Positions 1 to 64,000 of a DNA stretch of 64,000 nt are shown piece by piece; position 1 is the stretch's first letter, and the number at the start of each line of letters is the position of its first letter. Position numbers and translations under genes: made by a program. The notes beneath the pieces were generated by a model. It worked only from the letters and a program-made list of their open reading frames with translations, was not told the origin of the DNA and did no database searches. Source of the stretch: Phycisphaerae bacterium (GTDB lineage: Bacteria > Chloroflexota > Anaerolineae > 4572-78 > J111); assembly GCA_028285035.1 (NCBI GenBank), contig JANQQF010000108.1, positions 1 through 64,000 of the forward strand, written 5' to 3'.

Positions 1-1
1 T

Positions 2-2347
2 AAAACTGATGCTGACGGCAACACTGTGATTGGTCGCCAAGCCTTACGCGATGCGTTGTATGCGACCAGTGGTATGGACGGGATCACGGGTAACATCACC
101 TGTAATGACCTCGGTGACTGTGCTGATCCAAAGATTGCTGTCAACCAAATCACTGGCGGGGCCTATGTGCCGATCGGTGGTGGGGCTATGGAAGAAGAGG
201 CAATGGATGATGGCGCAATGATGGATGTTGATATCGAGCCAGTTAACATCGCTATCGTAATGCCCAGTAGCACCACTGACTTGGCCTGGAGTCAATCAAT
301 CTTTGATGCCCTGCTACGCATTCAGGAAGCTGCTGGTGAAGATGTTGTGCAAATCAGCTTCACAGAAGGGATGTTCAACGTCACTGATGCGGCAGCCGCT
401 TTGCGTGACTATGCAGCGGATGGCAACAACATTGTCATCGCCCACGGGACACAGTACGGTAGCTCGCTCTTCGAGATTGCCCCCGACTTCCCAGATACGA
501 CCTTTGTTTACGGGACCGCAACTGACATTGGAACCGATGCTGGTCTGTCAAACGTATTTGCTTATGAAGCGAACGCCCAAGAGGGTGGCTTTGTGAATGG
601 TGTTCTGGCTGCGGCGTTGACCGAGTCAGGCATCATCGGTGTTGTTGGTCCAGTTGAGGCTGGTGATGCTAAGTTGTACATTGACGGCTTTGTGGCTGGT
701 GCCTCTGCGGCTAACCCAGATGCCATTGTTAATATCTCTTACACAGGTTCATTTGGTGACACTGCTTTGGCGGCTGAAGCGGCTAAAGTTCATATTGACG
801 CTGGGGCTGATGTTCTGACCGGTTCTGCACAGCAGGTTGTTGGCGCGATTGGTGTGGCCCAAGAAGAAGGGGTGCCGTGGATGGGGACGCAGTCTGACCA
901 ATCCCCATTGGCCCCTGAAATTGTGGTTTCAACCCAACTCTATGTTTGGGATGAGATTTTGCTTGATATCATCAAGAAACACCAAGCGGGTGAAGTTGGT
1001 GGAACAGCCTACGTGTTGACTTTGGAAAATGGCGGCCTCTCGATGATTTATGGGGATGCTTTGCCAGAAGATGCAGTTAAATCTGCAATGGGTGCTGAAG
1101 TTGCCTTAGCGGGTGGAGCTGATCCCTTGACTGACGATATTTCTCTTGATGGCGCGATGATGGATGATGGTGCTATGGAAGAGGAAGCCATGGAAGCCAC
1201 TGGTGAAGAAGGAACCACTTACAAAATCGGTTTCATCTCTGCGGCCACTGGCCCAGGCTCTGGATTAGGTGTGCCAGAACGAAACACAGCTGACATGATT
1301 GCGCAGCAGCTTGAAGAAGCGGGCGGTATCGTTGGTCCCGATGGCGTCACTCACAAAGTTGAGATTATCGCCTTGGATAGTGAGTCCAACCCAGATACAG
1401 CGGCGGCGGCGGCTAATCGCTTGATTGTTGAAGAAGAGGTTGATGTGTTGGTTGCTGGTAGCTTGAGTGGTAACGCTTTGGCCATGGTACCGATTGCTAC
1501 TGAGAATGAAACGCCGATGATTGGGATGGCTTCGGCTGGTTCAATCGTTCGTGATCCTGAAAGTGGCGAAGTTCGTAAGTGGATTTTCAAAATTCCACAC
1601 GAAAATTCTCAGGTTTCTCAGGCGATGGTTGAAATCTTGAATGCTAATGGGATTACTTCAGTTTGTCACCTTTATGAAAACAGTGGTTATGGTCAAGATA
1701 CTCTGAATCAAGCGACGCCAGTCTTTGAAGCAGCCGGTATCGAAATTGTCTACTCTGACTCATTCGAGCGCACTGATACAGAATTCCCACAGGTTGTATC
1801 TGTGCAAGGGGCAGGCTGTGAAGCTGTTACTGTTGGAGCTATTCCCCCAGGTGCGCCGTTGGTGAGTGCTGCTGTTCTGGATGCGATTCCTGATATGTTG
1901 GTGGTTAATGGTTCAGGGGTTTGTAACCAGCAGTTCATCGACTTGGCCCCCGACTTTGTTGAAGGTCTGATTTTGCCCTGTACGCCGCTCACCGCTGGTG
2001 AAAGCTTGCCGGCAGACTCTCGCAACCGTGACATTGTGGTTCAGTACTTGGCTGACTACGAAGCCTTCACAGGCGAGCAAACCAATCAGTTTGGTGGTAT
2101 TGGCTACGATGCGTTGCAATGGGCCATCATCGGCTTGGAACAACTGGAAGAAGGCTTGTCTCTGGCTGAACGACGTGCTGCTATCCGCGATGGTATTGAA
2201 AATAACGTTAAAGATTGGCCGGGCACTTCAGGGACCTTCACTCTTAGCCCAGATGATCACTTAGGTCTTGAGTTCAGCACCGCGTTTGAGTACGTCCGCG
2301 TTGAAAACGGTACGTATGTGCACTACCCACCGAGCATTTGGGAATAG
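2..2347 (+). CDS. Multi-domain periplasmic substrate-binding protein (LivK tail + BMP/PnrA-like + LivK), 5' partial
   Basis: The reading frame is open from base 2, so the N terminus lies outside the window; the internal GTG at 26 is not the start. Numbered from base 26, three parts are visible. Residues up to about 50 look like the C-terminal end of a type I periplasmic binding domain (Peripla_BP_6). Residues 72-370 resemble a BMP/PnrA-type basic-membrane-protein domain. Residues 397-773 form a complete second LivK-like domain. The parts are joined by two Met/Glu/Asp-rich linkers (about 51-71 and 375-396) that share EEEAM and DDGAM words. Such linkers normally follow the lipobox of Chloroflexota lipoproteins, so this looks like fused binding proteins. 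It sits directly upstream of livHMGF and presumably delivers ligands to that transporter. The ligand cannot be read from the sequence; the BMP family usually binds nucleosides and LivK amino acids or amides. Confidence 0.85.
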   Translation, partial: KTDADGNTVIGRQALRDALYATSGMDGITGNITCNDLGDCADPKIAVNQITGGAYVPIGGGAMEEEAMDDGAMMDVDIEPVNIAIVMPSSTTDLAWSQSIFDALLRIQEAAGEDVVQISFTEGMFNVTDAAAALRDYAADGNNIVIAHGTQYGSSLFEIAPDFPDTTFVYGTATDIGTDAGLSNVFAYEANAQEGGFVNGVLAAALTESGIIGVVGPVEAGDAKLYIDGFVAGASAANPDAIVNISYTGSFGDTALAAEAAKVHIDAGADVLTGSAQQVVGAIGVAQEEGVPWMGTQSDQSPLAPEIVVSTQLYVWDEILLDIIKKHQAGEVGGTAYVLTLENGGLSMIYGDALPEDAVKSAMGAEVALAGGADPLTDDISLDGAMMDDGAMEEEAMEATGEEGTTYKIGFISAATGPGSGLGVPERNTADMIAQQLEEAGGIVGPDGVTHKVEIIALDSESNPDTAAAAANRLIVEEEVDVLVAGSLSGNALAMVPIATENETPMIGMASAGSIVRDPESGEVRKWIFKIPHENSQVSQAMVEILNANGITSVCHLYENSGYGQDTLNQATPVFEAAGIEIVYSDSFERTDTEFPQVVSVQGAGCEAVTVGAIPPGAPLVSAAVLDAIPDMLVVNGSGVCNQQFIDLAPDFVEGLILPCTPLTAGESLPADSRNRDIVVQYLADYEAFTGEQTNQFGGIGYDALQWAIIGLEQLEEGLSLAERRAAIRDGIENNVKDWPGTSGTFTLSPDDHLGLEFSTAFEYVRVENGTYVHYPPSIWE

Positions 2348-2400
2348 AGTAAAATAGTAATTAGTTGTTTAGCTAATTGCTACTTACGATTTGAGTTTAG

Positions 2401-2440
2401 AGAGATTGGAGATTTTTTGCTTGCTTAATCTCCAATCTCT
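2401..2440. repeat. Perfect 14-bp inverted repeat, terminator-like
   Basis: The arms 2401-2414 and 2427-2440 are perfect reverse complements around a 12-base loop. The stem lies 54 bases after the binding-protein stop codon. There is no clean T tract after the right arm, so it may attenuate or stabilise mRNA rather than terminate. It is built of the word AGAGATTGGAGATT, which recurs in degenerate form at 3551-3640. Confidence 0.6.
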
Positions 2441-2467
2441 CCGCTCTAATAAATCCTCATTTGTTGC

Positions 2468-2521
2468 TGGTCACTGGTCATTTCTACCTTGCGAATGACT
2501 AGTGACGAATGACCAATGACC
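2468..2521. repeat. Low-complexity heptad-like intergenic repeat
   Basis: The spacer before livH is made of variants of TGACCAA and TGACTAG words. Its left part (2470-2482) is nearly the reverse complement of 2496-2508, so it can fold. It resembles the short tandem heptamer repeats known from cyanobacterial intergenic DNA. An ATG inside it (2516) is in frame with livH but is unlikely to be the start. Confidence 0.5.
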
Positions 2522-2533
2522 AAAGGATCTGTT

Positions 2534-3550
2534 ATGCAGAAACAGCAAAGTAATATCGGACAACAACTGATTTTCCCGCTGATCATCATCCTATTGTTAG
2601 GGGGGATTATCTACGCGGGCAGCCAGAAGAATTTCGGCTGGCAACAATACACCCAATTGGCTTTAGATGGCTTGCGGGGAGGCACAATTTATGCCTTGAT
2701 CGCCTTGGGCTTTGTTACCGTGTTTAATGTCACCGGTATCATCAATTTTGCTCAAGGCGGATTTGCCATGCTTGGGGCAATGATTTCAGTGACGATTAAC
2801 GATCTGGAAGTCTTGGCGGAATGGTCTGCCGTGCCCCGATTAGCCTTGGCAATTATTGGAGCTATTCTCCTGACTACCCTCATTGGGATCATCATCGAAC
2901 GGGTTACCATTTTCCCGGCACGTAATGCTGAACCATTGACCCTGATCATTATCACGGTTGGGGTATACATTGCGATGCAAGGGGTTGCCCTAATGATTTG
3001 GGGAACCGATTCGTACACCTTACCCTCCTTTACGACCCTTGCTGCTCGGGACTCGACCATCCGTCTCGGCTCTGTCATCATCAAAGCCCAGAGCTTCTGG
3101 ATTTGGGGGACGACCATCGTGGTGATGGCTGCCCTAGCTTACTTCTTCGAGAGAACAATGTGGGGGAAAGCGCTGCGGGCCTGTGCCGTTAATCGTCAAG
3201 CGGCCCGGTTGATGGGCATCAGTCCCAATCGAATGTCGGTCCTGTCCTTTGCCTTGGCTGCTGCTCTTGGTGCCATCGGTGGTATCGTTCTCGCGCCCGC
3301 GACGCGCCCTGTTTATGATATGGGCTTGGTGCTTGGCTTGAAGGGCTTTGTGGCCGCAATTATGGGGGGGTTGGTCAATGCGCCTGCAGCGGTACTGGGA
3401 GGCATTTTGTTGGGAATGATCGAAAATGTAGGGGCTGGTGTGACTCGGGCTGGCATCAAAGATATCTTTGCCTTCATTATTTTAATCTTAGTCCTTCTTT
3501 TCCGTCCTAATGGTATTTTGAGCCGACAACAGTCTGTGGAAAAAGTGTAA
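2534..3550 (+). CDS. livH: Branched-chain amino acid/amide ABC transporter permease, LivH type
   Basis: This is one of the two membrane subunits of a Liv-type importer, about 338 residues, with some eight hydrophobic segments and the family signature of a GGF-rich loop after TM2 (INFAQGGFAMLGA, residues about 70-82). The C terminus has the usual RPNGI ending. I chose ATG 2534 because AAAGGA lies 6 bases upstream; the in-frame ATG at 2516 falls inside a low-complexity repeat. It follows the fused binding protein and is followed by livM after a 99-base spacer that contains a degenerate repeat. It would pair with the LivM subunit and be powered by the two ATPases downstream. Confidence 0.9.
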   Translation: MQKQQSNIGQQLIFPLIIILLLGGIIYAGSQKNFGWQQYTQLALDGLRGGTIYALIALGFVTVFNVTGIINFAQGGFAMLGAMISVTINDLEVLAEWSAVPRLALAIIGAILLTTLIGIIIERVTIFPARNAEPLTLIIITVGVYIAMQGVALMIWGTDSYTLPSFTTLAARDSTIRLGSVIIKAQSFWIWGTTIVVMAALAYFFERTMWGKALRACAVNRQAARLMGISPNRMSVLSFALAAALGAIGGIVLAPATRPVYDMGLVLGLKGFVAAIMGGLVNAPAAVLGGILLGMIENVGAGVTRAGIKDIFAFIILILVLLFRPNGILSRQQSVEKV

Positions 3551-3640
3551 ATCAGGAGATTGGTTATTGGAGGTTAGAGATTTTGTTGCTACATTTACTC
3601 AATTTTTTAAGCTCCAATCTCTAATCTCTCAATCTCTGCC
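3551..3640. repeat. Degenerate AGAGATTGGAG-type intergenic repeat
   Basis: The livH-livM spacer consists mainly of imperfect inverted copies of GGAGATTGG/AATCTCTAATCTC words, the same family as the stem at 2401-2440. A hairpin is possible between about 3566-3582 and 3612-3636, but it has several mismatches. Confidence 0.4.
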
Positions 3641-3649
3641 AAAACAACT

Positions 3650-4762
3650 ATGAAAAATCTTCGAGAATACGCAAATACAATTGGAATTATCCTGCTTATC
3701 ATCGCCATTCTAGCCATCGGTTGGTTTGAGATAAATCAACCAGGCGGCCAAGATTTTGGTGATTTGACAGGCGACATCTTGACCTTTAACACGATGGTCC
3801 GGATTGGTTTGCTGACCATTGTGGTGGTAGGCCTTAATCTGTTGATGGGCTACGCTGGGCAGGTCTCGCTGGGCCAGGCCTCATTCTATGGCATTGGGGC
3901 GTATGTCTCGGCAGTCTTCACCACTCGAGGGATGGCCTTGGGCTTGCCAGAAGGTGTTGTGACAGCTTGGTGGTGGCCGTGGATTTTGATTGTAGTGGGA
4001 ATGATTATTACAGGTGTATTTACCTATTACGTCGGACGCCCCATTCTGAACTTGAAGGGGCACTATCTGGCAATGGCAACCTTGGGCGTTGGCATTATGA
4101 TTTTTATTTTGTTTCGGGAGAATTTTGGCATCAAGCCCAATGATCTCAATATCACAGGTGGCTTTGATGGTCTGCCCGATGTACCTCGGCTGCGAATTGG
4201 AAGTTACGAACTGTGGCCGATTGAACGGTACTACTTCCTCGTTTGGTTCTTTGCCATCTTATCCATCATCCTTTCTTTGAACATCGTCAACTCTCGGGTT
4301 GGTCGGGCCCTGCGAGCCATTCACGGCAGTGAAATTGCCGCTGAGGCGATGGGGGTCGATACCTCGGCTTTCAAAGTGCGCGTCTTTGTGTTTAGTACGA
4401 TGCTGGCTAGTCTAGCGGGAAGTCTGTTTGCTCATTTTCAGGCCGCTGTTTCACCAACCCCGTTTAACTTTGTAGCCTCACTGGAATTAGTAGTAATGGC
4501 CTCTGTGGGGGGGATGAGTGCGGTTTGGGGAGCTCCGCTCGGCGTGGCCTTGATTTTGACCATTGAAGAGTTGCTCCGTTCGCGCTTACATCTTGTGTTT
4601 GAAGGGGCTGGGAGCGAAGTTGAACCTGTGGTGTTTGGCCTCATTTTAGTGACCATTATGATTTTCTTGCCAAACGGTTTAGCCCCGGCTTTGAATGAGT
4701 GGTTGAAAAAACGAGCCGGGGCAAATCAAACTTCGGCTGGTTCAGCGGAGGTGTCGTCGTGA
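3650..4762 (+). CDS. livM: Branched-chain amino acid/amide ABC transporter permease, LivM type
   Basis: This is the second membrane subunit of the Liv importer, 370 residues with about ten hydrophobic segments. The LivM hallmark GYAGQVSLGQASFYGIGAY is present at about residues 68-86, and a conserved GR-ALRAIHGSEIAAEAMGV loop (about 221-240) is the usual ATPase contact (EAA-like) region. The C terminus ends with FLPNGL followed by a short charged, Ser-rich tail. Its last codons overlap the GTG start of livG by four bases (GTGA), which implies translational coupling. Confidence 0.92.
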   Translation: MKNLREYANTIGIILLIIAILAIGWFEINQPGGQDFGDLTGDILTFNTMVRIGLLTIVVVGLNLLMGYAGQVSLGQASFYGIGAYVSAVFTTRGMALGLPEGVVTAWWWPWILIVVGMIITGVFTYYVGRPILNLKGHYLAMATLGVGIMIFILFRENFGIKPNDLNITGGFDGLPDVPRLRIGSYELWPIERYYFLVWFFAILSIILSLNIVNSRVGRALRAIHGSEIAAEAMGVDTSAFKVRVFVFSTMLASLAGSLFAHFQAAVSPTPFNFVASLELVVMASVGGMSAVWGAPLGVALILTIEELLRSRLHLVFEGAGSEVEPVVFGLILVTIMIFLPNGLAPALNEWLKKRAGANQTSAGSAEVSS

Positions 4763-5532
4763 GCCAAAATGGTCAACCTCTCCTTGAAATTAAAGATGTG
4801 GTGATGACCTTTGGCGGGTTGATGGCCCTGAACAATGTCAATAGCCAAGTTCATTCCGGTCAAATTAAAGCGGTCATTGGCCCGAATGGGGCGGGCAAAA
4901 CCACCCTGTTCAATATTGTAACTGGGATTTATAAACCCACCTCGGGCCAGGTTTTGCTCCGGGGTGAAGATATTTCGGGCTTGAAATCCAATGTAGTGTC
5001 AGGCAAGGGGATCGCCCGGACATTTCAGACCATTCGGCTGTTTCACGGCATGAGCGTATTGGAAAATGTGATGCTGGGCCAACATCGGCACACCAAGACA
5101 GGTTTTCTAGGGGCTGCTCTTAAATTTCCGAGTGCTCAACAGGAAGAGAAAATGGTGCGCGAAAAGGCGATGGCTTTGCTGGAGTTGGTTGATCTCGCCA
5201 ATGTAGCCAATGAAGAGGCTACCAATTTGCCTTTTGGGATGCAACGCAAGCTAGAAATTGCCCGCGCCCTAGCCACCGAACCGGCTTTGTTGATGCTTGA
5301 TGAGCCAGCCTCCGGTCTAAACGCCAGTGAAGGCGAACGGCTGGTCGAACTCATTCGCCAAATTCGCGATCAGGGCACCACTGTTGTTTTGGTTGAGCAC
5401 GATATGGATTTGGTGATGGGCCTCGTTGATGATGTACTGGTGCTAGTCTATGGCACACCGATCGCCGAAGGTCCGCCGCAAGCGGTACAGCAGAATCCTG
5501 AGGTGATTGCAGCCTATTTGGGCGAGGATTAA
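4759..5532 (+). CDS. livG: Liv-type ABC transporter ATP-binding protein, LivG
   Basis: This is a nucleotide-binding subunit of 257 residues from GTG 4759. It has Walker A GPNGAGKTT, the LivG-typical RTFQTIRLF segment, Walker B LLMLDEPASGLN and the switch histidine in LVEHDMD. The GTG start overlaps the livM stop as GTGA and is preceded by a GCGGAGGTG ribosome-binding site. An in-frame ATG 60 bases earlier would lie inside livM and add an atypical leader. The signature loop reads LPFGMQRKLEIARAL instead of LSGGQQ, which is normal for LivG. It works as a heterodimer with LivF (7156-7887), although the two genes are separated here by a methyltransferase gene and a repeat. Confidence 0.92.
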   Translation: MSQNGQPLLEIKDVVMTFGGLMALNNVNSQVHSGQIKAVIGPNGAGKTTLFNIVTGIYKPTSGQVLLRGEDISGLKSNVVSGKGIARTFQTIRLFHGMSVLENVMLGQHRHTKTGFLGAALKFPSAQQEEKMVREKAMALLELVDLANVANEEATNLPFGMQRKLEIARALATEPALLMLDEPASGLNASEGERLVELIRQIRDQGTTVVLVEHDMDLVMGLVDDVLVLVYGTPIAEGPPQAVQQNPEVIAAYLGED

Positions 5533-5568
5533 GCGTAGCTCAAAGTTGAGCTGAAAGAGGAGACGTTG

Positions 5569-6678
5569 ATGACAACTAAACCCACCCCCCCCTTCCGAGC
5601 CGAACATATTGGCAGCTTGCTGCGTCCTGCTGAATTACTAGAAAAACGTAAAGCCTTTGACACTGGACAAATTTCAGCTGAGGCGCTAAGAGAAGTTGAA
5701 GATCGCTACATCAAAGATGCGGTGGCTTTGCAGGAAGAAGTCGGACTACAATCCATCACGGATGGAGAGTATCGCCGGATCATTTATTTTGGGCACTTTC
5801 CGGCGGCGGTGGAAGGCTTTACCGAGATGGAAGCCGAACTCGACTTTAAGGATGAGGCGGGTCAGAAGATGAAGTATCTGACCCCGGTGGTCACAGGAAA
5901 GCTACGCCGAGCACGAGGCATTGCCACCGACGAATACCTTTATGTCAAATCACTAACCCATCTCACTCCCAAAGTGACCTTGCCTAGCCCTTGTTCCCAG
6001 CACTATTTTCGCTGGCGAGAGGGGATTTCAGAGCAAGCGTATCCGGATATTGATGAATTTTTCTACGACGTGGCCCGTGTTTATCAAGAAGAACTGGCTG
6101 AATTGGCCTCGTTAGGGGTGACCTATGTGCAACTTGATGATGTATCATTACCATTGCTGTGTGATGATCGATTGCGGGCTGGCTTTATCGAGCGGGGCTA
6201 TGATCCAGACACGATGGTCGGCAAGTATATCGATGTCATTAATGAGTCGATAAAAAGCAAACCCGACATAATGACGATAGGAATGCATTTCTGTCGAGGG
6301 AACAATCAAGGCAAGTGGTTAGGGGCTGGGGGCTACGATTATGTAGCCGAGCGAATTTTTAACGGCCTCGATATCGATGCCTTTTTTATGGAGTACGACT
6401 CACCACGCGCAGGTAGTTTCGAGCCGTTGCGTTTTATGCCAGATGATAAGCATGTTATCCTGGGATTAGTTAGCACGAAAATCCCGGAGCTTGAGTCGGA
6501 AGCTGAACTTGGACAGCGAATTGACGAAGCCAGTCAACACGTGCCCTTGGACCGACTTTCGCTGAGTCCACAGTGTGGCTTTGCCAGTACCGCGCCGGGG
6601 AATCCCGTTACCGTCGATGATCAGCGGGCCAAGTTGGCCTTGGTGGTGCGCGTAGCCGATCAAGTGTGGGGTGTGTGA
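5569..6678 (+). CDS. MetE-like (cobalamin-independent) methyltransferase, Meth_synt_2 family
   Basis: This 369-residue protein matches the C-terminal catalytic half of cobalamin-independent methionine synthase (YxjG/YxjH-like single-domain form). The N terminus has RAEHIGSLLRP. The zinc-site residues are visible as H240-x-C242 in a MHFCRGNN motif and C336 in SPQCGFAS. ATG 5569 is preceded by AGAGGAG at a good distance; a TTG three bases earlier is not needed. Single-domain members transfer methyl groups from various donors, and not all make methionine. Its position inside a Liv operon, between livG and livF, suggests that the imported substrate is a methylated or sulfur-containing compound; that link is inference. 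A transporter-linked methionine synthase role is the alternative. Confidence 0.85.
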   Translation: MTTKPTPPFRAEHIGSLLRPAELLEKRKAFDTGQISAEALREVEDRYIKDAVALQEEVGLQSITDGEYRRIIYFGHFPAAVEGFTEMEAELDFKDEAGQKMKYLTPVVTGKLRRARGIATDEYLYVKSLTHLTPKVTLPSPCSQHYFRWREGISEQAYPDIDEFFYDVARVYQEELAELASLGVTYVQLDDVSLPLLCDDRLRAGFIERGYDPDTMVGKYIDVINESIKSKPDIMTIGMHFCRGNNQGKWLGAGGYDYVAERIFNGLDIDAFFMEYDSPRAGSFEPLRFMPDDKHVILGLVSTKIPELESEAELGQRIDEASQHVPLDRLSLSPQCGFASTAPGNPVTVDDQRAKLALVVRVADQVWGV

Positions 6679-7155
6679 AGTAATTAGTAAATAGTAATTG
6701 GTAATTAAATAAAGGGTGTTCATAAGTAGGATTTGGTTGCAAAGTGTGGTCGTCCTGTCATTTCGAACGTAGTGTAACGAAGTGGAGCGCAGAGAGAAAT
6801 CCGCCCAGATATACATAAACGAACATTTTTGTGGATTTGTGCTTCTACTATGCGTCCAGCGAAAAGATGCCTTCTTAAGAAACTGGTTGGTTTGTGTCAT
6901 ACCCGAATGAAGTTGTTGGGTATCCACTGATAGGGGGCAACGAACGGTGGATACCCGCCAGAAGCGCGTGGGAATGACATGCACCAATCTTTCTTTCTTT
7001 TTGTAGAAGACGAGGCATCTGTCTTCTCATTTTCTCGAAATGACATGTCCGAGCGGGTTTTGGTACAGCCTCTGTACCCCTAATTACTAATTATCAATAT
7101 CCAATTACTCATACCGCACTTTGTCTCATAAATTTAGCAAGGTATACCAATTACA
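6679..7155. other. 477-base spacer carrying a nested repeat element
   Basis: No convincing gene lies here. The edges are AT-rich TAATTACTAATTA-type low-complexity words (6680-6712 and 7079-7110). The centre is the inverted-repeat element described at 6756-7045. The open frame that crosses it on the minus strand runs antisense through the end of the methyltransferase gene and through the repeat, and has no coding character. Confidence 0.6.
6756..7045. repeat. 290-bp MITE/REP-like element with nested inverted repeats
   Basis: The element is bounded by perfect 11-bp inverted termini (TGTCATTTCGA at 6756-6766 and its reverse complement at 7035-7045). Inside lies a smaller unit with TGTCAT/ATGACA ends (6895-6900, 6974-6979) enclosing a perfect 10-bp stem (6918-6927 with 6947-6956). 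The words GTCATTTCGAACG and GGATACCCGCCAGAAGCG match interspersed palindromic repeats I recall from many bacterial genomes. It encodes no transposase, so it would be non-autonomous. It separates livF from the rest of the operon. Confidence 0.6.
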
Positions 7156-7887
7156 ATGCTCTTAGATCTTAATTCAGTTAGCAGTTACTACGGTCAAATT
7201 CAGGCTTTAAAATCAATTTCATTACACGTTAACAAAGGTGAGATTGTCGCCCTAATTGGGGCAAACGGAGCGGGTAAAACTACCTTACTGAACAGTATTA
7301 GTGGTTTGCTCACCCCGCGTCAGGGCAAAATTACGTTTGGGGATCGTGAAATTACCCGGATGAATCCTGTCCAAATTGTAGGTTTGGGCATCAGCCATGT
7401 GCCTGAGCATCGTCAGCTATTCGGCACAATGACAGTGTATGATAATCTTTTGTTGGGAGCCTATCATCGTCATCGGCAAAGTGGTCGAGCTGGCCTTGAA
7501 CGGGATGTGGCGCAGGTGTATGAGGTGTTTCCCCGTCTTCGGGAGCGAAAGACTCAACTCGCGGGAACGTTGAGTGGTGGGGAACAGCAGATGCTAGCCA
7601 TTGGGCGTGGGCTGATGGCTCAGCCCAAGTTGATGCTCTTAGATGAGCCTTCGTTGGGGTTGGCCCCGCTCATTGCCAAGGATCTTTTTGCTGTCATCGC
7701 TTCGTTGCGCGAGGCTGGGCAAACGGTTCTTTTAGTTGAGCAAAATGCACGGGCAGCCTTGAGGCTGGCGGATCGGGCCTATGTCTTGGAAACAGGGAGT
7801 ATTTTTTTAGAAGGTACTGCAGATGACCTATTAAAAGATTCGCGGGTACAGGAGGCATACTTAGGCGGTCAACAACTAACTTCTTAA
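7156..7887 (+). CDS. livF: Liv-type ABC transporter ATP-binding protein, LivF
   Basis: This is the second nucleotide-binding subunit, 243 residues. It has Walker A GANGAGKTT, signature LSGGEQQMLAIGRGLM and Walker B LMLLDEPSLGLAP, with the LivF-type VEQNARAAL switch. The ATG start is the first in frame; only a weak purine stretch (AGCAAGG) lies upstream. It completes the Liv importer with livHMG, even though a methyltransferase gene and a mobile-looking repeat intervene, so it may depend partly on its own promoter. Confidence 0.92.
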   Translation: MLLDLNSVSSYYGQIQALKSISLHVNKGEIVALIGANGAGKTTLLNSISGLLTPRQGKITFGDREITRMNPVQIVGLGISHVPEHRQLFGTMTVYDNLLLGAYHRHRQSGRAGLERDVAQVYEVFPRLRERKTQLAGTLSGGEQQMLAIGRGLMAQPKLMLLDEPSLGLAPLIAKDLFAVIASLREAGQTVLLVEQNARAALRLADRAYVLETGSIFLEGTADDLLKDSRVQEAYLGGQQLTS

Positions 7888-7976
7888 TCAGCTACAGCCT
7901 AAATGAACTCTCCTAACTTTTTGCTCATTCTACAGAAAAGTAATCGGTTAGGCACTATTGCGAAAGGAAACAAGCA

Positions 7977-9176
7977 ATGCAAAATCAAGTGGTTATTGTT
8001 GGAGCTGGCTATGCTGGTTTAACAGCAGCATTGGAGCTACGTAAACTTCTACCGGAGAAGGATAAGGTAACCGTTGTCTCAGCTAATGATACGTTTGTTT
8101 TTTACCCCTCCTTAATTTGGGTTGTTCAAGGTGAGCGGGAATTGGCGGATATTTCTTTTCCACTGCGGCCTGTCTTTGAGGAGGCTGGCGTGGAGTTTAT
8201 TCACGCCCCCCTAGCTCGGATTGAGGCTGAGAACCAGCAATTGATGCTTTACACTGGACAAACTGTTGAATATGATAAATTGCTGATCACCACTGGCGGT
8301 GAGTGGGATTGGGAGGCTGTGCCAGGGCTACAGCCCAAGCCACAAGGCCACACCATTTCAATGTTGTCACCACAGGCTGCTGTTGCCGCTCGACCAGAAT
8401 GGCAGGCATTGATGGCCGATCCTGGCCCCATTGTTATTGGGGCAACCTTGAATGCTAGCCTGTACGGGGCTGCCTACGAATTTGCTCTCAATCTTGGTAT
8501 CGCCTTACGGAAAGAAGGATTGGACGAGAAAGCCAGTATTACGTTTGTCACCCCTGAACCCTTTTTAGGCCATTTTGGGCACGGTGGCTTGGGTAATTCT
8601 CGTGAGATTATTGAGGATGCCTTCCAAAAACAGCGTATTGGCTCGGTTACAGAAGCTCAAATTAGTAAAGTGGAGGCAGATCGTGTTTTTCTGGGTGGCT
8701 CTCGTTTTGTTAATGCAAAACTGACAATGCTGGTCCCGCCCTATAAAGGAATTGAACCTGTCCGCCAAGTACCTGATTTAACAGACGAAGCAGGACGTAT
8801 TCCTGTAGATGATTTCTACCGCAGCCCCAACTATGCTGATATTTTCGCGGCAGGTATTGCCACCCAAATCAAACCAACTGTACAAACATTGTTGCCTTGC
8901 GGGGTGCTAGTAACAGGGACGGTGAGTGCTGAAATGGGGCGAGGGGCGGCACACAATATTGCGGCGACACTGGGCTATGAAAAGCCACAACCTCGTCCGG
9001 CTGACATCTTCAAGTCATTCTACGTTCTTGATACTGGCTCACATGGATTATTTATGTCCTTAGGTTCTCAATCCTGGCTCAATTTCCAACTCAATATTCC
9101 TGGGCCTTGGTCTCACTGGGCTAAACAAATCACTGAAGAGTATCAGATGTGGCAATTGCAGACAGGACGATATTAG
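7977..9176 (+). CDS. FAD-dependent oxidoreductase, sulfide:quinone reductase-like, without the SQR cysteine
   Basis: This 399-residue protein has the N-terminal dinucleotide-binding motif VIVGAGYAGLTAA and an overall layout like sulfide:quinone reductases and type II NADH dehydrogenases. In the segment that in SQR reads like GASCFGPAYEF it has NASLYGAAYEF, so Leu162 replaces the redox cysteine. The only cysteine in the chain is C308 (LLPCGV), near the position of the second SQR cysteine. A sulfide-to-polysulfide reaction is therefore unlikely. Hydrophobic C-terminal helices could touch the membrane. It has a good GAAAGGAA ribosome-binding site and lies two bases before the Fe-S protein gene, suggesting that the two form a flavin/Fe-S electron pair. 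Confidence 0.8.
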   Translation: MQNQVVIVGAGYAGLTAALELRKLLPEKDKVTVVSANDTFVFYPSLIWVVQGERELADISFPLRPVFEEAGVEFIHAPLARIEAENQQLMLYTGQTVEYDKLLITTGGEWDWEAVPGLQPKPQGHTISMLSPQAAVAARPEWQALMADPGPIVIGATLNASLYGAAYEFALNLGIALRKEGLDEKASITFVTPEPFLGHFGHGGLGNSREIIEDAFQKQRIGSVTEAQISKVEADRVFLGGSRFVNAKLTMLVPPYKGIEPVRQVPDLTDEAGRIPVDDFYRSPNYADIFAAGIATQIKPTVQTLLPCGVLVTGTVSAEMGRGAAHNIAATLGYEKPQPRPADIFKSFYVLDTGSHGLFMSLGSQSWLNFQLNIPGPWSHWAKQITEEYQMWQLQTGRY

Positions 9177-9178
9177 TC

Positions 9179-10156
9179 ATGTCTTCGTTTCAGCCCTCAT
9201 CTGACCAATTGGCCCTCTTTCCCGATATTTCGGGAAACCAGATCAATGGTCTTGATGAGGAGAAACTACGTCGTCCCTCACCAATTTACTGGCACCGACC
9301 GGATAAAATTCCGCACGGTAAATTACAAACTTGGATGTTAGAGCGAACCAATCGTTTGGTGCCGGAAGTCGATCATCTTAATGACCAACTCGGTGGACGT
9401 GGCTCAAAACAACGGGTACCGATTGCCTCGGAACAAGTAGCGCAATCCGCTGCAGATTGGAGTGAAGCCGTTAAAGCGTTTGCCTTAAATAATGAAGCTG
9501 ATTTGGTCGGCATTGCGCAGTTAGATTCCACTTGGATTTTTGAGGGCTTTGAGGTCGATCTGCCTTGGGTGATTGTGCTAGGTTTTGAAATGGATCACGC
9601 CGAGTTAGCCCAAGCCCCAGAATCCCCTTCGGTCATCGAGGTGATGACGCAATACAATCGCGGCACCCGATCCGCTCGGGCCATCGCCGATTGGATCCGA
9701 GAACAAGGCTATGAGGCGCTGCCCCACGGTGGCCCGTCGGCTGGTCCCATTACGATGATTCCGGGGGCTTTGGCTTGTGGCTTTGGTGAGTTGGGTAAAC
9801 ACGGCTCAATCATCAATCGTACGTTTGGCTCCTCCTTCCGCTTAGCCAGCGTCATCACTGACCTACCTTTGCTCGCTGATGAGCCTGATACCTTCGGAGT
9901 TGATGATTTTTGCCACACCTGTCGTCTTTGTACCGATAAATGTCCTCCTGATGCTATCTTTCACCAAAAACAACTTGTTCGGGGCGAGGTCAAGTGGTAT
10001 GTTGATTTCGATAAATGTATTCCGTATTTCAACGAAACATTTGGTTGTGGTATTTGTGTGGCTGTTTGCCCGTGGAGTCGACCGGGAGTGGCTCCCAAAT
10101 TGGCTGAGAAGATGACAAAACGGCAAGAAAAATTGAGGACCGACACAAAACGTTGA
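9179..10156 (+). CDS. Reductive dehalogenase-like double [4Fe-4S] protein
   Basis: This 325-residue protein has no Tat or Sec signal. The C-terminal part carries two cluster motifs: C245-x2-C248-x2-C251-x3-C255-P and C280, then C290-x2-C293-x3-C297-P. The second has the RdhA-typical spacing and flanks (KWYVDFDKC..., CGICVAVCPWS). The N-terminal part has features of the nitroreductase-like cobamide-binding fold shared by RdhA and QueG, but it is shorter than respiratory RdhA proteins. ATG 9179 lies two bases after the flavoprotein stop, with AGGACG upstream; a GTG at 9149 would overlap the previous gene. No RdhB membrane anchor is nearby. A cytoplasmic, non-respiratory reductase fed by the flavoprotein is plausible. 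QueG-like function is the main alternative. Confidence 0.8.
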   Translation: MSSFQPSSDQLALFPDISGNQINGLDEEKLRRPSPIYWHRPDKIPHGKLQTWMLERTNRLVPEVDHLNDQLGGRGSKQRVPIASEQVAQSAADWSEAVKAFALNNEADLVGIAQLDSTWIFEGFEVDLPWVIVLGFEMDHAELAQAPESPSVIEVMTQYNRGTRSARAIADWIREQGYEALPHGGPSAGPITMIPGALACGFGELGKHGSIINRTFGSSFRLASVITDLPLLADEPDTFGVDDFCHTCRLCTDKCPPDAIFHQKQLVRGEVKWYVDFDKCIPYFNETFGCGICVAVCPWSRPGVAPKLAEKMTKRQEKLRTDTKR

Positions 10157-10214
10157 TTGAGCCTGTCGAAATCAACGTTTTGTGAGCCAGACTGTCCGAT
10201 TTCGACAAGCTCAA
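10144..10214. repeat. Overlapping hairpins spanning the Fe-S gene stop codon
   Basis: Hairpin A has perfect 15-bp arms at 10144-10158 and 10170-10184 and includes the TGA stop. Hairpin B pairs 10157-10173 with 10198-10214 (17 bp, one mismatch) and is built of the widespread TTGAGCTTGTCGAAAT repeat word. The arms overlap, so A and B cannot form together in one transcript. Confidence 0.6.
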
Positions 10215-10289
10215 CCGATATTTTTTTGCATTCTGCGTAAGCCCTAAAATAGCCGTCCCTAGTTGATAATTTGAAATAAATCCCCTTGC

Positions 10290-10331
10290 AAAAACGGGGC
10301 AAACCTAAATGTTTAGACTTGTCCCGTTTTT
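10290..10331. terminator. Rho-independent terminator, bidirectional
   Basis: The arms 10290-10302 and 10319-10331 (AAAAACGGGGCAA / TTGTCCCGTTTTT, one G-T wobble) form a GC-centred stem with T runs on both strands. It closes the Liv operon on the plus strand and the convergent gene at 10408-10971 on the minus strand. Confidence 0.8.
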
Positions 10332-10407
10332 ATTAAGAATTAGGGCAAATAGGCTCAATGGTTTGGCTTATTTGTCACTAAAAAATTTCATTGTTGAGAT
10401 CGAAATG

Positions 10408-10971
10408 TTACCGAATTGGTTTATTTTCCGAATTATCATTGGGATACCCTTGGCCTGTTTTTATCAAGCGGAATGAGATGACCAAGTTTTGGTGCTGATC
10501 GCCTTGTTTGAACATCCCAAATGATAAGCCTTCGCTTGGCCAGTTTCTATCTAAGACCTGAACAGTATACCCCCCTGTGTTCGGAGTGGTGAAGTTATTT
10601 TGCACAGGCACATAGTATTGGTTGCCAAATTCGGGTCGATATGTAAAGCCACCACCAATTCTTTGGGGAACGCTGCCATAATTTACCCCAAATGCTGCCT
10701 GGGGCAGGAAGGTCCCATCGACGTCAAAAGCCCGGAAATAAGTGATAATACTGTCCTCGATTGAGAAATAAGCATCAACCACACGCCAGGCATATTCAGC
10801 ACTTAGAGATTGTTGCGGAATCTCTCGCAGGTAGATTTGGCCATTTGTTGTAGCTCCTAGCTGCCCGAGGATTGAATTGCCCCAGGTCGCACCACTACTG
10901 CCGAGAGACCAGCTTAGGGGGGTATCAATACTTACACCGAAAAAATCACATTGAGGTTTATCTGACATCAT
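10408..10971 (-). CDS. Hypothetical protein, 187 aa
   Basis: I do not recognise this protein. It starts at the first of two adjacent ATGs (10971), which have AAGGAG upstream; a longer frame to 11046 has no support. It has no signal peptide or membrane segment. The composition is rich in Gly, Ser, Thr and aromatic residues, with many short predicted strands and no charged helices, which suggests an all-beta fold such as a lectin or fibre-like domain. It stands alone between a bidirectional terminator and a non-coding stretch. Confidence 0.6.
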   Translation of the reverse strand: MMSDKPQCDFFGVSIDTPLSWSLGSSGATWGNSILGQLGATTNGQIYLREIPQQSLSAEYAWRVVDAYFSIEDSIITYFRAFDVDGTFLPQAAFGVNYGSVPQRIGGGFTYRPEFGNQYYVPVQNNFTTPNTGGYTVQVLDRNWPSEGLSFGMFKQGDQHQNLVISFRLIKTGQGYPNDNSENKPIR

Positions 10972-11510
10972 TGACTCCTTGTATATTGATTTGTATTTTT
11001 GCTTAAAATAGACCAGTAAGCTGCTAGAGACGTGACGAACATACATAGAAGCATCTGTCGATCTATTCAGGCTTCGTGAATAGCTAATATTTGTGGCTTA
11101 TAAACCCTTGATGTTCTTTCTAAACAAGAGTTATCCTGGCACCTTTGTGGGGTATCTATATAGTTAATTATAATATCTTTCAAGATATGGGCAAGCCTCT
11201 CTTAAAATCTTTCAGGGTGATTGTAGGCTTGAACGGGATGAAGAAAATTAGTCATACGGTGTTCGATGCCAACCTTGCAATAATATTAACATACGAGCGT
11301 CACAAATACGTTTAAAAAGCGTCACCTTTTTAAGGTTTCGATAAATTCGACCAAAAAAGTGGGTCAGCTCAAACGACTTGACCAGCAACCTGTTAACGCT
11401 TTCACTGATTTCCCAAAGATTGTCTTTTTGTATTGTTTTCATTACAATCTTTGAATGCTCGTGCTTTCACACTCAACTTAATCACAAATAATCAATTAAG
11501 GAGGCTGATG
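10972..11510. other. 539-base intergenic region with an operator-like palindrome
   Basis: This divergent spacer separates the hypothetical gene from the LuxR-type regulator. The only notable structure is a perfect 10-bp inverted repeat, CAAAGATTGT at 11414-11423 and ACAATCTTTG at 11444-11453, about 60 bases before the regulator start. It could be an autoregulatory operator. A 64-codon minus-strand frame in the middle (11248-11442) has no ribosome-binding site and is not called. Confidence 0.45.
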
Positions 11511-12533
11511 ATGAATCTTAATACACAACAAACCTTTACTTTGTTGAAGATCATTGAAAATTTGTCGACGAATTTAGACATTGTGACGATCCGTCAACAA
11601 ATTGCTGAAGATCTATTAGCGTTGTTAGATGCGGATTATTACGCCTCCTATGTCTGGGACCCTGGCACGCAAACATTTGGTCAACGGGCATATCTAAATA
11701 TGAATCCTGATAATCTCAATCGCTATGAAACCTATTATCAATTTCATGATCCTATCACCCACACCCTACAGCAATTCAAACGTGCCGTACCTGTTTCTAA
11801 AGTGATGCCCCATCGTGATTTGATCAAAACCGAGTTTTTTAATGACTTCTTGTATCGCGATGGCCTTTATTTTGGCATCAATTTGTATGCCTATGATGGC
11901 TCTTTGAATATTGGTGATTTGCGAATTTGGCGTAATCGCCGTCGTTCAGATTTTTCAGAGCGAGACATCCAAATTTTGGAATTACTCAAACCCCACTTTA
12001 CCAATGCCCTAAGAAATATTCGCCTCTTTCATAAAGCGTATGAACTGAAAGAACCTGATTCCTGCGCCCTCTTTATTTTTCGAGGGCAAAAAATGATCCA
12101 ACGGAATCAACGAGCTTTGGATTTAGAGCAAAATTTACCCCCTGCTGTGTTTAAGGCCCTGTTACAACAGATCAAAACATCCTTACGAACCAATCAAATT
12201 GCGCTTTCTTTCGGGATATTTTCTCTATCATTTCATACCTTGAGTGATGATGTCACGGGACATCCCTTGGTCTCGGTCCAAGTGTATCGGAATGCCCAGA
12301 ATCGGTTGGATAAGGCCTGGTTGATGGCTGTTTATCGTGTGACCCAACGTGAGGCTGAAATTGTCCTCAACATTTTGGAAGGGCTGTCCGATGAAGAGAT
12401 TGCCCAAAAATGTCACATCACCTTTCACACAGTACGCAGTCATGTCAAAAATATTTTCCTCAAGCTCAATGTCAACAGTCGGACCGAATTGGTCTACAAG
12501 CTTTTTAGCTCCTTAATCCACATCGATACGTAA
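11511..12533 (+). CDS. LuxR-family transcriptional regulator with N-terminal GAF-like sensor region
   Basis: This is a 340-residue regulator. The C-terminal ~60 residues are a canonical LuxR/FixJ helix-turn-helix (VTQREAEIVLNILEGLSDEE, then VRSHVKNIFLKL). Residues 1-170 look like a GAF-type small-ligand or redox sensor domain. There is no receiver domain. AAGGAGG ends six bases before ATG 11511; an adjacent ATG at 11508 is too close to it. The gene lies about 100 bases upstream of an amide/urea-type ABC operon in the same orientation and probably controls it. The GAF ligand is unknown. Confidence 0.85.
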   Translation: MNLNTQQTFTLLKIIENLSTNLDIVTIRQQIAEDLLALLDADYYASYVWDPGTQTFGQRAYLNMNPDNLNRYETYYQFHDPITHTLQQFKRAVPVSKVMPHRDLIKTEFFNDFLYRDGLYFGINLYAYDGSLNIGDLRIWRNRRRSDFSERDIQILELLKPHFTNALRNIRLFHKAYELKEPDSCALFIFRGQKMIQRNQRALDLEQNLPPAVFKALLQQIKTSLRTNQIALSFGIFSLSFHTLSDDVTGHPLVSVQVYRNAQNRLDKAWLMAVYRVTQREAEIVLNILEGLSDEEIAQKCHITFHTVRSHVKNIFLKLNVNSRTELVYKLFSSLIHIDT

Positions 12534-12637
12534 TTCCAACAAAAATACCCCCAAAATTAGGGATAGTTTTTTCGATTTGCCTCCTCTATCATAGGTCTAT
12601 TCTGAAATTACCAGATAACAAGATATAGGAGGAGACG

Positions 12638-13828
12638 ATGAAGTTAAATCGACGTACATTTCTGAAGATGTCGGCTGTCGGCGTGGGTGCTGTTTTAACT
12701 AGCCCGTTATTATCAGCCTGCTCATTTGGCGGTGGAGAGACGGGACCGATCAAAGTTGGCTTGTTGATTACTTATACCGGACCCGCCGGCTTATTTGGCC
12801 CCCCGACTGAAAATGCGGCCCGTTTGGCTGTCAGCGAGATTAATGAAGCCGGTGGGGTATTAGGTCGTCAGCTTGAGTTGGTGATTGGGGATGACGAAAC
12901 GACTCCTCAAAAAGCCAATGAGGAGGCCAATCGTTTGGTCTTGCAGGAAGAAGTTGACATCATGATTGGGATGCACTCCAGTGCTAGTCGGGAAGCCGCT
13001 TTGCCTGTTGTGCAAGAGGCTGACAAGGTTTATATCTATACCCCCGTGTACGAAGGCCAAACCTGCGAGAAGAATCTTTATGCCTTGGGGGAAGTTCCCA
13101 ATCAGCAGATTAGCCCCGTCATCCCCTATATTATGACCGAATTTGGTGGCTCGAACTGGTTCTTTATTGGCAATGATTATATTTGGCCCCGAACCTCAAA
13201 TGAGGCGGCCCGGGCTGCCGTTGAAGCAGCCGGTGGAACCGTGGTGGGTGAAGATTATGTTCCGCTTGGCACCTCAGACTACAGTGCCGTTATTAGTCGC
13301 ATTCAAGCTACTGCCCCAGATCATATTTTCCAAACTTTGGTTGGTGGTGATGGTATCGCCTTTCAGAAACAGCTATTCGATTTTGGCGTAACCCAAGATG
13401 TGCAGGTTTTGACCGCCTTGCTGGAAGAGAACAGTGCGGCTGCCTTGGGCGAAGCTGCCGCCGGGGTCCGCTCCAGCTTTGCGTATTTCCACAATCTTGA
13501 CACGCCTAACAATCAAGCCTTCCTTGAAGAATATTTTGAAGCATATGGGAGTGACGCCCCTCCTGTCACCTCTTTGAGTGAGTCTGTTTATGAAGCGATC
13601 CACATTTTTGCCCGTGGCGCGGAGACCGCTGGTTCCTTAGCGACGGATGAACTATTAGCTGGTATGGATGGCGTTACGTTTGATGGACCGCGCGGTGAAG
13701 TTGTGTTGCAGGGGAGTAATCGCCATATGGATCAACATATTTATCTTGGTGAGGTACAGGCTGATGGTCAATTCGAAGTGATTCACGATTTTGGCCTTGT
13801 TGAGTCGGGTGAGGTTTGTCGGATTTAA
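12638..13828 (+). CDS. UrtA/AmiC-type substrate-binding lipoprotein
   Basis: This 396-residue binding protein (Peripla_BP_5/6 fold) has a Tat-like signal NRRTFLK at residues 4-10 and a lipobox LSAC with the modified cysteine at C28, so it should be exported folded and lipid-anchored. The motifs YEGQ, PNQQ and GNDYIWPRTSN are typical of the urea/amide branch (UrtA, AmiC, FmdD) rather than of leucine-binding LivK. AGGAGGAGACG precedes the ATG. The stop codon overlaps the next start (TAATG), so translation is coupled. Urea, formamide or another short amide is the likely ligand, which fits the amidase at the end of the operon. Confidence 0.88.
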   Translation: MKLNRRTFLKMSAVGVGAVLTSPLLSACSFGGGETGPIKVGLLITYTGPAGLFGPPTENAARLAVSEINEAGGVLGRQLELVIGDDETTPQKANEEANRLVLQEEVDIMIGMHSSASREAALPVVQEADKVYIYTPVYEGQTCEKNLYALGEVPNQQISPVIPYIMTEFGGSNWFFIGNDYIWPRTSNEAARAAVEAAGGTVVGEDYVPLGTSDYSAVISRIQATAPDHIFQTLVGGDGIAFQKQLFDFGVTQDVQVLTALLEENSAAALGEAAAGVRSSFAYFHNLDTPNNQAFLEEYFEAYGSDAPPVTSLSESVYEAIHIFARGAETAGSLATDELLAGMDGVTFDGPRGEVVLQGSNRHMDQHIYLGEVQADGQFEVIHDFGLVESGEVCRI

Positions 13829-14685
13829 TGATGGATGTAGCATTGCTCTTGACCCTAGGCCTCAATGCCTTGAGCCTTATTCTGATCCTAATCCTGATTG
13901 CGATGGGGTTGGCCATCGTATTTGGCCTGATGGGCGTTATCAATTTAGCCCACGGTGAGTTCTTTATGCTTGGGGCTTATGTCGTCTTTGTGACTACAGC
14001 CGTAGGTCTCAATGTTTGGTGGGGGCTGTTATTCGCCCCTCTCATTTTGGCTGGTGTTGGTCTACTTCTTGAGCGCGGCGTTATCCAATATCTATACAAA
14101 AGACCTTTGGAAACCGTGTTAGCGACTTGGGGCGTGAGTATTGTGTTGCGTCAAGTGGTCGAAATCGGCTTTGGTCGTGATTTTCAATACATCCCTCACC
14201 CTCTACCTGGCTCTTTCACGCTATTTGGTTTGGAATATCCTTTGTATCGCACCTTTGTGATGGGAGCGGCAATCCTGATTATTGCTTGCTCCTACTTTAT
14301 CTTGCAGCGGACCACGTGGGGCTTGAATATTAGAGCCGCGATTGATAATCCCGAGATGGCTCTCGCTCTTGGCATCAATACCGCTCAAATATATCGGTTC
14401 ACCTTTGCCTACGGGGCCGCCTTGGCAGGATTGGCGGGCGCATTGATGGCCCCTTTAGTCAGCATTCACCCAGGAATGGGACTTGATTTTGTTGTGGAAG
14501 CCTTTTTTGTAGTGATTGTAGGCGGTCTAGGAAAGCTGGTCGGCCTAGCCGCCGGTGCGATTAGTATCGGGGCCACGCAGAGCATCCTCTCGTTCTTTAG
14601 CAATGCAGTTGTGGCCCGGATTGTCGTGTTGTTGCTCGCCATCGGCATTCTACAAATTCGGCCAAAAGGATTATTCAGCACATGA
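13828..14685 (+). CDS. UrtB/LivH-type ABC permease
   Basis: This is a permease of about 285 residues with some eight hydrophobic segments and the family motif GVINLAHGEFFMLGAY (residues about 33-48). The C-terminal RPKGLF ending is typical. ATG 13828 overlaps the stop of the binding-protein gene, and the last four bases overlap the next gene (ATGA). It pairs with the permease half of the downstream fusion protein. Confidence 0.9.
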   Translation: MMDVALLLTLGLNALSLILILILIAMGLAIVFGLMGVINLAHGEFFMLGAYVVFVTTAVGLNVWWGLLFAPLILAGVGLLLERGVIQYLYKRPLETVLATWGVSIVLRQVVEIGFGRDFQYIPHPLPGSFTLFGLEYPLYRTFVMGAAILIIACSYFILQRTTWGLNIRAAIDNPEMALALGINTAQIYRFTFAYGAALAGLAGALMAPLVSIHPGMGLDFVVEAFFVVIVGGLGKLVGLAAGAISIGATQSILSFFSNAVVARIVVLLLAIGILQIRPKGLFST

Positions 14686-16469
14686 CCCAGCAACTTTTGT
14701 CCCGTGACCGTGCTTTTTCGTTTATATTCACACTCCTTTTGTTGCTATTTCCTTTTTTGGCTGGTCCTTACTGGATTAGCCAAATTGGCAAATTTTTAAT
14801 TTTTGCCATTTTGGCCCTGAGCCTCGATTTAATTTGGGGTTACACTGGCGTCCTTAATCTAGGACACGCCATCTTTTTTGGCTTGGGGGCCTATGTGATG
14901 GCTCTAGTTCTCAAAGAATTGCCACCAGGATACCAGTATCTGGGCTTAATAGCTGCCGTGCTGTTGCCTGCTTTGGCTGGTTTAATCATTGGTGGCCTGC
15001 TGTTTTATCGGAATATCAGCGGCCCTTACTTTGCCATTGTCACCTTAGCAATTGCCCTAGTTGCTGTTCAGGTTTCCATTGAATGGTACACTGTCACGGA
15101 CGGATTTAATGGCCTCACCGGGATTCCGATGTTGAAGCTAGTTTTGCCGACTTTGGAGCCCATCCGTTTGGGACGAACGGGGATGTTTTATCTGATTGGG
15201 GCCGTGCTCTTAGTGGCCTATTATCTCACCACCCGTTTAGTCGCTTCTCCCTTTGGCCGTTTACTGGTCGCCATTCGGGATAATGAGGCTCGGACTGAAT
15301 TTTTTGGCTATAACACCGCCTGCTACAAAACATTGGTCTTTGGGCTGGCTGGGGGCTTGGCTGGGTTAAGTGGGGCGTTGTATGCGCCCTACACTGGCTT
15401 TGTCTCCCCTGAGCTGCTTGGCTTTATTTTTTCAACCGAGATTTTAATTTGGGTGGCCGTTGGGGGGCGGGGTACCTTGCTTGGCCCTGCATTGGGGGCG
15501 GTGTTCATCAATGTTGTCGCCACCTCGTTGAGCGACCTTTTCCTTTACTACTGGCAGGGTATTATTGGCCTCCTATTTGTGTTGATTGTCCTCTTCTTCC
15601 CAGATGGCTTATTTATGTGGATCGTCCGTCGTTTGCGGCTTCGGGAAGATGGTGTGCTACCGCAATTGATTGCCAGGTCATCAACCTCAATACAAGAACA
15701 ACCTGTCCCTAAAGCATCCTCACCTTCTCTTCTTGATGTGAGCGATTTAAGTAAGAAATTTGGTGATTTAACCATTATTAACCAACTAGATTTTAAGCTA
15801 GCGTCGGGCGAATTACGATGTGTGGTTGGGCCAAATGGAGCGGGTAAAACGACTCTATTTAGCCTGATCAGCGGTGGTTTATCGGCTTCTTCTGGGGAAG
15901 TCCACTTTGCTGGACAGTCGATCACTCGTCTGAAAGCGTGGCAGATTGCGGCCTTGGGTATTGGCCGTAAGTTTCAGATTCCCAATGTCTATGATACTCA
16001 GCCCGTTTGGGCTAACTTGGCCATTGCGGCCCAGCCGGATAAACAGAATTTCTTGCGATTGCTTCGCTCTGAATCGACCATCATTCTTAGCCCACTCATC
16101 CTTGAGTTGCTTGAGCAGATTAAATTGTTGGATCGTTTGACGACACCCGCCGCACAACTCTCTCACGGCGAGCGGCAGTGGCTGGAAATCTGTATGCTTT
16201 TGGCGAGTCGTCCCCAATTGCTCTTGTTGGACGAACCCACTGCCGGTTTGACGGTTGATGAAACTCAACGAACGGCTCAATTAATCCATCAAATCTATGA
16301 GGCAGAGCAGCTTCCCATCATTGTGATTGAGCACGATATTGGCTTTGTTCGACGGATGGTCGGTGAAATTACGGTGCTGCATCGTGGTCAAGTCTTGGCT
16401 GAAGGACCTTTAAGCGAGATTGAAGCCAATCCTGAGGTTCAATCCGTCTACTTGGGGCGAGCCATATGA
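14682..16469 (+). CDS. Fused UrtC/LivM-type permease and UrtD/LivG-type ATPase
   Basis: This 595-residue protein joins two subunits that are usually separate. Residues 1-325 form a LivM/UrtC-like membrane domain (GYTGVLNLGHAIFFGLGAYV). A Ser/Pro/Gln linker (about 325-350) leads to a complete ATPase with Walker A GPNGAGKTT, the FQIPNVYD segment of UrtD-like ATPases, signature LSHGERQWLEICMLL and Walker B LLLLDEPTAGL. The fusion fixes a 1:1 ratio of permease and ATPase. Both ends overlap neighbouring genes by four bases (ATGA), so the whole operon is translationally coupled. Confidence 0.92.
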   Translation: MTQQLLSRDRAFSFIFTLLLLLFPFLAGPYWISQIGKFLIFAILALSLDLIWGYTGVLNLGHAIFFGLGAYVMALVLKELPPGYQYLGLIAAVLLPALAGLIIGGLLFYRNISGPYFAIVTLAIALVAVQVSIEWYTVTDGFNGLTGIPMLKLVLPTLEPIRLGRTGMFYLIGAVLLVAYYLTTRLVASPFGRLLVAIRDNEARTEFFGYNTACYKTLVFGLAGGLAGLSGALYAPYTGFVSPELLGFIFSTEILIWVAVGGRGTLLGPALGAVFINVVATSLSDLFLYYWQGIIGLLFVLIVLFFPDGLFMWIVRRLRLREDGVLPQLIARSSTSIQEQPVPKASSPSLLDVSDLSKKFGDLTIINQLDFKLASGELRCVVGPNGAGKTTLFSLISGGLSASSGEVHFAGQSITRLKAWQIAALGIGRKFQIPNVYDTQPVWANLAIAAQPDKQNFLRLLRSESTIILSPLILELLEQIKLLDRLTTPAAQLSHGERQWLEICMLLASRPQLLLLDEPTAGLTVDETQRTAQLIHQIYEAEQLPIIVIEHDIGFVRRMVGEITVLHRGQVLAEGPLSEIEANPEVQSVYLGRAI

Positions 16470-17164
16470 CCCACTTACAGGTGCAGAATTTGCAGGTAGG
16501 CTATGGTGAAACAAAAATTTTACACAACCTATCTTTGGAAGTGCCTTCCGGTCGAATCGTCTGTCTTTTAGGGCGGAATGGTGCAGGAAAGACGACCCTG
16601 TTGCGTAGTTTGATAGGCTTGACCTCAATCTGGCAGGGGACCGTTCATTTGGATGACACAATCATATCTGACCTTCCCTCAAATGCTATTGCAAAGCGAG
16701 GTCTTGGCTATATGCCTCAAGAAAAAGGTGTTTTTCCTACCCTATCGGTACAAGATAATCTGCGTTTAGGTAATGGGCGACAGTGGGGGACGGTGCAGGC
16801 CAATGCTTGGCTTGAGTATTTCCCAGTACTTCATGAGCGTTTGAATCAGAAAGCAGGCACCTTGAGCGGGGGTGAACAAAAGATGTTGACACTTACCCGA
16901 GTGCTGATGCGTCGCCCCAAGATGTTGTTGTTGGATGAACCAACCGAAGGGGTACAACCTTCAATTGTGCAGACAATGATTGAAGTATTACAACGTTTGA
17001 ATCGTGAGGCCGGCACAACCATACTCCTCACTGAGCAACATCTTGACTTTGCGCTGGCCTTGGCTCATCGGTATTATGTGTTGGAAAAAGGTGAGATTGT
17101 TGATACTGGCGCGGTTGCTGATCTCAAAGGTATTGAGCAAATTCGTAAATATTTGGTGGTGTAG
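16466..17164 (+). CDS. UrtE/LivF-type ABC ATP-binding protein
   Basis: This 232-residue ATPase has Walker A GRNGAGKTT, the UrtE-like YMPQEKGVFPTLSV segment, signature LSGGEQKMLTLTRVLM and Walker B MLLLDEPTEGVQP. EGVQPS rather than the SLGLAP of LivF supports the Urt/amide branch. It starts inside the stop of the fused permease-ATPase (ATGA) and would dimerise with that protein's ATPase half. Confidence 0.92.
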   Translation: MTHLQVQNLQVGYGETKILHNLSLEVPSGRIVCLLGRNGAGKTTLLRSLIGLTSIWQGTVHLDDTIISDLPSNAIAKRGLGYMPQEKGVFPTLSVQDNLRLGNGRQWGTVQANAWLEYFPVLHERLNQKAGTLSGGEQKMLTLTRVLMRRPKMLLLDEPTEGVQPSIVQTMIEVLQRLNREAGTTILLTEQHLDFALALAHRYYVLEKGEIVDTGAVADLKGIEQIRKYLVV

Positions 17165-17211
17165 GTCGTGTTGACAAAGCCACCCGTTGATCCAAAAAGG
17201 AGACTTAAACA

Positions 17212-18669
17212 ATGACGTTCGCTGATCCAAATGGCCCAGCTGCTGAGTTGGCCCAACTTTCATTGATGGAGCTTTCCGACCGAATTGCAGCGAAGCAAAT
17301 GAGTTGCTGGGAGGCTGTGGAAGGATATCTGGCTCGAATTGAAGCCTACGATGGCTCAGATGGCATCAATGCCTATATCACGGTAGCTGCGGATGAAGCC
17401 TTGGCGGAGGCTGACCGGCTGGATGCTCTCTTAGCTGAGGGAATCCATCTTGGTCCTTTGCACGGTGTCCCGATTGCTATCAAAGATAATCTGGAAACAG
17501 CTAGCTTGAAAACAACAGGTGGCTCGACCATTCTAGTTGAGAATGTACCTGCCACGGATGCCACGGCTGTGGCAAAGCTGAAAGAGGCTGGGGCGATCAT
17601 TCTGGGCAAGACTAACATGCACGAGCTAGCCTTTGGGATTACCAGCAACAACCCTCACTATGGTCCGGTACGTAATCCATACGATTTAAGCCGCATTGCT
17701 GGCGGATCAAGCGGTGGTTCCGGCGCGGCTGTAGTGGCAGGATTGTGTGCGGCGGCCATCGGCACAGATACAGGTGGCTCAATTCGTATTCCAGCCGCAT
17801 TGTGTGGTGCTATTGGTTTAAAGCCCACTTTGGGGCGAGTTGGACGTGGTGGTTTAATTGCCCTGTCGGAGACTTGTGATTGTATTGGTCCGATTACCAA
17901 GACAGCCGAAGATGCTGCGCTGGTGCTGCAAGCTTTGATCGGTCCTGATGAACGAGACCCCATAACTGCTAGTGATGCTACTGCGAACTTTCAGCCCAAT
18001 ACTGGGAGCTGGCAAGGGGTTCGTTTGGGTATACCACGCGGTCTCTTTTATGATGATCTTGATCCTGCCGTAACCGAGGTTATGGATCAAGCCCTTAAAC
18101 AGATGGAGAATGCTGGGGCGACGTTGGTCGAGGTTCGTATTGATGGCCTGGACGGGGTTGTTCCAAGCGGTTTTGCCATTGTGCTCAGCGAAACAGTGCA
18201 TTTGTTGGGCGGCTACTTAGGCCGACTTGATCCCCCTTTAACCATTCCTGATATTCTTGACCAACTTGGTCCTGATGTGAATGCCATTCTCGGTGGTCAG
18301 GTTGGCCCCGAGGCACAACCTATTCCTGGTCACGTTTATCTTGACTCGGTCAATACCTTCCGTTCAGCCCTAACTGTCAGCTTTTTGAGCGCGTTGGATA
18401 GGGTGGATGCCTTGGTAACACCAACCGTACCACTCCCTGCTGCTCCCATCGGTCAGGATGCTGAGGTCAGCCATAATCGACAGAATGCACCCACTTTCTT
18501 AACCTATGTTCGTAATACCTTTCCTGTCAGTTTGGCTGGATTACCTGCCCTAACAGTGCCTGTTGGTCACAATGAGACAGGACTTCCTCTTGGGATGCAA
18601 TTTATTGGCCAGCCTTGGCAAGAGGCTAAATTGTTGCAATTGGGGCACAATTGGATGACGAGTTACTAA
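17212..18669 (+). CDS. Amidase, amidase-signature family (GatA-like)
   Basis: This 485-residue hydrolase has an intact Ser-cisSer-Lys triad: K91 in AIKDN, S166 in GGSSGGSG and S190 in GTDTGGSIRIP. The 24-residue spacing of the two serines equals that of characterised family members. It lies 47 bases after the last ABC gene with its own AAAAGGAG site. It most likely hydrolyses an imported amide to acid plus ammonia. Glu-tRNA(Gln) amidotransferase GatA is the alternative, but no gatB or gatC is adjacent, and the transport context argues for catabolism. Confidence 0.88.
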   Translation: MTFADPNGPAAELAQLSLMELSDRIAAKQMSCWEAVEGYLARIEAYDGSDGINAYITVAADEALAEADRLDALLAEGIHLGPLHGVPIAIKDNLETASLKTTGGSTILVENVPATDATAVAKLKEAGAIILGKTNMHELAFGITSNNPHYGPVRNPYDLSRIAGGSSGGSGAAVVAGLCAAAIGTDTGGSIRIPAALCGAIGLKPTLGRVGRGGLIALSETCDCIGPITKTAEDAALVLQALIGPDERDPITASDATANFQPNTGSWQGVRLGIPRGLFYDDLDPAVTEVMDQALKQMENAGATLVEVRIDGLDGVVPSGFAIVLSETVHLLGGYLGRLDPPLTIPDILDQLGPDVNAILGGQVGPEAQPIPGHVYLDSVNTFRSALTVSFLSALDRVDALVTPTVPLPAAPIGQDAEVSHNRQNAPTFLTYVRNTFPVSLAGLPALTVPVGHNETGLPLGMQFIGQPWQEAKLLQLGHNWMTSY

Positions 18670-18720
18670 TATGAGGTAAGCTTAAAGCGGTAAAAAAGCG
18701 GTTCATTTGAGAATAAGAGT

Positions 18721-18760
18721 AAAAGAGGGAAGATTAGAAAAAATCTATCTTTCCTCTTTT
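18721..18760 (+). terminator. Terminator of the amide ABC operon
   Basis: The arms AAAAGAGGGAAGAT (18721-18734) and ATCTTTCCTCTTTT (18747-18760) pair with one wobble around a 12-base loop, followed by GATTTT. It separates the amidase gene from the defence-like pair. Confidence 0.7.
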
Positions 18761-18830
18761 GATTTTGTAAATGACCTGTTCCTTAATATAGTTACTTGAA
18801 TTCTAAAATACGCTCTGGGTTAACCAAGTA

Positions 18831-18858
18831 TTGGCAGCTTGGTAAAATATCGTATAAT
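18831..18858 (+). promoter_or_regulatory. Sigma-70-like promoter for the ATPase/TOPRIM pair
   Basis: TTGGCA (18831-18836) and TATAAT (18853-18858) are separated by 16 bases, close to the consensus. The predicted start of transcription is about 55 bases before the ATPase gene, so the pair appears to be its own transcription unit. Confidence 0.65.
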
Positions 18859-18922
18859 TTAAGATAAGTATTACCTGATTTGTTAAACCTGGTTGTTGAG
18901 ATGATGTGATAAGAGGATGACG

Positions 18923-20152
18923 ATGGCATATCAATTACAACGTTTAGAAGTTAATAATTATCGGGCACTTGCGCATGTCAGTATTGAAACAGGCCCGCTC
19001 AATGTATTATTTGGGCCAAATGGAGCGGGGAAATCTACATTTTTAGATGCATTGTGGTTCGTTCGTGATTGTGCTATTCGTGGTGTTGATTTAGCCTCTT
19101 CTGAAAGAAGTCATGGCATTGGTGCACTTTGGGATGGGGCAGATGAAGGGGCAAATATCTCTATTAAAATAGAGACCAACTCGGTTGTATATGAGGTGTT
19201 ATTTGGTTATTCGGCGGGCAGAATTGAACCTAGAGTGGGCGAAAATTTATATCAAAAAGATGAGGGTATTGACTTATTGAGACGGGCAATAGGTAGTTCT
19301 ACTGTTGATCTTTTTGATATGTCTTGGCAGGATTTTGACCGAGTTCCTCTCAGGCAACCTGAAAGATTAGCTTTTTCTGCCTTTTATCGAAAAAGAAGTG
19401 AGTCTGTTGTTGAAGAGTTGGATCAGGTTTTCCAATTTATACATTTTTACAATCCGCGTCAAGTAGATTTATATGAGCTAAAAAAACGAGGTTCAGAGTC
19501 TACCCATCATACAGAACTTTGGGAAAATGGACGTAATTTATGGTCTGTTTTGCGGAATCTTAATGATAGAAGGACGATTGATAATCGTCACAGTGAAGCA
19601 GGTCCTAGATTTGAAACCATCACAAAGTTTATGCGGAAAAGTTTTCCTACTTTTGATGATGTATTTATCGAACAAACTGGACCGAATACAGTTTATGGTA
19701 ATTTTTTGGAGAAAGGACGACGTCAATCTATTCAGGCTTCTGGGATGTCAGATGGTCATCTTCAGATGTTAGTTCATCTCACGGCTTTATTTGCTGAAGG
19801 AAAAGATCAAGACTCATTAATTTTATTTGATGAACCTGAAATTTCGCTGCATCCTTACGCTATAACAGTCTTTGCTGAAGCCGTCAAACTAGCAACGACA
19901 GAATGGAATAAGCAAGTTTTTATTGCTACTCATTCTCCTGTGCTAATCAGTCAATTTGAACCAGAGGAGATTTTGGCAGTTGAAAAAGATGAACAAGGAA
20001 AAACTGTTATCAATCGTGTTAGTGAGATAACTGGAATTCAGGATTTACTAGAAGATTATGCCACTGGTTCACTTTACATGGCTGAAATGATTGCCCCACA
20101 GAGTAGGTCTCTTTCCCATGGTGTTGATGCGCTTTTAACGAGAGAAGACTAG
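18923..20152 (+). CDS. OLD/RecF-like AAA (ABC-type) ATPase, probable defence protein
   Basis: This ATPase of about 409 residues has Walker A GPNGAGKS (31-38), preceded by the SMC/RecF-type opening LEVNNYRALAHVSIE. Late in the chain are the ABC-like ASGMSDGHLQML signature, Walker B LILFDEPEISLHP and the H-loop ATHSPVLISQF. This is the AAA_21/AAA_15 architecture of OLD-type, AriA and RloA ATPases. AAGAGG ends six bases before ATG 18923; the ATG at 18917 abuts it. The region is visibly AT-richer than the preceding operon (21 G/C of 60 at 19441-19500). The stop overlaps the start of the next gene by one base, so the two products probably act together. Confidence 0.85.
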   Translation: MAYQLQRLEVNNYRALAHVSIETGPLNVLFGPNGAGKSTFLDALWFVRDCAIRGVDLASSERSHGIGALWDGADEGANISIKIETNSVVYEVLFGYSAGRIEPRVGENLYQKDEGIDLLRRAIGSSTVDLFDMSWQDFDRVPLRQPERLAFSAFYRKRSESVVEELDQVFQFIHFYNPRQVDLYELKKRGSESTHHTELWENGRNLWSVLRNLNDRRTIDNRHSEAGPRFETITKFMRKSFPTFDDVFIEQTGPNTVYGNFLEKGRRQSIQASGMSDGHLQMLVHLTALFAEGKDQDSLILFDEPEISLHPYAITVFAEAVKLATTEWNKQVFIATHSPVLISQFEPEEILAVEKDEQGKTVINRVSEITGIQDLLEDYATGSLYMAEMIAPQSRSLSHGVDALLTRED

Positions 20153-20913
20153 TGACGGTTGCTCAAAGTCAATGTCAATTTTTTCATTTTGGTTTGATTG
20201 TGACAGGAAAAGGTGAGCGAGACCATTTACCCAAGCTGTTCAGATCGTTAATGGAGACAGGTTTGTGTACATTCGAGGTAATTAAGTTTATTGGACAGCG
20301 AAATCCAATCACCTCAAAAAAACGTAATCTTGAGATGATCGGAAGTGGGGAAATTATTCCACCTCGTGATGCAGATGATATCGGTTTTCCTGCCAGAAGA
20401 TATTTGAGGAATGATCCCTGCCGATTTGTCATTCTAATTGATGATCTTGAGTATAAGCGACGTGACCAAGCTCAACAGATTTTTGATCGTTATCGTCTGG
20501 CCCTTGATACAATATTGACACCAGATCAAAAAAAGCGAACCTCTGTTCATTTTCTGGTGAATATGCTTGAAGCCTACTATTTTGCCGATGCTCAAGCCGT
20601 AAATACTACATTGAATTTGAATCCCTCTCTGGACGATTATTCAGATGATGTCGAAGACCTGCGCCACCCCAAAGGTGAGTTGAAAAAGCTATATCCGAAC
20701 TTTAAGGAAATTGAAGATGGTGGTAAGATCTTGGAAAACTTGGATGTAGAACACATTTTATCTCGCCCTGATACCTGTGCTGCCTTAAGAACCTTATTTG
20801 CTTGGTGTGTTAAAATTCTTGAATCCTACCCTTATATGAATGACACGTTACTTACAGAAAAGTATCAATTATCTAAGGGTAAATTGTCCCCCATTACTAG
20901 CACCCAATTATAA
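20152..20913 (+). CDS. TOPRIM/DUF4276-like partner of the ATPase
   Basis: This 253-residue protein starts at GTG 20152 inside the ATPase stop codon (TAGTG). The N terminus resembles the TOPRIM-type beginning of DUF4276/OLD nuclease partners: VTGKGERDHLPKLF with E22, then VILIDDLE with D97, D98 and E100 as possible metal ligands. The remainder is charged and helical. By context it would be the effector nuclease or regulator of the ATPase. It matches none of AriB (DUF4435) or RloB clearly enough to name the system. The C terminus ends 107 bases before the thioesterase gene. Confidence 0.7.
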   Translation: MTVAQSQCQFFHFGLIVTGKGERDHLPKLFRSLMETGLCTFEVIKFIGQRNPITSKKRNLEMIGSGEIIPPRDADDIGFPARRYLRNDPCRFVILIDDLEYKRRDQAQQIFDRYRLALDTILTPDQKKRTSVHFLVNMLEAYYFADAQAVNTTLNLNPSLDDYSDDVEDLRHPKGELKKLYPNFKEIEDGGKILENLDVEHILSRPDTCAALRTLFAWCVKILESYPYMNDTLLTEKYQLSKGKLSPITSTQL

Positions 20914-21020
20914 GAAATTGAATATAATTTTTATTACTGGTAGAGCTTATTTTGTTTGATCTAATGCATCTGTACTAAAATAGATTTCTCTAATCAACTT
21001 ATTGGATCATATTCAAGATC

Positions 21021-21425
21021 GTGCCCACACAATCCTCTAAAAAACCTGATAAAAGTTATAGCTCATTCTCTAGTTTGGTCGGCCTTGAATATGTAGAACG
21101 AGGCCAAGGTTGGACTCGCTGGTGTATGGATGTTGATGAAAGCCATATGAACGCCAACGGGGTGGTACATGGTGGGGTGATTTACACCTTGGCCGATACT
21201 TGTATGGGGTCGGCGGTGCATACCACATTGGAGTCTCATCAAACCTGTACGACGGTTGAAATCAAAATTTCCTACTTCAAACCTGTTCATTCTGGCACAA
21301 TTTGGTGTGAGGCTAAAATTATTAATCGTGGTCGTCGGGTGGTCACCTTGGAAGCCGATGTCCAGTACGAAAATCAACTCATTGCCAAAGCCCTTGGCAC
21401 ATTCTATGTCTTGAAAAAAGGATAA
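21021..21425 (+). CDS. PaaI-family hotdog-fold thioesterase
   Basis: This 134-residue protein has the hotdog signature NANGVVHGGVIYTLADTCMG with the usual Asn/His/Gly/Asp catalytic environment. It should hydrolyse an acyl- or aroyl-CoA. The start is the GTG at 21021, without a good ribosome-binding site, so a later start is possible, although the conserved fold begins early. It lies three bases before an enoyl-CoA hydratase gene, and the pair begins the acyl-CoA cluster. Confidence 0.85.
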   Translation: MPTQSSKKPDKSYSSFSSLVGLEYVERGQGWTRWCMDVDESHMNANGVVHGGVIYTLADTCMGSAVHTTLESHQTCTTVEIKISYFKPVHSGTIWCEAKIINRGRRVVTLEADVQYENQLIAKALGTFYVLKKG

Positions 21426-21428
21426 ACA

Positions 21429-22235
21429 ATGGAGTATTCAGATTTTAAGTCATTGGTATTTGAACGAAAAGAACATGGCATTTTGTGGATTACGATCAAC
21501 CGTCCCGAGCGGCTCAATGCTGCCGATGCCGCAACCCACACGGAGTTTACCGAAGTCTGGCCTTTGATTGACCGCGACCCGTCTGTACGGGTGGTTGTGA
21601 TCACTGGGGCTGGTCGAGCTTTTTCCGCTGGTGGTGATTTTCAACTGGTTGAAGATGCCTACAAAAACTATGATGAAATCGTACGAATTCTCAATGAGGC
21701 CCGTGATCTAGTCTACAATATTATTCATTGCTCCAAACCGATTATTTCTGCCATCAACGGAGCAGCGGTTGGGGCTGGGTTGGTCGTGGCCTTGCTCGCT
21801 GATATTAGTATCGCCGCTGAAAAGGCCAAACTTGGAGATGGTCACGTGCGAATGGGTGTGGCTGCGGGTGATCACGCCGCGATTATCTGGCCCCTACTCT
21901 GTGGAATGGCCAAGTCCAAGTATTACTTGATGACCAGTGGTTTTGTCGATGGTAAAGAGGCTGAGCGAATTGGCTTGGTTAGTGTCTGTTGCCCTCTAGA
22001 TGAGTTAAACGATAAAGCAATGGAAGTCGCTGTCAACCTTGCGACGGGGCCGCGACACGCCATCAAATTTACCAAACGTGCCTTGAATCAATGGCTACTG
22101 CAGGCTGGCCCCATCTTTGACCACTCACTCGCCCTCGAAATGATCGGTTTCTTCTCTGAAGATATGATGGCGGGGGTAGATGGTCTCCGTAATAAACGCC
22201 CAGCGGATTATCCATCCAACAAAATAGATAGCTGA
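21429..22235 (+). CDS. Enoyl-CoA hydratase/isomerase family protein
   Basis: This 268-residue crotonase-fold protein has the oxyanion-hole motifs AFSAGGDFQL and INGAAVGAGLVVALLADISIA. The usual first catalytic glutamate region reads KLGDGHVRMGVAAGDHAA, with Asp/His where hydratases have Glu, so it may be an isomerase, a hydrolase or a variant. It is translationally linked to the thioesterase. The adjacent ligase gene suggests a short catabolic route for a carboxylic acid through its CoA ester. Confidence 0.88.
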   Translation: MEYSDFKSLVFERKEHGILWITINRPERLNAADAATHTEFTEVWPLIDRDPSVRVVVITGAGRAFSAGGDFQLVEDAYKNYDEIVRILNEARDLVYNIIHCSKPIISAINGAAVGAGLVVALLADISIAAEKAKLGDGHVRMGVAAGDHAAIIWPLLCGMAKSKYYLMTSGFVDGKEAERIGLVSVCCPLDELNDKAMEVAVNLATGPRHAIKFTKRALNQWLLQAGPIFDHSLALEMIGFFSEDMMAGVDGLRNKRPADYPSNKIDS

Positions 22236-22398
22236 ACTTGTATTTACGATTTCAGGTTTACGATTTACGGCTTATTATGCCGACCAACTTTATCAAAAAT
22301 CGTCAATTGTAAATCAACAAAAATCTAAACCGTGGCTATCTTATAATCTCTTAACCAATCACTAACCACTAGCCACTCATCACTAACCTGGGGGTACA
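22236..22398. repeat. Low-complexity repeat spacer
   Basis: The 163-base spacer has two blocks of short words: TTTACGATTT-type direct repeats (about 22242-22270, partly inverted at 22296-22316), then variants of the heptad CACTAAC (about 22351-22386). It is the same style of spacer as before livH and around livF, but with different words. Confidence 0.45.
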
Positions 22399-23337
22399 AT
22401 GAGCAACGGAGCGAAAAGCAATCAAACGCAGATGACCTTGTCAGAGGCGAAGGAAAAAATCATCGCCTACTGTAAAAAACGAGGGGCCTTAGATGTTGGG
22501 GTAGCTGATGTTGAGATTCTGGAGCGAATTGCGCCGCCGGGACACGGTCCCCGAGCTTTGATGCCTCGTGTTCGGGCCGTCATCTCCATCGGGGTTGGCG
22601 GTTCCACCCAAGGGGCCTGGTTTTCCTCAGCTAAAACGATGTCCTTTGTCGGTGATACCGAGAAGCGAGCCTATAAAATCGCCTTTGGGCTGGCCTACTA
22701 CATCGAAACCCTCTTTGGTTACCGCTCTATTTTTTGCCCTCCTGATATGGACCCCGAACAAGGGGCGCGAGTGCCTCTGCAAAGTATGAAGCTACACGCC
22801 GAAGTAGCGGGGATTGGTGCTCGCTCAATGGCGGGCGATATCTTGCTTCACCCTGAATACGGCTTTATGTATTACGCCTCCACCTTCACCGAACTTCCTC
22901 TCCCACCTGATCAACCGATGGAGGCCAACCCCTGCCCAGCCCCCTCTTGCGTCGATATGTATCGCCAGATTGGTCAAACCCCTTGTATGAAATTTTGTCC
23001 CGTCAGTTGCCTGAGCGGCACCCTTGATGAACAAGGGCAAATTGCTGAGATGAATTTTGATATGTATCGTTGTGCTGAAATGTCGCAACAGTATGAGGTG
23101 GTACCCAATATTTTGGCGGAGGCAATTGAAGCCGAGCAGCCGATGGACCGAGATGAGATTCTTTTTGGGGCGGAAAATCAAGTGATTTGGTACAAGATGG
23201 CCATTGGAGAGGGGGAATTGCTGTCCCAATGTTACGAATGTATGCGGGTGTGCCCGATTGCGACCCAGGCCCCACAGGCTGATCCCATTCGACGCGGGGG
23301 GCAGCCCATTCAACTGATTTTAGATGATGAGGCGTAG
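22399..23337 (+). CDS. QueG-like double [4Fe-4S] protein
   Basis: This is a 312-residue soluble Fe-S protein. The N-terminal part (AYCKKRGALDVGVADVE, then PRVRAVISIGVG) has the layout of the QueG/RdhA N-terminal domain. The middle and end hold cysteine groups CPAPSCVDMYR, CMKFCPVSC and CYECMRVCP, consistent with two clusters but not with strict ferredoxin spacing. A queuosine role is unlikely, because the partner genes act on CoA esters and it ends three bases before an acyl-CoA ligase gene. It may be an electron-transfer subunit for a reductase elsewhere. It is distantly similar to the Fe-S protein at 9179-10156. Confidence 0.7.
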   Translation: MSNGAKSNQTQMTLSEAKEKIIAYCKKRGALDVGVADVEILERIAPPGHGPRALMPRVRAVISIGVGGSTQGAWFSSAKTMSFVGDTEKRAYKIAFGLAYYIETLFGYRSIFCPPDMDPEQGARVPLQSMKLHAEVAGIGARSMAGDILLHPEYGFMYYASTFTELPLPPDQPMEANPCPAPSCVDMYRQIGQTPCMKFCPVSCLSGTLDEQGQIAEMNFDMYRCAEMSQQYEVVPNILAEAIEAEQPMDRDEILFGAENQVIWYKMAIGEGELLSQCYECMRVCPIATQAPQADPIRRGGQPIQLILDDEA

Positions 23338-23340
23338 ACA

Positions 23341-25281
23341 ATGATTTATGGCGTAACCCCACAAATGATTGAAATGTATGGTGATTTGATTTTTCGTTTA
23401 AGCTTGAATGTCCAGCGTCGCGTCGGTGACCCCATTCGTCAGCTTGATTTTGATCAAATCGAGGCCCAGCGGGCGAGCTTAGGACTCTCTGATGGTGAAA
23501 TGGCCGAGCGGTTGGGCTTGACTGTGGATCAAGTTCGCTATATTCGTGTAGTTATGGAACGGCGGCGATTTCGCCGTGACCAATATCGTAAGTTGTTTGA
23601 GTTAGGGGTGGGTGCCCGTTATCGTGAAGAGCAGTATGAGGCTCAGGCCAAATATCGATTTTCGGAGGATGCGATGCAGTTACGAGAAGCTATGACGTTT
23701 GATCCAGCGCAGGTGCAGCACTTTATTGAGCAGGGCCTGTGGACCAATGATACGTTGAGTCAATGGCTGACGCAGTGGGCCAAAACAATGCCCGATCAAA
23801 CAGCGATTATTGCGGGTGATACCAAGATCAGTTATCAAGAATTGTACGACAAAGTGCACCGGCTGGCTGGAGCCTTGCAAGGCTTAGGCGTGGAAGCAGG
23901 GGATGTTGTTAGTGTCCAATTGCCAAATGTGCCCGAATATTTGATCAGTTATCTAGCAATCTGTAGTTTAGGTGGGGTCATGTCTACCATCCATATGCCT
24001 TATCGCGCCGCAGAGTTCCATGACCTCCTTCAACATAATCGGGCGAAAGCCGTGATCTGTCTCTCAGTATTCAAAGATTATCCCACGGCTCAAGAGATGC
24101 TCAAGCTAAAGGAAGAATTGCCTACTTTGCAGCAGGTGATTTGTATGGGGCCACCTGTTGCTGATACACATAACTTGGCTGACTTGATTATCTCCGAGGA
24201 AAAGGCCACTATTTCTGAGTCTCCTGTCGGGAGTGATCCTTTCCTCCTCCTTTACACCTCCGGTACAAGTTCCAGCCCTAAAGGTGTTCCGCTAAGCTAC
24301 CAAAATATGTTGAGTAACGCCCGTGTTGGCATTACCGAGCATCAATTGTCTGCTGATGATGTCATTCTGTCAGCTGCACCATTTAGCCATTTGTTTGGCC
24401 TATACAGCTTTCATCTTGCTTTGGGCACCGGAGCCACCAATCTACTACTCCCGGCTTTTTCACCCCCCGCCTTAGCTGAGATGATCCAACAAGGGCGTCC
24501 CACGGCCTTATTTACGGCCCCAGCTCATTTGGCCGCAGGCTTGGGAATGGGTGCTTTTGCAGACCGAGATTTTTCTTCATTAAAGTTGGTAATTATGTCT
24601 GGTAGTGCCTGTCCCCCGGATTTGTTTGGTACTTTCCAAAAAATTGCTGCCAACACCAAAATGAGCCAGTTATGGGGGATGACTGAGATGCAGGCGGGAC
24701 TTTACACCCGTCCTGATGACGATGAAGCCGTTGTGGCAAATAGTGCTGGACGACCCAGCCCTGGCACTGAAGCCCGTATCGCTGCTGGCGACGGCACACT
24801 TTTACCTGCTGGTGAGGAAGGCGAGTTACAAGTACGAGGCTGCTCTGTTTTCCCTGGCTACTTTGATAATGAGGTAGCTAATACTCAGGCATTCACTGCG
24901 GATGGCTGGTTCCGCAGCGGTGACTTGGCTGTGATGGATGAGGCTGGAAATGTTTCATTGGTCGGTCGTCTGAAAGATATTATCAATCGTGGTGGGGTGA
25001 AGTTCAATCCGCTGGATGTGGAGCAATTGCTCGATAAACACCCCAAAATTTTGCAATCTGCGATTGTGCCAATGGCCGATGAGGTGATTGGGGAACGTGC
25101 TTGTTGTTTCGCTGTACTTCGCCCTGATGTCGAGGACGCGACCCTTGAAGAGTTATGCGACTATCTGCTTGCCCACAATATCGCCAAGCATAAATTGCCG
25201 GAACGATTAGAAATTATCAATGAGATGCCAATGACACCAACCCGGAAGATTATCAAAGGTCGGCTGAAGGTGAGTGCATAG
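23341..25281 (+). CDS. AMP-forming acyl-CoA synthetase with N-terminal helix-turn-helix extension
   Basis: This 646-residue protein has a standard ANL-superfamily adenylating domain from about residue 130: the P-loop LLYTSGTSSSPKGVP (about 302-316), LWGMTEMQAG, the hinge SGDLAVMDEAGNVSLVGRLKD, and a C-terminal catalytic lysine in TPTRKIIKGRL. The first ~115 residues are not part of that family. They contain DGEMAERLGLTVDQVRYIR, which looks like a DNA-binding helix-turn-helix, followed by a basic helix. The substrate could be an alicyclic or medium-chain acid. The ATG follows the Fe-S gene stop by three bases. Confidence 0.85.
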   Translation: MIYGVTPQMIEMYGDLIFRLSLNVQRRVGDPIRQLDFDQIEAQRASLGLSDGEMAERLGLTVDQVRYIRVVMERRRFRRDQYRKLFELGVGARYREEQYEAQAKYRFSEDAMQLREAMTFDPAQVQHFIEQGLWTNDTLSQWLTQWAKTMPDQTAIIAGDTKISYQELYDKVHRLAGALQGLGVEAGDVVSVQLPNVPEYLISYLAICSLGGVMSTIHMPYRAAEFHDLLQHNRAKAVICLSVFKDYPTAQEMLKLKEELPTLQQVICMGPPVADTHNLADLIISEEKATISESPVGSDPFLLLYTSGTSSSPKGVPLSYQNMLSNARVGITEHQLSADDVILSAAPFSHLFGLYSFHLALGTGATNLLLPAFSPPALAEMIQQGRPTALFTAPAHLAAGLGMGAFADRDFSSLKLVIMSGSACPPDLFGTFQKIAANTKMSQLWGMTEMQAGLYTRPDDDEAVVANSAGRPSPGTEARIAAGDGTLLPAGEEGELQVRGCSVFPGYFDNEVANTQAFTADGWFRSGDLAVMDEAGNVSLVGRLKDIINRGGVKFNPLDVEQLLDKHPKILQSAIVPMADEVIGERACCFAVLRPDVEDATLEELCDYLLAHNIAKHKLPERLEIINEMPMTPTRKIIKGRLKVSA

Positions 25282-25330
25282 GATACTCCCCTGTTTCTTG
25301 TTGGATTTTCTTCAAATCTGTTTTTAAGGA

Positions 25331-27284
25331 CTATTGTGAATTTGATATTATGGGCAAATATGTGAAGTCAATATTTAACGCATTTGATATCGTAACAACT
25401 CGTCGATTGCCTGTATCAGCGACAATAATATCTCCATTTGCAATAGCGATGCCACGGGGGCTATTGAATGGCCCAAAGTAATCACTGTTTGGCCCATTGT
25501 ACTGCCGCCACAATTGACCAGAATAATCAATCATTTTTATCAAATGGTTACTTGTGTCTGATACAATGATCAGGTTAGTCCCGTCTGATGCAACGCCAAC
25601 CGCGACGTCTCTGGGCTGGTTAAAGGCTTGGGTGAGATTTTTGATAAATGTGAATTTATCTCCGTCGAAGTTTAGTATTTGTAGCCGATTATTACTTGTA
25701 TCAGCCACAATGACATCACCCGAGCCATCAACTGTAACCCCTTGTGGATTCTTAAATTGACCCGAATTACTCCCAAAACTTCCATACGATGTTATGAAAT
25801 TGCCTCCCTGATCAAAGGCCTGTATTCGATGATTCCCACTATCTACAACAAGGATGCGCGGGGGGCAAGGTGGACTTTTACAATTTTTACCCCAGAAGAC
25901 AATGCCAGCTGGGGTATTGAATTGACCGTTACCTGATCCATTTTCCCCAAATTCAAATTCTGGATTTCCCTCCAAATCTAAAACTTTTATCGTATGATTT
26001 TTGCGACTCATCAGAATACGATCAAAAATATCTATATCTAAAAAGCGTATATTATCTAAACCGAGATGGGGACTACCAATATGTTGGTTATATTGATTCT
26101 CGTGATTCAACTCAATTAAACTTTCGGTGTGGCCATCTACAAGAAATCTATGGTTGCTAGGTGTTACAGCAATATCAAAAGGCAGAATGATATCAGGAAC
26201 CCAGACAAAATTACTAAAACCGCTTTCTTTTCCCTGATCATTTATGGCGGTTACTGCAAAAATTCGCCCACCAACATGGCTGCCACTCTGAAAATTAAAT
26301 GTATTTGTGTAACATAATCCTGAAATCAAACTGCTGATTTTTTTGTACTTGAATGTCGGTTGTTCTGCCTTATAGATAAAGTATCCTGATATGTTTTCGG
26401 AGGGGCTAGCCTGCCAACACAATTTTGCTTGATTGCCCTCAACTTGGACAAACATATTTTGACTGGGTAATGGCGCGTTTGGCGTGGGGATGTTTGTGTT
26501 AAGTGTAAAGGTGTGTTTGGTAGTATTGCCTTGCTAATAGGCTAAATTAAAATCTGTGATGTCTAGCCACCAAAATTCTTCGTGATTGTCCTTTTGTAAT
26601 CTCACTAGAAAACGGGTTTCTTTGGCGACAACATCAATAATACCAAAGGGGTTATCTTGCAGAGTGTGGTTTGTTTTTGTTGTGATGCCCCCGTTTGCCG
26701 AGCGATTGGTTAGAAGAAATCGACCATCTGGCCCTGTCGTGCCTGTGATTTCTGGGATATTATCGATACTTGCTTCACCAATCCAGTCAATAGGCCCAGT
26801 GCGTTGGTAAAGATTTACCTGAACGCCGTTTACAGGATTTCCCTGATTATCTAAAATCAATAGGTAATTTTCGTTGGGAACATCAAATTGATATTCACCA
26901 TAATAACCCCGTCGATACCCCTTGGTTGAAGAAATGCCAGCCACACTGTGATCAGCAAATAGCTGGGGAGCATAATCCCCACTCATTATTTTTGGCGAAG
27001 GCCATCTAAATCCAAAATTGCTCGGCTCTCCATGTTGATCCAGGACCTTTACTCGGGTATCAGGAATATTTAGATTGTATAAATCAATTAAACCAACTTG
27101 ATGGCTTAACTCGTGAACCAAAGCTCAGTCGATATCAGAGGCTGAGTCATAACCACCACTGACAAGGCGATAATCCGCATCGATAAACCAACCGCCATCA
27201 TTATTAGAATGTAATGTGAGAGTCTACCCATGCTTTTCCCCTTGAATTTAGCTTTGGTGCGAATTTGATCAATACTTCAGGCAT
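25331..27284 (-). pseudogene. Decayed secreted metalloprotease with Fn3 and NHL repeats
   Basis: Two intact-looking minus-strand frames are parts of one gene. The upstream part holds a zinc-protease motif HELSHQVGLIDLY and a beta-rich domain. The downstream part holds a fibronectin-III-like segment and about five NHL beta-propeller repeats. They are in the same frame and separated by a single TAG (26534-26536), with continuous coding on both sides. Upstream of HELSH a TGA (27125-27127) sits where a Trp would fit. Near 27206 coding passes into another frame (N-terminal piece from about 27284, ...GKAWVDSHITF). Two nonsense codons and a frameshift indicate a pseudogene; no signal peptide remains. 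Confidence 0.75.
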
Positions 27285-27621
27285 CCTGAGTATATCTTAA
27301 ACGGGTTGCTTCTGTCTGTTTTCATGCTGAATTTTGGCTGAGTTTTTCTCGACTGCTCTGGGTGTAATTCTGATTTTATCAGAAGATGCATGTTTCATAA
27401 ATAGAAAAAAATGGAGAGTTTTAGCTCAATTTTAGACGAATATCATCTCTTTTTAGCACCATCATGACATGATTAGACCTGATTTTGTGCTAATCGTGTC
27501 ATGACGACTGCTATTTTTGTTCTGAGTCGCATTTTTGGATAGATAGCAACTTGGATTAATTATTCTTCCACAAGATTAGCACATTTTATCCAAGCACAAA
27601 GATTTGCACTAAAATACAGAA
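27285..27621. other. 337-base AT-rich spacer
   Basis: Apart from possible further relics of the pseudogene's N terminus, I see no gene here. A CACTAAAAT -10-like string ends about ten bases before the transporter ATG (27608-27616), so that mRNA may be almost leaderless. Confidence 0.35.
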
Positions 27622-28845
27622 ATGAGACAAATTACTGCTGATCGACAGCTACCCTTTGCTGAATTCGTAACTCTCATTGCTCTGATGATTGCAATTGTGG
27701 CTTTCTCGACGGATGCGATGTTGCCTGCTATGTCTGAAATTGGGGGTGATCTCGGCGTACAACGTAGTAATGACAATCAACTGATCATTTCCTTACTATT
27801 TCTTGGCTTATCGGTAGGTCAATTAATTTATGGCCCAATCTCTGATAGTGTTGGTCGTAAACCGGCGATTTACGCCGGATTTGGCATATTTATACTGGGC
27901 AGTTTCTTCTCACTTTTTGCTACCAATTTTACGGTGATGCTAGTAGGGCGTGTGTTGCAGGGGGTAGGGGTGGCCGGTCCACGAATTGTAACCGTAGCCT
28001 TGGTGCGGGATCAATATGAAGGACGAGCGATGGCTCGAGTGATGTCTTTTGTGATGGCTGTGTTTATTTTTGTACCAATTATTGCTCCGAGCATTGGACA
28101 AGTGATTTTGTTGTTTTTTCATTGGCGAATGATTTTTGGCCTGTTTATCCTCCAGTCGGTCCTGATTACAATTTGGTTTGCACTTCGTCAGCCTGAAACT
28201 TTGCCCCTTGATCGTCGTATTCCCTTCTCCACGAAGCGCATCTTTGATGGCTTGAAAATCGTATTTGATAATCGTATTGCCGTGGGATATACGATTATAG
28301 CTGGATTAATTACTGGTCCATTTTTGGCCTATCTCAGTACAGCCCCACAAATATTTCAGGAGATTTATGGATTGGGGGCATTGTTTCCTGTTTTCTTTGC
28401 AATCCTTTCCATTGGCTCTGGGGTTGGTTCAATCGTGAATGCACGATTGGTGATGCGTTACGGAATGGAACGTCTCTCAAGTGGGGCTTTGTGGGGAACA
28501 ACCATCGTATCCACCCTCTTTTTTATGGTTGCCCTCATGTTTGCTGGGCAGCCACCCTTGTGGATGGTCATGGTTTATCTTTTGTTGATTTTTCTAGGGA
28601 TCGGTATTTTATTTGGCAACCTCAATGCCTTGGCAATGGAACCACTGGGGCATGTTGCTGGCATTGGGGCTGCCGTTGTTGGATCGGTCACAACGATTAT
28701 TGCAATGTTGCTTGGTATTCTAATTGGTCAGAGCTTTGATCAAACCGTGCTGCCACTGGTTGTTGGCTTTGCTGTGCTTAGCTTTTTGTCCATACTAATG
28801 ATGCAATGGACTAATCGTAAAGATATTGTTGAAAAACCTATTTGA
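27622..28845 (+). CDS. Bcr/CflA-family MFS drug exporter
   Basis: This 407-residue transporter has about twelve membrane helices. The family markers are the N-terminal ALMIAIVAFSTDAMLPAMSEI, the loop 2-3 motif GPISDSVGRKPAIYAG and the TM4-TM5 arginine motif GRVLQGVGVAGPR. Bcr/CflA members export drugs or small metabolites with proton exchange. No ribosome-binding site is visible at ATG 27622, which fits a short leader. It is convergent with the subtilase gene, 27 bases apart. Confidence 0.9.
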   Translation: MRQITADRQLPFAEFVTLIALMIAIVAFSTDAMLPAMSEIGGDLGVQRSNDNQLIISLLFLGLSVGQLIYGPISDSVGRKPAIYAGFGIFILGSFFSLFATNFTVMLVGRVLQGVGVAGPRIVTVALVRDQYEGRAMARVMSFVMAVFIFVPIIAPSIGQVILLFFHWRMIFGLFILQSVLITIWFALRQPETLPLDRRIPFSTKRIFDGLKIVFDNRIAVGYTIIAGLITGPFLAYLSTAPQIFQEIYGLGALFPVFFAILSIGSGVGSIVNARLVMRYGMERLSSGALWGTTIVSTLFFMVALMFAGQPPLWMVMVYLLLIFLGIGILFGNLNALAMEPLGHVAGIGAAVVGSVTTIIAMLLGILIGQSFDQTVLPLVVGFAVLSFLSILMMQWTNRKDIVEKPI

Positions 28846-28872
28846 GACTACTCAATAATATTGCATTGAAAA

Positions 28873-30315
28873 CTACTGGATTGTGAAAATATAATTTGGC
28901 TCAACATAGAGTATGTCCTCTGAGTCTTGAAGCTGCTCAACAAACTCCAACTCTTTTCCATCCGGAACAACAAGTTTTTGTACATCGCTTTGATTTGTCT
29001 GTTGAACTTTGAGCATATTTGAATTTTCCAGACCAAGGCTGTTGATGACTTGATTGATATCACCCTGGGGTTTCAGTTTAATTATGATTTCTCCTGAAAC
29101 ATATGACTCACTTGAAATAGATGTAGGCGTACTATTTAGAGTTACAACAGGCGTTGGGTGCGTTATAATATGACTGGCTGATGTAAGTTCAAGGGCATCG
29201 GCCGCCTGAACTAACCCATAACCTGTCTGTCGGTCCCAACCACTTGTTCCCAAATCTAACGCTGTGTTTTGGAGCTGGACCTTGATTTGGAGAGGAGTTT
29301 GTTCTGGTGTTCGTGATAACAACAAGGCGGCGACACCAGCGACGTGTGGCGAAGCCTGTGAGGTTCCATCAAGCGAGGCATATGATCCCCCAGGGTAGGT
29401 GCTAACAATACTGGATCCAGGGGCTGAGATTTCAACATAATCACCCTCATTAGAGTAGGATGCCTGATTATTACTTGAGTCTGTTGCCGCGACGCCAATC
29501 GCTTTGTCTAAAGCTGCTGGATATGAAGGTTGATCTTGAAAGGTACAGCCATTAAAAAAATAAAAAGCATCCCCACAATTTCCTGCCGCTGTAATGACGA
29601 TCACGCCCTTATTGTAGGCATAATTTACCGCATCTTCGACAAACGCTGAGTTTGATACACTTCCCAAACTCAAATTGATAACATGAGCTCCATTATCTAC
29701 TGCCCAGACAATCCCCTGAGCTACGCTAAGGGTAGTGCCACTTCCACTACTATCTAACACTTTAATTGGCATAATTTTGGCTTCAGGGGCGACACCGATG
29801 ATACCGCCATTATTGCCAGATGCCGCCACAATTCCTGCCACGTGCGTGCCATGACCTTGGTCATCATCTGGGGTACTTGTACCACCAACAAATGTTTGAC
29901 CTGATACTATATTGGCGACCAAATCTGGATGGTCAAGATCTACCCCCGTATCAATCACTGCCACAACAATACCCTGCCCTTTATGGCAGTCCCACGTCTC
30001 GTTGGCTTGAATGGCCGATATATTGTAGCGAAGAAGTTCACTAAAAGTGTACGTCGCGTCGCAAAAATCAAAATAAATAGTTGGCAAAAAAAGCATTGTG
30101 TTTGTTAAAACAGTGGTTGTCGAAGAAGATTGGTAGGCTGTGGTGGCAATTTCATCTGTCAACCCGTTAGAGCTAACCGAATATGTTAGATTTAGTTTTG
30201 CTGATGTCGTTGGTACCGATAGATACTCGAGGAAATAATTTCCCCCACTATAAAATAGGGCAATAATGGTTAGACTAACAACAAGTAATCCTTTGGTAAA
30301 GTAACGATGGTTCAT
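28873..30315 (-). CDS. Secreted subtilisin-family (S8) protease with C-terminal I9-like module
   Basis: This 480-residue protein has an N-terminal signal or anchor (residues 8-24). The catalytic domain (about 110-375) has an intact triad and oxyanion residue: D122 (VIDTGVD), H155 (GHGTHVAG), N246 (AAGN) and S319 (GTSQASPHVAG). Residues 25-105 do not look like a prodomain. Residues 405-478 do: GEIIIKLKPQ at the start and ILYVEPNYIF at the end are classic inhibitor-I9/fervidolysin-type prodomain features, normally found N-terminal. AGGAAATG precedes the ATG. Cleavage in trans or C-terminal inhibition would be expected. Confidence 0.88.
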   Translation of the reverse strand: MNHRYFTKGLLVVSLTIIALFYSGGNYFLEYLSVPTTSAKLNLTYSVSSNGLTDEIATTAYQSSSTTTVLTNTMLFLPTIYFDFCDATYTFSELLRYNISAIQANETWDCHKGQGIVVAVIDTGVDLDHPDLVANIVSGQTFVGGTSTPDDDQGHGTHVAGIVAASGNNGGIIGVAPEAKIMPIKVLDSSGSGTTLSVAQGIVWAVDNGAHVINLSLGSVSNSAFVEDAVNYAYNKGVIVITAAGNCGDAFYFFNGCTFQDQPSYPAALDKAIGVAATDSSNNQASYSNEGDYVEISAPGSSIVSTYPGGSYASLDGTSQASPHVAGVAALLLSRTPEQTPLQIKVQLQNTALDLGTSGWDRQTGYGLVQAADALELTSASHIITHPTPVVTLNSTPTSISSESYVSGEIIIKLKPQGDINQVINSLGLENSNMLKVQQTNQSDVQKLVVPDGKELEFVEQLQDSEDILYVEPNYIFTIQ

Positions 30316-30404
30316 GAGTGTACATTTCCTAGTGATAATAATTGTAAATCGATCTGAAATTAGAAGAACATAACTCTACTAGGGATTATTACATTTTTAC
30401 TTAC

Positions 30405-30450
30405 AAATCTCAAATTTGTGATTTAATTTTAGAACAAGAATTTGAGATTT
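30405..30450. repeat. 12-bp inverted repeat in a divergent spacer
   Basis: AAATCTCAAATT (30405-30416) and AATTTGAGATTT (30439-30450) are perfect reverse complements, about 90 bases upstream of the subtilase start. It may be an operator or a weak terminator for the minus-strand operon above. Confidence 0.4.
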
Positions 30451-30508
30451 TAATGTGTGAATAAGATGCTAACCGATATCTTTTCTCTTGTAAGATTATG
30501 AATATTTC

Positions 30509-30555
30509 AGACCATTCCTAGAGGGTGAATTATTCATGCCCAAGGGAATGGTCTG
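30509..30555 (-). terminator. Possible terminator of the MacB-like operon
   Basis: CAGACCATTCC (30509-30519) and GGAATGGTCTG (30545-30555) form a perfect 11-bp stem just after the PD40 gene stop on the minus strand. The loop is long (25 bases) and the T tract weak, so efficiency is uncertain. Confidence 0.45.
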
Positions 30556-30572
30556 ATTATTACTACCTTGAA

Positions 30573-32027
30573 TTATTGCCAGCTCAACATTCGCTCATCA
30601 ACCCCTGCATAGTTTAAGGGAATGTCATCGATAACCCCGTTGTTGAACATCGGTCTTTGCTCAGATCCATCCGCATTCATCACCCATATCTCCCATTCAC
30701 CCATTCGATCCGTCAGGAAAGCAATTTGGTTACCATCCGGCGACCATGTTGGCGCAGCGTTGTTCCAAGCGGGATTCTCGCTAGGGATGTAACGTAACGC
30801 GCCATCCACCTCAGCCTGAGTCAAAGTGCGCCCCTCTGCTAAAACAGAGAGTGGAGTTTCGGTTAAACGTTGTCGATTGCTACCATCAATGTTCATTGTG
30901 TGGATTTCCCAGTGGTCATTTTGCCAATAGGACACAGCCACAGTCTGGCCATCGGGCGAGATGACTGGCGTGCGATCGTTGAAATCGGTGCTTACAGTTG
31001 TATCAATCCCTGTGGACGTCTCATTTAAGGCGATGCCTCGTTCAGCTTTGTAGATGAGTTGCCCACCCTCAGTTGGATGCCCTGTTGGCCCATAGCTGTA
31101 TCGATCTGAGCCGATGTTGGTCAATGTCCCGGTGCTCAAATCTACCTGCATCAATAACCAATAGGTGTCTGCGGGGAGGGTGTACTCGATGATTGTCCCG
31201 TCTCGTTCAACATTTGTGGCATCTTCTGGAATTGCGAACCCATCGTCACCCAGCTTTAATAAATCTACGCTAAATTCTTGCTCATTCAATCGGCCCCCTT
31301 GTTGATAACTAAAGGTAATCGTTTGTCCATCTGCTGACCAGGTGGGGGATTTCATCTGTCGCCAGCCATGTGTCCAGGCCTGCTCGTTGGTGCCATCGAT
31401 GTTGATGGTGAACAACTCATAACGTGGCTCCCAACGGGTGAAGGCAATTTGGGTGCCGTCTGGTGATAGCTGCGGATCAAGTCCCGTGGTCACCCACTGT
31501 AACCCGGTGCCATCTGCATTGATGCGATAGATATCGCCACCACTACTTGTTTGAAAAACGATGATACCTTCGCCATTTTCGCTCATAGGGCTGACCACTA
31601 CGGTTGGGGCTTCAACAATGATGTTGCTTTCTGTTGAGCCAGTCACTGAGACTAACTCCAATCCTTCTACCTGCCAGCGCCCATTATGTTTGGCACTGTA
31701 TAAAATCAAGGTGCGATCACCTGGTTGAACCACGGCGGTGGTTTGATAGCGAGTCTCACTAACCCAGCCTGTTTCAATGATATTGTAGCTGATCACTGTC
31801 CCTAGCTCAGTGACAATGCCATTGATATTAACCCCCTCGGCCAGATAAAAATTTTGTGTATCTGTTAACTCTGGCCGTACCAACGTCAGCAGGATTCCTG
31901 TACCTGATGCCTTAGCCAATGTTTCGTCTATATCAGGCCCCTGTGCTTGTACCGGCTGTGCCATTGTCCCCCATCCAGTAAGGAATAGGGTCATCATTAG
32001 TGTTATGTAAATTATTGTGCGTTTCAT
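30573..32027 (-). CDS. Secreted PD40/TolB-like beta-propeller protein
   Basis: This 484-residue protein has a Sec signal peptide (residues 1-29, ending AQPVQAQG). Several WD40-like PD40 repeats follow in the C-terminal two thirds, recognisable by the recurrent words SPDGTQIAF, SADGQTITF, SPDGQTVAV and SPDGNQIAF together with INxDGT. Residues 30-170 are a separate beta-rich region. The start is ATG 32027, with GAGGC upstream; a longer frame would run into the adjacent gene. As the last gene of an ABC export operon it may bind or sense the exported molecule outside the membrane. Confidence 0.85.
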   Translation of the reverse strand: MKRTIIYITLMMTLFLTGWGTMAQPVQAQGPDIDETLAKASGTGILLTLVRPELTDTQNFYLAEGVNINGIVTELGTVISYNIIETGWVSETRYQTTAVVQPGDRTLILYSAKHNGRWQVEGLELVSVTGSTESNIIVEAPTVVVSPMSENGEGIIVFQTSSGGDIYRINADGTGLQWVTTGLDPQLSPDGTQIAFTRWEPRYELFTINIDGTNEQAWTHGWRQMKSPTWSADGQTITFSYQQGGRLNEQEFSVDLLKLGDDGFAIPEDATNVERDGTIIEYTLPADTYWLLMQVDLSTGTLTNIGSDRYSYGPTGHPTEGGQLIYKAERGIALNETSTGIDTTVSTDFNDRTPVISPDGQTVAVSYWQNDHWEIHTMNIDGSNRQRLTETPLSVLAEGRTLTQAEVDGALRYIPSENPAWNNAAPTWSPDGNQIAFLTDRMGEWEIWVMNADGSEQRPMFNNGVIDDIPLNYAGVDERMLSWQ

Positions 32028-32046
32028 TGCTATGCCTCGTATTTTC

Positions 32047-33459
32047 CTACAAATCTGGGTTTGCGTCGATATCAACAAAGGCCGTCATTCCCCAGCGCAA
32101 CTTCTCAACTGGACCGTCGACAATGTCAATCACCACAGTGTAGGTTACATCTCCGGCCTTCAATTCTGATTGTGGACTAACACTGATGACTGTACCTGTG
32201 AAGGTTTCGTCTGGCAATGCGTCAATATTGATATCCACATTGCGCCCTAACTTGACTTGTACGACATCGATCTCATTTAAATCATCCGTTTCAATCTGCC
32301 ACTTTGAAATATCCCCCAAAGTGATAGCTGTTGCACTGGCTTGCACCAATTCCCCTTCAGTGAGATCAAGGTTGCCGATGATGCCATCAAAGGAAGCCGT
32401 GAGCTGGGTTTTTTCCAAGGCTAACGCGGCGGTGTCAACCCCGGCCTGGGCTGACTGAATGTTTAATTCTGCTTTACGGACACTGGCTTGGGCTGCTTCA
32501 ATTGAGGCCTGATTGATAGCGATGGTTTCGTCTTTTGGATCAGCAAGAAGCGCAGCCAAGGCAGCTTCGGCTTGAGCCACATCCGCTTGGGTCTGGGCGA
32601 TTTGCTCAGCCGTTGGCCCAGCGAGCGTTCTTTGTAACGCGACTTGTGCCTCATTCAGTTGCGCTTCGGATATAGCAATCTCCTCATCAGTCGGCCCTGC
32701 TATGAGCTTGTCATACGATGCTTTGGCACTTTCATAGTTCAGGGTTGCTTGTTGCAAGGCTACTCCGTAGGGTTCGGCCACCTGTGGATCGCCATAAACG
32801 AAGCGATCATAATCAGCTTGAGCCAAGCGGACATCCGCCTCAGCCTGCAACATCGTGGCCGCAGCAGCGTCAATGTCCTCTTGTCGATTACCCGCCAATA
32901 CCTGGCTGAGGTTGGCTTCAGCCGTTGTGATTTTTGCTCGTGCCTCAGCAACTTCCTCGGCAGTGGCCCCAGCAAGCAGGTCGGCCAGGGTGGCCTCAGC
33001 TTTGGCTAAACTGGCTTCCGACTGGGCGATTTCCTCAGGGGTTGCTCCAGATTTTAACTCGGCCAACTGAGCCTGAGCTTGACTCAAGCTGGCTTGGGCC
33101 TCTATTAAGCTCGCTTCCATATTCGCCAGGGAGATTTCTGCTTCGAGCAAATCAATCTCTTGGCTACGATTATCCACTTCGGCCAACAGATCACCAGCTT
33201 CAACGGATTGCCCTTCTTCTACATTGAGGGCGACGAGTCTGCCCCCGACTTCAAAGGAGAGGTTTGCTGTGTTAACTGGCACCACATAGGCCTCGGCTGA
33301 AACGACGGCCGCTTGACTAATACTTGGTTCTGCCGCCTGAACAACGTCGGTTGCTATACTCTCAGTCGACCCACAGGCCGCTGTACTTCCCAAAATTGTC
33401 ATGGCAACTGCGCCGATGATGATGTTCTTTATGTATTTGTTATTGATTTGAATAGCCAT
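32047..33459 (-). CDS. HlyD/MacA-like periplasmic adaptor lipoprotein
   Basis: This 470-residue protein has a lipoprotein signal (lipobox TAAC, about residue 29). Two lipoyl/barrel-sandwich halves (about 65-95 and 355-385) flank a very long Ala/Glu-rich coiled coil (about 95-345). The coiled coil contains repeats of LAGATAEEVAEA-type segments, about 60 residues each. The C-terminal beta-barrel region ends in MTAFVDID. It links the ABC permease to the outside. The coiled-coil arm is longer than in typical MacA, and the repeats suggest growth by duplication. It sits 63 bases after the permease gene in one operon. Confidence 0.88.
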   Translation of the reverse strand: MAIQINNKYIKNIIIGAVAMTILGSTAACGSTESIATDVVQAAEPSISQAAVVSAEAYVVPVNTANLSFEVGGRLVALNVEEGQSVEAGDLLAEVDNRSQEIDLLEAEISLANMEASLIEAQASLSQAQAQLAELKSGATPEEIAQSEASLAKAEATLADLLAGATAEEVAEARAKITTAEANLSQVLAGNRQEDIDAAAATMLQAEADVRLAQADYDRFVYGDPQVAEPYGVALQQATLNYESAKASYDKLIAGPTDEEIAISEAQLNEAQVALQRTLAGPTAEQIAQTQADVAQAEAALAALLADPKDETIAINQASIEAAQASVRKAELNIQSAQAGVDTAALALEKTQLTASFDGIIGNLDLTEGELVQASATAITLGDISKWQIETDDLNEIDVVQVKLGRNVDINIDALPDETFTGTVISVSPQSELKAGDVTYTVVIDIVDGPVEKLRWGMTAFVDIDANPDL

Positions 33460-33522
33460 AATTTTATCCTCAATTACCTACATTGATTAGTGATTAAATT
33501 TAAGTTGAATGTTGTTTGTTGA

Positions 33523-35922
33523 TTATTCGTATGACAAAACTTCTCTAACAGTCAGCCGAGACGCGTTTCGAGCTGGGAAGAAGCTTGCTAGGACAGCCAA
33601 GATGACAGCAATGGCGAGCCACAGTCCCAAACCGAATAGTGAGTATTGGAAGGTCAACGGTGAGCTAAGGAGAGAAATACCCAGCAGATAAGCGGCTCCA
33701 TAACTCAACGGAAAGGCGATGATTGCGCCCAAGGCCCAACTAATCAAGCCAACGAGGACGCCTTCCACCAAGACCAACTGCAACACAGCGCCATCAGAAG
33801 CACCGACCGCCCGCATCACCCCGATTTCACGCACTCGTTCCAACACGTTCATACTCATCGTACCCGACAGCCCAAGCCCACCAACGGCTGCCAAGACCAT
33901 CGCCATTGCTACCAAGAAGGAGACAAGAAAGTTAAAGGCATTGTTGAGGTTTGCTTGTATTTCGGGCAATGTTAGCGTGCTGCTCACATCGATACCAGCA
34001 TCATCCAAAATCGCTTCATATTGCGGTAGCATTTCATCGATATCTGTAACAGACCCTTCATCGAGCGCAACACGTAGGGCCACCACTCGACCGACGTTAT
34101 GTGTCAATGTTGAGAAATAGTCGTGGTTGACATACACAGTTGAGCCAGCCAACGTTCCCTGCACCACACCAACGACATCCCAAAGATACTCCCGTGAGTC
34201 TACTTCTAGTACGATTTGATCGCCGACGCTGACATCGGTTTCATCACTGAGAAAGTCAGTATTGACCACAATTGCTGTTGTATCACCCTCGGCTAACCAG
34301 CGACCTTCAATCAGGTCGGGGTTGTACATCAGCGTGTCATATGGTGGTGCCTCCAGGGTGATCTCTTCACTCTCCCGACCATCAGGACGGATGCGTTGTA
34401 CCGTTGAACGGCCCCAATTTTCGGTAGAAATAAAGTCGTCGATTTGATTAGTTGTCCGCTCAACTTCGACCATTCGATACTCCTTGTCAAAGAAGAACAG
34501 CACATCGAAACCGAAAGATGAAAACAATTCATCAACAGTCTTGCTCATAGAGTCGCGGGTACTGTAGATTGTGATAAATGTTGTTCCAGCCAGTGTGAGG
34601 GTGATCAGCGTCAATGATAGTCGCCCTTTGCGACGGAAGGTGTTGCGTAGTGACAGCATCAGCGGACGAGAGATGCCACGAATGCTTTGGAGCACCCGAT
34701 CAATCATCCCATTACCAAAACCTTCGCCTACACCATAGTCACTGGTTGCCTCCCGCACAGTCACCCGTGTCCCTGACCAAATTGGATAGATGGCCGCGAC
34801 CATCGGCACGAGTAGGCCGACAATGGCTTGGAGACCCAGTACCCACGTTGGCATCGCGAAGTCACCGAGGTCGGTGTTGAAGAAGCCAAGCAGAAATTCG
34901 CTGAGCAATCGTGCCCCAATCGCACCGAGTGGCAAAGCGATAATTAAGGCCAGCAGACCAAAGAGAAAAACCATCACAAAATAGAGAAGGCTGATGTCAC
35001 TCTGGCGTGCCCCAATCGATTTCATAATTCCGATTTGGCGTGTTTGCTGCGCTAACATTGCCGAGATTGTGTTGATGACCAGGAACCCGCTGAGGGCTAG
35101 GGCCAAACCACCGAGACCATTGAGGATGATCAATAGTGGCTCAATCACTGTGTTAGCTGGATGCTCACCGGGCGGCGGGATTCGGACATCACGCACAGTG
35201 ATATTCGCATTTTCAAATTTATCTTCAATAAGATCAGATACGTTCTCAATATGATCCTCATCCGTCTTATTCTCAGCCGCAATGAAGAGCAGTTGGTTAT
35301 AATCATGAGACTCATCCAGCCACTCTAATGTGTCACGACTGACAAAGCCGCTGGCTCGTCCTGATAATGCCGCTGGTGGGCCATTTAGATTGACAGCCGT
35401 CCCTGCAATTTCCATTTCAACGACGTCGTCATCGCTGGTTTGGATGTAAAGTGTATCCCCAATCTCAGCGTCGATAACCGACTCAAGTACAGCACGTTCA
35501 ATGACAAGGCTCTTGTCTGGTGGCGGCCAATCACCCGCTTCGGGGGTAATAAGGCTGATCTCTTCTTCAGTAAAATTATCCAGCGCCGTTAATGTCAGTG
35601 ACTCCCAGCTATCTTCAGGATTGATCTTGTAATTGACAGAGAACTCTCGTCGCCCCTCGGCAATCTCGACTTCGCGTATGCCGTTTATCGTTTCGACCAA
35701 ATCATCGCTAAACTCATCAAGCGTTGTAATTGAGCCATTATTGGGATTCGTTCCTAGATAACTATCATTTAACCTCGAGGAGATCGTACCTTGTGACCCT
35801 GAGATGACACCAATGGCAAATACCCCAACAGCGATCGATAAAACCACCAGCATCGTGCGGGTTTTGTTCCCCCACAGGTCGCGCATTACTTTTTTCCAAC
35901 GTGGTCGTATTCCGCGTATCAT
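33523..35922 (-). CDS. MacB/FtsX-type ABC transporter permease
   Basis: This 799-residue permease has one N-terminal membrane helix, a periplasmic MacB-like domain, three helices (about 265-385), a second anchor and periplasmic domain, and three C-terminal helices (about 670-790). It is the ten-helix duplicated FtsX type. The typical motifs EIGVMRAVGAS and QIGIMKSIGARQSD mark the two FtsX domains. It works with the ATPase encoded just upstream and the HlyD-like adaptor downstream. Such systems export peptides, lipoproteins or macrolide-like molecules. Confidence 0.9.
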   Translation of the reverse strand: MIRGIRPRWKKVMRDLWGNKTRTMLVVLSIAVGVFAIGVISGSQGTISSRLNDSYLGTNPNNGSITTLDEFSDDLVETINGIREVEIAEGRREFSVNYKINPEDSWESLTLTALDNFTEEEISLITPEAGDWPPPDKSLVIERAVLESVIDAEIGDTLYIQTSDDDVVEMEIAGTAVNLNGPPAALSGRASGFVSRDTLEWLDESHDYNQLLFIAAENKTDEDHIENVSDLIEDKFENANITVRDVRIPPPGEHPANTVIEPLLIILNGLGGLALALSGFLVINTISAMLAQQTRQIGIMKSIGARQSDISLLYFVMVFLFGLLALIIALPLGAIGARLLSEFLLGFFNTDLGDFAMPTWVLGLQAIVGLLVPMVAAIYPIWSGTRVTVREATSDYGVGEGFGNGMIDRVLQSIRGISRPLMLSLRNTFRRKGRLSLTLITLTLAGTTFITIYSTRDSMSKTVDELFSSFGFDVLFFFDKEYRMVEVERTTNQIDDFISTENWGRSTVQRIRPDGRESEEITLEAPPYDTLMYNPDLIEGRWLAEGDTTAIVVNTDFLSDETDVSVGDQIVLEVDSREYLWDVVGVVQGTLAGSTVYVNHDYFSTLTHNVGRVVALRVALDEGSVTDIDEMLPQYEAILDDAGIDVSSTLTLPEIQANLNNAFNFLVSFLVAMAMVLAAVGGLGLSGTMSMNVLERVREIGVMRAVGASDGAVLQLVLVEGVLVGLISWALGAIIAFPLSYGAAYLLGISLLSSPLTFQYSLFGLGLWLAIAVILAVLASFFPARNASRLTVREVLSYE

Positions 35923-35959
35923 AGCTAAATCTCCTTTCTATAGAGACAATCTCAGGATG

Positions 35960-36742
35960 TTAGGCAGCAGCTGCCAATACAGGTTCCGGGTGATTTACAA
36001 TTGCCGTGTCGTGGGCTATTTCACCATCAGCGATCGTGATGGTGCGTGTGCCTTGCTTTGCTAAATCTTCATCGTGGGTCACCATCACAAACGTTTTGCC
36101 CTGGGCAACCAAGCCTTGGAAGAGGTTAAATACAGCAGCGGCTGTTTTTGAGTCAAGGTTTCCTGTTGGCTCATCGGCGATAATCACGGGGGGGTCATTG
36201 GCCAAGGCGCGGGCGATGGCCACCCGTTGTTGCTGTCCCCCGGAGAGGGCGGTTGGCAGCTTGTAAGCCTGCTCGACCATCTCGACTTGCTCTAGCAAGT
36301 TGAGTGCCCGTTGCTCTCGTTCACGAGTTGTGTACATATTGCAGAAATCCATCGGTAACATAATATTCTCAATGACGGTTAGGGTGGGAAGGAGTTGGAA
36401 GAATTGGAAGACGATACCCATATTTCGGCCTCGCCAAACCGCCATTTGCCCTTCTGATAAGGTGTGGACGGCCGTGTCGCCGATAAAGACCTGTCCTTCT
36501 GAGGGGCGATCAATGCCGGTAATCATATTAATGAGAGTTGATTTACCGCTGCCCGATTTACCAACAATTGTCACAAATTCACCTTTATCAATGTTAATAT
36601 CGATTCCTTTCAAGGCCAGAAACTTGCCAGCCGCTGTATCGTAGGCTTTGACCACCTGCTTAAGCTCGATTAAGGTGTCATTTCCATTTTTATAATGCCC
36701 ATTTGTTTGTGTTGCTTTATTCCCTTTGAATATGCCAAACAT
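35960..36742 (-). CDS. MacB/LolD-type ABC transporter ATP-binding protein
   Basis: This 260-residue ATPase has Walker [11 protein letters not shown], signature [15 protein letters not shown] and Walker [14 protein letters not shown], all typical of the LolD/MacB family. The N-terminal ~25 residues are Asn/Lys-rich and not conserved. It is the first gene of a four-gene minus-strand operon (ATPase, permease, adaptor, propeller) and lies divergent to a two-component system that is a natural candidate regulator. Confidence 0.92.
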
Positions 36743-37117
36743 ATTTCGATCCTTTCATCTGTAACACCCAGGGTGTCCTTCTCTTTGTTGTAGACTATGG
36801 TCCACTGGGTGGTTAATTTCAATCTCGGCATCATCTTATCACTGAGGCGGGCCAAAAACACGTGCCAAAGGAGCTATCTTGAGAAGGGCTTGGGATAGAT
36901 TGTGGATGACAGTGACTTATGTCGCAGGTCACGTGACTTTCGGCATAGATGGTTCTATCTGATGGCACGTTGAATCAAAGGGGTGATGGTGATATACTGC
37001 TAATGAGACGGTAAGTGTATTACTGACCCAGTTATGACTTTCTAAACTTTTTACGATGGTTCATAAAACAGTGATTTTGCTTACTTTTCTATCTCTGGGT
37101 CAGTCGGACGGTAACTG
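36743..37117. other. 375-base divergent regulatory region
   Basis: This spacer separates the exporter operon from the sensor kinase. It holds a perfect palindrome GTCACGTGAC (36928-36937). A 10-bp inverted pair, ACTGACCCAG (37022-37031) and CTGGGTCAGT (37095-37104), spans the leader just before the kinase start. Either could be a binding site for the NarL-type regulator, but neither has the usual TACYNMT heptamer. Confidence 0.45.
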
Positions 37118-38377
37118 ATGAAGCTAACAAACAACGAAAATTTAATGAACTGGCTGATGCCGCGTGCTATTGATTGGATTGCGCTCGTGTTGTACTTAGG
37201 GTGTATCACAATCTACACTTACCTTGCGCTGACTGGGCATTTAGAGGCATCAGCTTGGCTGACGATTGGCGCGGTCTTTGTTGGTATTAGCCTTTTGATC
37301 ACGATTGACCGTGTTGAGTATCACCGCTTTGGCGAACAACTGCCGGTCAAAATTGCTGGTTCATTCCTTTTATTACGCCTGGCGATCATTATTGGTTTTG
37401 GTTTTTCTGATGGCCTCGGGTTTCAAGAATGGCAAAGCTTTATCGCTATAAGTGTGATGTTCTTTATGTTCTTTATAATAGGTCAGAGTTATGGTCTGTC
37501 GGGGCAAGCTTGGACGATGTATCTCTTGGGGCGTTTCCGCCCTGAAACTGATAGCCCACCAAGTGATGAAGGCACCACTCTCCTTTTCATCGTAATTATG
37601 AGCGTTATGTTACTTTTTGTCTTTTCCATTGCTTACTTGGTTCGACGCGAGCGGTCGGCGCGACAAGAAAGCGAACAACTACTTGCCGAATTGGAAACGT
37701 CCCACCAACGTCTACAAAATTATGCGGAGAAGGTGTCAGAGCTAGCCACGACCGAAGAACGTAATCGGCTGGCCCGAGAAATTCACGACAGCTTGGGTCA
37801 TTACATGACCGTCATCAATGTGCAGTTGGAGAAAGCCATTGCCTTTCGAGATCGCGCCCCAGACGAGGCAGATCAGGCTATTCAGGATGCTAAATATTTA
37901 GCGAGTGAAGCCTTGAATGACATCCGCCGCTCGGTGAGCACATTGCGTAGTGTCCCAGAACCCTTTATGTTTGTACAATCGGTACGGTCGTTGGTGAGGA
38001 ATATGGAGGGGAACGGTTTTACAATAGAACTCAATATTCAGGGTGATGCGGCAGGGTACTCCGATCAATCGTTACAAACGCTCTATCGCGCCGTGCAAGA
38101 GGGCCTGACCAATATCCAAAAGCACGCGAAGGCCAATCACGTGACCATTACCGTTGACTTACAAGATCAAATGGCTGATTTGACCATTGTTGATGATGGT
38201 GAGGGGTTTGACCCAATCAAAGTTAAGAATGTGGGTGGCGGACATTACGGTCTGCAAGGGGTGCGCGAACGTCTTGAATTGATCCGGGGTTCCCTCAACT
38301 TGGAGAGTGCACCTCAACAAGGCACACGACTGATGATTACGGTGCCAAAAAATCCGCTGGTGTTAGTGACCAACTGA
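37118..38377 (+). CDS. NarL-type sensor histidine kinase (HisKA_3)
   Basis: This 419-residue kinase has about five N-terminal membrane helices (residues 15-185), a short coiled coil and then a HisKA_3 dimerisation domain with the phospho-acceptor motif REIHDSLGHYM (His at about 222). A HATPase domain follows (QEGLTNIQKHAK, DDGEGF, GLQGVRERLELI). It lacks a recognisable periplasmic sensor and therefore resembles intramembrane-sensing kinases such as LiaS/DesK, which respond to envelope stress. That fits its position divergent to a MacB-like exporter. Its partner regulator follows after a repeat. Confidence 0.9.
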   Translation: MKLTNNENLMNWLMPRAIDWIALVLYLGCITIYTYLALTGHLEASAWLTIGAVFVGISLLITIDRVEYHRFGEQLPVKIAGSFLLLRLAIIIGFGFSDGLGFQEWQSFIAISVMFFMFFIIGQSYGLSGQAWTMYLLGRFRPETDSPPSDEGTTLLFIVIMSVMLLFVFSIAYLVRRERSARQESEQLLAELETSHQRLQNYAEKVSELATTEERNRLAREIHDSLGHYMTVINVQLEKAIAFRDRAPDEADQAIQDAKYLASEALNDIRRSVSTLRSVPEPFMFVQSVRSLVRNMEGNGFTIELNIQGDAAGYSDQSLQTLYRAVQEGLTNIQKHAKANHVTITVDLQDQMADLTIVDDGEGFDPIKVKNVGGGHYGLQGVRERLELIRGSLNLESAPQQGTRLMITVPKNPLVLVTN

Positions 38378-38388
38378 CGATAACTTTT

Positions 38389-38456
38389 CCTCACCCCCAA
38401 CCCTCTCTCCCTGCGGAGAGGGGGAGTCCGTAGCGAAGTGCAGGACGGGGGTGAGG
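38389..38456. repeat. 68-bp palindromic intergenic repeat between kinase and regulator
   Basis: CCTCACCCCC (38389-38398) pairs with GGGGGTGAGG (38447-38456), enclosing a second stem of CCCTCTCTCC with GGAGAGGG. The wording matches a dispersed palindrome common in many bacterial genomes. It may reduce or stabilise read-through between the two genes. Confidence 0.55.
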
Positions 38457-38477
38457 GCTTCTTTCATAGGAGACAAT

Positions 38478-39146
38478 GTGAGCAATCAGACCGAAACTGT
38501 AAGAGTACTGGTAGTAGATGATCAACAATTAATGCGTGATGGCTTGGCCTCTTTGTTGGGGATTCAAGACGGTATTGAAATTGCTGGGGTGGCTGGTGAT
38601 GGGCAGGAAGCGGTTGAGCAGGCCCTGAGTCTAACGCCTGACGTGATTTTGATGGATATTCGGATGCCCATTTTGGATGGGATCGCAGCCACTGAGAAAA
38701 TTCGGCAGCAGTTACCAAGTTGTCAGGTTTTGATGCTCACAACATTTGATGACGATGAGTACATTGTCAAGGCGTTGACAGCGGGAGCGAGTGGCTACCT
38801 GCTCAAAGATATTCCAGCCCAAGATTTGGCGAAAGCGGTTCATCTGGCCCACCATGGCGTTTATCAGCTTGAACCGTCAATCGCTGGAAAATTGGTTGGG
38901 GCGTTGAGCAATGTAAAACCTGCCTTTCCTCAACCGGCACCCCCTACCCAAATCGCTGACTTGACCGAACGAGAGGTTGAGGTGCTGCGCCTGATCGCTA
39001 CAGGCGCGACAAACCGTGAGATTGCTGATACACTGGTCATTAGTGAAGGGACGGTCAAAAACCACGTCTCCAATATCCTCAGCCGCTTGGCCTTGCGAGA
39101 TCGTACGCAAGCGGCAATTTACGCCCGCGAACATGGCTTGGTTTAA
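38478..39146 (+). CDS. NarL/LuxR-type response regulator
   Basis: This 222-residue regulator has a receiver domain with the acidic pair VVDDQQ, the phospho-acceptor in LMDIRMPILDG (Asp about 54) and the conserved Lys in LLKDIPAQD. The C-terminal LuxR helix-turn-helix begins LTEREVEVLRLIATGATNRE and continues VKNHVSNILSRL. GTG 38478 has TAGGAGA six bases upstream; an earlier in-frame GTG at 38451 lies inside the repeat. It is the evident partner of the kinase at 37118-38377. Confidence 0.92.
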   Translation: MSNQTETVRVLVVDDQQLMRDGLASLLGIQDGIEIAGVAGDGQEAVEQALSLTPDVILMDIRMPILDGIAATEKIRQQLPSCQVLMLTTFDDDEYIVKALTAGASGYLLKDIPAQDLAKAVHLAHHGVYQLEPSIAGKLVGALSNVKPAFPQPAPPTQIADLTEREVEVLRLIATGATNREIADTLVISEGTVKNHVSNILSRLALRDRTQAAIYAREHGLV

Positions 39147-39150
39147 GACT

Positions 39151-39984
39151 CTATGGTGTTAGGCCATCAGGGACACCATTGGGGAAAATCTCTTGGATAG
39201 CTGCCTCGATTTCTCCGATACGGTTTTCTGGATTGGGATGTGTACTGAAGAATTCCGGCTGACCTGATCCCCCGCCTGCTTCAGCCAAAATCTCCATCAC
39301 CCGAATCATTGCCCGTGGATCATAACCAGCTTGGGCCATAAATTGGACACCGAGTGCATCTGACTGTAGCTCATCATCACGACCGTATTTCATATTGACC
39401 AAATTGCCGATCATTGAGGCTACTTGAGCTGCCCGCGCATCTTCCGCAGCAACGACAACCGCCCCAATTAACCCCTCAGTAAGCTCTGACTTGGCGATTC
39501 TTTGCGCCCCATGTCGAGCAACGACATGGCCGATTTCGTGCCCTAGCACACCAGCAAGTTGACCCTCTGTGGTAAATCGCTCAAACAGCGCTGTCGTGAT
39601 AAAAATTTGCCCGCCAGGTAGCGCAAAAGCATTGATGGTATCGGGATCACTAAGAAGATGAAACTCATACTCCCAGCCACGATCTGACGCACCACTTTGC
39701 TGAACCAATCGGAAGCCCACTTCATCAACGAGATCCTGTAATTCTTGGTTGGGATGTAGCCCGCCGTGTTGTTGAATCATTTGTGGCGTTGCTTGTAGAC
39801 CCAAGGCGATTTCTTGATTTTGGGTGAGGCTGATATATTGGGTTTCCCCGGTAACCTCGTTATATTGGCTTGAACCGAAGTATGAAATCAGGGCAAATGC
39901 ACCAATCACCAAAGCAATGATAAAACGAGCATTTCCACCACTTCGGCGTCTGGGGGACATTCGAATATTGCGTGATCGTCTCAT
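39151..39984 (-). CDS. M48-family (HtpX/Ste24-like) membrane metalloprotease
   Basis: This 277-residue protease has an Arg/Ser-rich N terminus, one membrane helix (residues 20-38) and the zinc motif HEIGH (H149, E150, H153), with a probable third ligand E205 in DDELQSDALG. The layout is that of BepA/LoiP-like single-pass M48 peptidases, which act in envelope quality control. It is convergent with the response regulator (four bases between stop codons) and is the last gene of a minus-strand group of envelope genes. Confidence 0.9.
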   Translation of the reverse strand: MRRSRNIRMSPRRRSGGNARFIIALVIGAFALISYFGSSQYNEVTGETQYISLTQNQEIALGLQATPQMIQQHGGLHPNQELQDLVDEVGFRLVQQSGASDRGWEYEFHLLSDPDTINAFALPGGQIFITTALFERFTTEGQLAGVLGHEIGHVVARHGAQRIAKSELTEGLIGAVVVAAEDARAAQVASMIGNLVNMKYGRDDELQSDALGVQFMAQAGYDPRAMIRVMEILAEAGGGSGQPEFFSTHPNPENRIGEIEAAIQEIFPNGVPDGLTP

Positions 39985-40012
39985 CTAATGATCTCCCTTT
40001 GATAGATATCAA

Positions 40013-40498
40013 TTATTCAGCAACAAATTCTTCAACTTCTAATAATTCATACACCCCACCAGCAATTGCGCCAAAGATAACATGATTGATCAATAGTGAC
40101 CAACTACGAATGGCAAAAAACCAGGGGAAGATTAGGGTTAACGTGTAAAAATTTATCAGGTAGAGTGCGATACCAAACAAAGCCCCACCGATAATGCCAA
40201 TAATTAGCCCCCACCGATGAATGATGTAGGCTAAGAGTAGCGCCCCGCCAATCGAGAGGGCAAAATGAACAGCAAGGCCCGCAATGATCACGACGAAATT
40301 TGATGTGTCCGATGGTGGAAGAACGGTACTACCTAGAATGACAGAGGCTGTATAGCTTAATGAAATCCAGGCACTCCCCGCCCCAAATAGAGGGGTTACA
40401 AATAAATTGAACAGCAGGAACACGAGACCTGCAATACCACCGGCCCACAATGCAGCAGACCAATCTACAAGCTGACGTAGTTGAGGCTTATTACTCAT
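40013..40498 (-). CDS. Hypothetical integral membrane protein, 161 aa
   Basis: This protein has four to five hydrophobic helices (about 14-35, 43-58, 63-90, 92-115, 118-155) and short polar loops, and no motif I recognise. A good AGGAGAGAG site precedes the ATG. It lies 28 bases upstream of the M48 gene and 30 bases downstream of the amidase gene, so it is probably co-transcribed in an envelope-related unit. Confidence 0.75.
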   Translation of the reverse strand: MSNKPQLRQLVDWSAALWAGGIAGLVFLLFNLFVTPLFGAGSAWISLSYTASVILGSTVLPPSDTSNFVVIIAGLAVHFALSIGGALLLAYIIHRWGLIIGIIGGALFGIALYLINFYTLTLIFPWFFAIRSWSLLINHVIFGAIAGGVYELLEVEEFVAE

Positions 40499-40528
40499 TC
40501 TCTCTCCTGAGGTTGTGGGAATTAAAGC

Positions 40529-41449
40529 TTAGGTTCGACCCAAACGTGTGGCAACATCGCGTCGTAATCGATCCATATCATATCCTCTAGGATCGGTTTT
40601 ACGGCCAAGTGGAAGGGCGATATCATAGTGGGCCATGATATCAGCGGTACGAATGTTGTATTTTGCGCAAAGATAGGCGCACAAATTAACATTGGCTTGG
40701 TGCTGGGCTGCGGGGTAAGGATCAGTCCCATTGTTGAGGTTAACTAATTCGATGCCAAGGCAATAATCATTACAAGAGGCCCGCCCTTTCCAAGCGCTTC
40801 GTCCCGCGTGCCAAGCCCGATCTTTGTCAAGAACGTGTTGGGCAATTTGTCCATCCTTGCCGATTGTGTAATGCGCACTTACCTGAGATGTGCGTTGGCT
40901 GAACCAACTAATTACTCCCTCAAGGGTGCTGTTCGCCGTGGCGTGGATCGTGATCCCGGTGATGTCATTGGGGCTACGGCGACTATTAAAATTGGGAGAG
41001 CGGGCAAAACGTACGGTTGGTTTAACGAGCGTACGCCCGGTTGTAGTTCGGGTTGGTTTTGTCGAAGTCGTTTGCTTTTGGGTTGTTTTTTGCGAAGACG
41101 TTGTATTTTTTTGTGAGGATGTTGTACTTTTTGTGGATGTACTCCCTGACAAAGGTGGGATAATCAACACCTGCCCAATCCATATTCGGCCTGGGTCAGT
41201 TATGTTGTTCGCTTTCTGAATGACAGGGTATTTGTAGACATCGTCATAAACCGTTTTGGCGATTTTGCCCAGGGTATCACCCCGTTTTACCGTATATGTT
41301 GTGGCTTGGCCGGATTTTACACCCTCGGCATATTGATTGAGAAATTCGCCGACCACTTGCCCAATGGATTTGCTTTCTTGTCGAGCCCGAGTGACAGCAG
41401 CTTGGTAAACCGTATTTTCAAGATTAACCGGAATATTTCGATATGGCAT
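40529..41449 (-). CDS. RHH-like + LysM + N-acetylmuramoyl-L-alanine amidase (Amidase_2)
   Basis: This 306-residue protein has no signal peptide. Residues 1-45 (NIPVNLENTVYQAA..., SIGQVVGEFLNQYAEG) look like a ribbon-helix-helix DNA-binding or antitoxin-type module. Residues 51-98 are a LysM domain (YTVKRGDTLGKIAK, QVLIIPP). A Ser/Thr/Lys/Gln linker (99-145) follows, then an Amidase_2 domain with ITIHATAN, HYTIGKDG, HAGRSAWKG and a late MAHYDIALPLGRKTDP zinc-site segment. The enzyme would cleave the peptide from muramic acid. The missing export signal is odd and suggests release by lysis, non-classical export or a misread N terminus. Confidence 0.85.
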   Translation of the reverse strand: MPYRNIPVNLENTVYQAAVTRARQESKSIGQVVGEFLNQYAEGVKSGQATTYTVKRGDTLGKIAKTVYDDVYKYPVIQKANNITDPGRIWIGQVLIIPPLSGSTSTKSTTSSQKNTTSSQKTTQKQTTSTKPTRTTTGRTLVKPTVRFARSPNFNSRRSPNDITGITIHATANSTLEGVISWFSQRTSQVSAHYTIGKDGQIAQHVLDKDRAWHAGRSAWKGRASCNDYCLGIELVNLNNGTDPYPAAQHQANVNLCAYLCAKYNIRTADIMAHYDIALPLGRKTDPRGYDMDRLRRDVATRLGRT

Positions 41450-41461
41450 CCTGTTGACCCC

Positions 41462-42163
41462 CTAAAGAATATATAAAATTCGGCCACAAGTGCCACAATA
41501 AACAAGCTCGGAACTGCTCCGAGCTTGTTGAATTTTGTTGTTTGAAACCATAATGCCACAGGCTTGGCACATCCCATCCTTCACCCCAGCCACTGCAACC
41601 CCAGCTCGTTTTTTTCGATTGGCATCATATTCAGCCAATATAGCATCACTGATCCCTGCCAAGATGGTTGGGCGCTGTTCCTTTAATCCATTAATTTCGC
41701 GCTCAAAATCCTCTTTTTGTTGAATTAAGTCGCCCTGTTCTGCTTTCCAGGCTGCCTCAACCTCAACCAACTTACCGTTGGCCTGATCTAGAGCTTCTTC
41801 CTTTTCTTCCGTCTCAACCATAATTTCAAGCAATGCTTCTTCTCGTGTTCCGTGCCATCGCTTTAAAGACTCGATTTCCTCTTGGAGGTTGGCTGCTTCT
41901 TTGGCGCTGAGGGCTTTGCCGCTGTACAACAATTTTTCTTGATTGCTAATCTTATCGCTTAAATCTTTGACTTCTACTTCAGTATCTTTTTGAGTTTTTT
42001 GCACAGATGTGAGGGCCTCGGTCGTGCTCTCTACCTCAGCCTTTGCTGTTTTGAATGCTTCATTTTCACCTAAATTGGCCATAACTTTGGCTAACTCCTG
42101 AGCTGCCTTGCTCAGTTTGCTATCAAGTAGTTGTAAACGGTAAAGTTGTTGCACTTGGCTCAA
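41462..42163 (-). CDS. C4 zinc-ribbon coiled-coil protein (COG1579 family)
   Basis: This 233-residue protein has a long coiled coil (about 10-175) followed by a zinc ribbon with CQACG and YCGTCG pairs. The family occurs across bacteria; some members have nucleic-acid or secretion-linked roles, but the function is not settled. TTG 42163 is chosen because GAGG lies six bases upstream and homologues begin close to SQVQ-LYRLQ; a TTG four codons earlier lacks a site. It heads the four-gene minus-strand group. Confidence 0.82.
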   Translation of the reverse strand: MSQVQQLYRLQLLDSKLSKAAQELAKVMANLGENEAFKTAKAEVESTTEALTSVQKTQKDTEVEVKDLSDKISNQEKLLYSGKALSAKEAANLQEEIESLKRWHGTREEALLEIMVETEEKEEALDQANGKLVEVEAAWKAEQGDLIQQKEDFEREINGLKEQRPTILAGISDAILAEYDANRKKRAGVAVAGVKDGMCQACGIMVSNNKIQQARSSSELVYCGTCGRILYIL

Positions 42164-42342
42164 GATTAACCTCAATCTTTGTTAGAATTAGGGATTTTTT
42201 AGAAAGTACTACCCTGGTGGAGTTACATTACCTGTGGTCTGGTAATCTTATTATAGCATTATTAAGAAACTCGGGAAAGGAATCGGGGCAGGTCTATTGG
42301 CTATGGATATTGCATTTTTGGGTACGAATGCAAATCAGACAA

Positions 42343-42825
42343 TTAAAATTCATCTTTGTTATGGGTGACACTATTGCTTAAACCAAGGGGTTTACGCCAA
42401 GCCTCAAGGACAATTGATGAATTGGTGTTTTTGTGGGCTGGATGATTGCTTAATTTCGTGTAGATTATGTCACGGAGATGAGGAATATCTTTGGCCCAAA
42501 TGTGGATAAATGCATCGGCTTGTCCCGTCACATTATTAACTGCAACAACTTCTTCCATCTCTAATAAGTGTTGAACAAAATCTTCAAAATCTTCGCCTTG
42601 ATTCGACTCGAGTTGAACAATACAATGAACGCTATGCCCCAAACAGGTTGGGTCAATTATCGCTTGATAGCCTTTGATAATCCCAGCGTCTTCCATTCGA
42701 ATGATACGATCTCTGACTCGTGTATGCCCTACGCCAACTGCTTTCGCAATATTGACGTGAGAAGCTCGTCCATCTTCTTGAAGTATTTCTAAAATTTTTC
42801 GATCCAAATTATCTAATTTGTACAA
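42343..42825 (-). CDS. Lrp/AsnC-family transcriptional regulator
   Basis: This 160-residue regulator has the N-terminal winged helix (LDNLDRKILEILQEDGRASH, then AKAVGVGHTRVRDRI) and a C-terminal RAM/ligand domain (VTGQADAFIHIWAKDI). The start appears to be TTG 42825, with GGTGG upstream; no ATG is available before the conserved helix. Lrp proteins usually respond to amino acids. The targets are unknown; neighbouring genes give no clear lead. Confidence 0.88.
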   Translation of the reverse strand: MYKLDNLDRKILEILQEDGRASHVNIAKAVGVGHTRVRDRIIRMEDAGIIKGYQAIIDPTCLGHSVHCIVQLESNQGEDFEDFVQHLLEMEEVVAVNNVTGQADAFIHIWAKDIPHLRDIIYTKLSNHPAHKNTNSSIVLEAWRKPLGLSNSVTHNKDEF

Positions 42826-42938
42826 ACTTTTTCACCACCCATTGGAATTTTTGTCCAACTATTGTCATTTTAACCCACACTTATATGTTATGCAAAGAGC
42901 CTTTAGATTTTACGGCAAGGTATCCTTACACTTACATA

Positions 42939-42974
42939 AAAAGGCGAGGCCAGATAAAACCGACCTCGCCTTTT
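42939..42974 (-). terminator. Terminator of hppA, bidirectional
   Basis: AAAAGGCGAGG (42939-42949) and CCTCGCCTTTT (42964-42974) form a perfect GC-rich stem with T tracts on both strands, 44 bases beyond the hppA stop. Confidence 0.85.
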
Positions 42975-43017
42975 GTCATTTAGAAAATGGTTGGGCTACC
43001 TTGAGTTTAGTAAAACC

Positions 43018-45312
43018 TTAACCACCAACGATAAAACCAAGCAACCCACCTGAGCCTAACTGGGCAACTAAGCCAGCAAAGACGATAGAAACCATTGACA
43101 TCAATTTAATCAAAATGTTCAATGATGGACCAGTGGTATCCTTAAAGGGATCACCCACTGTGTCACCGACGACTGTTGCTTTGTGAGTTTCAGAGCCTTT
43201 TCCACCGTGAGCCCCTTTTTCAACATATTTCTTGGCGTTGTCCCAGGCCCCACCAGCATTTGACATCATAACCGCAGTGACAAACCCGGTGGCTAAACCA
43301 CCTGCTAAAAGACCAAGCACCCCAGCTACACCGAACAATACCCCAACAATGACTGGAACAGCAATGGCCAAGATTGAAGGAGCAATCATCTCACGTTGAG
43401 CCCCAGCAGTGCTAATGGCTACACAACTACGGTAGTCAGGGACTTGTGTTCCTTCCAGAATGCCTGGCATTTCACGGAATTGACGACGTACTTCCTGTAC
43501 CATCGCCCCAGCAGCGCGACCGACCGCACTCATTGTCATTGCTGAGAAGTACATTACAGTCATTGCACCTGCAAACATCCCAATCAAAGTCGCAGGATTG
43601 AGCAAGGTTACGTGATAGAACTCAGCCAACTGCTCCAACGTTGCTGTGGCGTAAGGAACAATGTCTCCGCTAGGCATTTGTAAACCAGGTCCACCGCCAC
43701 TGATTAAGCTGGCTCGAATTTGTTCCATATAAGAGGCCAGGAGTGCCAACGCAGTTAAAGCGGCTGAACCAATGGCGAACCCTTTACCTGTCGCGGCAGT
43801 GGTGTTACCAACGGCATCTAACTGGTCTGTTCGTTCGCGTACTTCTGGGGGTAGATCAGCCATCTCAGCGTTACCACCCGCATTGTCAGCAATCGGGCCA
43901 TAAGCATCTGTTGCCAAGGTTAAGCCTAGGGTTGAGAGCATACTAACCGCAGCAATAGCAACCCCGTACAAGCCCATCAATGGTGTTGATGCACCGCCCG
44001 GTGCATAGAAGCTGATGGCAATCCCAGCAATAACCACAACAACCGGAATAGCCGTTGAACTCATCCCAACCGCCAAACCGCCGATGATAACGGTCGCTGG
44101 CCCAGTTTCACCTTGATCGGCAATACTTTGGGTTGGTTTGTATTCATCAGAGGTATAGAATTCTGTCGCTCGACCAATCACCTCACCAACGATCAAACCG
44201 GTGATGATGGAGAACCAGAAGGCGAATGGCATATTCAAAAGCCACAAGATAGCGAAAGAGGCAATCGCAATCAACACAGAGCTGACCGTGACACTGTTGG
44301 TCAGGGCGCTCATAATTTGACCCATTGAAGCATCTTCTTTAGTGCGAACTAGGAAAATACCAACGATGGATAGAACAACCCCAATCGCAGCGATGGCTAA
44401 CGGAGCGGTGATGTAGGCGAGCTGTTCGCCGATTGAACCGCCGGTTGAAATGACCGCTGCCACCCCAAGGGCTGCCGCAGCACGTAAGGAACCAATGTAC
44501 GACTCATACAGGTCGGCTCCCATCCCAGCTACATCACCCACATTGTCACCCACGTTGTCAGCAATGGTCGCCGGATTTCGTGGATCATCCTCGGGGATGC
44601 CTGCTTCAACTTTACCTACCAAATCGGCCCCAACATCAGCCGCTTTGGTGTAAATCCCACCACCCACACGAGCGAACAGGGCCTGGGTAGAGGCTCCCAT
44701 TGCGGCACTAAGCATAATAACGGTTAATAGGGTGAGGTCGGTTTGTAAAACAAAGTAGAGAATGATGAACCAGATGGTGCTGTCAAGTAAGGCGAAGCCA
44801 ACTACAGATAGTCCCATCACGGCACCAGCGCGGAAGGCAATCTGCAGTCCACCATTCAGGCTGGTTCGGGCCGCATTTGCTGTGCGAGCCGATGCGTTGG
44901 TTGCCGTCCGCATTCCGATGTAGCCACAAATGCCGGAGAAGATACCCCCGGTGAGGAAGGCGAAGGGAACCACAAAGCTTTGCAAACCAAATCCGCTCAT
45001 AATGAGCAGGATAACAAACAAGACCGCAAAAACGATAGCCACGATGCGATATTGTTGGTTGAGATAGGCCATCGCCCCTTCCCGGACCGCTTGGGCAATT
45101 TCGATCATTCGATCTGTACCTTCATCATTTTGCATAACAGATTGATACAGATAGAAGGCCATTGCCAAAGCAATTAGAGAGCCAACAGGGGTTAACCACC
45201 AAATCCAGGGCAGACTGTCGCCACCCCCTTGAGCCACAGGCGCTGCCAAAGCAGCAGGTGCGGCTACCAATACCATAAGCAATACACCTAACATTAATGA
45301 TAGTCGTTTCAT
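43018..45312 (-). CDS. hppA: Membrane-bound proton-pumping pyrophosphatase
   Basis: This protein of 764 residues from ATG 45312 has GAGGAG upstream. The N terminus is a cleavable-looking signal (residues 1-24), followed by about 16 helices. The substrate site is complete: DVGADLVGKVE, DDPRNPATIADNVGDNVGDVAG, DAYGPIADNAGGNAEM and DTVGDPFKDTTGPSLN. At the position that separates the subfamilies it reads NTTAATGKGFAIGSAALTA, with Ala where K+-independent enzymes have Lys, so a K+-dependent enzyme is predicted. Na+ versus H+ pumping cannot be settled by eye. It couples pyrophosphate hydrolysis to an ion gradient. A longer frame to 45468 adds an implausible leader. Confidence 0.95.
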   Translation of the reverse strand: MKRLSLMLGVLLMVLVAAPAALAAPVAQGGGDSLPWIWWLTPVGSLIALAMAFYLYQSVMQNDEGTDRMIEIAQAVREGAMAYLNQQYRIVAIVFAVLFVILLIMSGFGLQSFVVPFAFLTGGIFSGICGYIGMRTATNASARTANAARTSLNGGLQIAFRAGAVMGLSVVGFALLDSTIWFIILYFVLQTDLTLLTVIMLSAAMGASTQALFARVGGGIYTKAADVGADLVGKVEAGIPEDDPRNPATIADNVGDNVGDVAGMGADLYESYIGSLRAAAALGVAAVISTGGSIGEQLAYITAPLAIAAIGVVLSIVGIFLVRTKEDASMGQIMSALTNSVTVSSVLIAIASFAILWLLNMPFAFWFSIITGLIVGEVIGRATEFYTSDEYKPTQSIADQGETGPATVIIGGLAVGMSSTAIPVVVVIAGIAISFYAPGGASTPLMGLYGVAIAAVSMLSTLGLTLATDAYGPIADNAGGNAEMADLPPEVRERTDQLDAVGNTTAATGKGFAIGSAALTALALLASYMEQIRASLISGGGPGLQMPSGDIVPYATATLEQLAEFYHVTLLNPATLIGMFAGAMTVMYFSAMTMSAVGRAAGAMVQEVRRQFREMPGILEGTQVPDYRSCVAISTAGAQREMIAPSILAIAVPVIVGVLFGVAGVLGLLAGGLATGFVTAVMMSNAGGAWDNAKKYVEKGAHGGKGSETHKATVVGDTVGDPFKDTTGPSLNILIKLMSMVSIVFAGLVAQLGSGGLLGFIVGG

Positions 45313-45802
45313 AAATTTACTCTCCTCATAGAGAATGTTTGGATATGTACGTTTCATTGTCTTTGATGACTGAGACGCACACGTTCTGTTATAAATTGAG
45401 AAATTGAGTTTGTGAAAAGGTTGAATGTGATAAATTTTATGGCAGTACGCACAAAAACGGCTCCGCATAACGTGCGAAGCCGAAACCCTCTCGTTAAAAC
45501 ATTAAAATTTGCTCTGTTTATTGAATGATTTTATCAATCAATCGCTGGCTTCATAAATTTGCCCGATTGTAAAGCGGGAGGTTGTAATTGTCAAATTATT
45601 TGTAAAAATTTGCACGAATGCTCGAACTTGGAATGAGTGTCGTAGCCTTAATCTTGCTTTAATTTGAGACTCGTACTATTTTGTTATCGTCAAGTCAAGA
45701 AATATTCAAGATTTACCTGTACAAACGGGCTGTGACCTAATGGTAAGTTTGGGTCACACCCGTTATTTATTGTTTGATGTACTTAATAGGAAAATTCGTT
45801 AC
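45313..45802. other. 490-base divergent spacer with a hairpin
   Basis: The region between hppA and the Gld-like operon is AT-rich. One stem, CGGCTCCGCA (45458-45467) with TGCGAAGCCG (45473-45482, one wobble), lies about 150 bases from the hppA start on the minus strand. It could be a leader structure or a terminator remnant. No riboswitch class is recognisable. Confidence 0.4.
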
Positions 45803-46729
45803 GTGATTCAAGCTGAAAGTTTGACAAAATACTATGGCCATCGTGCAGCAATCCGCAATGTAAGCTTTCAAGTTGACCGTGGTGAAATCTTGGGGTTTCT
45901 TGGTCCAAACGGGGCAGGTAAAACAACCACAATGCGCATCTTAACCGCTTACATGCCTCCTTCTGAAGGTACGGCTACAGTTAGTGGTTATGATGTCTTT
46001 TTGGATAGTTTTGAGGTCCGTAAACGGATCGGATATCTGCCGGAATCGGTTCCCCTCTATACCGATATGAGCCTGTGGGGCTATCTGGATTATGTAGCTG
46101 CGCTGCGAAAATTGGATAATCGTCCCGATCGTATCAGAGCCACACTTAGAAAAGTTGATTTGGAAGATCGGGCGAATACAGTGATTGGTAAGTTATCTAA
46201 GGGAATGCGCCAGCGAGTTGGTATTGCTCAAGCCATCATTCATGAGCCTGAAGTACTTATCCTAGATGAGCCAACAATTGGGTTGGACCCGAAGCAAATT
46301 ATCGAAGTCCGTCAACTGATTAAATCGTTGGGTGGTGAACATACTGTTATTCTCAGTACCCACATTCTTTCAGAGGTTGAACAAATTTGTAGCCGCGTTT
46401 TAATCATCAACCGAGGCCGAATTGCGGCTGAAGACACGCCTGCTGGTTTAGCCGCTCGTTTAGAAGGAAGTGAACGCATTCATCTCAAATTACAAGAAGC
46501 CCCTGATGATGTGTCCGAAATCTTGGAGTCGTTGCCTGAAATTGAAAAGGTCTTATCGCGTGAGGTCAACACATTTGAGGTAGAGTGTGTGGCTGGCGCA
46601 GATTGTCGGCCTGATATTGCCCGGATTGTGGTCGAAAAAGATTGGGGCTTGTTAGAGATGAATGCAATCAGTGTTAGTCTGGAAGACATTTTCCTTGAAT
46701 TGACATCTGAACAAGAGGGTATTGTGTGA
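45803..46729 (+). CDS. GldA/CcmA-like ABC exporter ATP-binding protein
   Basis: This 308-residue ATPase starts at GTG 45803 (an ATG at 45740 is also in frame, but family members begin at the MIQAESLTKYYG point). It has Walker A GPNGAGKTT, YLPESVPLYTDMSLWGYL (the gliding-type ABC segment), signature LSKGMRQRVGIAQAI and Walker B LILDEPTIGLDP, with a C-terminal ~90-residue regulatory tail. The stop overlaps the next gene (GTGA). It forms an exporter with the permease and auxiliary proteins downstream, resembling GldAFG. Confidence 0.9.
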   Translation: MIQAESLTKYYGHRAAIRNVSFQVDRGEILGFLGPNGAGKTTTMRILTAYMPPSEGTATVSGYDVFLDSFEVRKRIGYLPESVPLYTDMSLWGYLDYVAALRKLDNRPDRIRATLRKVDLEDRANTVIGKLSKGMRQRVGIAQAIIHEPEVLILDEPTIGLDPKQIIEVRQLIKSLGGEHTVILSTHILSEVEQICSRVLIINRGRIAAEDTPAGLAARLEGSERIHLKLQEAPDDVSEILESLPEIEKVLSREVNTFEVECVAGADCRPDIARIVVEKDWGLLEMNAISVSLEDIFLELTSEQEGIV

Positions 46730-47433
46730 ATACCTTGGTCATTGCCAAACGTGAATTAAAAGCATTTTTTATGTCCCCCATTGCCTACATTGTAGGAGCT
46801 GCCTTCCTCTTTATTGCCGGACTTTTTTTTGTTATCACGGTTGTCATTAGTAGCTCGGCCACGTTGTTGCAAGTCTTCAATGTTATCAGTGTCATTTTGT
46901 TATTTATTGCCCCGGTGTTAACGATGCGTCTTCTGGCTGAAGAATCACGGACAGGTACGCTTGAGTTGTTGATGACAGCCCCTGTTCGTGATTGGGAAGT
47001 GGTGCTGGGTAAATTTTTAGCGACCTTCATCTTTCTTGTCTCAATATTGACTCCAACGCTATATTATCTATTTCTCCTCACCCAGTTTGGTGCCCCTGAT
47101 GTTCCTGTCACCTTGTCTGGATATTTTGGTATTATCCTACTTGGGGCAATGCTTATCAGTCTCGGGATGTTGACCTCAGCGATGTCAGCGAACCAAGTCG
47201 TTGCTGCTGTTTTGGGGGTTGCGTTGTCTCTTTCATTTTGGCTTATTGGTGGGCTAGCGCAAAATTTTGATGGCACACTCCAACGGCTCATACGATATGT
47301 CTCGATCCAAGAGCACTTGCGTGATTTTATTTTGGGACTGATTACTTCGGCCAATATCACATATTTTCTGAGTGTAACAGCAGTTGCCTTGTTTTTAACA
47401 ATACGTGTTATCGAAATTAGGAGATGGCGTTGA
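46726..47433 (+). CDS. ABC-2 type permease, GldF-like
   Basis: This 235-residue membrane protein has six helices and the conserved EESRTGTLELLMTAPVRDWE segment that marks GldF/NosY-like ABC-2 permeases. The GTG start overlaps the ATPase stop by four bases, and its own end overlaps the next gene by ten, so the operon is tightly coupled. Confidence 0.9.
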   Translation: MNTLVIAKRELKAFFMSPIAYIVGAAFLFIAGLFFVITVVISSSATLLQVFNVISVILLFIAPVLTMRLLAEESRTGTLELLMTAPVRDWEVVLGKFLATFIFLVSILTPTLYYLFLLTQFGAPDVPVTLSGYFGIILLGAMLISLGMLTSAMSANQVVAAVLGVALSLSFWLIGGLAQNFDGTLQRLIRYVSIQEHLRDFILGLITSANITYFLSVTAVALFLTIRVIEIRRWR

Positions 47434-48974
47434 AAGCTGAGCAACTTCCTCCACATCGAGGTACATCCATTATTCGAGCTTATGCTTGGCATATTGCTGG
47501 TGTTGGCTTTTTAATTATGGTTGGGAGTGCGGTTATCTATTCTATTAACCGTACTTGGAAAGTTCATGCCGAAGTTGGAGTTGGGGTTGGCTTCGTCCTA
47601 CTTCTGGCTGCAGTTGTTTTGCGGCCTGAGGCGGTGCGTATGGTTTTGACAGGCCGCTCGGTGAAATACGCCTCAAACGCCTTGGTGATGACTTTGGCCT
47701 TCGTAGGTATTGTTGGCTTACTCAATTTACTCGCCTTCCGAAATAATATTGAATACGACTTTACCGAAACTGCTCAATTTACCTTGTCCGAGCAAACCTT
47801 GAAGGTGCTGGAAAAAATGGATCGGCCGGTGCATGTCATCGGCTTTTTTCAAACAGGTGATCCCCGTCGAGATATTGCAGAGGATTACCTTGAACGTAGC
47901 AGCCGCTTTAGCCCGTACCTTTCCTATGAATTTCATGACCCAATTGCTGAGCCAACTTTGGCCCAAAGTTATGATTTAGAGAATTATGGTTTAGTTTTTA
48001 CAAGCGGTAGTAAACGTCACGAAGCAAATACAGTCGATGAAGAAACAATTACGAGTGGCTTAATCCGAGTGACGAGTGATAAAGAAAAACGGGTCTACTT
48101 CTTGACTGGACATGGAGGACCAAATCCCCTTGACCCTTCACCCGATGGTTACAGTGAAGTTAGATCTTCTTTGGAACGGGAGAATTACATTGTTGATACC
48201 CTGAATCTTGCGACTAATTCCGATGTCGAGTTAGATGCGTCGTCAACTTTAGTTGTCAGTGGTGTTGAAAGGGAATTGCTGGAAGCAGAAGCACAATTTA
48301 TTTCAGAATGGGTGATCAACGGGGGGAAATTAATGCTTTTGGTCGATCCCCTTGATCCTATTCCTCTACAAACATTATTGAAACATTATGGTTTGTTAGT
48401 AGGGCAAGATTTGGTGGCAGATATGGACAACCATTTAGTAGGTTTGGCCCCAACATCGCCCCTTATTACTCAATATCCATTTCATGAGATTACTCAGGGG
48501 TTGAGTGGAATCGTTACATTCTTTCCCTTAGCGCGTTCAGTCTCAATTGAAATGAGTGCTGGCGATACATTTATTAATCAGCCCCTACTGACCACTAGCC
48601 CGAACAGTTGGGCTGAGGCTGACCTAGAAGGGGCTGAGCTGGTTTACAATGCGGATGAAGATGTGGCGGGTCCAATTCATATTGGGACGGCTACCGAAGA
48701 TGCGGTTAGTGGGACACGTCTCGTCGTTTTGGGCAGTGCCGATTTTGTCACGAACAAAGTGGTGAATGAGGTCGGTAATCGTGATTTGTTTATGAACACG
48801 GTCAATTGGCTCTCAGAAGAGGAAGACCTTATCTCGATAAGAGCCAAACGTGAGCCGTCTCGTGTTCTCTTTCTAACGCCATTACAAAATACAATCACAA
48901 TTGTAACTACCTTAATTGTGATCCCCGTAGCCTTCTTATTTGCTGGCATCTTTGTGTGGTGGAAACGGCGATGA
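47424..48974 (+). CDS. GldG-like ABC transporter auxiliary protein
   Basis: This 516-residue protein has two N-terminal helices, a third at about 72-92, a large extracytoplasmic domain of the ABC_transp_aux/GIFT type (VYFLTGHGGPNPLD, then INGGKLMLLVDPLDP) and a C-terminal helix (about 492-512) with a basic end. In Bacteroidetes GldG cooperates with GldA and GldF; related triads occur in many phyla with no link to gliding. The next gene starts inside its stop (ATGA). Confidence 0.85.
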   Translation: MALKAEQLPPHRGTSIIRAYAWHIAGVGFLIMVGSAVIYSINRTWKVHAEVGVGVGFVLLLAAVVLRPEAVRMVLTGRSVKYASNALVMTLAFVGIVGLLNLLAFRNNIEYDFTETAQFTLSEQTLKVLEKMDRPVHVIGFFQTGDPRRDIAEDYLERSSRFSPYLSYEFHDPIAEPTLAQSYDLENYGLVFTSGSKRHEANTVDEETITSGLIRVTSDKEKRVYFLTGHGGPNPLDPSPDGYSEVRSSLERENYIVDTLNLATNSDVELDASSTLVVSGVERELLEAEAQFISEWVINGGKLMLLVDPLDPIPLQTLLKHYGLLVGQDLVADMDNHLVGLAPTSPLITQYPFHEITQGLSGIVTFFPLARSVSIEMSAGDTFINQPLLTTSPNSWAEADLEGAELVYNADEDVAGPIHIGTATEDAVSGTRLVVLGSADFVTNKVVNEVGNRDLFMNTVNWLSEEEDLISIRAKREPSRVLFLTPLQNTITIVTTLIVIPVAFLFAGIFVWWKRR

Positions 48975-49546
48975 ATCGTCGTCTGACCCTAGGGCTGTTG
49001 GGCATCTTTATTTTACTAGGCGGATACATCTACTTTTTCATCGATATCGAGTTTGATTCAAATGAGGATGCCGACTCAATCTGGGGGGAAATTTATGCCC
49101 CTTATGATGTTGTTGAGCTTGAAATCACGACATCACAGGGTTATACGCATTTCGTTCGGACCGGAGATACGCCCGAGCGCGATTGGCAATTAATAACCCC
49201 AACCAAAATTACACCTGATGAGTTAGATCAAGTTCAGGTCAATGGTGCCGCCACTCGATTGGCAATTTTGACGATTGATCAGACGCTAACGGACGTTTCG
49301 GATTTAAGCCCATATGGCTTACTGGAACCAACAATAACTGCCACGCTGACATTAACCAATGGTCAAAAACTGACGCTTATTGGGGGGGCTGATGCCCCTG
49401 TCAATAATCAACGGTATGCTCAATTGCCTGGTGACGAGCAAACGGTGTATGTCATCTTTGATTTTGCCCTCGATGCTTTACAACTGATAGCGGCCTCACC
49501 CCCGCTTGCCCCTACTCCCTTTCCTACAATTACGCCAAACCCATAA
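48971..49546 (+). CDS. DUF4340-like protein with N-terminal anchor
   Basis: This 191-residue protein starts at ATG 48971, overlapping the previous stop as ATGA. It has an uncleaved N-terminal helix (residues 5-24) and one beta-rich repeat of the DUF4340 type (WQLITPTKITPDELDQVQVN, then LSPYGLLEPTITATLTL). Full-length relatives are often longer, with two or three repeats, so this is a short version. The C terminus is Pro/Thr-rich. DUF4340 proteins usually accompany GldG-like genes, as here. Confidence 0.82.
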   Translation: MNRRLTLGLLGIFILLGGYIYFFIDIEFDSNEDADSIWGEIYAPYDVVELEITTSQGYTHFVRTGDTPERDWQLITPTKITPDELDQVQVNGAATRLAILTIDQTLTDVSDLSPYGLLEPTITATLTLTNGQKLTLIGGADAPVNNQRYAQLPGDEQTVYVIFDFALDALQLIAASPPLAPTPFPTITPNP

Positions 49547-49929
49547 GGCGATAAGGTTTCTTCTAAGATACCCCCAACCATTTGACTATTGATCTTCTCC
49601 CGCACTCTGTGGTACTCTTTAGTCAACCTTACATTGTTAAGTAAACCAGATTGTATACCCTTTGAGATAGAATACTTGCCGTTCCAAATTCTTGGCTTTT
49701 TGAAACCTTTTTCTGGCTTACTTAACGGTTAAGTGTATCACAGTCTAGGATTAGAGAACTGGAATTTCTGTGTGACACCTGAAGGTTTGGCGGTTTATTC
49801 CACTAAAATTTCTCTAAAAATAAACCACCAAACACTTAATTATAAATTTGCACTTTTACAACCGAAACTGACTAACGGGCAGGATTTGTTTGTCGACTAA
49901 TAATTTTGTAACAACTGGGGAAAATCGTC
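49547..49929. other. 383-base spacer with two inverted-repeat pairs
   Basis: GTTAAGTAAACCAG (49636-49649) and CTGGCTTACTTAAC (49713-49726) are 14-bp inverted copies with one mismatch, framing a 91-base unit. GTTTGGCGGTTTATT (49785-49799) and AATAAACCACCAAAC (49819-49833) form a second 15-bp pair with one mismatch. No gene is visible. They may be a small MITE and a terminator or leader hairpin. Confidence 0.5.
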
Positions 49930-52900
49930 ATGATAGATGAGGTCAAAGAGTTAAAAGATCGATTATTTCAGACAATTGTGTGGGGCTTAATTGCCTTAGG
50001 AGTCGTAGGTGTTATTGCGGCGATGGCTTTGGATGGATTTACCTCAGCTTGGGTTTTTCGGGCCTTAGGAATTGTCGTCCTTGCTGTAGTGTCCTTAATT
50101 TTATACCGAGTTGGTCAGTATGCGGTTGCCGCGTATGTTTTGATTTTTGAATTGGTTGGAATTGTCATCGGCATTTTCCTACAATCCGATCTTCTTTCTG
50201 GAATTGCTCCCTATCTTCTGATCCCAATTATTGTTGTAGCCGGGTTACTATTGAATCCGTGGGCTATCATTGTTACCTCATTATTAGCCATCTTTCTAAC
50301 CCTAGGCTTGGTGTGGGTAACAAATCAATGGACGATTGACAATCTGCTGAGTCTGAGTCCGCCTTTTGGTTTGACCCTCCTCATTGCGGCCTTAATGGTT
50401 GGTAGCGCTCATTATCGCATTCGTTTGACGGACCTCCTCTCGAAAAATCGTAAGTTGTTGCGTGACCGTACCCGTGAGATGCTTGAAGCTCAAGAGAAAG
50501 TGGACCAATTGCAACAACGGGCAGTTAAACTTCAACAACAAGTTTTGCGAACTGAAAATGCAGCAAGCACAGCTCAAAAGAGTACTGAAGAAAAAGACAG
50601 TAAATTTTATGGAATACTGCAAGGGGTTATTCAGGAGATTAATGACTCAGCGTATAACCTTGAGGATATCATTGGCCGGGTAGCTGAAGCCCCAGTAACC
50701 AATGGTCGCGCTAGTCTTTTAACCGAGACATGGCAAAAAATTGATCGATTAAGTAATTTAGTGGTCAATCTTGAGGCGTTATCTGAAATCGAGCATGACG
50801 ATGTTACGTTGAGTTATGACTCGGTTGATCTCGGCCAGCTTATTCGAGATATGGCTAGCAGTGCTCGTGGCTTGCTGGGCGACAAAACGATCATCATTCG
50901 AGACCAAGTGCCAGATAACCTTCCCCTCATCGAAGCTGACCCTTTACGGGTTCGTCAGATTTTGATGTATTTGCTCAACAATGCCATCAAATATACCAAT
51001 GAGGGGACAATTGAGATTCAAGCCGAATTGACCGGCGATGAAGTTACTGTCTTTGTCTCTGACACAGGGGTCGGGATGCAACGTGAGGATATGGCCCTAG
51101 TCTTTGAGCAATTTGGCCGTGGACGTGACACGCAAGTGAAGGCCCAACAGGGGGCGGGTCTTGGTTTAACAATTAGTAAGAAGCTGGTCGAACTTCACAA
51201 AGGCCGAATGTGGAGTACAAGCACCCTGGGGGTTGGGTCTACGTTCTACTTTGCTCTGCCTGTGGTTGCTCCAGCCCGAACAACGCTTAGCCCGGCTCCG
51301 ATGGTAGAGGAGGCAGCCACTCTACCCAGCATCAAACCTATCCCTACCCCAACGACTGAGCCAAACATTGAGCCAGTGACCAAACCTGATATTGTATCGG
51401 TTCCGCCCACTGTGCCAGTGCCTGCTGTATCTTCTACGCCCACCAAACCTGAATTGGAGCCGGAGCGAAGTCAATCCAAACCAGAGCGTACAAAAACTGG
51501 CATTCCAGCGCCAGTCTTCCGCGATAGTCAACAAATGGCAGAATTGCGTCCGCTAATTGCCTCAAGTGGAGAAGCGAGACAGCAACTCTCCCCTGTTGCC
51601 CGATTTAGTACCGCTTACATCACCCGATTTGGGATGAGCTTGGTCGGATTTTTGCTGATTATTGTCGGGGTGGTGGCCTTACTCGCTCTGCTTTACCAAC
51701 CCTATCAATCAATTGTGGATGCACCGGTTACAGCTTCAACAGATACGCTTGTTCCTGAAGTCGTAGCTGCAGCTGAAACGCCAACACCAAGCCCTGTCGT
51801 TGATGTTGATACAGCTACATCAACAACAGTCCCTGTAACAGCAACCGATGAGGCGGCTGAAGAAAATGTAACGACGATTGTGAGTGAACCCACAGCGACA
51901 GCAACACTACCTCCAACACAAACGCCAACAACCCCACCGACGGCCATACCAACAGAAGTTCAAGTCCTGGCGGTTACGAATACACCGGAGCCTACAGTGA
52001 CGGCATTTGTGGCTCTAACAGAAACCTTGGTACCACCTTCGCCAACAGCCAGCCCTAGCCCAAGCCCCACGACGCCACCAACCGCAACCGTACAACCTCC
52101 CACCCCTTCACCGACTGCAATTTCAAATGTGAGTTCTCAAGCAGTGCCTGCTGCGCTGGTTGAGCCGGCTGAGGTGCCAAGTCGTAACATCTCTATTAAT
52201 TCATCAAATGAGGGGATTACAATTAGAAATCTGGATGGAACAGAAACAATTCTATCTGGCGTGCCTACGAACCTTGATAACAGTCGCTTAAGCTGGTCCT
52301 CTAATGGGCAAGTGGCCTTGACCTCTGACCAAACGGGAAGCCGTGATATTTTTATTGCTAGTGCGGGTGATGGACGTCTCATCAATTTGACCAACAGTCA
52401 AAGTGACGATCATCAACCCGATTGGTCGCCCGATGGTGAGCAGCTCGCCTTTAGCTCCTTCCGAGGTGGGAACTTTAATATTTTTGTGGTTGATGCTGAT
52501 GGTCAAGCCCTAACCCAACTGACCCAGAGCCGTGGTTTTGATGAGTGGCCCGCGTGGTCGCCCACAGGCCAACAAATCGCCTTTGTCTCCAGCCGAGATG
52601 GCGGTGATCGTGAAATTTATGTGATGGATGCGGATGGGAGCAATCAAACTCGATTGACCTTTAGCGGTGGTGATGATACCACGCCAGTCTGGTCGCCGGA
52701 TGGCAGCCGTATCCTGTTCACCTCAGAGCGAGATGGAGACTTGGATTTGTATGTGATTGACGCTACTGGTGGAATGCCGGAACAATTGACAAATGATAGT
52801 GCCGATGAACTTAACCCTGCTTGGGCACCTGATGGTCAAAACATTGCATTTACCTATGAGACTGAGACAACTAGCGATGTGTATACAATAGAGGCCCCAT

Positions 52901-52989
52901 CAGAGGAAGTGTCTGTGGTTGCTCAAGATGCCTGGACGCAAATTACCGATACCGCCAACAGTGAAGGGTATCCGACCTGGGTGCGGTAG
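49930..52989 (+). CDS. Sensor kinase-like protein fused to an extracytoplasmic TolB/PD40 propeller
   Basis: This 1019-residue protein begins with about five membrane helices (12-166) and a coiled coil (170-226). A HisKA-like dimerisation region follows (227-285), in which the H-box reads VIQEINDSAYNL, with Q235 where the phospho-acceptor histidine should be. The ATP-binding domain is intact: LLNNA (348-352), DTGVG (378-382) and GAGLG (408-412). A Pro/Thr/Glu linker (440-545), another helix (566-592), a Thr/Pro-rich stalk (600-740) and four or five PD40 repeats (about 785-1015, words SPDGEQLAF, SPTGQQIAF, SPDGSRILF, APDGQNIAF) complete it. The C-terminal part must lie outside the membrane. It may be a signalling pseudokinase with a surface propeller. 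Confidence 0.88.
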   Translation: MIDEVKELKDRLFQTIVWGLIALGVVGVIAAMALDGFTSAWVFRALGIVVLAVVSLILYRVGQYAVAAYVLIFELVGIVIGIFLQSDLLSGIAPYLLIPIIVVAGLLLNPWAIIVTSLLAIFLTLGLVWVTNQWTIDNLLSLSPPFGLTLLIAALMVGSAHYRIRLTDLLSKNRKLLRDRTREMLEAQEKVDQLQQRAVKLQQQVLRTENAASTAQKSTEEKDSKFYGILQGVIQEINDSAYNLEDIIGRVAEAPVTNGRASLLTETWQKIDRLSNLVVNLEALSEIEHDDVTLSYDSVDLGQLIRDMASSARGLLGDKTIIIRDQVPDNLPLIEADPLRVRQILMYLLNNAIKYTNEGTIEIQAELTGDEVTVFVSDTGVGMQREDMALVFEQFGRGRDTQVKAQQGAGLGLTISKKLVELHKGRMWSTSTLGVGSTFYFALPVVAPARTTLSPAPMVEEAATLPSIKPIPTPTTEPNIEPVTKPDIVSVPPTVPVPAVSSTPTKPELEPERSQSKPERTKTGIPAPVFRDSQQMAELRPLIASSGEARQQLSPVARFSTAYITRFGMSLVGFLLIIVGVVALLALLYQPYQSIVDAPVTASTDTLVPEVVAAAETPTPSPVVDVDTATSTTVPVTATDEAAEENVTTIVSEPTATATLPPTQTPTTPPTAIPTEVQVLAVTNTPEPTVTAFVALTETLVPPSPTASPSPSPTTPPTATVQPPTPSPTAISNVSSQAVPAALVEPAEVPSRNISINSSNEGITIRNLDGTETILSGVPTNLDNSRLSWSSNGQVALTSDQTGSRDIFIASAGDGRLINLTNSQSDDHQPDWSPDGEQLAFSSFRGGNFNIFVVDADGQALTQLTQSRGFDEWPAWSPTGQQIAFVSSRDGGDREIYVMDADGSNQTRLTFSGGDDTTPVWSPDGSRILFTSERDGDLDLYVIDATGGMPEQLTNDSADELNPAWAPDGQNIAFTYETETTSDVYTIEAPSEEVSVVAQDAWTQITDTANSEGYPTWVR

Positions 52990-53015
52990 TTCCAACAAAA
53001 CAACAACGTATTATG

Positions 53016-53055
53016 AAAAAGAGGCGTCCCAAGTGCATTTAGGACGCCTCTTTTT
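53016..53055. terminator. Bidirectional terminator
   Basis: AAAAAGAGGCGTCC (53016-53029) and GGACGCCTCTTTTT (53042-53055) form a perfect 14-bp stem with T tracts on both strands. It serves the kinase-like gene and the convergent gene at 53054-53470, whose stop codon it overlaps. Confidence 0.9.
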
Positions 53056-53470
53056 ATTGCCATGTTGTAAATGTGATAATGCGTCTTGGCGGTAAAATCG
53101 AACCCCGCCAACCCCTGACCGTAACCTGTGCGTTTTGGTCCAGTCCTAACTGATTGTACATCTCTGCTGTGGTATAGAAGTTTTCGCTTGATGTTCTGAT
53201 AATATAGCGGGTGGTGGTGTAGAATCGATAGACTACACAGCCGTCCTGTGTCCTAACCTCACATCGTCTTTGGCTCACATTCTCGGTTTGTTTGTCGGTA
53301 ATCTCAATTGTTATATCTGTTTCTGAGAAAAAATAACCTACCCTTTGCGTCTGGACTAGGAGAAAACCAAGACAGACAAATAGGATGGTGATCCCCAAAC
53401 TACCACCGATTGATATCTGAACAATTCTGAGCCAATTTTCTTTTATGAATTGGTTGATTTTTGCGATCAT
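53054..53470 (-). CDS. Hypothetical single-pass membrane protein, 138 aa
   Basis: One helix (about 18-40) is followed by a small extracytoplasmic region with two cysteines (RRCEVRTQDGC), which may form a disulfide, and many beta-strand-like segments. I do not recognise the family. No strong ribosome-binding site is seen at ATG 53470. Confidence 0.65.
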   Translation of the reverse strand: MIAKINQFIKENWLRIVQISIGGSLGITILFVCLGFLLVQTQRVGYFFSETDITIEITDKQTENVSQRRCEVRTQDGCVVYRFYTTTRYIIRTSSENFYTTAEMYNQLGLDQNAQVTVRGWRGSILPPRRIITFTTWQ

Positions 53471-53511
53471 CTACGTTTATTTTACAAGATTAACTTGAGA
53501 ATAATCAGCTA

Positions 53512-54276
53512 TTATGTGATTTCACCCAAAGCATAAGGCAATCCAAACACAAGTGCATTACGCGTAGCTAAATTAAATGCTCTACCGCGTGAATCGAGGG
53601 GATGACATAGAGCACCGAAAAGGGTTATATGAAGACCTCCCACTGGACCGAATTTATCAAGCCCATTTTGGCAGATGGTGTGGGCTGTCTCCTCAACTGT
53701 GTTGGCCCACGATGGAACCCAAAAATGATCCCTTTTTCTAAGAGGCGATACGCCATCTGTAAACAGTACAACCTCTGGCTCAGCAATGGGCTGGCAAAGT
53801 AGATAGACCCCGCCTGCCGACTCAGCTGAGGGAGATTGGTCGAGATAGTCAAAGGCACAGACGATGGGTTCGATCAGGTGTTGAGGCGGCGTTTCGTGGC
53901 TGAACGTGTGGCGCTTCGGAGCTGGTAACTCAATGTCTGGTGATCGAGTGAGCCACTGCCAGCCCTGCCAGGCGATGGTCAGCGCTCGGTCCAGGGCAAA
54001 AGGAATCCGAGCCTTACCATGGATGTCCAACAATTCAACTCGACAGAGGACATCATCGATGAGGTCAGGTACTGTAAATTGGTTGACGATCTCAATCAGT
54101 TGTGGCAGCAATTCATCCGACACTGACACCTCATCGACCGAAAGAACGGGCTTTTCTACATCAAACCGCACCCGACAAACCACGCCACCGTGACTACCCT
54201 GTTTGAACTCACGCAGGCGAAAGGGCTTGACTCGTCCATAAAAAATCAAAATATCATCGGGCGGTTGAGGCGTCAT
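53512..54276 (-). CDS. Hypothetical protein, about 254 aa
   Basis: This is a soluble protein with no signal peptide and no recognised motif. It is rich in alternating hydrophobic stretches with several cysteines. ATG 54276 follows the arginase-family stop closely; a TTG at 54285 overlapping that stop is an alternative. It is probably co-transcribed with the arginase-family gene. Confidence 0.6.
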   Translation of the reverse strand: MTPQPPDDILIFYGRVKPFRLREFKQGSHGGVVCRVRFDVEKPVLSVDEVSVSDELLPQLIEIVNQFTVPDLIDDVLCRVELLDIHGKARIPFALDRALTIAWQGWQWLTRSPDIELPAPKRHTFSHETPPQHLIEPIVCAFDYLDQSPSAESAGGVYLLCQPIAEPEVVLFTDGVSPLRKRDHFWVPSWANTVEETAHTICQNGLDKFGPVGGLHITLFGALCHPLDSRGRAFNLATRNALVFGLPYALGEIT

Positions 54277-54281
54277 AACTG

Positions 54282-55187
54282 TCAATCTGTTTTCATCGTG
54301 AGTATATCAGCTAAAAAGTTAACGATGTGTTTGGCATAAATGTTGTCAGGGTCGAGGGTTGGATTGTAAATAGTTACATCCATCCCAATCAGGTTGGGGG
54401 AGTGAAGTAACGGTCGAAGTAGTTGTTGGACATCCTCCCACATCAACCCATTGGGCATTTGATAATCAACCGCTGGCATCACAGATTGATCGAGTACATC
54501 TAAATCCAGATGCAACCAGAACTTTTTGGAGGCTGTTTCAAATTGTTGAGCGGCCTGATTTCCTAAATGCCTGCCACCCCACCCCCGTACGGCTTTAACA
54601 TCGTGTAATGTCATACCAGGCCTGATTACGGCCGGGTCCGGTGCCCCATCAACTTGAGCTGCCTCTGCATCGCGAAAGCCCATCACAACAATATCACTGG
54701 GGTTCACTAAAGGGGGCGATCCGTCCAAATCGATCAAACCAGTTGGTCCAAGGCCCGTCAAAATGGCTAGCTCCATATCGGCTGCTTCCCCCGTGGGCGA
54801 GGATGCACCATCATAAAAATCGAGATGACCATCGATAAAGGCTAGTCCGACCGAGCCATAATGCTGTCGTAAAGCGGCCATCACTCCAATCAGTAGCGTG
54901 CAACAGCCACCCAGAAGCAGCGGACGTTCTCCCCGAGCCAGCAATCTTTTCATTTCATCCCGAATGGTTTCTGAAGCCTGACAAACTTGTTGAAAGCCGA
55001 TAATGCCTGTTGTGACATCACGTTCCGCCGTGTCAATGGTTACGGTCAAGTCACCAAAGTCGTTGATTTGTAGCCGCTCAATTAAGCCTGCCTCACGCAG
55101 GGTGACTGGCATTCGCTCAACGCCGGAGAATGTGCCTGCACAGTCAATGGGGACGCCGACAATGGTGGTGAGAATTGCATTACTCAT
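54282..55187 (-). CDS. Arginase/agmatinase/formiminoglutamase-family protein with altered metal motif
   Basis: This 301-residue ureohydrolase-fold protein retains D119, H121 and D123 (FIDGHLDFYD) and D228/D230 (LHLDLDVLD). The first manganese-ligand motif, usually GGDHS, reads GGCCT (93-97), so C96 stands where the histidine should be. This GGCC variant is seen in some uncharacterised arginase-family proteins. Catalysis with one metal site altered or a different metal is possible. The product cannot be assigned to arginine, agmatine or formimino substrates. Confidence 0.85.
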   Translation of the reverse strand: MSNAILTTIVGVPIDCAGTFSGVERMPVTLREAGLIERLQINDFGDLTVTIDTAERDVTTGIIGFQQVCQASETIRDEMKRLLARGERPLLLGGCCTLLIGVMAALRQHYGSVGLAFIDGHLDFYDGASSPTGEAADMELAILTGLGPTGLIDLDGSPPLVNPSDIVVMGFRDAEAAQVDGAPDPAVIRPGMTLHDVKAVRGWGGRHLGNQAAQQFETASKKFWLHLDLDVLDQSVMPAVDYQMPNGLMWEDVQQLLRPLLHSPNLIGMDVTIYNPTLDPDNIYAKHIVNFLADILTMKTD

Positions 55188-55226
55188 AGTTGTGCTTGAA
55201 TGGGGTTAATCACTAAATATGGTTTT

Positions 55227-55790
55227 CTATATTTCTTGACTTAATGTCCAGCCTGTTTGTTCCGCCCAGGCTTTGGCCGCCTCCCAAATTAGGTCGTAGA
55301 CTGGGTCTTTGATGGCGTAGTAGGCATCTTGATCATCGCGGTGCCGTTTTGCCAACTCTCGTTTAACCAGTTCAATCGTTCTCGCCGCGTTGGGATGGTC
55401 TCGTAAATAATCCCGAAAAATTAGAGCATACCGTTGATTGAGATTACCTGTGACCCGCACGTGAATATTGGCCCGACGCTCGCCTGATCGTTCTTTGAAG
55501 AGGAATTTTTCCCATAAATTGAGGGCATCATCTTCACCAAACGGCACATGATCCACTTTATGTCCTCTAAATTGATACCCTGCCTCAACCAGTTTATTTG
55601 TCACTTCTGAGGTCAAGATCTCAACCGTAATTTGCACATCAATCACATCCTTCGCCCCCAACCCCGGCACTGAGGTCGAGCCAATGTGATCGACTCGTAA
55701 GGCTAGAGGGCCGAGTACCTCCAGGAGGGCTTGGCGTATTTGTTCAAATTCTTTGGGCCAATTTGGGTTGTAAGGGTGGATGGTGATCAT
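55227..55790 (-). CDS. GrpB/UPF0157 family protein (nucleotidyltransferase-like fold)
   Basis: This is a 187-residue protein with the family signature HPYNPNWPKEFEQIR, then HIGSTSVPGLGAKDVIDVQI. UPF0157 proteins have a nucleotidyltransferase-like GS...D motif, and some are fused to CoaE. ATG 55790 is chosen because homologues start just before this motif; the longer frame to 55904 overlaps the next gene. Confidence 0.88.
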   Translation of the reverse strand: MITIHPYNPNWPKEFEQIRQALLEVLGPLALRVDHIGSTSVPGLGAKDVIDVQITVEILTSEVTNKLVEAGYQFRGHKVDHVPFGEDDALNLWEKFLFKERSGERRANIHVRVTGNLNQRYALIFRDYLRDHPNAARTIELVKRELAKRHRDDQDAYYAIKDPVYDLIWEAAKAWAEQTGWTLSQEI

Positions 55791-55825
55791 ATTAGAATGA
55801 GAATTTGTTATCGGAAGTATTTTTC

Positions 55826-56857
55826 TTAGGTTATTTTGTAGGCTAAAATGAGTCCAAGAATTCCTCCAATCCATCCCCAAGTTATTGGGAGCGTAGGTAT
55901 CCACGAAGTCGTTTCAAGATAAGGCCCAACATTGCTGTGAAATAATACTGCCCCGATAATAGTGCTAATCATAATTGAAACAAATCTCCCTGTCACTGGT
56001 AATCGTAAATGAATCCCGCTTACGACCACTAGTGATACTAAGACTCCAATACCCCCTCCGATCCATCCCCAAGATATTGGCAATTCTGAAATTCCAATGA
56101 TTGATTCGAGATATGTACCTAAAGAATAAGAAAATAGAAGAAACCCAACAACTGGCCAGAAAATAAAAAAGATAAATGGTTTTAAGCCTTGGAGCGATAT
56201 AAAAGTATTTGGATTAATTAAATACAGAGTTAAAATGAACCCAAGAATTCCTCCAATCCATCTCCAAGAAATAGACTCTGAAGAAGATAGGAAGATGTCC
56301 TCGAAATATGGACCTAAAATAGAATCAAAAAAAATTGCACCAGCTAATGTCCCTAATATAAGAGGTATAAAACGGTTACTGTTGAGTAAGTTGGGGAGAC
56401 CACCTTTTGTAACGCTATGAAGAGTTATGAGAAAACCAACTATACTGCCAATTACACCCCAAGAGATTGGCATTTTCGGCATCCAGGAAATCGAACCTAA
56501 ATATGGTCCTAACAATGAGAAAATTAACCATCCTGCAAGTGTTCCGAAAACAACTAATACAACACTTTGCATAGGTGGCATAGTAAAAATAGAGTTCTTA
56601 CTTCCTTCAACATTGATGTTTGTTTCTTCATTTTTTACTATATCTCTTCCAGCTTGATTAATTGGGCCACTTGTGTTCTCTACTTGAATAGATTGAGATA
56701 GTGGACTGTTTCTGAGTTTAGATGTGGATGCAGATATATTTTTTTTGATTGACTCACGAGTATGTCCATCTAAAAACTCTCCACAATGCCTGCATTTTTT
56801 TGCAATTGCTTTTATGCTTTCCCCACAAAACGGACAGGATTTAGTCTGTACGGACAT
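55826..56857 (-). CDS. Zinc-ribbon membrane protein with four tandem transmembrane repeats
   Basis: This 343-residue protein has a double-CxxC zinc ribbon (CPFCGE at 8-13, CRHCGE at 22-27). A short motif QSIQVENTSGPINQAG (55-70) follows, and then four tandem membrane repeats at about 103-148, 166-213, 232-279 and 296-341. Each repeat holds a helix, a GPYLE/GPYFE loop, an ISWGWIGG-type element and a second helix. I know no family with this architecture. GAGGAG precedes the ATG. The region is AT-rich (21 G/C of 60 at 56221-56280). It shares the zinc ribbon and the INQAG motif with the next gene upstream, so the two are probably functionally linked. Confidence 0.75.
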   Translation of the reverse strand: MSVQTKSCPFCGESIKAIAKKCRHCGEFLDGHTRESIKKNISASTSKLRNSPLSQSIQVENTSGPINQAGRDIVKNEETNINVEGSKNSIFTMPPMQSVVLVVFGTLAGWLIFSLLGPYLGSISWMPKMPISWGVIGSIVGFLITLHSVTKGGLPNLLNSNRFIPLILGTLAGAIFFDSILGPYFEDIFLSSSESISWRWIGGILGFILTLYLINPNTFISLQGLKPFIFFIFWPVVGFLLFSYSLGTYLESIIGISELPISWGWIGGGIGVLVSLVVVSGIHLRLPVTGRFVSIMISTIIGAVLFHSNVGPYLETTSWIPTLPITWGWIGGILGLILAYKIT

Positions 56858-57002
56858 TTATTATCTCCTCATTAATTACTGAAAAATTTGGTTAAATTTA
56901 TAATTAACTGATAATTGCATTGTTGTAATTCTTGGTATGATTACTTATCAGAATTGTTATAGTTTGTTGGTCGAAAATACTTCTAGTGAGATTGAAATTT
57001 TG

Positions 57003-57470
57003 TCACTTTTTGAGATTTTTGATTAAATTTTTTAAGAATATAATTACTGGAGATTTTGCTTGTGTTTGATAGATCGGGACAGAGTCTTTTTCTTCTTTTA
57101 TAGTAATGTTTCCTCCAGCTTGATTAATTGGACCACTTGAGTTCCCAACTTGAATGGACTGAGATATGGATGCCTGCTGTTTTTGTTTTGGAGGGTCACT
57201 ACAATACTGGCAATCCTTAGCATTTACTTGAATTGGTTCACCACAAAATGGACAAAGCATCAGACCAACAATCTCATCTTTTGAGATCACTTCATTTTGT
57301 GTCTTTATTAATTCCCTGTTAAGTTTTTTTAGCTCTATTTCAATATCTTCAATCTCAATAGTGATTGAGGGGTCTGCTGAAACTCCTTGTGTTGCTGATT
57401 TTTCTTTAAGTTTTTGTAAACGGCGGTTATAACGTTGAATTAATTTTTGTATTTTGCCTTGGTGTGACAT
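57003..57470 (-). CDS. Coiled-coil zinc-ribbon protein sharing the SIQV-INQAG motif
   Basis: This is a 155-residue soluble protein. Residues 1-62 form a helical module (SADPSITIEIEDIEIELKKL) that resembles the N-terminal helices of some Chloroflexota and cyanobacterial NACHT/caspase-type proteins. That resemblance is from memory. A zinc ribbon (CPFCGE 73-78, CQYC 87-90) and the motif QSIQVGNSSGPINQAG (104-119) follow, then a basic tail. Ribbon and motif match those of the membrane-repeat protein 146 bases downstream. No catalytic site is seen; an adaptor role is inferred. Confidence 0.7.
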   Translation of the reverse strand: MSHQGKIQKLIQRYNRRLQKLKEKSATQGVSADPSITIEIEDIEIELKKLNRELIKTQNEVISKDEIVGLMLCPFCGEPIQVNAKDCQYCSDPPKQKQQASISQSIQVGNSSGPINQAGGNITIKEEKDSVPIYQTQAKSPVIIFLKNLIKNLKK

Positions 57471-57905
57471 AAGAGTTCTACCTAAACCTTCAACTTTGGG
57501 AAGACGTTATGATTCAATTTTGTATTAAAAATTTCGAGATTTTTGTATTATAGAATAGTCAAAAATAAAGTGTCAAGATAATTTACTAAATTGGTTGCTA
57601 ATGTGTATTAATGAAACAGAAATGAGTTGAAACTTTATTGAAAAATCCCAATCCCCATCACTACGATTTTTCGCATTTATGTTACAATGAAAGAGATCGA
57701 TTCACCCATACAATCGTAATCATCTGGGAGACGCGAACTGAATCCAGATGAGGAACGTCTAACCAACACTCGGTTGTGCAATTTGTTTTCTGTAAATTTA
57801 GCGAGCCTTTAATAAATATCCGCATTTTTATAGAAGCAGTGGAACACTGCCCAACACTCACACATTTATTCATAGAAATATCACAATTAATTTATAGGAG
57901 AACCC
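57471..57905. other. 435-base spacer upstream of the flotillin-like gene
   Basis: The first ~190 bases are AT-rich and featureless. The second half contains the candidate structured RNA at 57721-57775, with a TACAAT -10-like string at 57683-57688 upstream. The last bases hold the TAGGAGAA ribosome-binding site of the next gene. A 63-codon minus-strand frame overlapping the RNA is not convincing. Confidence 0.5.
57721..57775 (+). ncRNA. Candidate pseudoknot leader RNA
   Basis: CATCTGG (57721-57727) pairs with CCAGATG (57744-57750). The loop bases AGACG (57729-57733) pair with CGTCT (57756-57760), forming an H-type pseudoknot. A small hairpin AACC/GGTT follows (57761-57764, 57772-57775). It lies about 130 bases before the flotillin-like start, in the likely leader. 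No riboswitch class is recognised. Confidence 0.35.
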
Positions 57906-60092
57906 ATGAGTGAACAGAACCCTATTTCTCGACGGTCACGCCAAGTGGCTGAGATGTCTGGTAATGTGCAGGAGTCATTTAATGAGGTCAGTTCCAGTTT
58001 AGCGACCTTGCGAACGGAAGCGGATCAGGCGGGACGATTATTTGGTTTTGGCCGCCGGATTTTAGTGCCGCCAGATGAGGTCCACGTGGTGGTCGGAGAT
58101 GGTCGGCACGCCCGGTGGGCATCACGCAAAACACAAGTTTATGGTGGTCAGGGTGAGACAAGCACCTCCGTCTACTGGTTGAACCACTCCACCCAGGTGA
58201 TCAAGCTGAAGACCATCAGCTTTACCGTGCCGATTGTGGGGCCAGGTGGGAACGGGGTCGAGGTGCTGGATAAAAACAAGGTCAGCTTCCGGTTATGGGG
58301 ACACGCCATTGCCAAGCTCAATCCAGCTCAAGCCAAAATTGCAGCCCAGCGGATCGGGTCGGATGCTTCAGGGTTGTTGACCACGATCACTCAAGAGAGT
58401 GTAGCGGCCCTGCTCCGTGCAGCGGCCACCAAAGATTTGGAGATGATTATCGCCAATCGACACGAGTTGGGTGAGGATGCGTTCCCGGTCGTGAACAAGG
58501 CCCTGACCGAGCTTGGCTATGACTTGGCCCTTTTGACCGTGACTCGCTTGGATGGGATGGCCTATCAAAAGCTGATTGAGCAATCTGAGGCCCGTATTTC
58601 TAAAGAGACCAGCATTGCCACCAACGAGCAGCAACTGTTGGAGTTGGAAGATACTCGTGAGCGGGAGCAGCGTGAAGCGCAATTGAATGCGCAGAATGAG
58701 GAGAAGATTGCCTCTGAGAAGCTGACCGCACAGGAAAAAATCAATGTGCGCGAGCACGATGTAGCCTTGAAGCAAGCGGAACGATCACGCTCGGCGGCGG
58801 AAGCAACCAACAAAACTGAGCTGGCTAAAGTTGAGTTGGATCGCGAATTGGGTAAGGCTGAGGTCACTAAGGAAGCAGAGCTATCTCGGCAGCAGGCAGA
58901 ACGAGAAGCTGAGTTGCGAGCAATGCAGCAAGGCCGAGACGCTGATATTCAACTCGCTCAGGCCAAAGCGGCGGCGGAACGACAGGCGTATGAGCAGGCC
59001 CGTGAAATTGAGCGAGCGGCTGAGCGAACCGAGGCGGAAGCCAAACGATTACAAGCAGAAGAGTTGGCCGCTGCGGAGCGAACCAAAGAGATTGCCTTGC
59101 TGGAAGCCAATCAATTGGCCGAAGCGATCGAGGTTGAGGCGCGTAGTCAAGCCACAGCGTTGCAGTTGAAGGTTGATGCCGAAACCAAGGCTGAGTTGGT
59201 TCGGGCCGATGCTGAAACTAAGGCCGAATTGGTCAAGGCTCAGGCTGAGGCCGAAGCTACCGAAAAGCGAGCCCAAGCCTCGAAAATTCGGGCAGAAGCT
59301 TTGCAGGCGGAACGCGCTGCCCCTGGTCTGGCCGATGTCGAGATTGAGGCCGCTCGGGTCGAGGTCGCTGAGAAGCAGGTGACAGTGACTCGGGCTGAAG
59401 GTTTGGCTGAGGCCGAAGTAGCTCGGGCGCAAGCTACGGCTGAAGCCGAGCGATTGCAACAACTCAAGGATGTTGAAATTAAGGCTCAAGAGCAACTCAT
59501 TCAATTGTATGATCAAGCTCCAGTCTTGGTTGAAATTGAGAAGATGAAGCTAGAATTTGAACACCACGAAAAGTTAGCCCAGATGCAGACCGAGGCCTAC
59601 CTGCGAGCCTTTGAAGCGATTGCCCCTGGCGTTCGCATCAATCTGTACGGCAACGGCGGCCAAGCGAGCCAAATCTTTAACGATGTGATGTCATTGGCCC
59701 ACGGGGTGAACGCCCTAGGTGAAGAGGTGCCTGCCATTGGTCGCTTTGTGAATGGTACAGATGGTCCCAGTAATGGCCTACTCAGTCCCAATGGTCTGGG
59801 GCAATTTATGCCCTACATCCAGCAAGTCCTGGCTGAGGTTAATCCGCGAATGATGTCTACCCTCAATGTGGCCGATTTGGTGGATCGACTGGGTCCTGTA
59901 GTGGCTGGTCGCGAGGATTTAGTCACAGCCTTGGCCAATGTTAAGGACGATGCCAACTTCCGCGTTCTTGGCGATATTCCGGTTAAGCCATTGCTTGGTT
60001 TACTCGGCCTCAATTTGCCGAGCGAGGCTGAGGGTGAGCCAGAGGATGCGGCTGTGAATGGCTCAGCTCTGCCGGAGGCAACGAGTTCGTAG
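57906..60092 (+). CDS. Flotillin/SPFH-like coiled-coil protein without membrane anchor
   Basis: This is a 728-residue protein. Residues 45-235 have a band-7/SPFH-like region (ILVPPDEVHVVVGDGRHARW, then LTELGYDLALLTVTRLDG). Residues 235-545 are an almost uninterrupted Ala/Glu/Lys/Arg coiled coil with flotillin-type EA-rich repeats. The C-terminal part (550-728) is a small mixed domain. No membrane helix or signal is visible, unlike YqiK or FloT, so membrane contact must be indirect or lipid-mediated. The coding sequence is notably GC-richer than the preceding genes. AGGAGAA precedes the ATG. Its role is probably scaffold-like; a phage-shock-type function is an alternative. Confidence 0.85.
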   Translation: MSEQNPISRRSRQVAEMSGNVQESFNEVSSSLATLRTEADQAGRLFGFGRRILVPPDEVHVVVGDGRHARWASRKTQVYGGQGETSTSVYWLNHSTQVIKLKTISFTVPIVGPGGNGVEVLDKNKVSFRLWGHAIAKLNPAQAKIAAQRIGSDASGLLTTITQESVAALLRAAATKDLEMIIANRHELGEDAFPVVNKALTELGYDLALLTVTRLDGMAYQKLIEQSEARISKETSIATNEQQLLELEDTREREQREAQLNAQNEEKIASEKLTAQEKINVREHDVALKQAERSRSAAEATNKTELAKVELDRELGKAEVTKEAELSRQQAEREAELRAMQQGRDADIQLAQAKAAAERQAYEQAREIERAAERTEAEAKRLQAEELAAAERTKEIALLEANQLAEAIEVEARSQATALQLKVDAETKAELVRADAETKAELVKAQAEAEATEKRAQASKIRAEALQAERAAPGLADVEIEAARVEVAEKQVTVTRAEGLAEAEVARAQATAEAERLQQLKDVEIKAQEQLIQLYDQAPVLVEIEKMKLEFEHHEKLAQMQTEAYLRAFEAIAPGVRINLYGNGGQASQIFNDVMSLAHGVNALGEEVPAIGRFVNGTDGPSNGLLSPNGLGQFMPYIQQVLAEVNPRMMSTLNVADLVDRLGPVVAGREDLVTALANVKDDANFRVLGDIPVKPLLGLLGLNLPSEAEGEPEDAAVNGSALPEATSS

Positions 60093-60109
60093 GATTTTGG
60101 TTCGCTGTT

Positions 60110-60143
60110 AAAGAGGAGATGGGGATGCCCGTCTCCTCTTTTT
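60110..60143 (+). terminator. Terminator of the flotillin-like gene
   Basis: AAAGAGGAGA (60110-60119) pairs with TCTCCTCTTT (60132-60141), extended inward by a GGG/CCC pairing and one wobble, and is followed by a T tract (CTCTTTTTG). It starts 17 bases after the stop codon. Confidence 0.85.
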
Positions 60144-60184
60144 GTGTTGTTAAGAAGTATACAAGGTGGACAAGATTTTCAGGA

Positions 60185-62863
60185 TTAAAAATCAAAAAAT
60201 TCTATTCCAAAATCACCCTCATCTGCCAGAATCTTTACTACCAACGCCTTCTCATCCTCCAACGTTGCTACTTGCCCATCCAGCTTGGCGTCACGCAGCA
60301 CGCGGAGAATGTCGCTGTAAATGGGACCGGGGGGGAGATTGAGTTCGGTTTTGAGGTAGCGACCATCGAGGAGAGGTGTTATGTTCTGCAAGGCAGTTTG
60401 GAAGCGAAGAAGCTGGGGCGCGACAGGGCTGTGCCTTAAACAGAGCCACGCTACCAAGCGTGCATCAGCCGAGGTGTTTTCTAACAAACGATACAACGCG
60501 CTGGCCTGTGTTGCGGCCAGTAACTCGGCCTCTTGAGAACAAATGACTTGAATATGTCCTAAAATTGCCTGCTGATGGGTGGTCAGGCTCAATCTTTCAC
60601 CCAAAGTGATGACATCCTCAGGTTTCAAATGAAAGGTGAGGAGACCAAAATAGTGAATGAAGTCTGGTGTAACATCGGGCCAGATGCTTTTATCAAAATT
60701 TTGATGAAGCTGGTTGATCTGGTCAATCAGGTCAGCATTGATTTCTAGATCAGAATGAATAGTGGCTAAAATGCCTAGCGCAGCAAGTTTCTCAAGCGTT
60801 TTTTCAGGGTGGGCTTCCCGAAAAATAAGATCAAGTTCGTGAGTAATCCGTTGCCCACTTAAACGTTGGATGAGGTCTAGCGCATTTCCGAGAAGCTCTG
60901 CGGTACGCTCTTCAAGCGCGAAATCAAGGCGGCTCATCAACCGTGCTGCCCGAAGAATTCGAGTTGGGTCTTCAACAAAGCTGAGGCTATGCAGCACCCG
61001 AATTAGGCCTACCTGCAAATCATTTTGCCCCCCATAAAAATCAATCAACTCGCCAAAACGATCTGGCCCGAGATGTAAGGCTAAGGTGTTTATCGTGAAA
61101 TCTCGTCGATGTAAATCAGGCCGGATCAAACTCTGCTCGACTTCAGGTAGGGCACTGGGATGGCTGTAGAATTCGGTGCGAGCTGTGACAAAATCGAGCG
61201 AGGTTAGCCCCGGCTCATCGGGTGCGGCTTCGGGGGTGAAAGGGAGCGGTGTATCCAGCATCCACTTGGCTGTACCGAAGCGTTGATGACTATAGACCCG
61301 CCCCCCCAATCGAGCACACAGTTGATTGGCTAAGGTGATGGCATTTCCTTCAATGACCAAATCGAGATCAAAGCGTGGACTGGTTTTGGCCTGAGCTGCC
61401 TCATCACCCTCAAGCAGGCGGGTTAGCAATAAGTCACGAACAAACCCTCCCACAATGTAAAGGGTATTGCCATTTTCGGCAGCCACTTCACCCGCAGTTT
61501 GAATAAGATTGAAGAGGTCAGGTGATAATTTCTGTTGCAGTTCGGGGAGCAGTGTAGGGTGCTGAGCTTCAATCTGGGTATTACGTTCCCACAGATTAAT
61601 GATGTCCGTGCGGGTGACGATGCCGATGATCTGGCGGTTGGTTTGATCGACCACGGGTACTTGACCGATCCGTTGCGTGACCATCAACTTTTGCACTGTG
61701 TCGAGGTCGTCGCTGATGTGGACAAAAAATTCGCCCTTGGTCATAAATTGGCTGATGGCGGCCCCACCCAAGCGATGACGCAGTGCTTTGTCGATTTCTC
61801 GGCGAGAAAGAATGCCCTCCACTTTTCTGGTGTCGGGATGGAGGACTGGAAAGCCTTCGTGCCCGTAACGATCCATCATCGCAGCGGCTTGACGCACGGT
61901 GTCGGTCGAATTGAGGGTGTGGACCCCAGTTGACATAATTTGGCCGACGGTGGTGGCAGGTTTGATTTCGAGAGTGAGCAAATCAAGTAGCTTGCGCGTG
62001 ACTTCTGCCATCGAATGATCTTTAACCAAGCCCGCTGCGGCACGGGGATGGCCGCCACCCTCAAAAAATTCGCAGATATGACCTACATCGACCGCATTGG
62101 TGGTGGAACGGGCCACTAACTGAATGTGGCGACGCATCTCGACCAGAATGAACAAGGCATCAGGCCGATACAAATCACGTAGTCGATGGGCGATGCTGCT
62201 GATTTCCTCGATGTACTGTTCTGGTTTGGCCGTCCCAATGATGATTTTACGTCCATGAATGGTGTGGGTCGCCAAGTTTGACATCAATTCTTCATACAAT
62301 GCCTTCTGCTGATCACTGAGGGCATAATTGAGATATTCGCGTAGCAAGTCGAGATCGGCCCGTCCCTTGTCAAGAATCCAGGCTGCGGCCCGTAAATCGC
62401 GGGGGGTGGTGTTGGCGTAAGTTAGGGAGCCAGTATCTTCATAAATGCCGAGTAACAACAGAGTGGCTTCGATTTGAGGCAATGGTGGGGGGACTGAATA
62501 GAATGCCTCAATTAGCTGGGTGACATTTGCGCCAGTATCTGCCAGCGTTATATTGGCGTCAGGGGGCAAGGTAGCGTGTAATTCGTGGTGATCGATAATG
62601 TTGATTTTTGCATCATCTGTCATCCGTTTCAGGGAAGCGATGTACTGACTATCGACAACTGTTACCTCCGTAATTGGCTCTGGAGGCAACTCTTTGAGAT
62701 GCACGAATGGGAATTGATTTTCGTAGAGAATGATAAAATCACGCACATTGCGATTGAGCGTGGTTGGGAGCAAGGGAATAGCCGATGGGGTCAGTCGCCA
62801 CGCTGCTAGAAGCGAGGCAACGGCATCAAAATCGGCGTTGGCGTGGGTGATAATAACATGCAT
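60185..62863 (-). CDS. tRNA nucleotidyltransferase/poly(A) polymerase fused to DHH-DHHA1 and CBS domains
   Basis: This is an 892-residue protein. A DHH phosphoesterase domain (HANADFDAVASLLAAW at the N terminus, IIDHHELHATLP, and a DHHA1 GGGHPRAAAG motif at about 270-280) is followed by two CBS domains (about 310-430). Then comes a class II nucleotidyltransferase head (YIVGGFVRDLLL, FDLDLVIEG with the catalytic Asp pair, DFTINTLALHL) and a helical body. It adds or repairs tRNA 3' CCA or A ends, and the DHH part may remove phosphates. ATG 62863 is used because the DHH motif starts there. This architecture is known in several phyla. Confidence 0.92.
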   Translation of the reverse strand: MHVIITHANADFDAVASLLAAWRLTPSAIPLLPTTLNRNVRDFIILYENQFPFVHLKELPPEPITEVTVVDSQYIASLKRMTDDAKINIIDHHELHATLPPDANITLADTGANVTQLIEAFYSVPPPLPQIEATLLLLGIYEDTGSLTYANTTPRDLRAAAWILDKGRADLDLLREYLNYALSDQQKALYEELMSNLATHTIHGRKIIIGTAKPEQYIEEISSIAHRLRDLYRPDALFILVEMRRHIQLVARSTTNAVDVGHICEFFEGGGHPRAAAGLVKDHSMAEVTRKLLDLLTLEIKPATTVGQIMSTGVHTLNSTDTVRQAAAMMDRYGHEGFPVLHPDTRKVEGILSRREIDKALRHRLGGAAISQFMTKGEFFVHISDDLDTVQKLMVTQRIGQVPVVDQTNRQIIGIVTRTDIINLWERNTQIEAQHPTLLPELQQKLSPDLFNLIQTAGEVAAENGNTLYIVGGFVRDLLLTRLLEGDEAAQAKTSPRFDLDLVIEGNAITLANQLCARLGGRVYSHQRFGTAKWMLDTPLPFTPEAAPDEPGLTSLDFVTARTEFYSHPSALPEVEQSLIRPDLHRRDFTINTLALHLGPDRFGELIDFYGGQNDLQVGLIRVLHSLSFVEDPTRILRAARLMSRLDFALEERTAELLGNALDLIQRLSGQRITHELDLIFREAHPEKTLEKLAALGILATIHSDLEINADLIDQINQLHQNFDKSIWPDVTPDFIHYFGLLTFHLKPEDVITLGERLSLTTHQQAILGHIQVICSQEAELLAATQASALYRLLENTSADARLVAWLCLRHSPVAPQLLRFQTALQNITPLLDGRYLKTELNLPPGPIYSDILRVLRDAKLDGQVATLEDEKALVVKILADEGDFGIEFFDF

Positions 62864-62929
62864 GGGATCAGTATACCATGCTCGATATATTGCCCAAAAC
62901 AAGGTTTTAAACAAGATACAGTTTTGCCG

Positions 62930-62960
62930 AAAATAGGGTTTTGCCCAAAACCCTTATTTT
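62930..62960. repeat. Hairpin upstream of the GNAT gene
   Basis: AAAATAGGGTTTTG (62930-62943) faces CAAAACCCTTATTTT (62946-62960), complementary except for one bulged base, 18 bases before the ATG in a divergent promoter region. It is operator-like. Confidence 0.5.
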
Positions 62961-62978
62961 ACAGTATGCTTGGACACT

Positions 62979-63611
62979 ATGGCCAAAATAACCTGTACGC
63001 TACGAACAGCTATACAATCTGATGCTAAGCGCCTGGCAGAGTTGTGGTCGGTTACCTTTGCTGATAAATTTGGTCCTATTTTGGGGGATCAAGCTGAGTC
63101 TGTATTGTATGATTGGTTTAAGCTGAGTGATCGTCATTTACAAACCACAGTTTTAGCTGAGTTGGACGGAGTTGTCGCTGGGTTTATGGTGTTGGAAACA
63201 CCAAATTCACCTGATCCTGATGATGGTCGATGGTTGTGGCGCGCTTTACAACTTCACAACGGAATCATTGGTGCTCTGCGCGGCCTGATTTTATTGGCCT
63301 TGATTGATAATGATCACAAACCTCGTAGCGATGAGGTTTATATTGAGATGTTAGGCGTCGACCCAGCCTGGCAGAGTAAGGGTGTGGCTCGAACCCTGCT
63401 CCAACACGCTATTGACGTAGCCACGCTTGAAGATGTTGCAAGTTTAACCCTGCATGTTGTGGATGATAACATCCCCGCCATCAATTTGTATAAAAAAATC
63501 GGCTTCACTGTTAAATCTAAACAGCGAAGCCGGGTGTTACAATGGGTGACAGGACATCGGGGATACTATGAGATGAGTAAGGTTATTGCAGCCTCGTTGG
63601 AAAATGGGTAG
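62979..63611 (+). CDS. GNAT-family N-acetyltransferase
   Basis: This 210-residue protein has the GNAT fold: an N-terminal TLRTAIQSDAKRLAELWS strand-helix, the acetyl-CoA-binding motif LGVDPAWQSKGVARTLLQHA and the C-terminal VDDNIPAINLYKKIGF motif. The substrate is unknown. ATG 62979 is preferred over an in-frame TTG at 62970. The gene converges with thioredoxin, with three bases between the stop codons. Confidence 0.88.
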   Translation: MAKITCTLRTAIQSDAKRLAELWSVTFADKFGPILGDQAESVLYDWFKLSDRHLQTTVLAELDGVVAGFMVLETPNSPDPDDGRWLWRALQLHNGIIGALRGLILLALIDNDHKPRSDEVYIEMLGVDPAWQSKGVARTLLQHAIDVATLEDVASLTLHVVDDNIPAINLYKKIGFTVKSKQRSRVLQWVTGHRGYYEMSKVIAASLENG

Positions 63612-63614
63612 TAC

Positions 63615-63941
63615 TCAGTCAAGATATGGGGTGATTGCTTTGACAATCTTCTCTTCAGAGATTGCCCCAACAATTCGTTCAACCGGTTGACCAAACTTAA
63701 ACAAAATCAGAGTAGGAATGCTTAAGACTTGATAGGATGAGGTCACTGTCGGATTGGTATCAATATCCAATTTAACGACTTTGAGACGTCCTTCATATTT
63801 GTCCGCAATTTTTTGGATATGCGGGGCGATAGCGTGACAGGGACCACACCATTCTGCCCAAAAATCGGCTAAAACTGGAATATCACATTTGAGCACTTGG
63901 GCATCAAAACTAGTGTCTGCTACATTTACAGGAACAGCCAT
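63615..63941 (-). CDS. trxA: Thioredoxin
   Basis: This 108-residue protein has the active site WAEWCGPC (C32, C35), the structural cis-proline in SIPTLILF and the Asp in the buried VLADFW segment. The length and sequence are those of a standard cytoplasmic thioredoxin, without a signal peptide. GAGGAGAATT precedes the ATG. It reduces protein disulfides with electrons from a thioredoxin reductase encoded elsewhere. Confidence 0.95.
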   Translation of the reverse strand: MAVPVNVADTSFDAQVLKCDIPVLADFWAEWCGPCHAIAPHIQKIADKYEGRLKVVKLDIDTNPTVTSSYQVLSIPTLILFKFGQPVERIVGAISEEKIVKAITPYLD

Positions 63942-64000
63942 AATTCTCCTCAGAATGAATTGATTTCTTTCAAATATACCTCTAGCTGGGTGCGGAGTCA

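Follow-up and report, generated by a model that had tools for sequence, protein, structure and literature searches.

Pseudo-histidine kinases are known from few studied cases, for example DivL. Propeller and histidine kinase are joined in one protein in Bacteroidetes-type hybrid systems with Reg_prop propellers, and in these the propeller stands before the kinase. Proteins carrying HisKA together with PF07494/PF07495, which we take to be the accessions of Reg_prop-type propellers, are found among the best 120 of 1022 matches of our profile search. The exact domain order of PknD is cytoplasmic kinase, membrane helix and extracellular propeller. PknD is described as a Ser/Thr kinase with an extracellular beta-propeller sensor, and PD40 is named among the domains commonly tethered to prokaryotic Ser/Thr kinases (PMC3322341, PMC2877116). 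DivL from Caulobacter is reported to be a pseudo-histidine kinase that works without kinase activity; it has Tyr at the phosphorylation site and PAS sensors, and it keeps the other histidine kinase motifs and Pro555 (PMC4211667). Related work covers how prokaryotic kinases are classified (PMC2877116), the architectures of Ser/Thr kinases (PMC1262709) and ChrS (PMC9491836).

Within the window, by which we mean the whole analysed stretch of 64,000 nucleotides, an open reading frame at 49930-52989 on the plus strand starts with ATG, runs without internal stop and encodes 1019 aa. Its parts and its upstream neighbours are as follows.

43018..45468, minus strand: membrane H+-pyrophosphatase, a neighbour whose relatives in L100, L101 and L104 lie close to the family gene (domain and locus comparison)
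45740..49546, plus strand: neighbouring genes for an ABC ATPase, an ABC-2 permease, a GldG-type protein (ABC_transp_aux) and a DUF4340 protein (Pfam, locus comparison)
49930..52989, plus strand: complete ORF of 1019 aa, probable receptor-type pseudo-histidine kinase (ORF reading, Pfam, relatives)
49960..50418, plus strand: N-terminal six-helix membrane domain, about aa 11-163, common to canonical His kinases (hydropathy, AlphaFold model, profile alignment)
50419..50580, plus strand: predicted coiled coil that prolongs TM6, about aa 164-217 (model, helix 136-212)
50581..50799, plus strand: degenerate DHp hairpin, aa 218-290 (model, no HisKA match, H-box counts)
50632-50634, plus strand: codon CAG of Q235, at the H-box position (profile alignment, column count)
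50818..51264, plus strand: HATPase_c ATP-binding domain, aa 297-445, with N351, D378, G380, G382, G408, G410 and G412 (Pfam, box residues)
51265..51591, plus strand: Pro-rich cytoplasmic linker, predicted disordered, aa 446-554 (pLDDT below 50 for most, sequence)
51610..51693, plus strand: seventh membrane helix, aa 561-588, preceded by a basic side (hydropathy, model, Lys/Arg count)
51697..52179, plus strand: Pro/Thr/Ser-rich stalk, aa 590-750, probably extracellular (model, region measurements in relatives)
52186..52986, plus strand: TolB/PD40 propeller, aa 753-1019 (Pfam, NCBIfam, model, fold match)

Pfam assigns HATPase_c to residues 337-445 (5.8e-26) and finds PD40 (2.3e-46). The Pfam list of the 1019-aa protein, made at a maximum E of 10 after most weak matches had already been dropped by the HMMER filters, holds no HisKA, no PAS and no Pkinase match. 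The NCBIfam TolB-propeller model matches with 2.9e-64 and 217.5 bits and does not reach its equivalog cut-off of 343 bits, though the fold is alike. An AlphaFold model calculated with an alignment of 40 members as input (mean pLDDT 71.7, pTM 0.40) places N-terminal helices at 2-35, 40-60, 64-83, 93-107 and 110-130, followed by a single helix at 136-212, the hairpin at 218-253/260-288, the ATP domain up to 444, a helix at 561-588 and the propeller from 753. Across most of 451-560 and 590-748 the pLDDT lies below 50. In Foldseek, the propeller part of the model matches TolB and the kinase part matches the histidine kinases 4u7n (TMt 0.88), 4zki, which is YycG with ADP (0.85), and DivL 4q20 (0.83). 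The only PADLOC match covers residues 345-427; it falls inside the ATPase domain, and a role as defence protein was rejected on this ground.

Model and hydropathy predict a cytoplasmic kinase part, a membrane helix and an extracellular propeller. Three Lys/Arg residues precede the last membrane helix (540-562) and none follows it (589-615), so the propeller of the 1019-aa protein most likely faces outside. For P0030, one of four members checked, the counts are 2 before and 1 after. The earlier note, made from the letters of this DNA, had described a kinase-like receptor with an intact ATP-binding domain, no acceptor His, and a Thr/Pro-rich stalk with PD40 propeller outside. This description is confirmed, with the outside position at the strength just given, while the interpretation attached to it is only partly supported. 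What the note had called a second membrane crossing does follow the kinase, but it is actually the seventh, after six N-terminal helices. The note had also placed the sensor C-terminally, contrary to the usual order. The propeller is indeed C-terminal, but the six-helix membrane domain precedes the kinase where sensors usually stand. Since that domain keeps its place ahead of the kinase, just as it does in the sister kinases discussed below, the propeller is an addition.

DivL is the nearest working parallel and PknD the nearest layout. Like DivL, the protein has the histidine kinase fold with a non-His residue at the acceptor position, which is what defines a pseudo-histidine kinase, and it finds 4q20 in the fold search. 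In contrast to DivL, which has PAS and Tyr, the family lacks the whole H-box and combines a six-helix membrane domain with a propeller. An orthologue of DivL would have PAS and Tyr at the site; here no PAS is listed, the residue is Q235 and there is no Tyr in 42 members. With PknD-type receptor kinases it shares the predicted layout of kinase and extracellular propeller; unlike them, its kinase has the histidine-kinase/GHKL fold instead of the protein-kinase fold, and there is an extra N-terminal six-helix domain. The Bacteroidetes-type hybrids differ from the family in the propeller that precedes the kinase and in the presence of HisKA. Such a fusion family is not described by title or abstract opening in the open-licence literature, in agreement with the earlier note, which knew no described family of this form.

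We found 42 distinct members of the family. Relatives with the same domain order lie on separate contigs, and the objection that the gene is an assembly fusion of two genes is therefore rejected. Two protein searches and one profile search of a large protein database gave at least 38 members, the window's own included; records of some of them read Anaerolineae bacterium. The profile search returned 1022 proteins above the cut-off, of which the best 120 were examined, and the E-value drops from 1e-268 at member 36 to 1e-74 at the first generic kinase. With the N-terminal part as query, 6 of 396 genomes of the class proved to contain the family, and these six belong to a single order (25 genomes examined); a phylum-wide scan found it in 1 of 400 genomes, the centre genome itself; both scans scored up to 5 candidates per genome and may miss weak members. 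A contig scan with the kinase part gave, among the best 80 of 157 loci, mostly matches over the general kinase part, and two of its loci were our entry to Chloroflexota genomes. A maximum-likelihood tree of 57 rows was built from 40 long proteins, 8 short His kinases and 9 longer kinases selected for matches covering 35-46% of the query. The 40 long proteins form one clade (100/100) apart from the 17 kinases, all 17 of which carry the canonical H-box. The long proteins of L099 and L100 equal or contain P0010 and P0012 and are excluded from the counts of 40 and 42; P0123 and P0124 are absent from the tree and the identity figures. P0036 has 826 aa and a short propeller part. Judged from these comparisons, the family is real, conserved and lineage-limited, a receptor-type pseudo-histidine kinase with the propeller probably on the surface.

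The key position is the acceptor column. An hhalign comparison of the family with eight His-bearing sister kinases gives a probability of 100 over 442 columns, the front part being shared, and sets the sisters' H-E-L on Q235-E236-I237 with gaps on either side. An ungapped count from F226 would put the His on G232 instead of Q235; there is no His either way. The placement of Q235 at the H-box position by the earlier note holds by this alignment. Over the 42 members the column reads Q17 R9 H5 G3 E2 T2 N1 S1 A1 K1, which leaves 37 non-His and no Tyr, and the following position 236 is Glu in all 42. We ran the same H-box pattern, [HY][ED][LIMFV][RK][TNSA]P, on the family and on control kinases. 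It is present in 84 of 86 generic kinases from the profile-search matches listed and in 8/8 short sister kinases, and in 0/42 family members, including the five with His. PF00512 (HisKA) is likewise absent from the precomputed Pfam lists of all 38 members listed. By sequence, most members lack the usual phospho-acceptor, and the alignments establish a lineage that is akin to membrane histidine kinases of the six-helix type, has lost the H-box and has kept the ATP domain in most members.

His in relatives was what the earlier note had named as speaking against its reading, and five members do have it: P0018, P0020, P0022, P0028 and P0035 carry His-Glu-Leu at the column, with no further H-box residues. 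Three of the five form one clade, and the tree requires at least 3 changes for His at the column; P0034, the sister of P0035, has Lys there. That these five are working kinases on the usual His position and the rest of the family decayed copies is a very improbable reading, since the remainder of the H-box is missing in those five too, and ATP domain and propeller stay conserved family-wide, unlike in decay. Some activity in this subset is nevertheless conceivable.

The ATP-binding domain was called intact by the earlier note, and the HATPase_c match with all seven box residues bears this out. Scoring N351, D378, G380, G382, G408, G410 and G412 as a set, we find it complete in 37/42 members, the 1019-aa protein included. 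Departures are seen in P0007, P0030, the L103 protein, P0123 and P0124, most clearly in P0007 and P0123, the latter missing the G1 Asp. With five of 42 members departing from the set, the ATP-gated switch proposed in the earlier note can hardly be obligatory. At the first N-box residue, 1 of the 42 members has Asn, 20 have His and 12 have Tyr; in the 1019-aa protein this residue is Tyr347. Among the generic kinases it is Asn in 71 of the 72 that match the search pattern (14 of the 86 did not match it). CheA has His at this residue. Loss of the first Asn would for this reason weaken catalysis without excluding it, and we withdrew its loss in 41/42 as proof of inactivity. Among the 40 long members the ATP domain has the highest mean pairwise identity of eight regions measured, 0.558, while the hairpin reaches 0.377. 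In the 8 short sister His kinases the hairpin is the best conserved part, with 0.604, and the ATP domain has 0.509. By these values constraint is inverted compared to the sisters, the hairpin having lost it and the ATP domain having kept it.

A conserved ATP domain might act in trans and phosphorylate the His of a sister kinase within a heterodimer. The complete ATP-box set in most members fits such a kinase, the common membrane domain and coiled coil could permit mixed dimers, and the sister kinase co-occurs. We nevertheless hold it to be decidedly unlikely, given the missing first N-box Asn, the strongly diverged hairpin sequences and the five members that depart from the ATP-box set.

The sister kinases are membrane histidine kinases of the six-helix type, accompanied by a CheY-like regulator. 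Those of L105-L108 are homologous to the family in their membrane domain, in the hairpin region and in the ATP domain; they differ in retaining SHELRTPL and HisKA and in stopping shortly behind the ATP domain. At 6/6 loci (L105-L108, L173, L174) the next gene after the sister kinase is an overlapping CheY-like regulator of 135-142 aa, with a receiver domain confirmed in L106, the one locus examined. All six copies of this regulator end in WEWR. Upstream of the sister kinase lies a look-alike gene of 452-514 aa (by eye); its L106 copy, the one examined, matches nothing in Pfam. Close orthologues of the sister kinase, defined by a threshold of at least 59% identity that was chosen after the table was seen, are present in G306, G280, G106, G327, G233 and G213; in G233 and G213 the short kinases have a smaller membrane part and match over the kinase part only. 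Five of the 6 family-bearing genomes have such an orthologue, compared to 1/19 others of the same order (Fisher p 6.5e-4; the genomes are kin). Because of this kinship, co-occurrence is a lead and not a test, and the sister kinase with its CheY-like regulator is a candidate partner of the pseudokinase.

In a DivL-like role, the hairpin would dock the phosphorylated CheY-like regulator of the sister operon, and the receptor would report this state to the cell surface or to a different kinase. The co-occurrence, the overlapping regulator gene at every locus and the fold match to 4q20 make this role possible, and it stays doubtful for several reasons. Genome kinship confounds the co-occurrence; the long protein occurs in G271 where a close sister kinase is lacking, G106 shows the reverse, and the sister kinase is known from the relatives' genomes instead of the window's own. 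The low hairpin identity also speaks against this role, as does the H-box Pro, which DivL keeps and the family does not.

The gene neighbourhood does not name a partner either. Upstream in the window follow the H+-pyrophosphatase on the opposite strand, ABC ATPase, permease, GldG-type gene, DUF4340 gene and then the family gene. In L100, L101 and L104, genes 70-77% identical to this pyrophosphatase are found close to the family gene. L100 shows the window's gene order too; its GldG ORF is shorter, and DUF4340 finds no match there. In L099 the ABC block lies about 6 kb from the family gene, where the stretch examined ends; between them, at 9505-15565, we see a Ser/Thr kinase that has an AAA ATPase domain and a sensor kinase that looks FHA-like by eye. 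In L101 and L104 the pyrophosphatase adjoins the family gene and no ABC block is seen; the stretches examined of L102 and L103 contain neither. The linkage to Gld-like genes that the earlier note had proposed to check is thus seen in the window, in L100 and at a distance in L099, and is absent from the stretches L101-L104, where no ABC/GldG genes were found. It is a shared neighbourhood and not a demonstrated operon. A fixed operon with a response regulator is not supported, as a reading of the ORF lists of the window and L099-L104 shows none immediately next to the family gene. A few kb away from it, L099 (13157-15565), L100 (5866-7470) and L102 (16082-17035) each have a receiver-like ORF. 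About 11 kb upstream of the family gene in the window, a HisKA_3-type sensor kinase and then a response-regulator-like gene (37118-39146) are unlinked to it. That no fixed partner gene adjoins speaks against the pseudo-histidine kinase reading.

The cytoplasmic linker varies from 39 to 292 aa in the 40 members measured. Because it is long and flexible or disordered, a rigid lever from propeller to kinase is, in the modelled structure, unlikely. A motif of acidic residue, Thr and aliphatic residue occurs in the linkers of 27/42 members; it is absent from the window's protein and 14 others. Its density in 40 members is 14.06 per 1000 aa in the linker and does not exceed 1.06 in any of five other regions, and a related regular expression is found in 28/40 linkers, compared to a shuffle mean of 6.0 and maximum of 13. 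These motifs could be phosphorylated by Ser/Thr kinases and dock FHA proteins, which would give a His-independent output. Genomes with 26-50 FHA matches each (6 genomes) and 27-41 Ser/Thr kinase matches each at E <= 1e-40 (4 genomes) would offer many possible partners. A Ser/Thr kinase ORF in L150 (G213) carries such an acidic-Thr motif after the kinase, then a hydrophobic segment and PD40-like repeats. It is the protein-kinase counterpart of the family layout, and G213 also carries the long family. We still consider this output unlikely, as the window's own protein is among those without the motif and the motif was composed after inspection of the sequences. In addition, it is not enriched in ORFs from 29/30 FHA loci (0.36 vs 0.70 shuffled; a rough ORF pick, that of L132 not FHA-like by eye) and hardly in 30 Ser/Thr kinase tails (1.01 vs 0.71 shuffled). 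As a general trait of the sampled FHA or Ser/Thr-kinase ORFs the motif is not supported by these values.

We conclude that the 1019-aa protein is probably a receptor-type pseudo-histidine kinase with output by protein contact and not by phosphate transfer from a His of its own. For the family, we infer ATP binding, ligand and output. The N-terminal membrane domain and the continuous helix, one helix running into the coiled coil, would set the state of the DHp-ATP module, and predicted binding of ATP or ADP would stabilise this state in most members. The putative outside propeller would bind an envelope or extracellular partner and, via its flexible tethers, position or cluster the receptor. 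Output would then occur by contact with another protein, for example a canonical histidine kinase or the response regulator of such a kinase. In a quite unlikely combination of the ideas above, the dead kinase core would read the sister kinase's CheY-like regulator in its phosphorylated form and pass this state to the propeller or, via the linker, to a Ser/Thr-kinase/FHA network. If true, this would be a bridge between two-component and Ser/Thr signalling that runs partly from inside to outside.

For the family, the comparisons describe a whole clade without H-box that keeps the ATP domain in most members and carries a propeller as in receptor Ser/Thr kinases. Since a relative with intact H-box and its regulator co-reside with the family in most of the family-bearing genomes examined, the role that an ATP-binding kinase core may play without phosphotransfer can be asked here directly.
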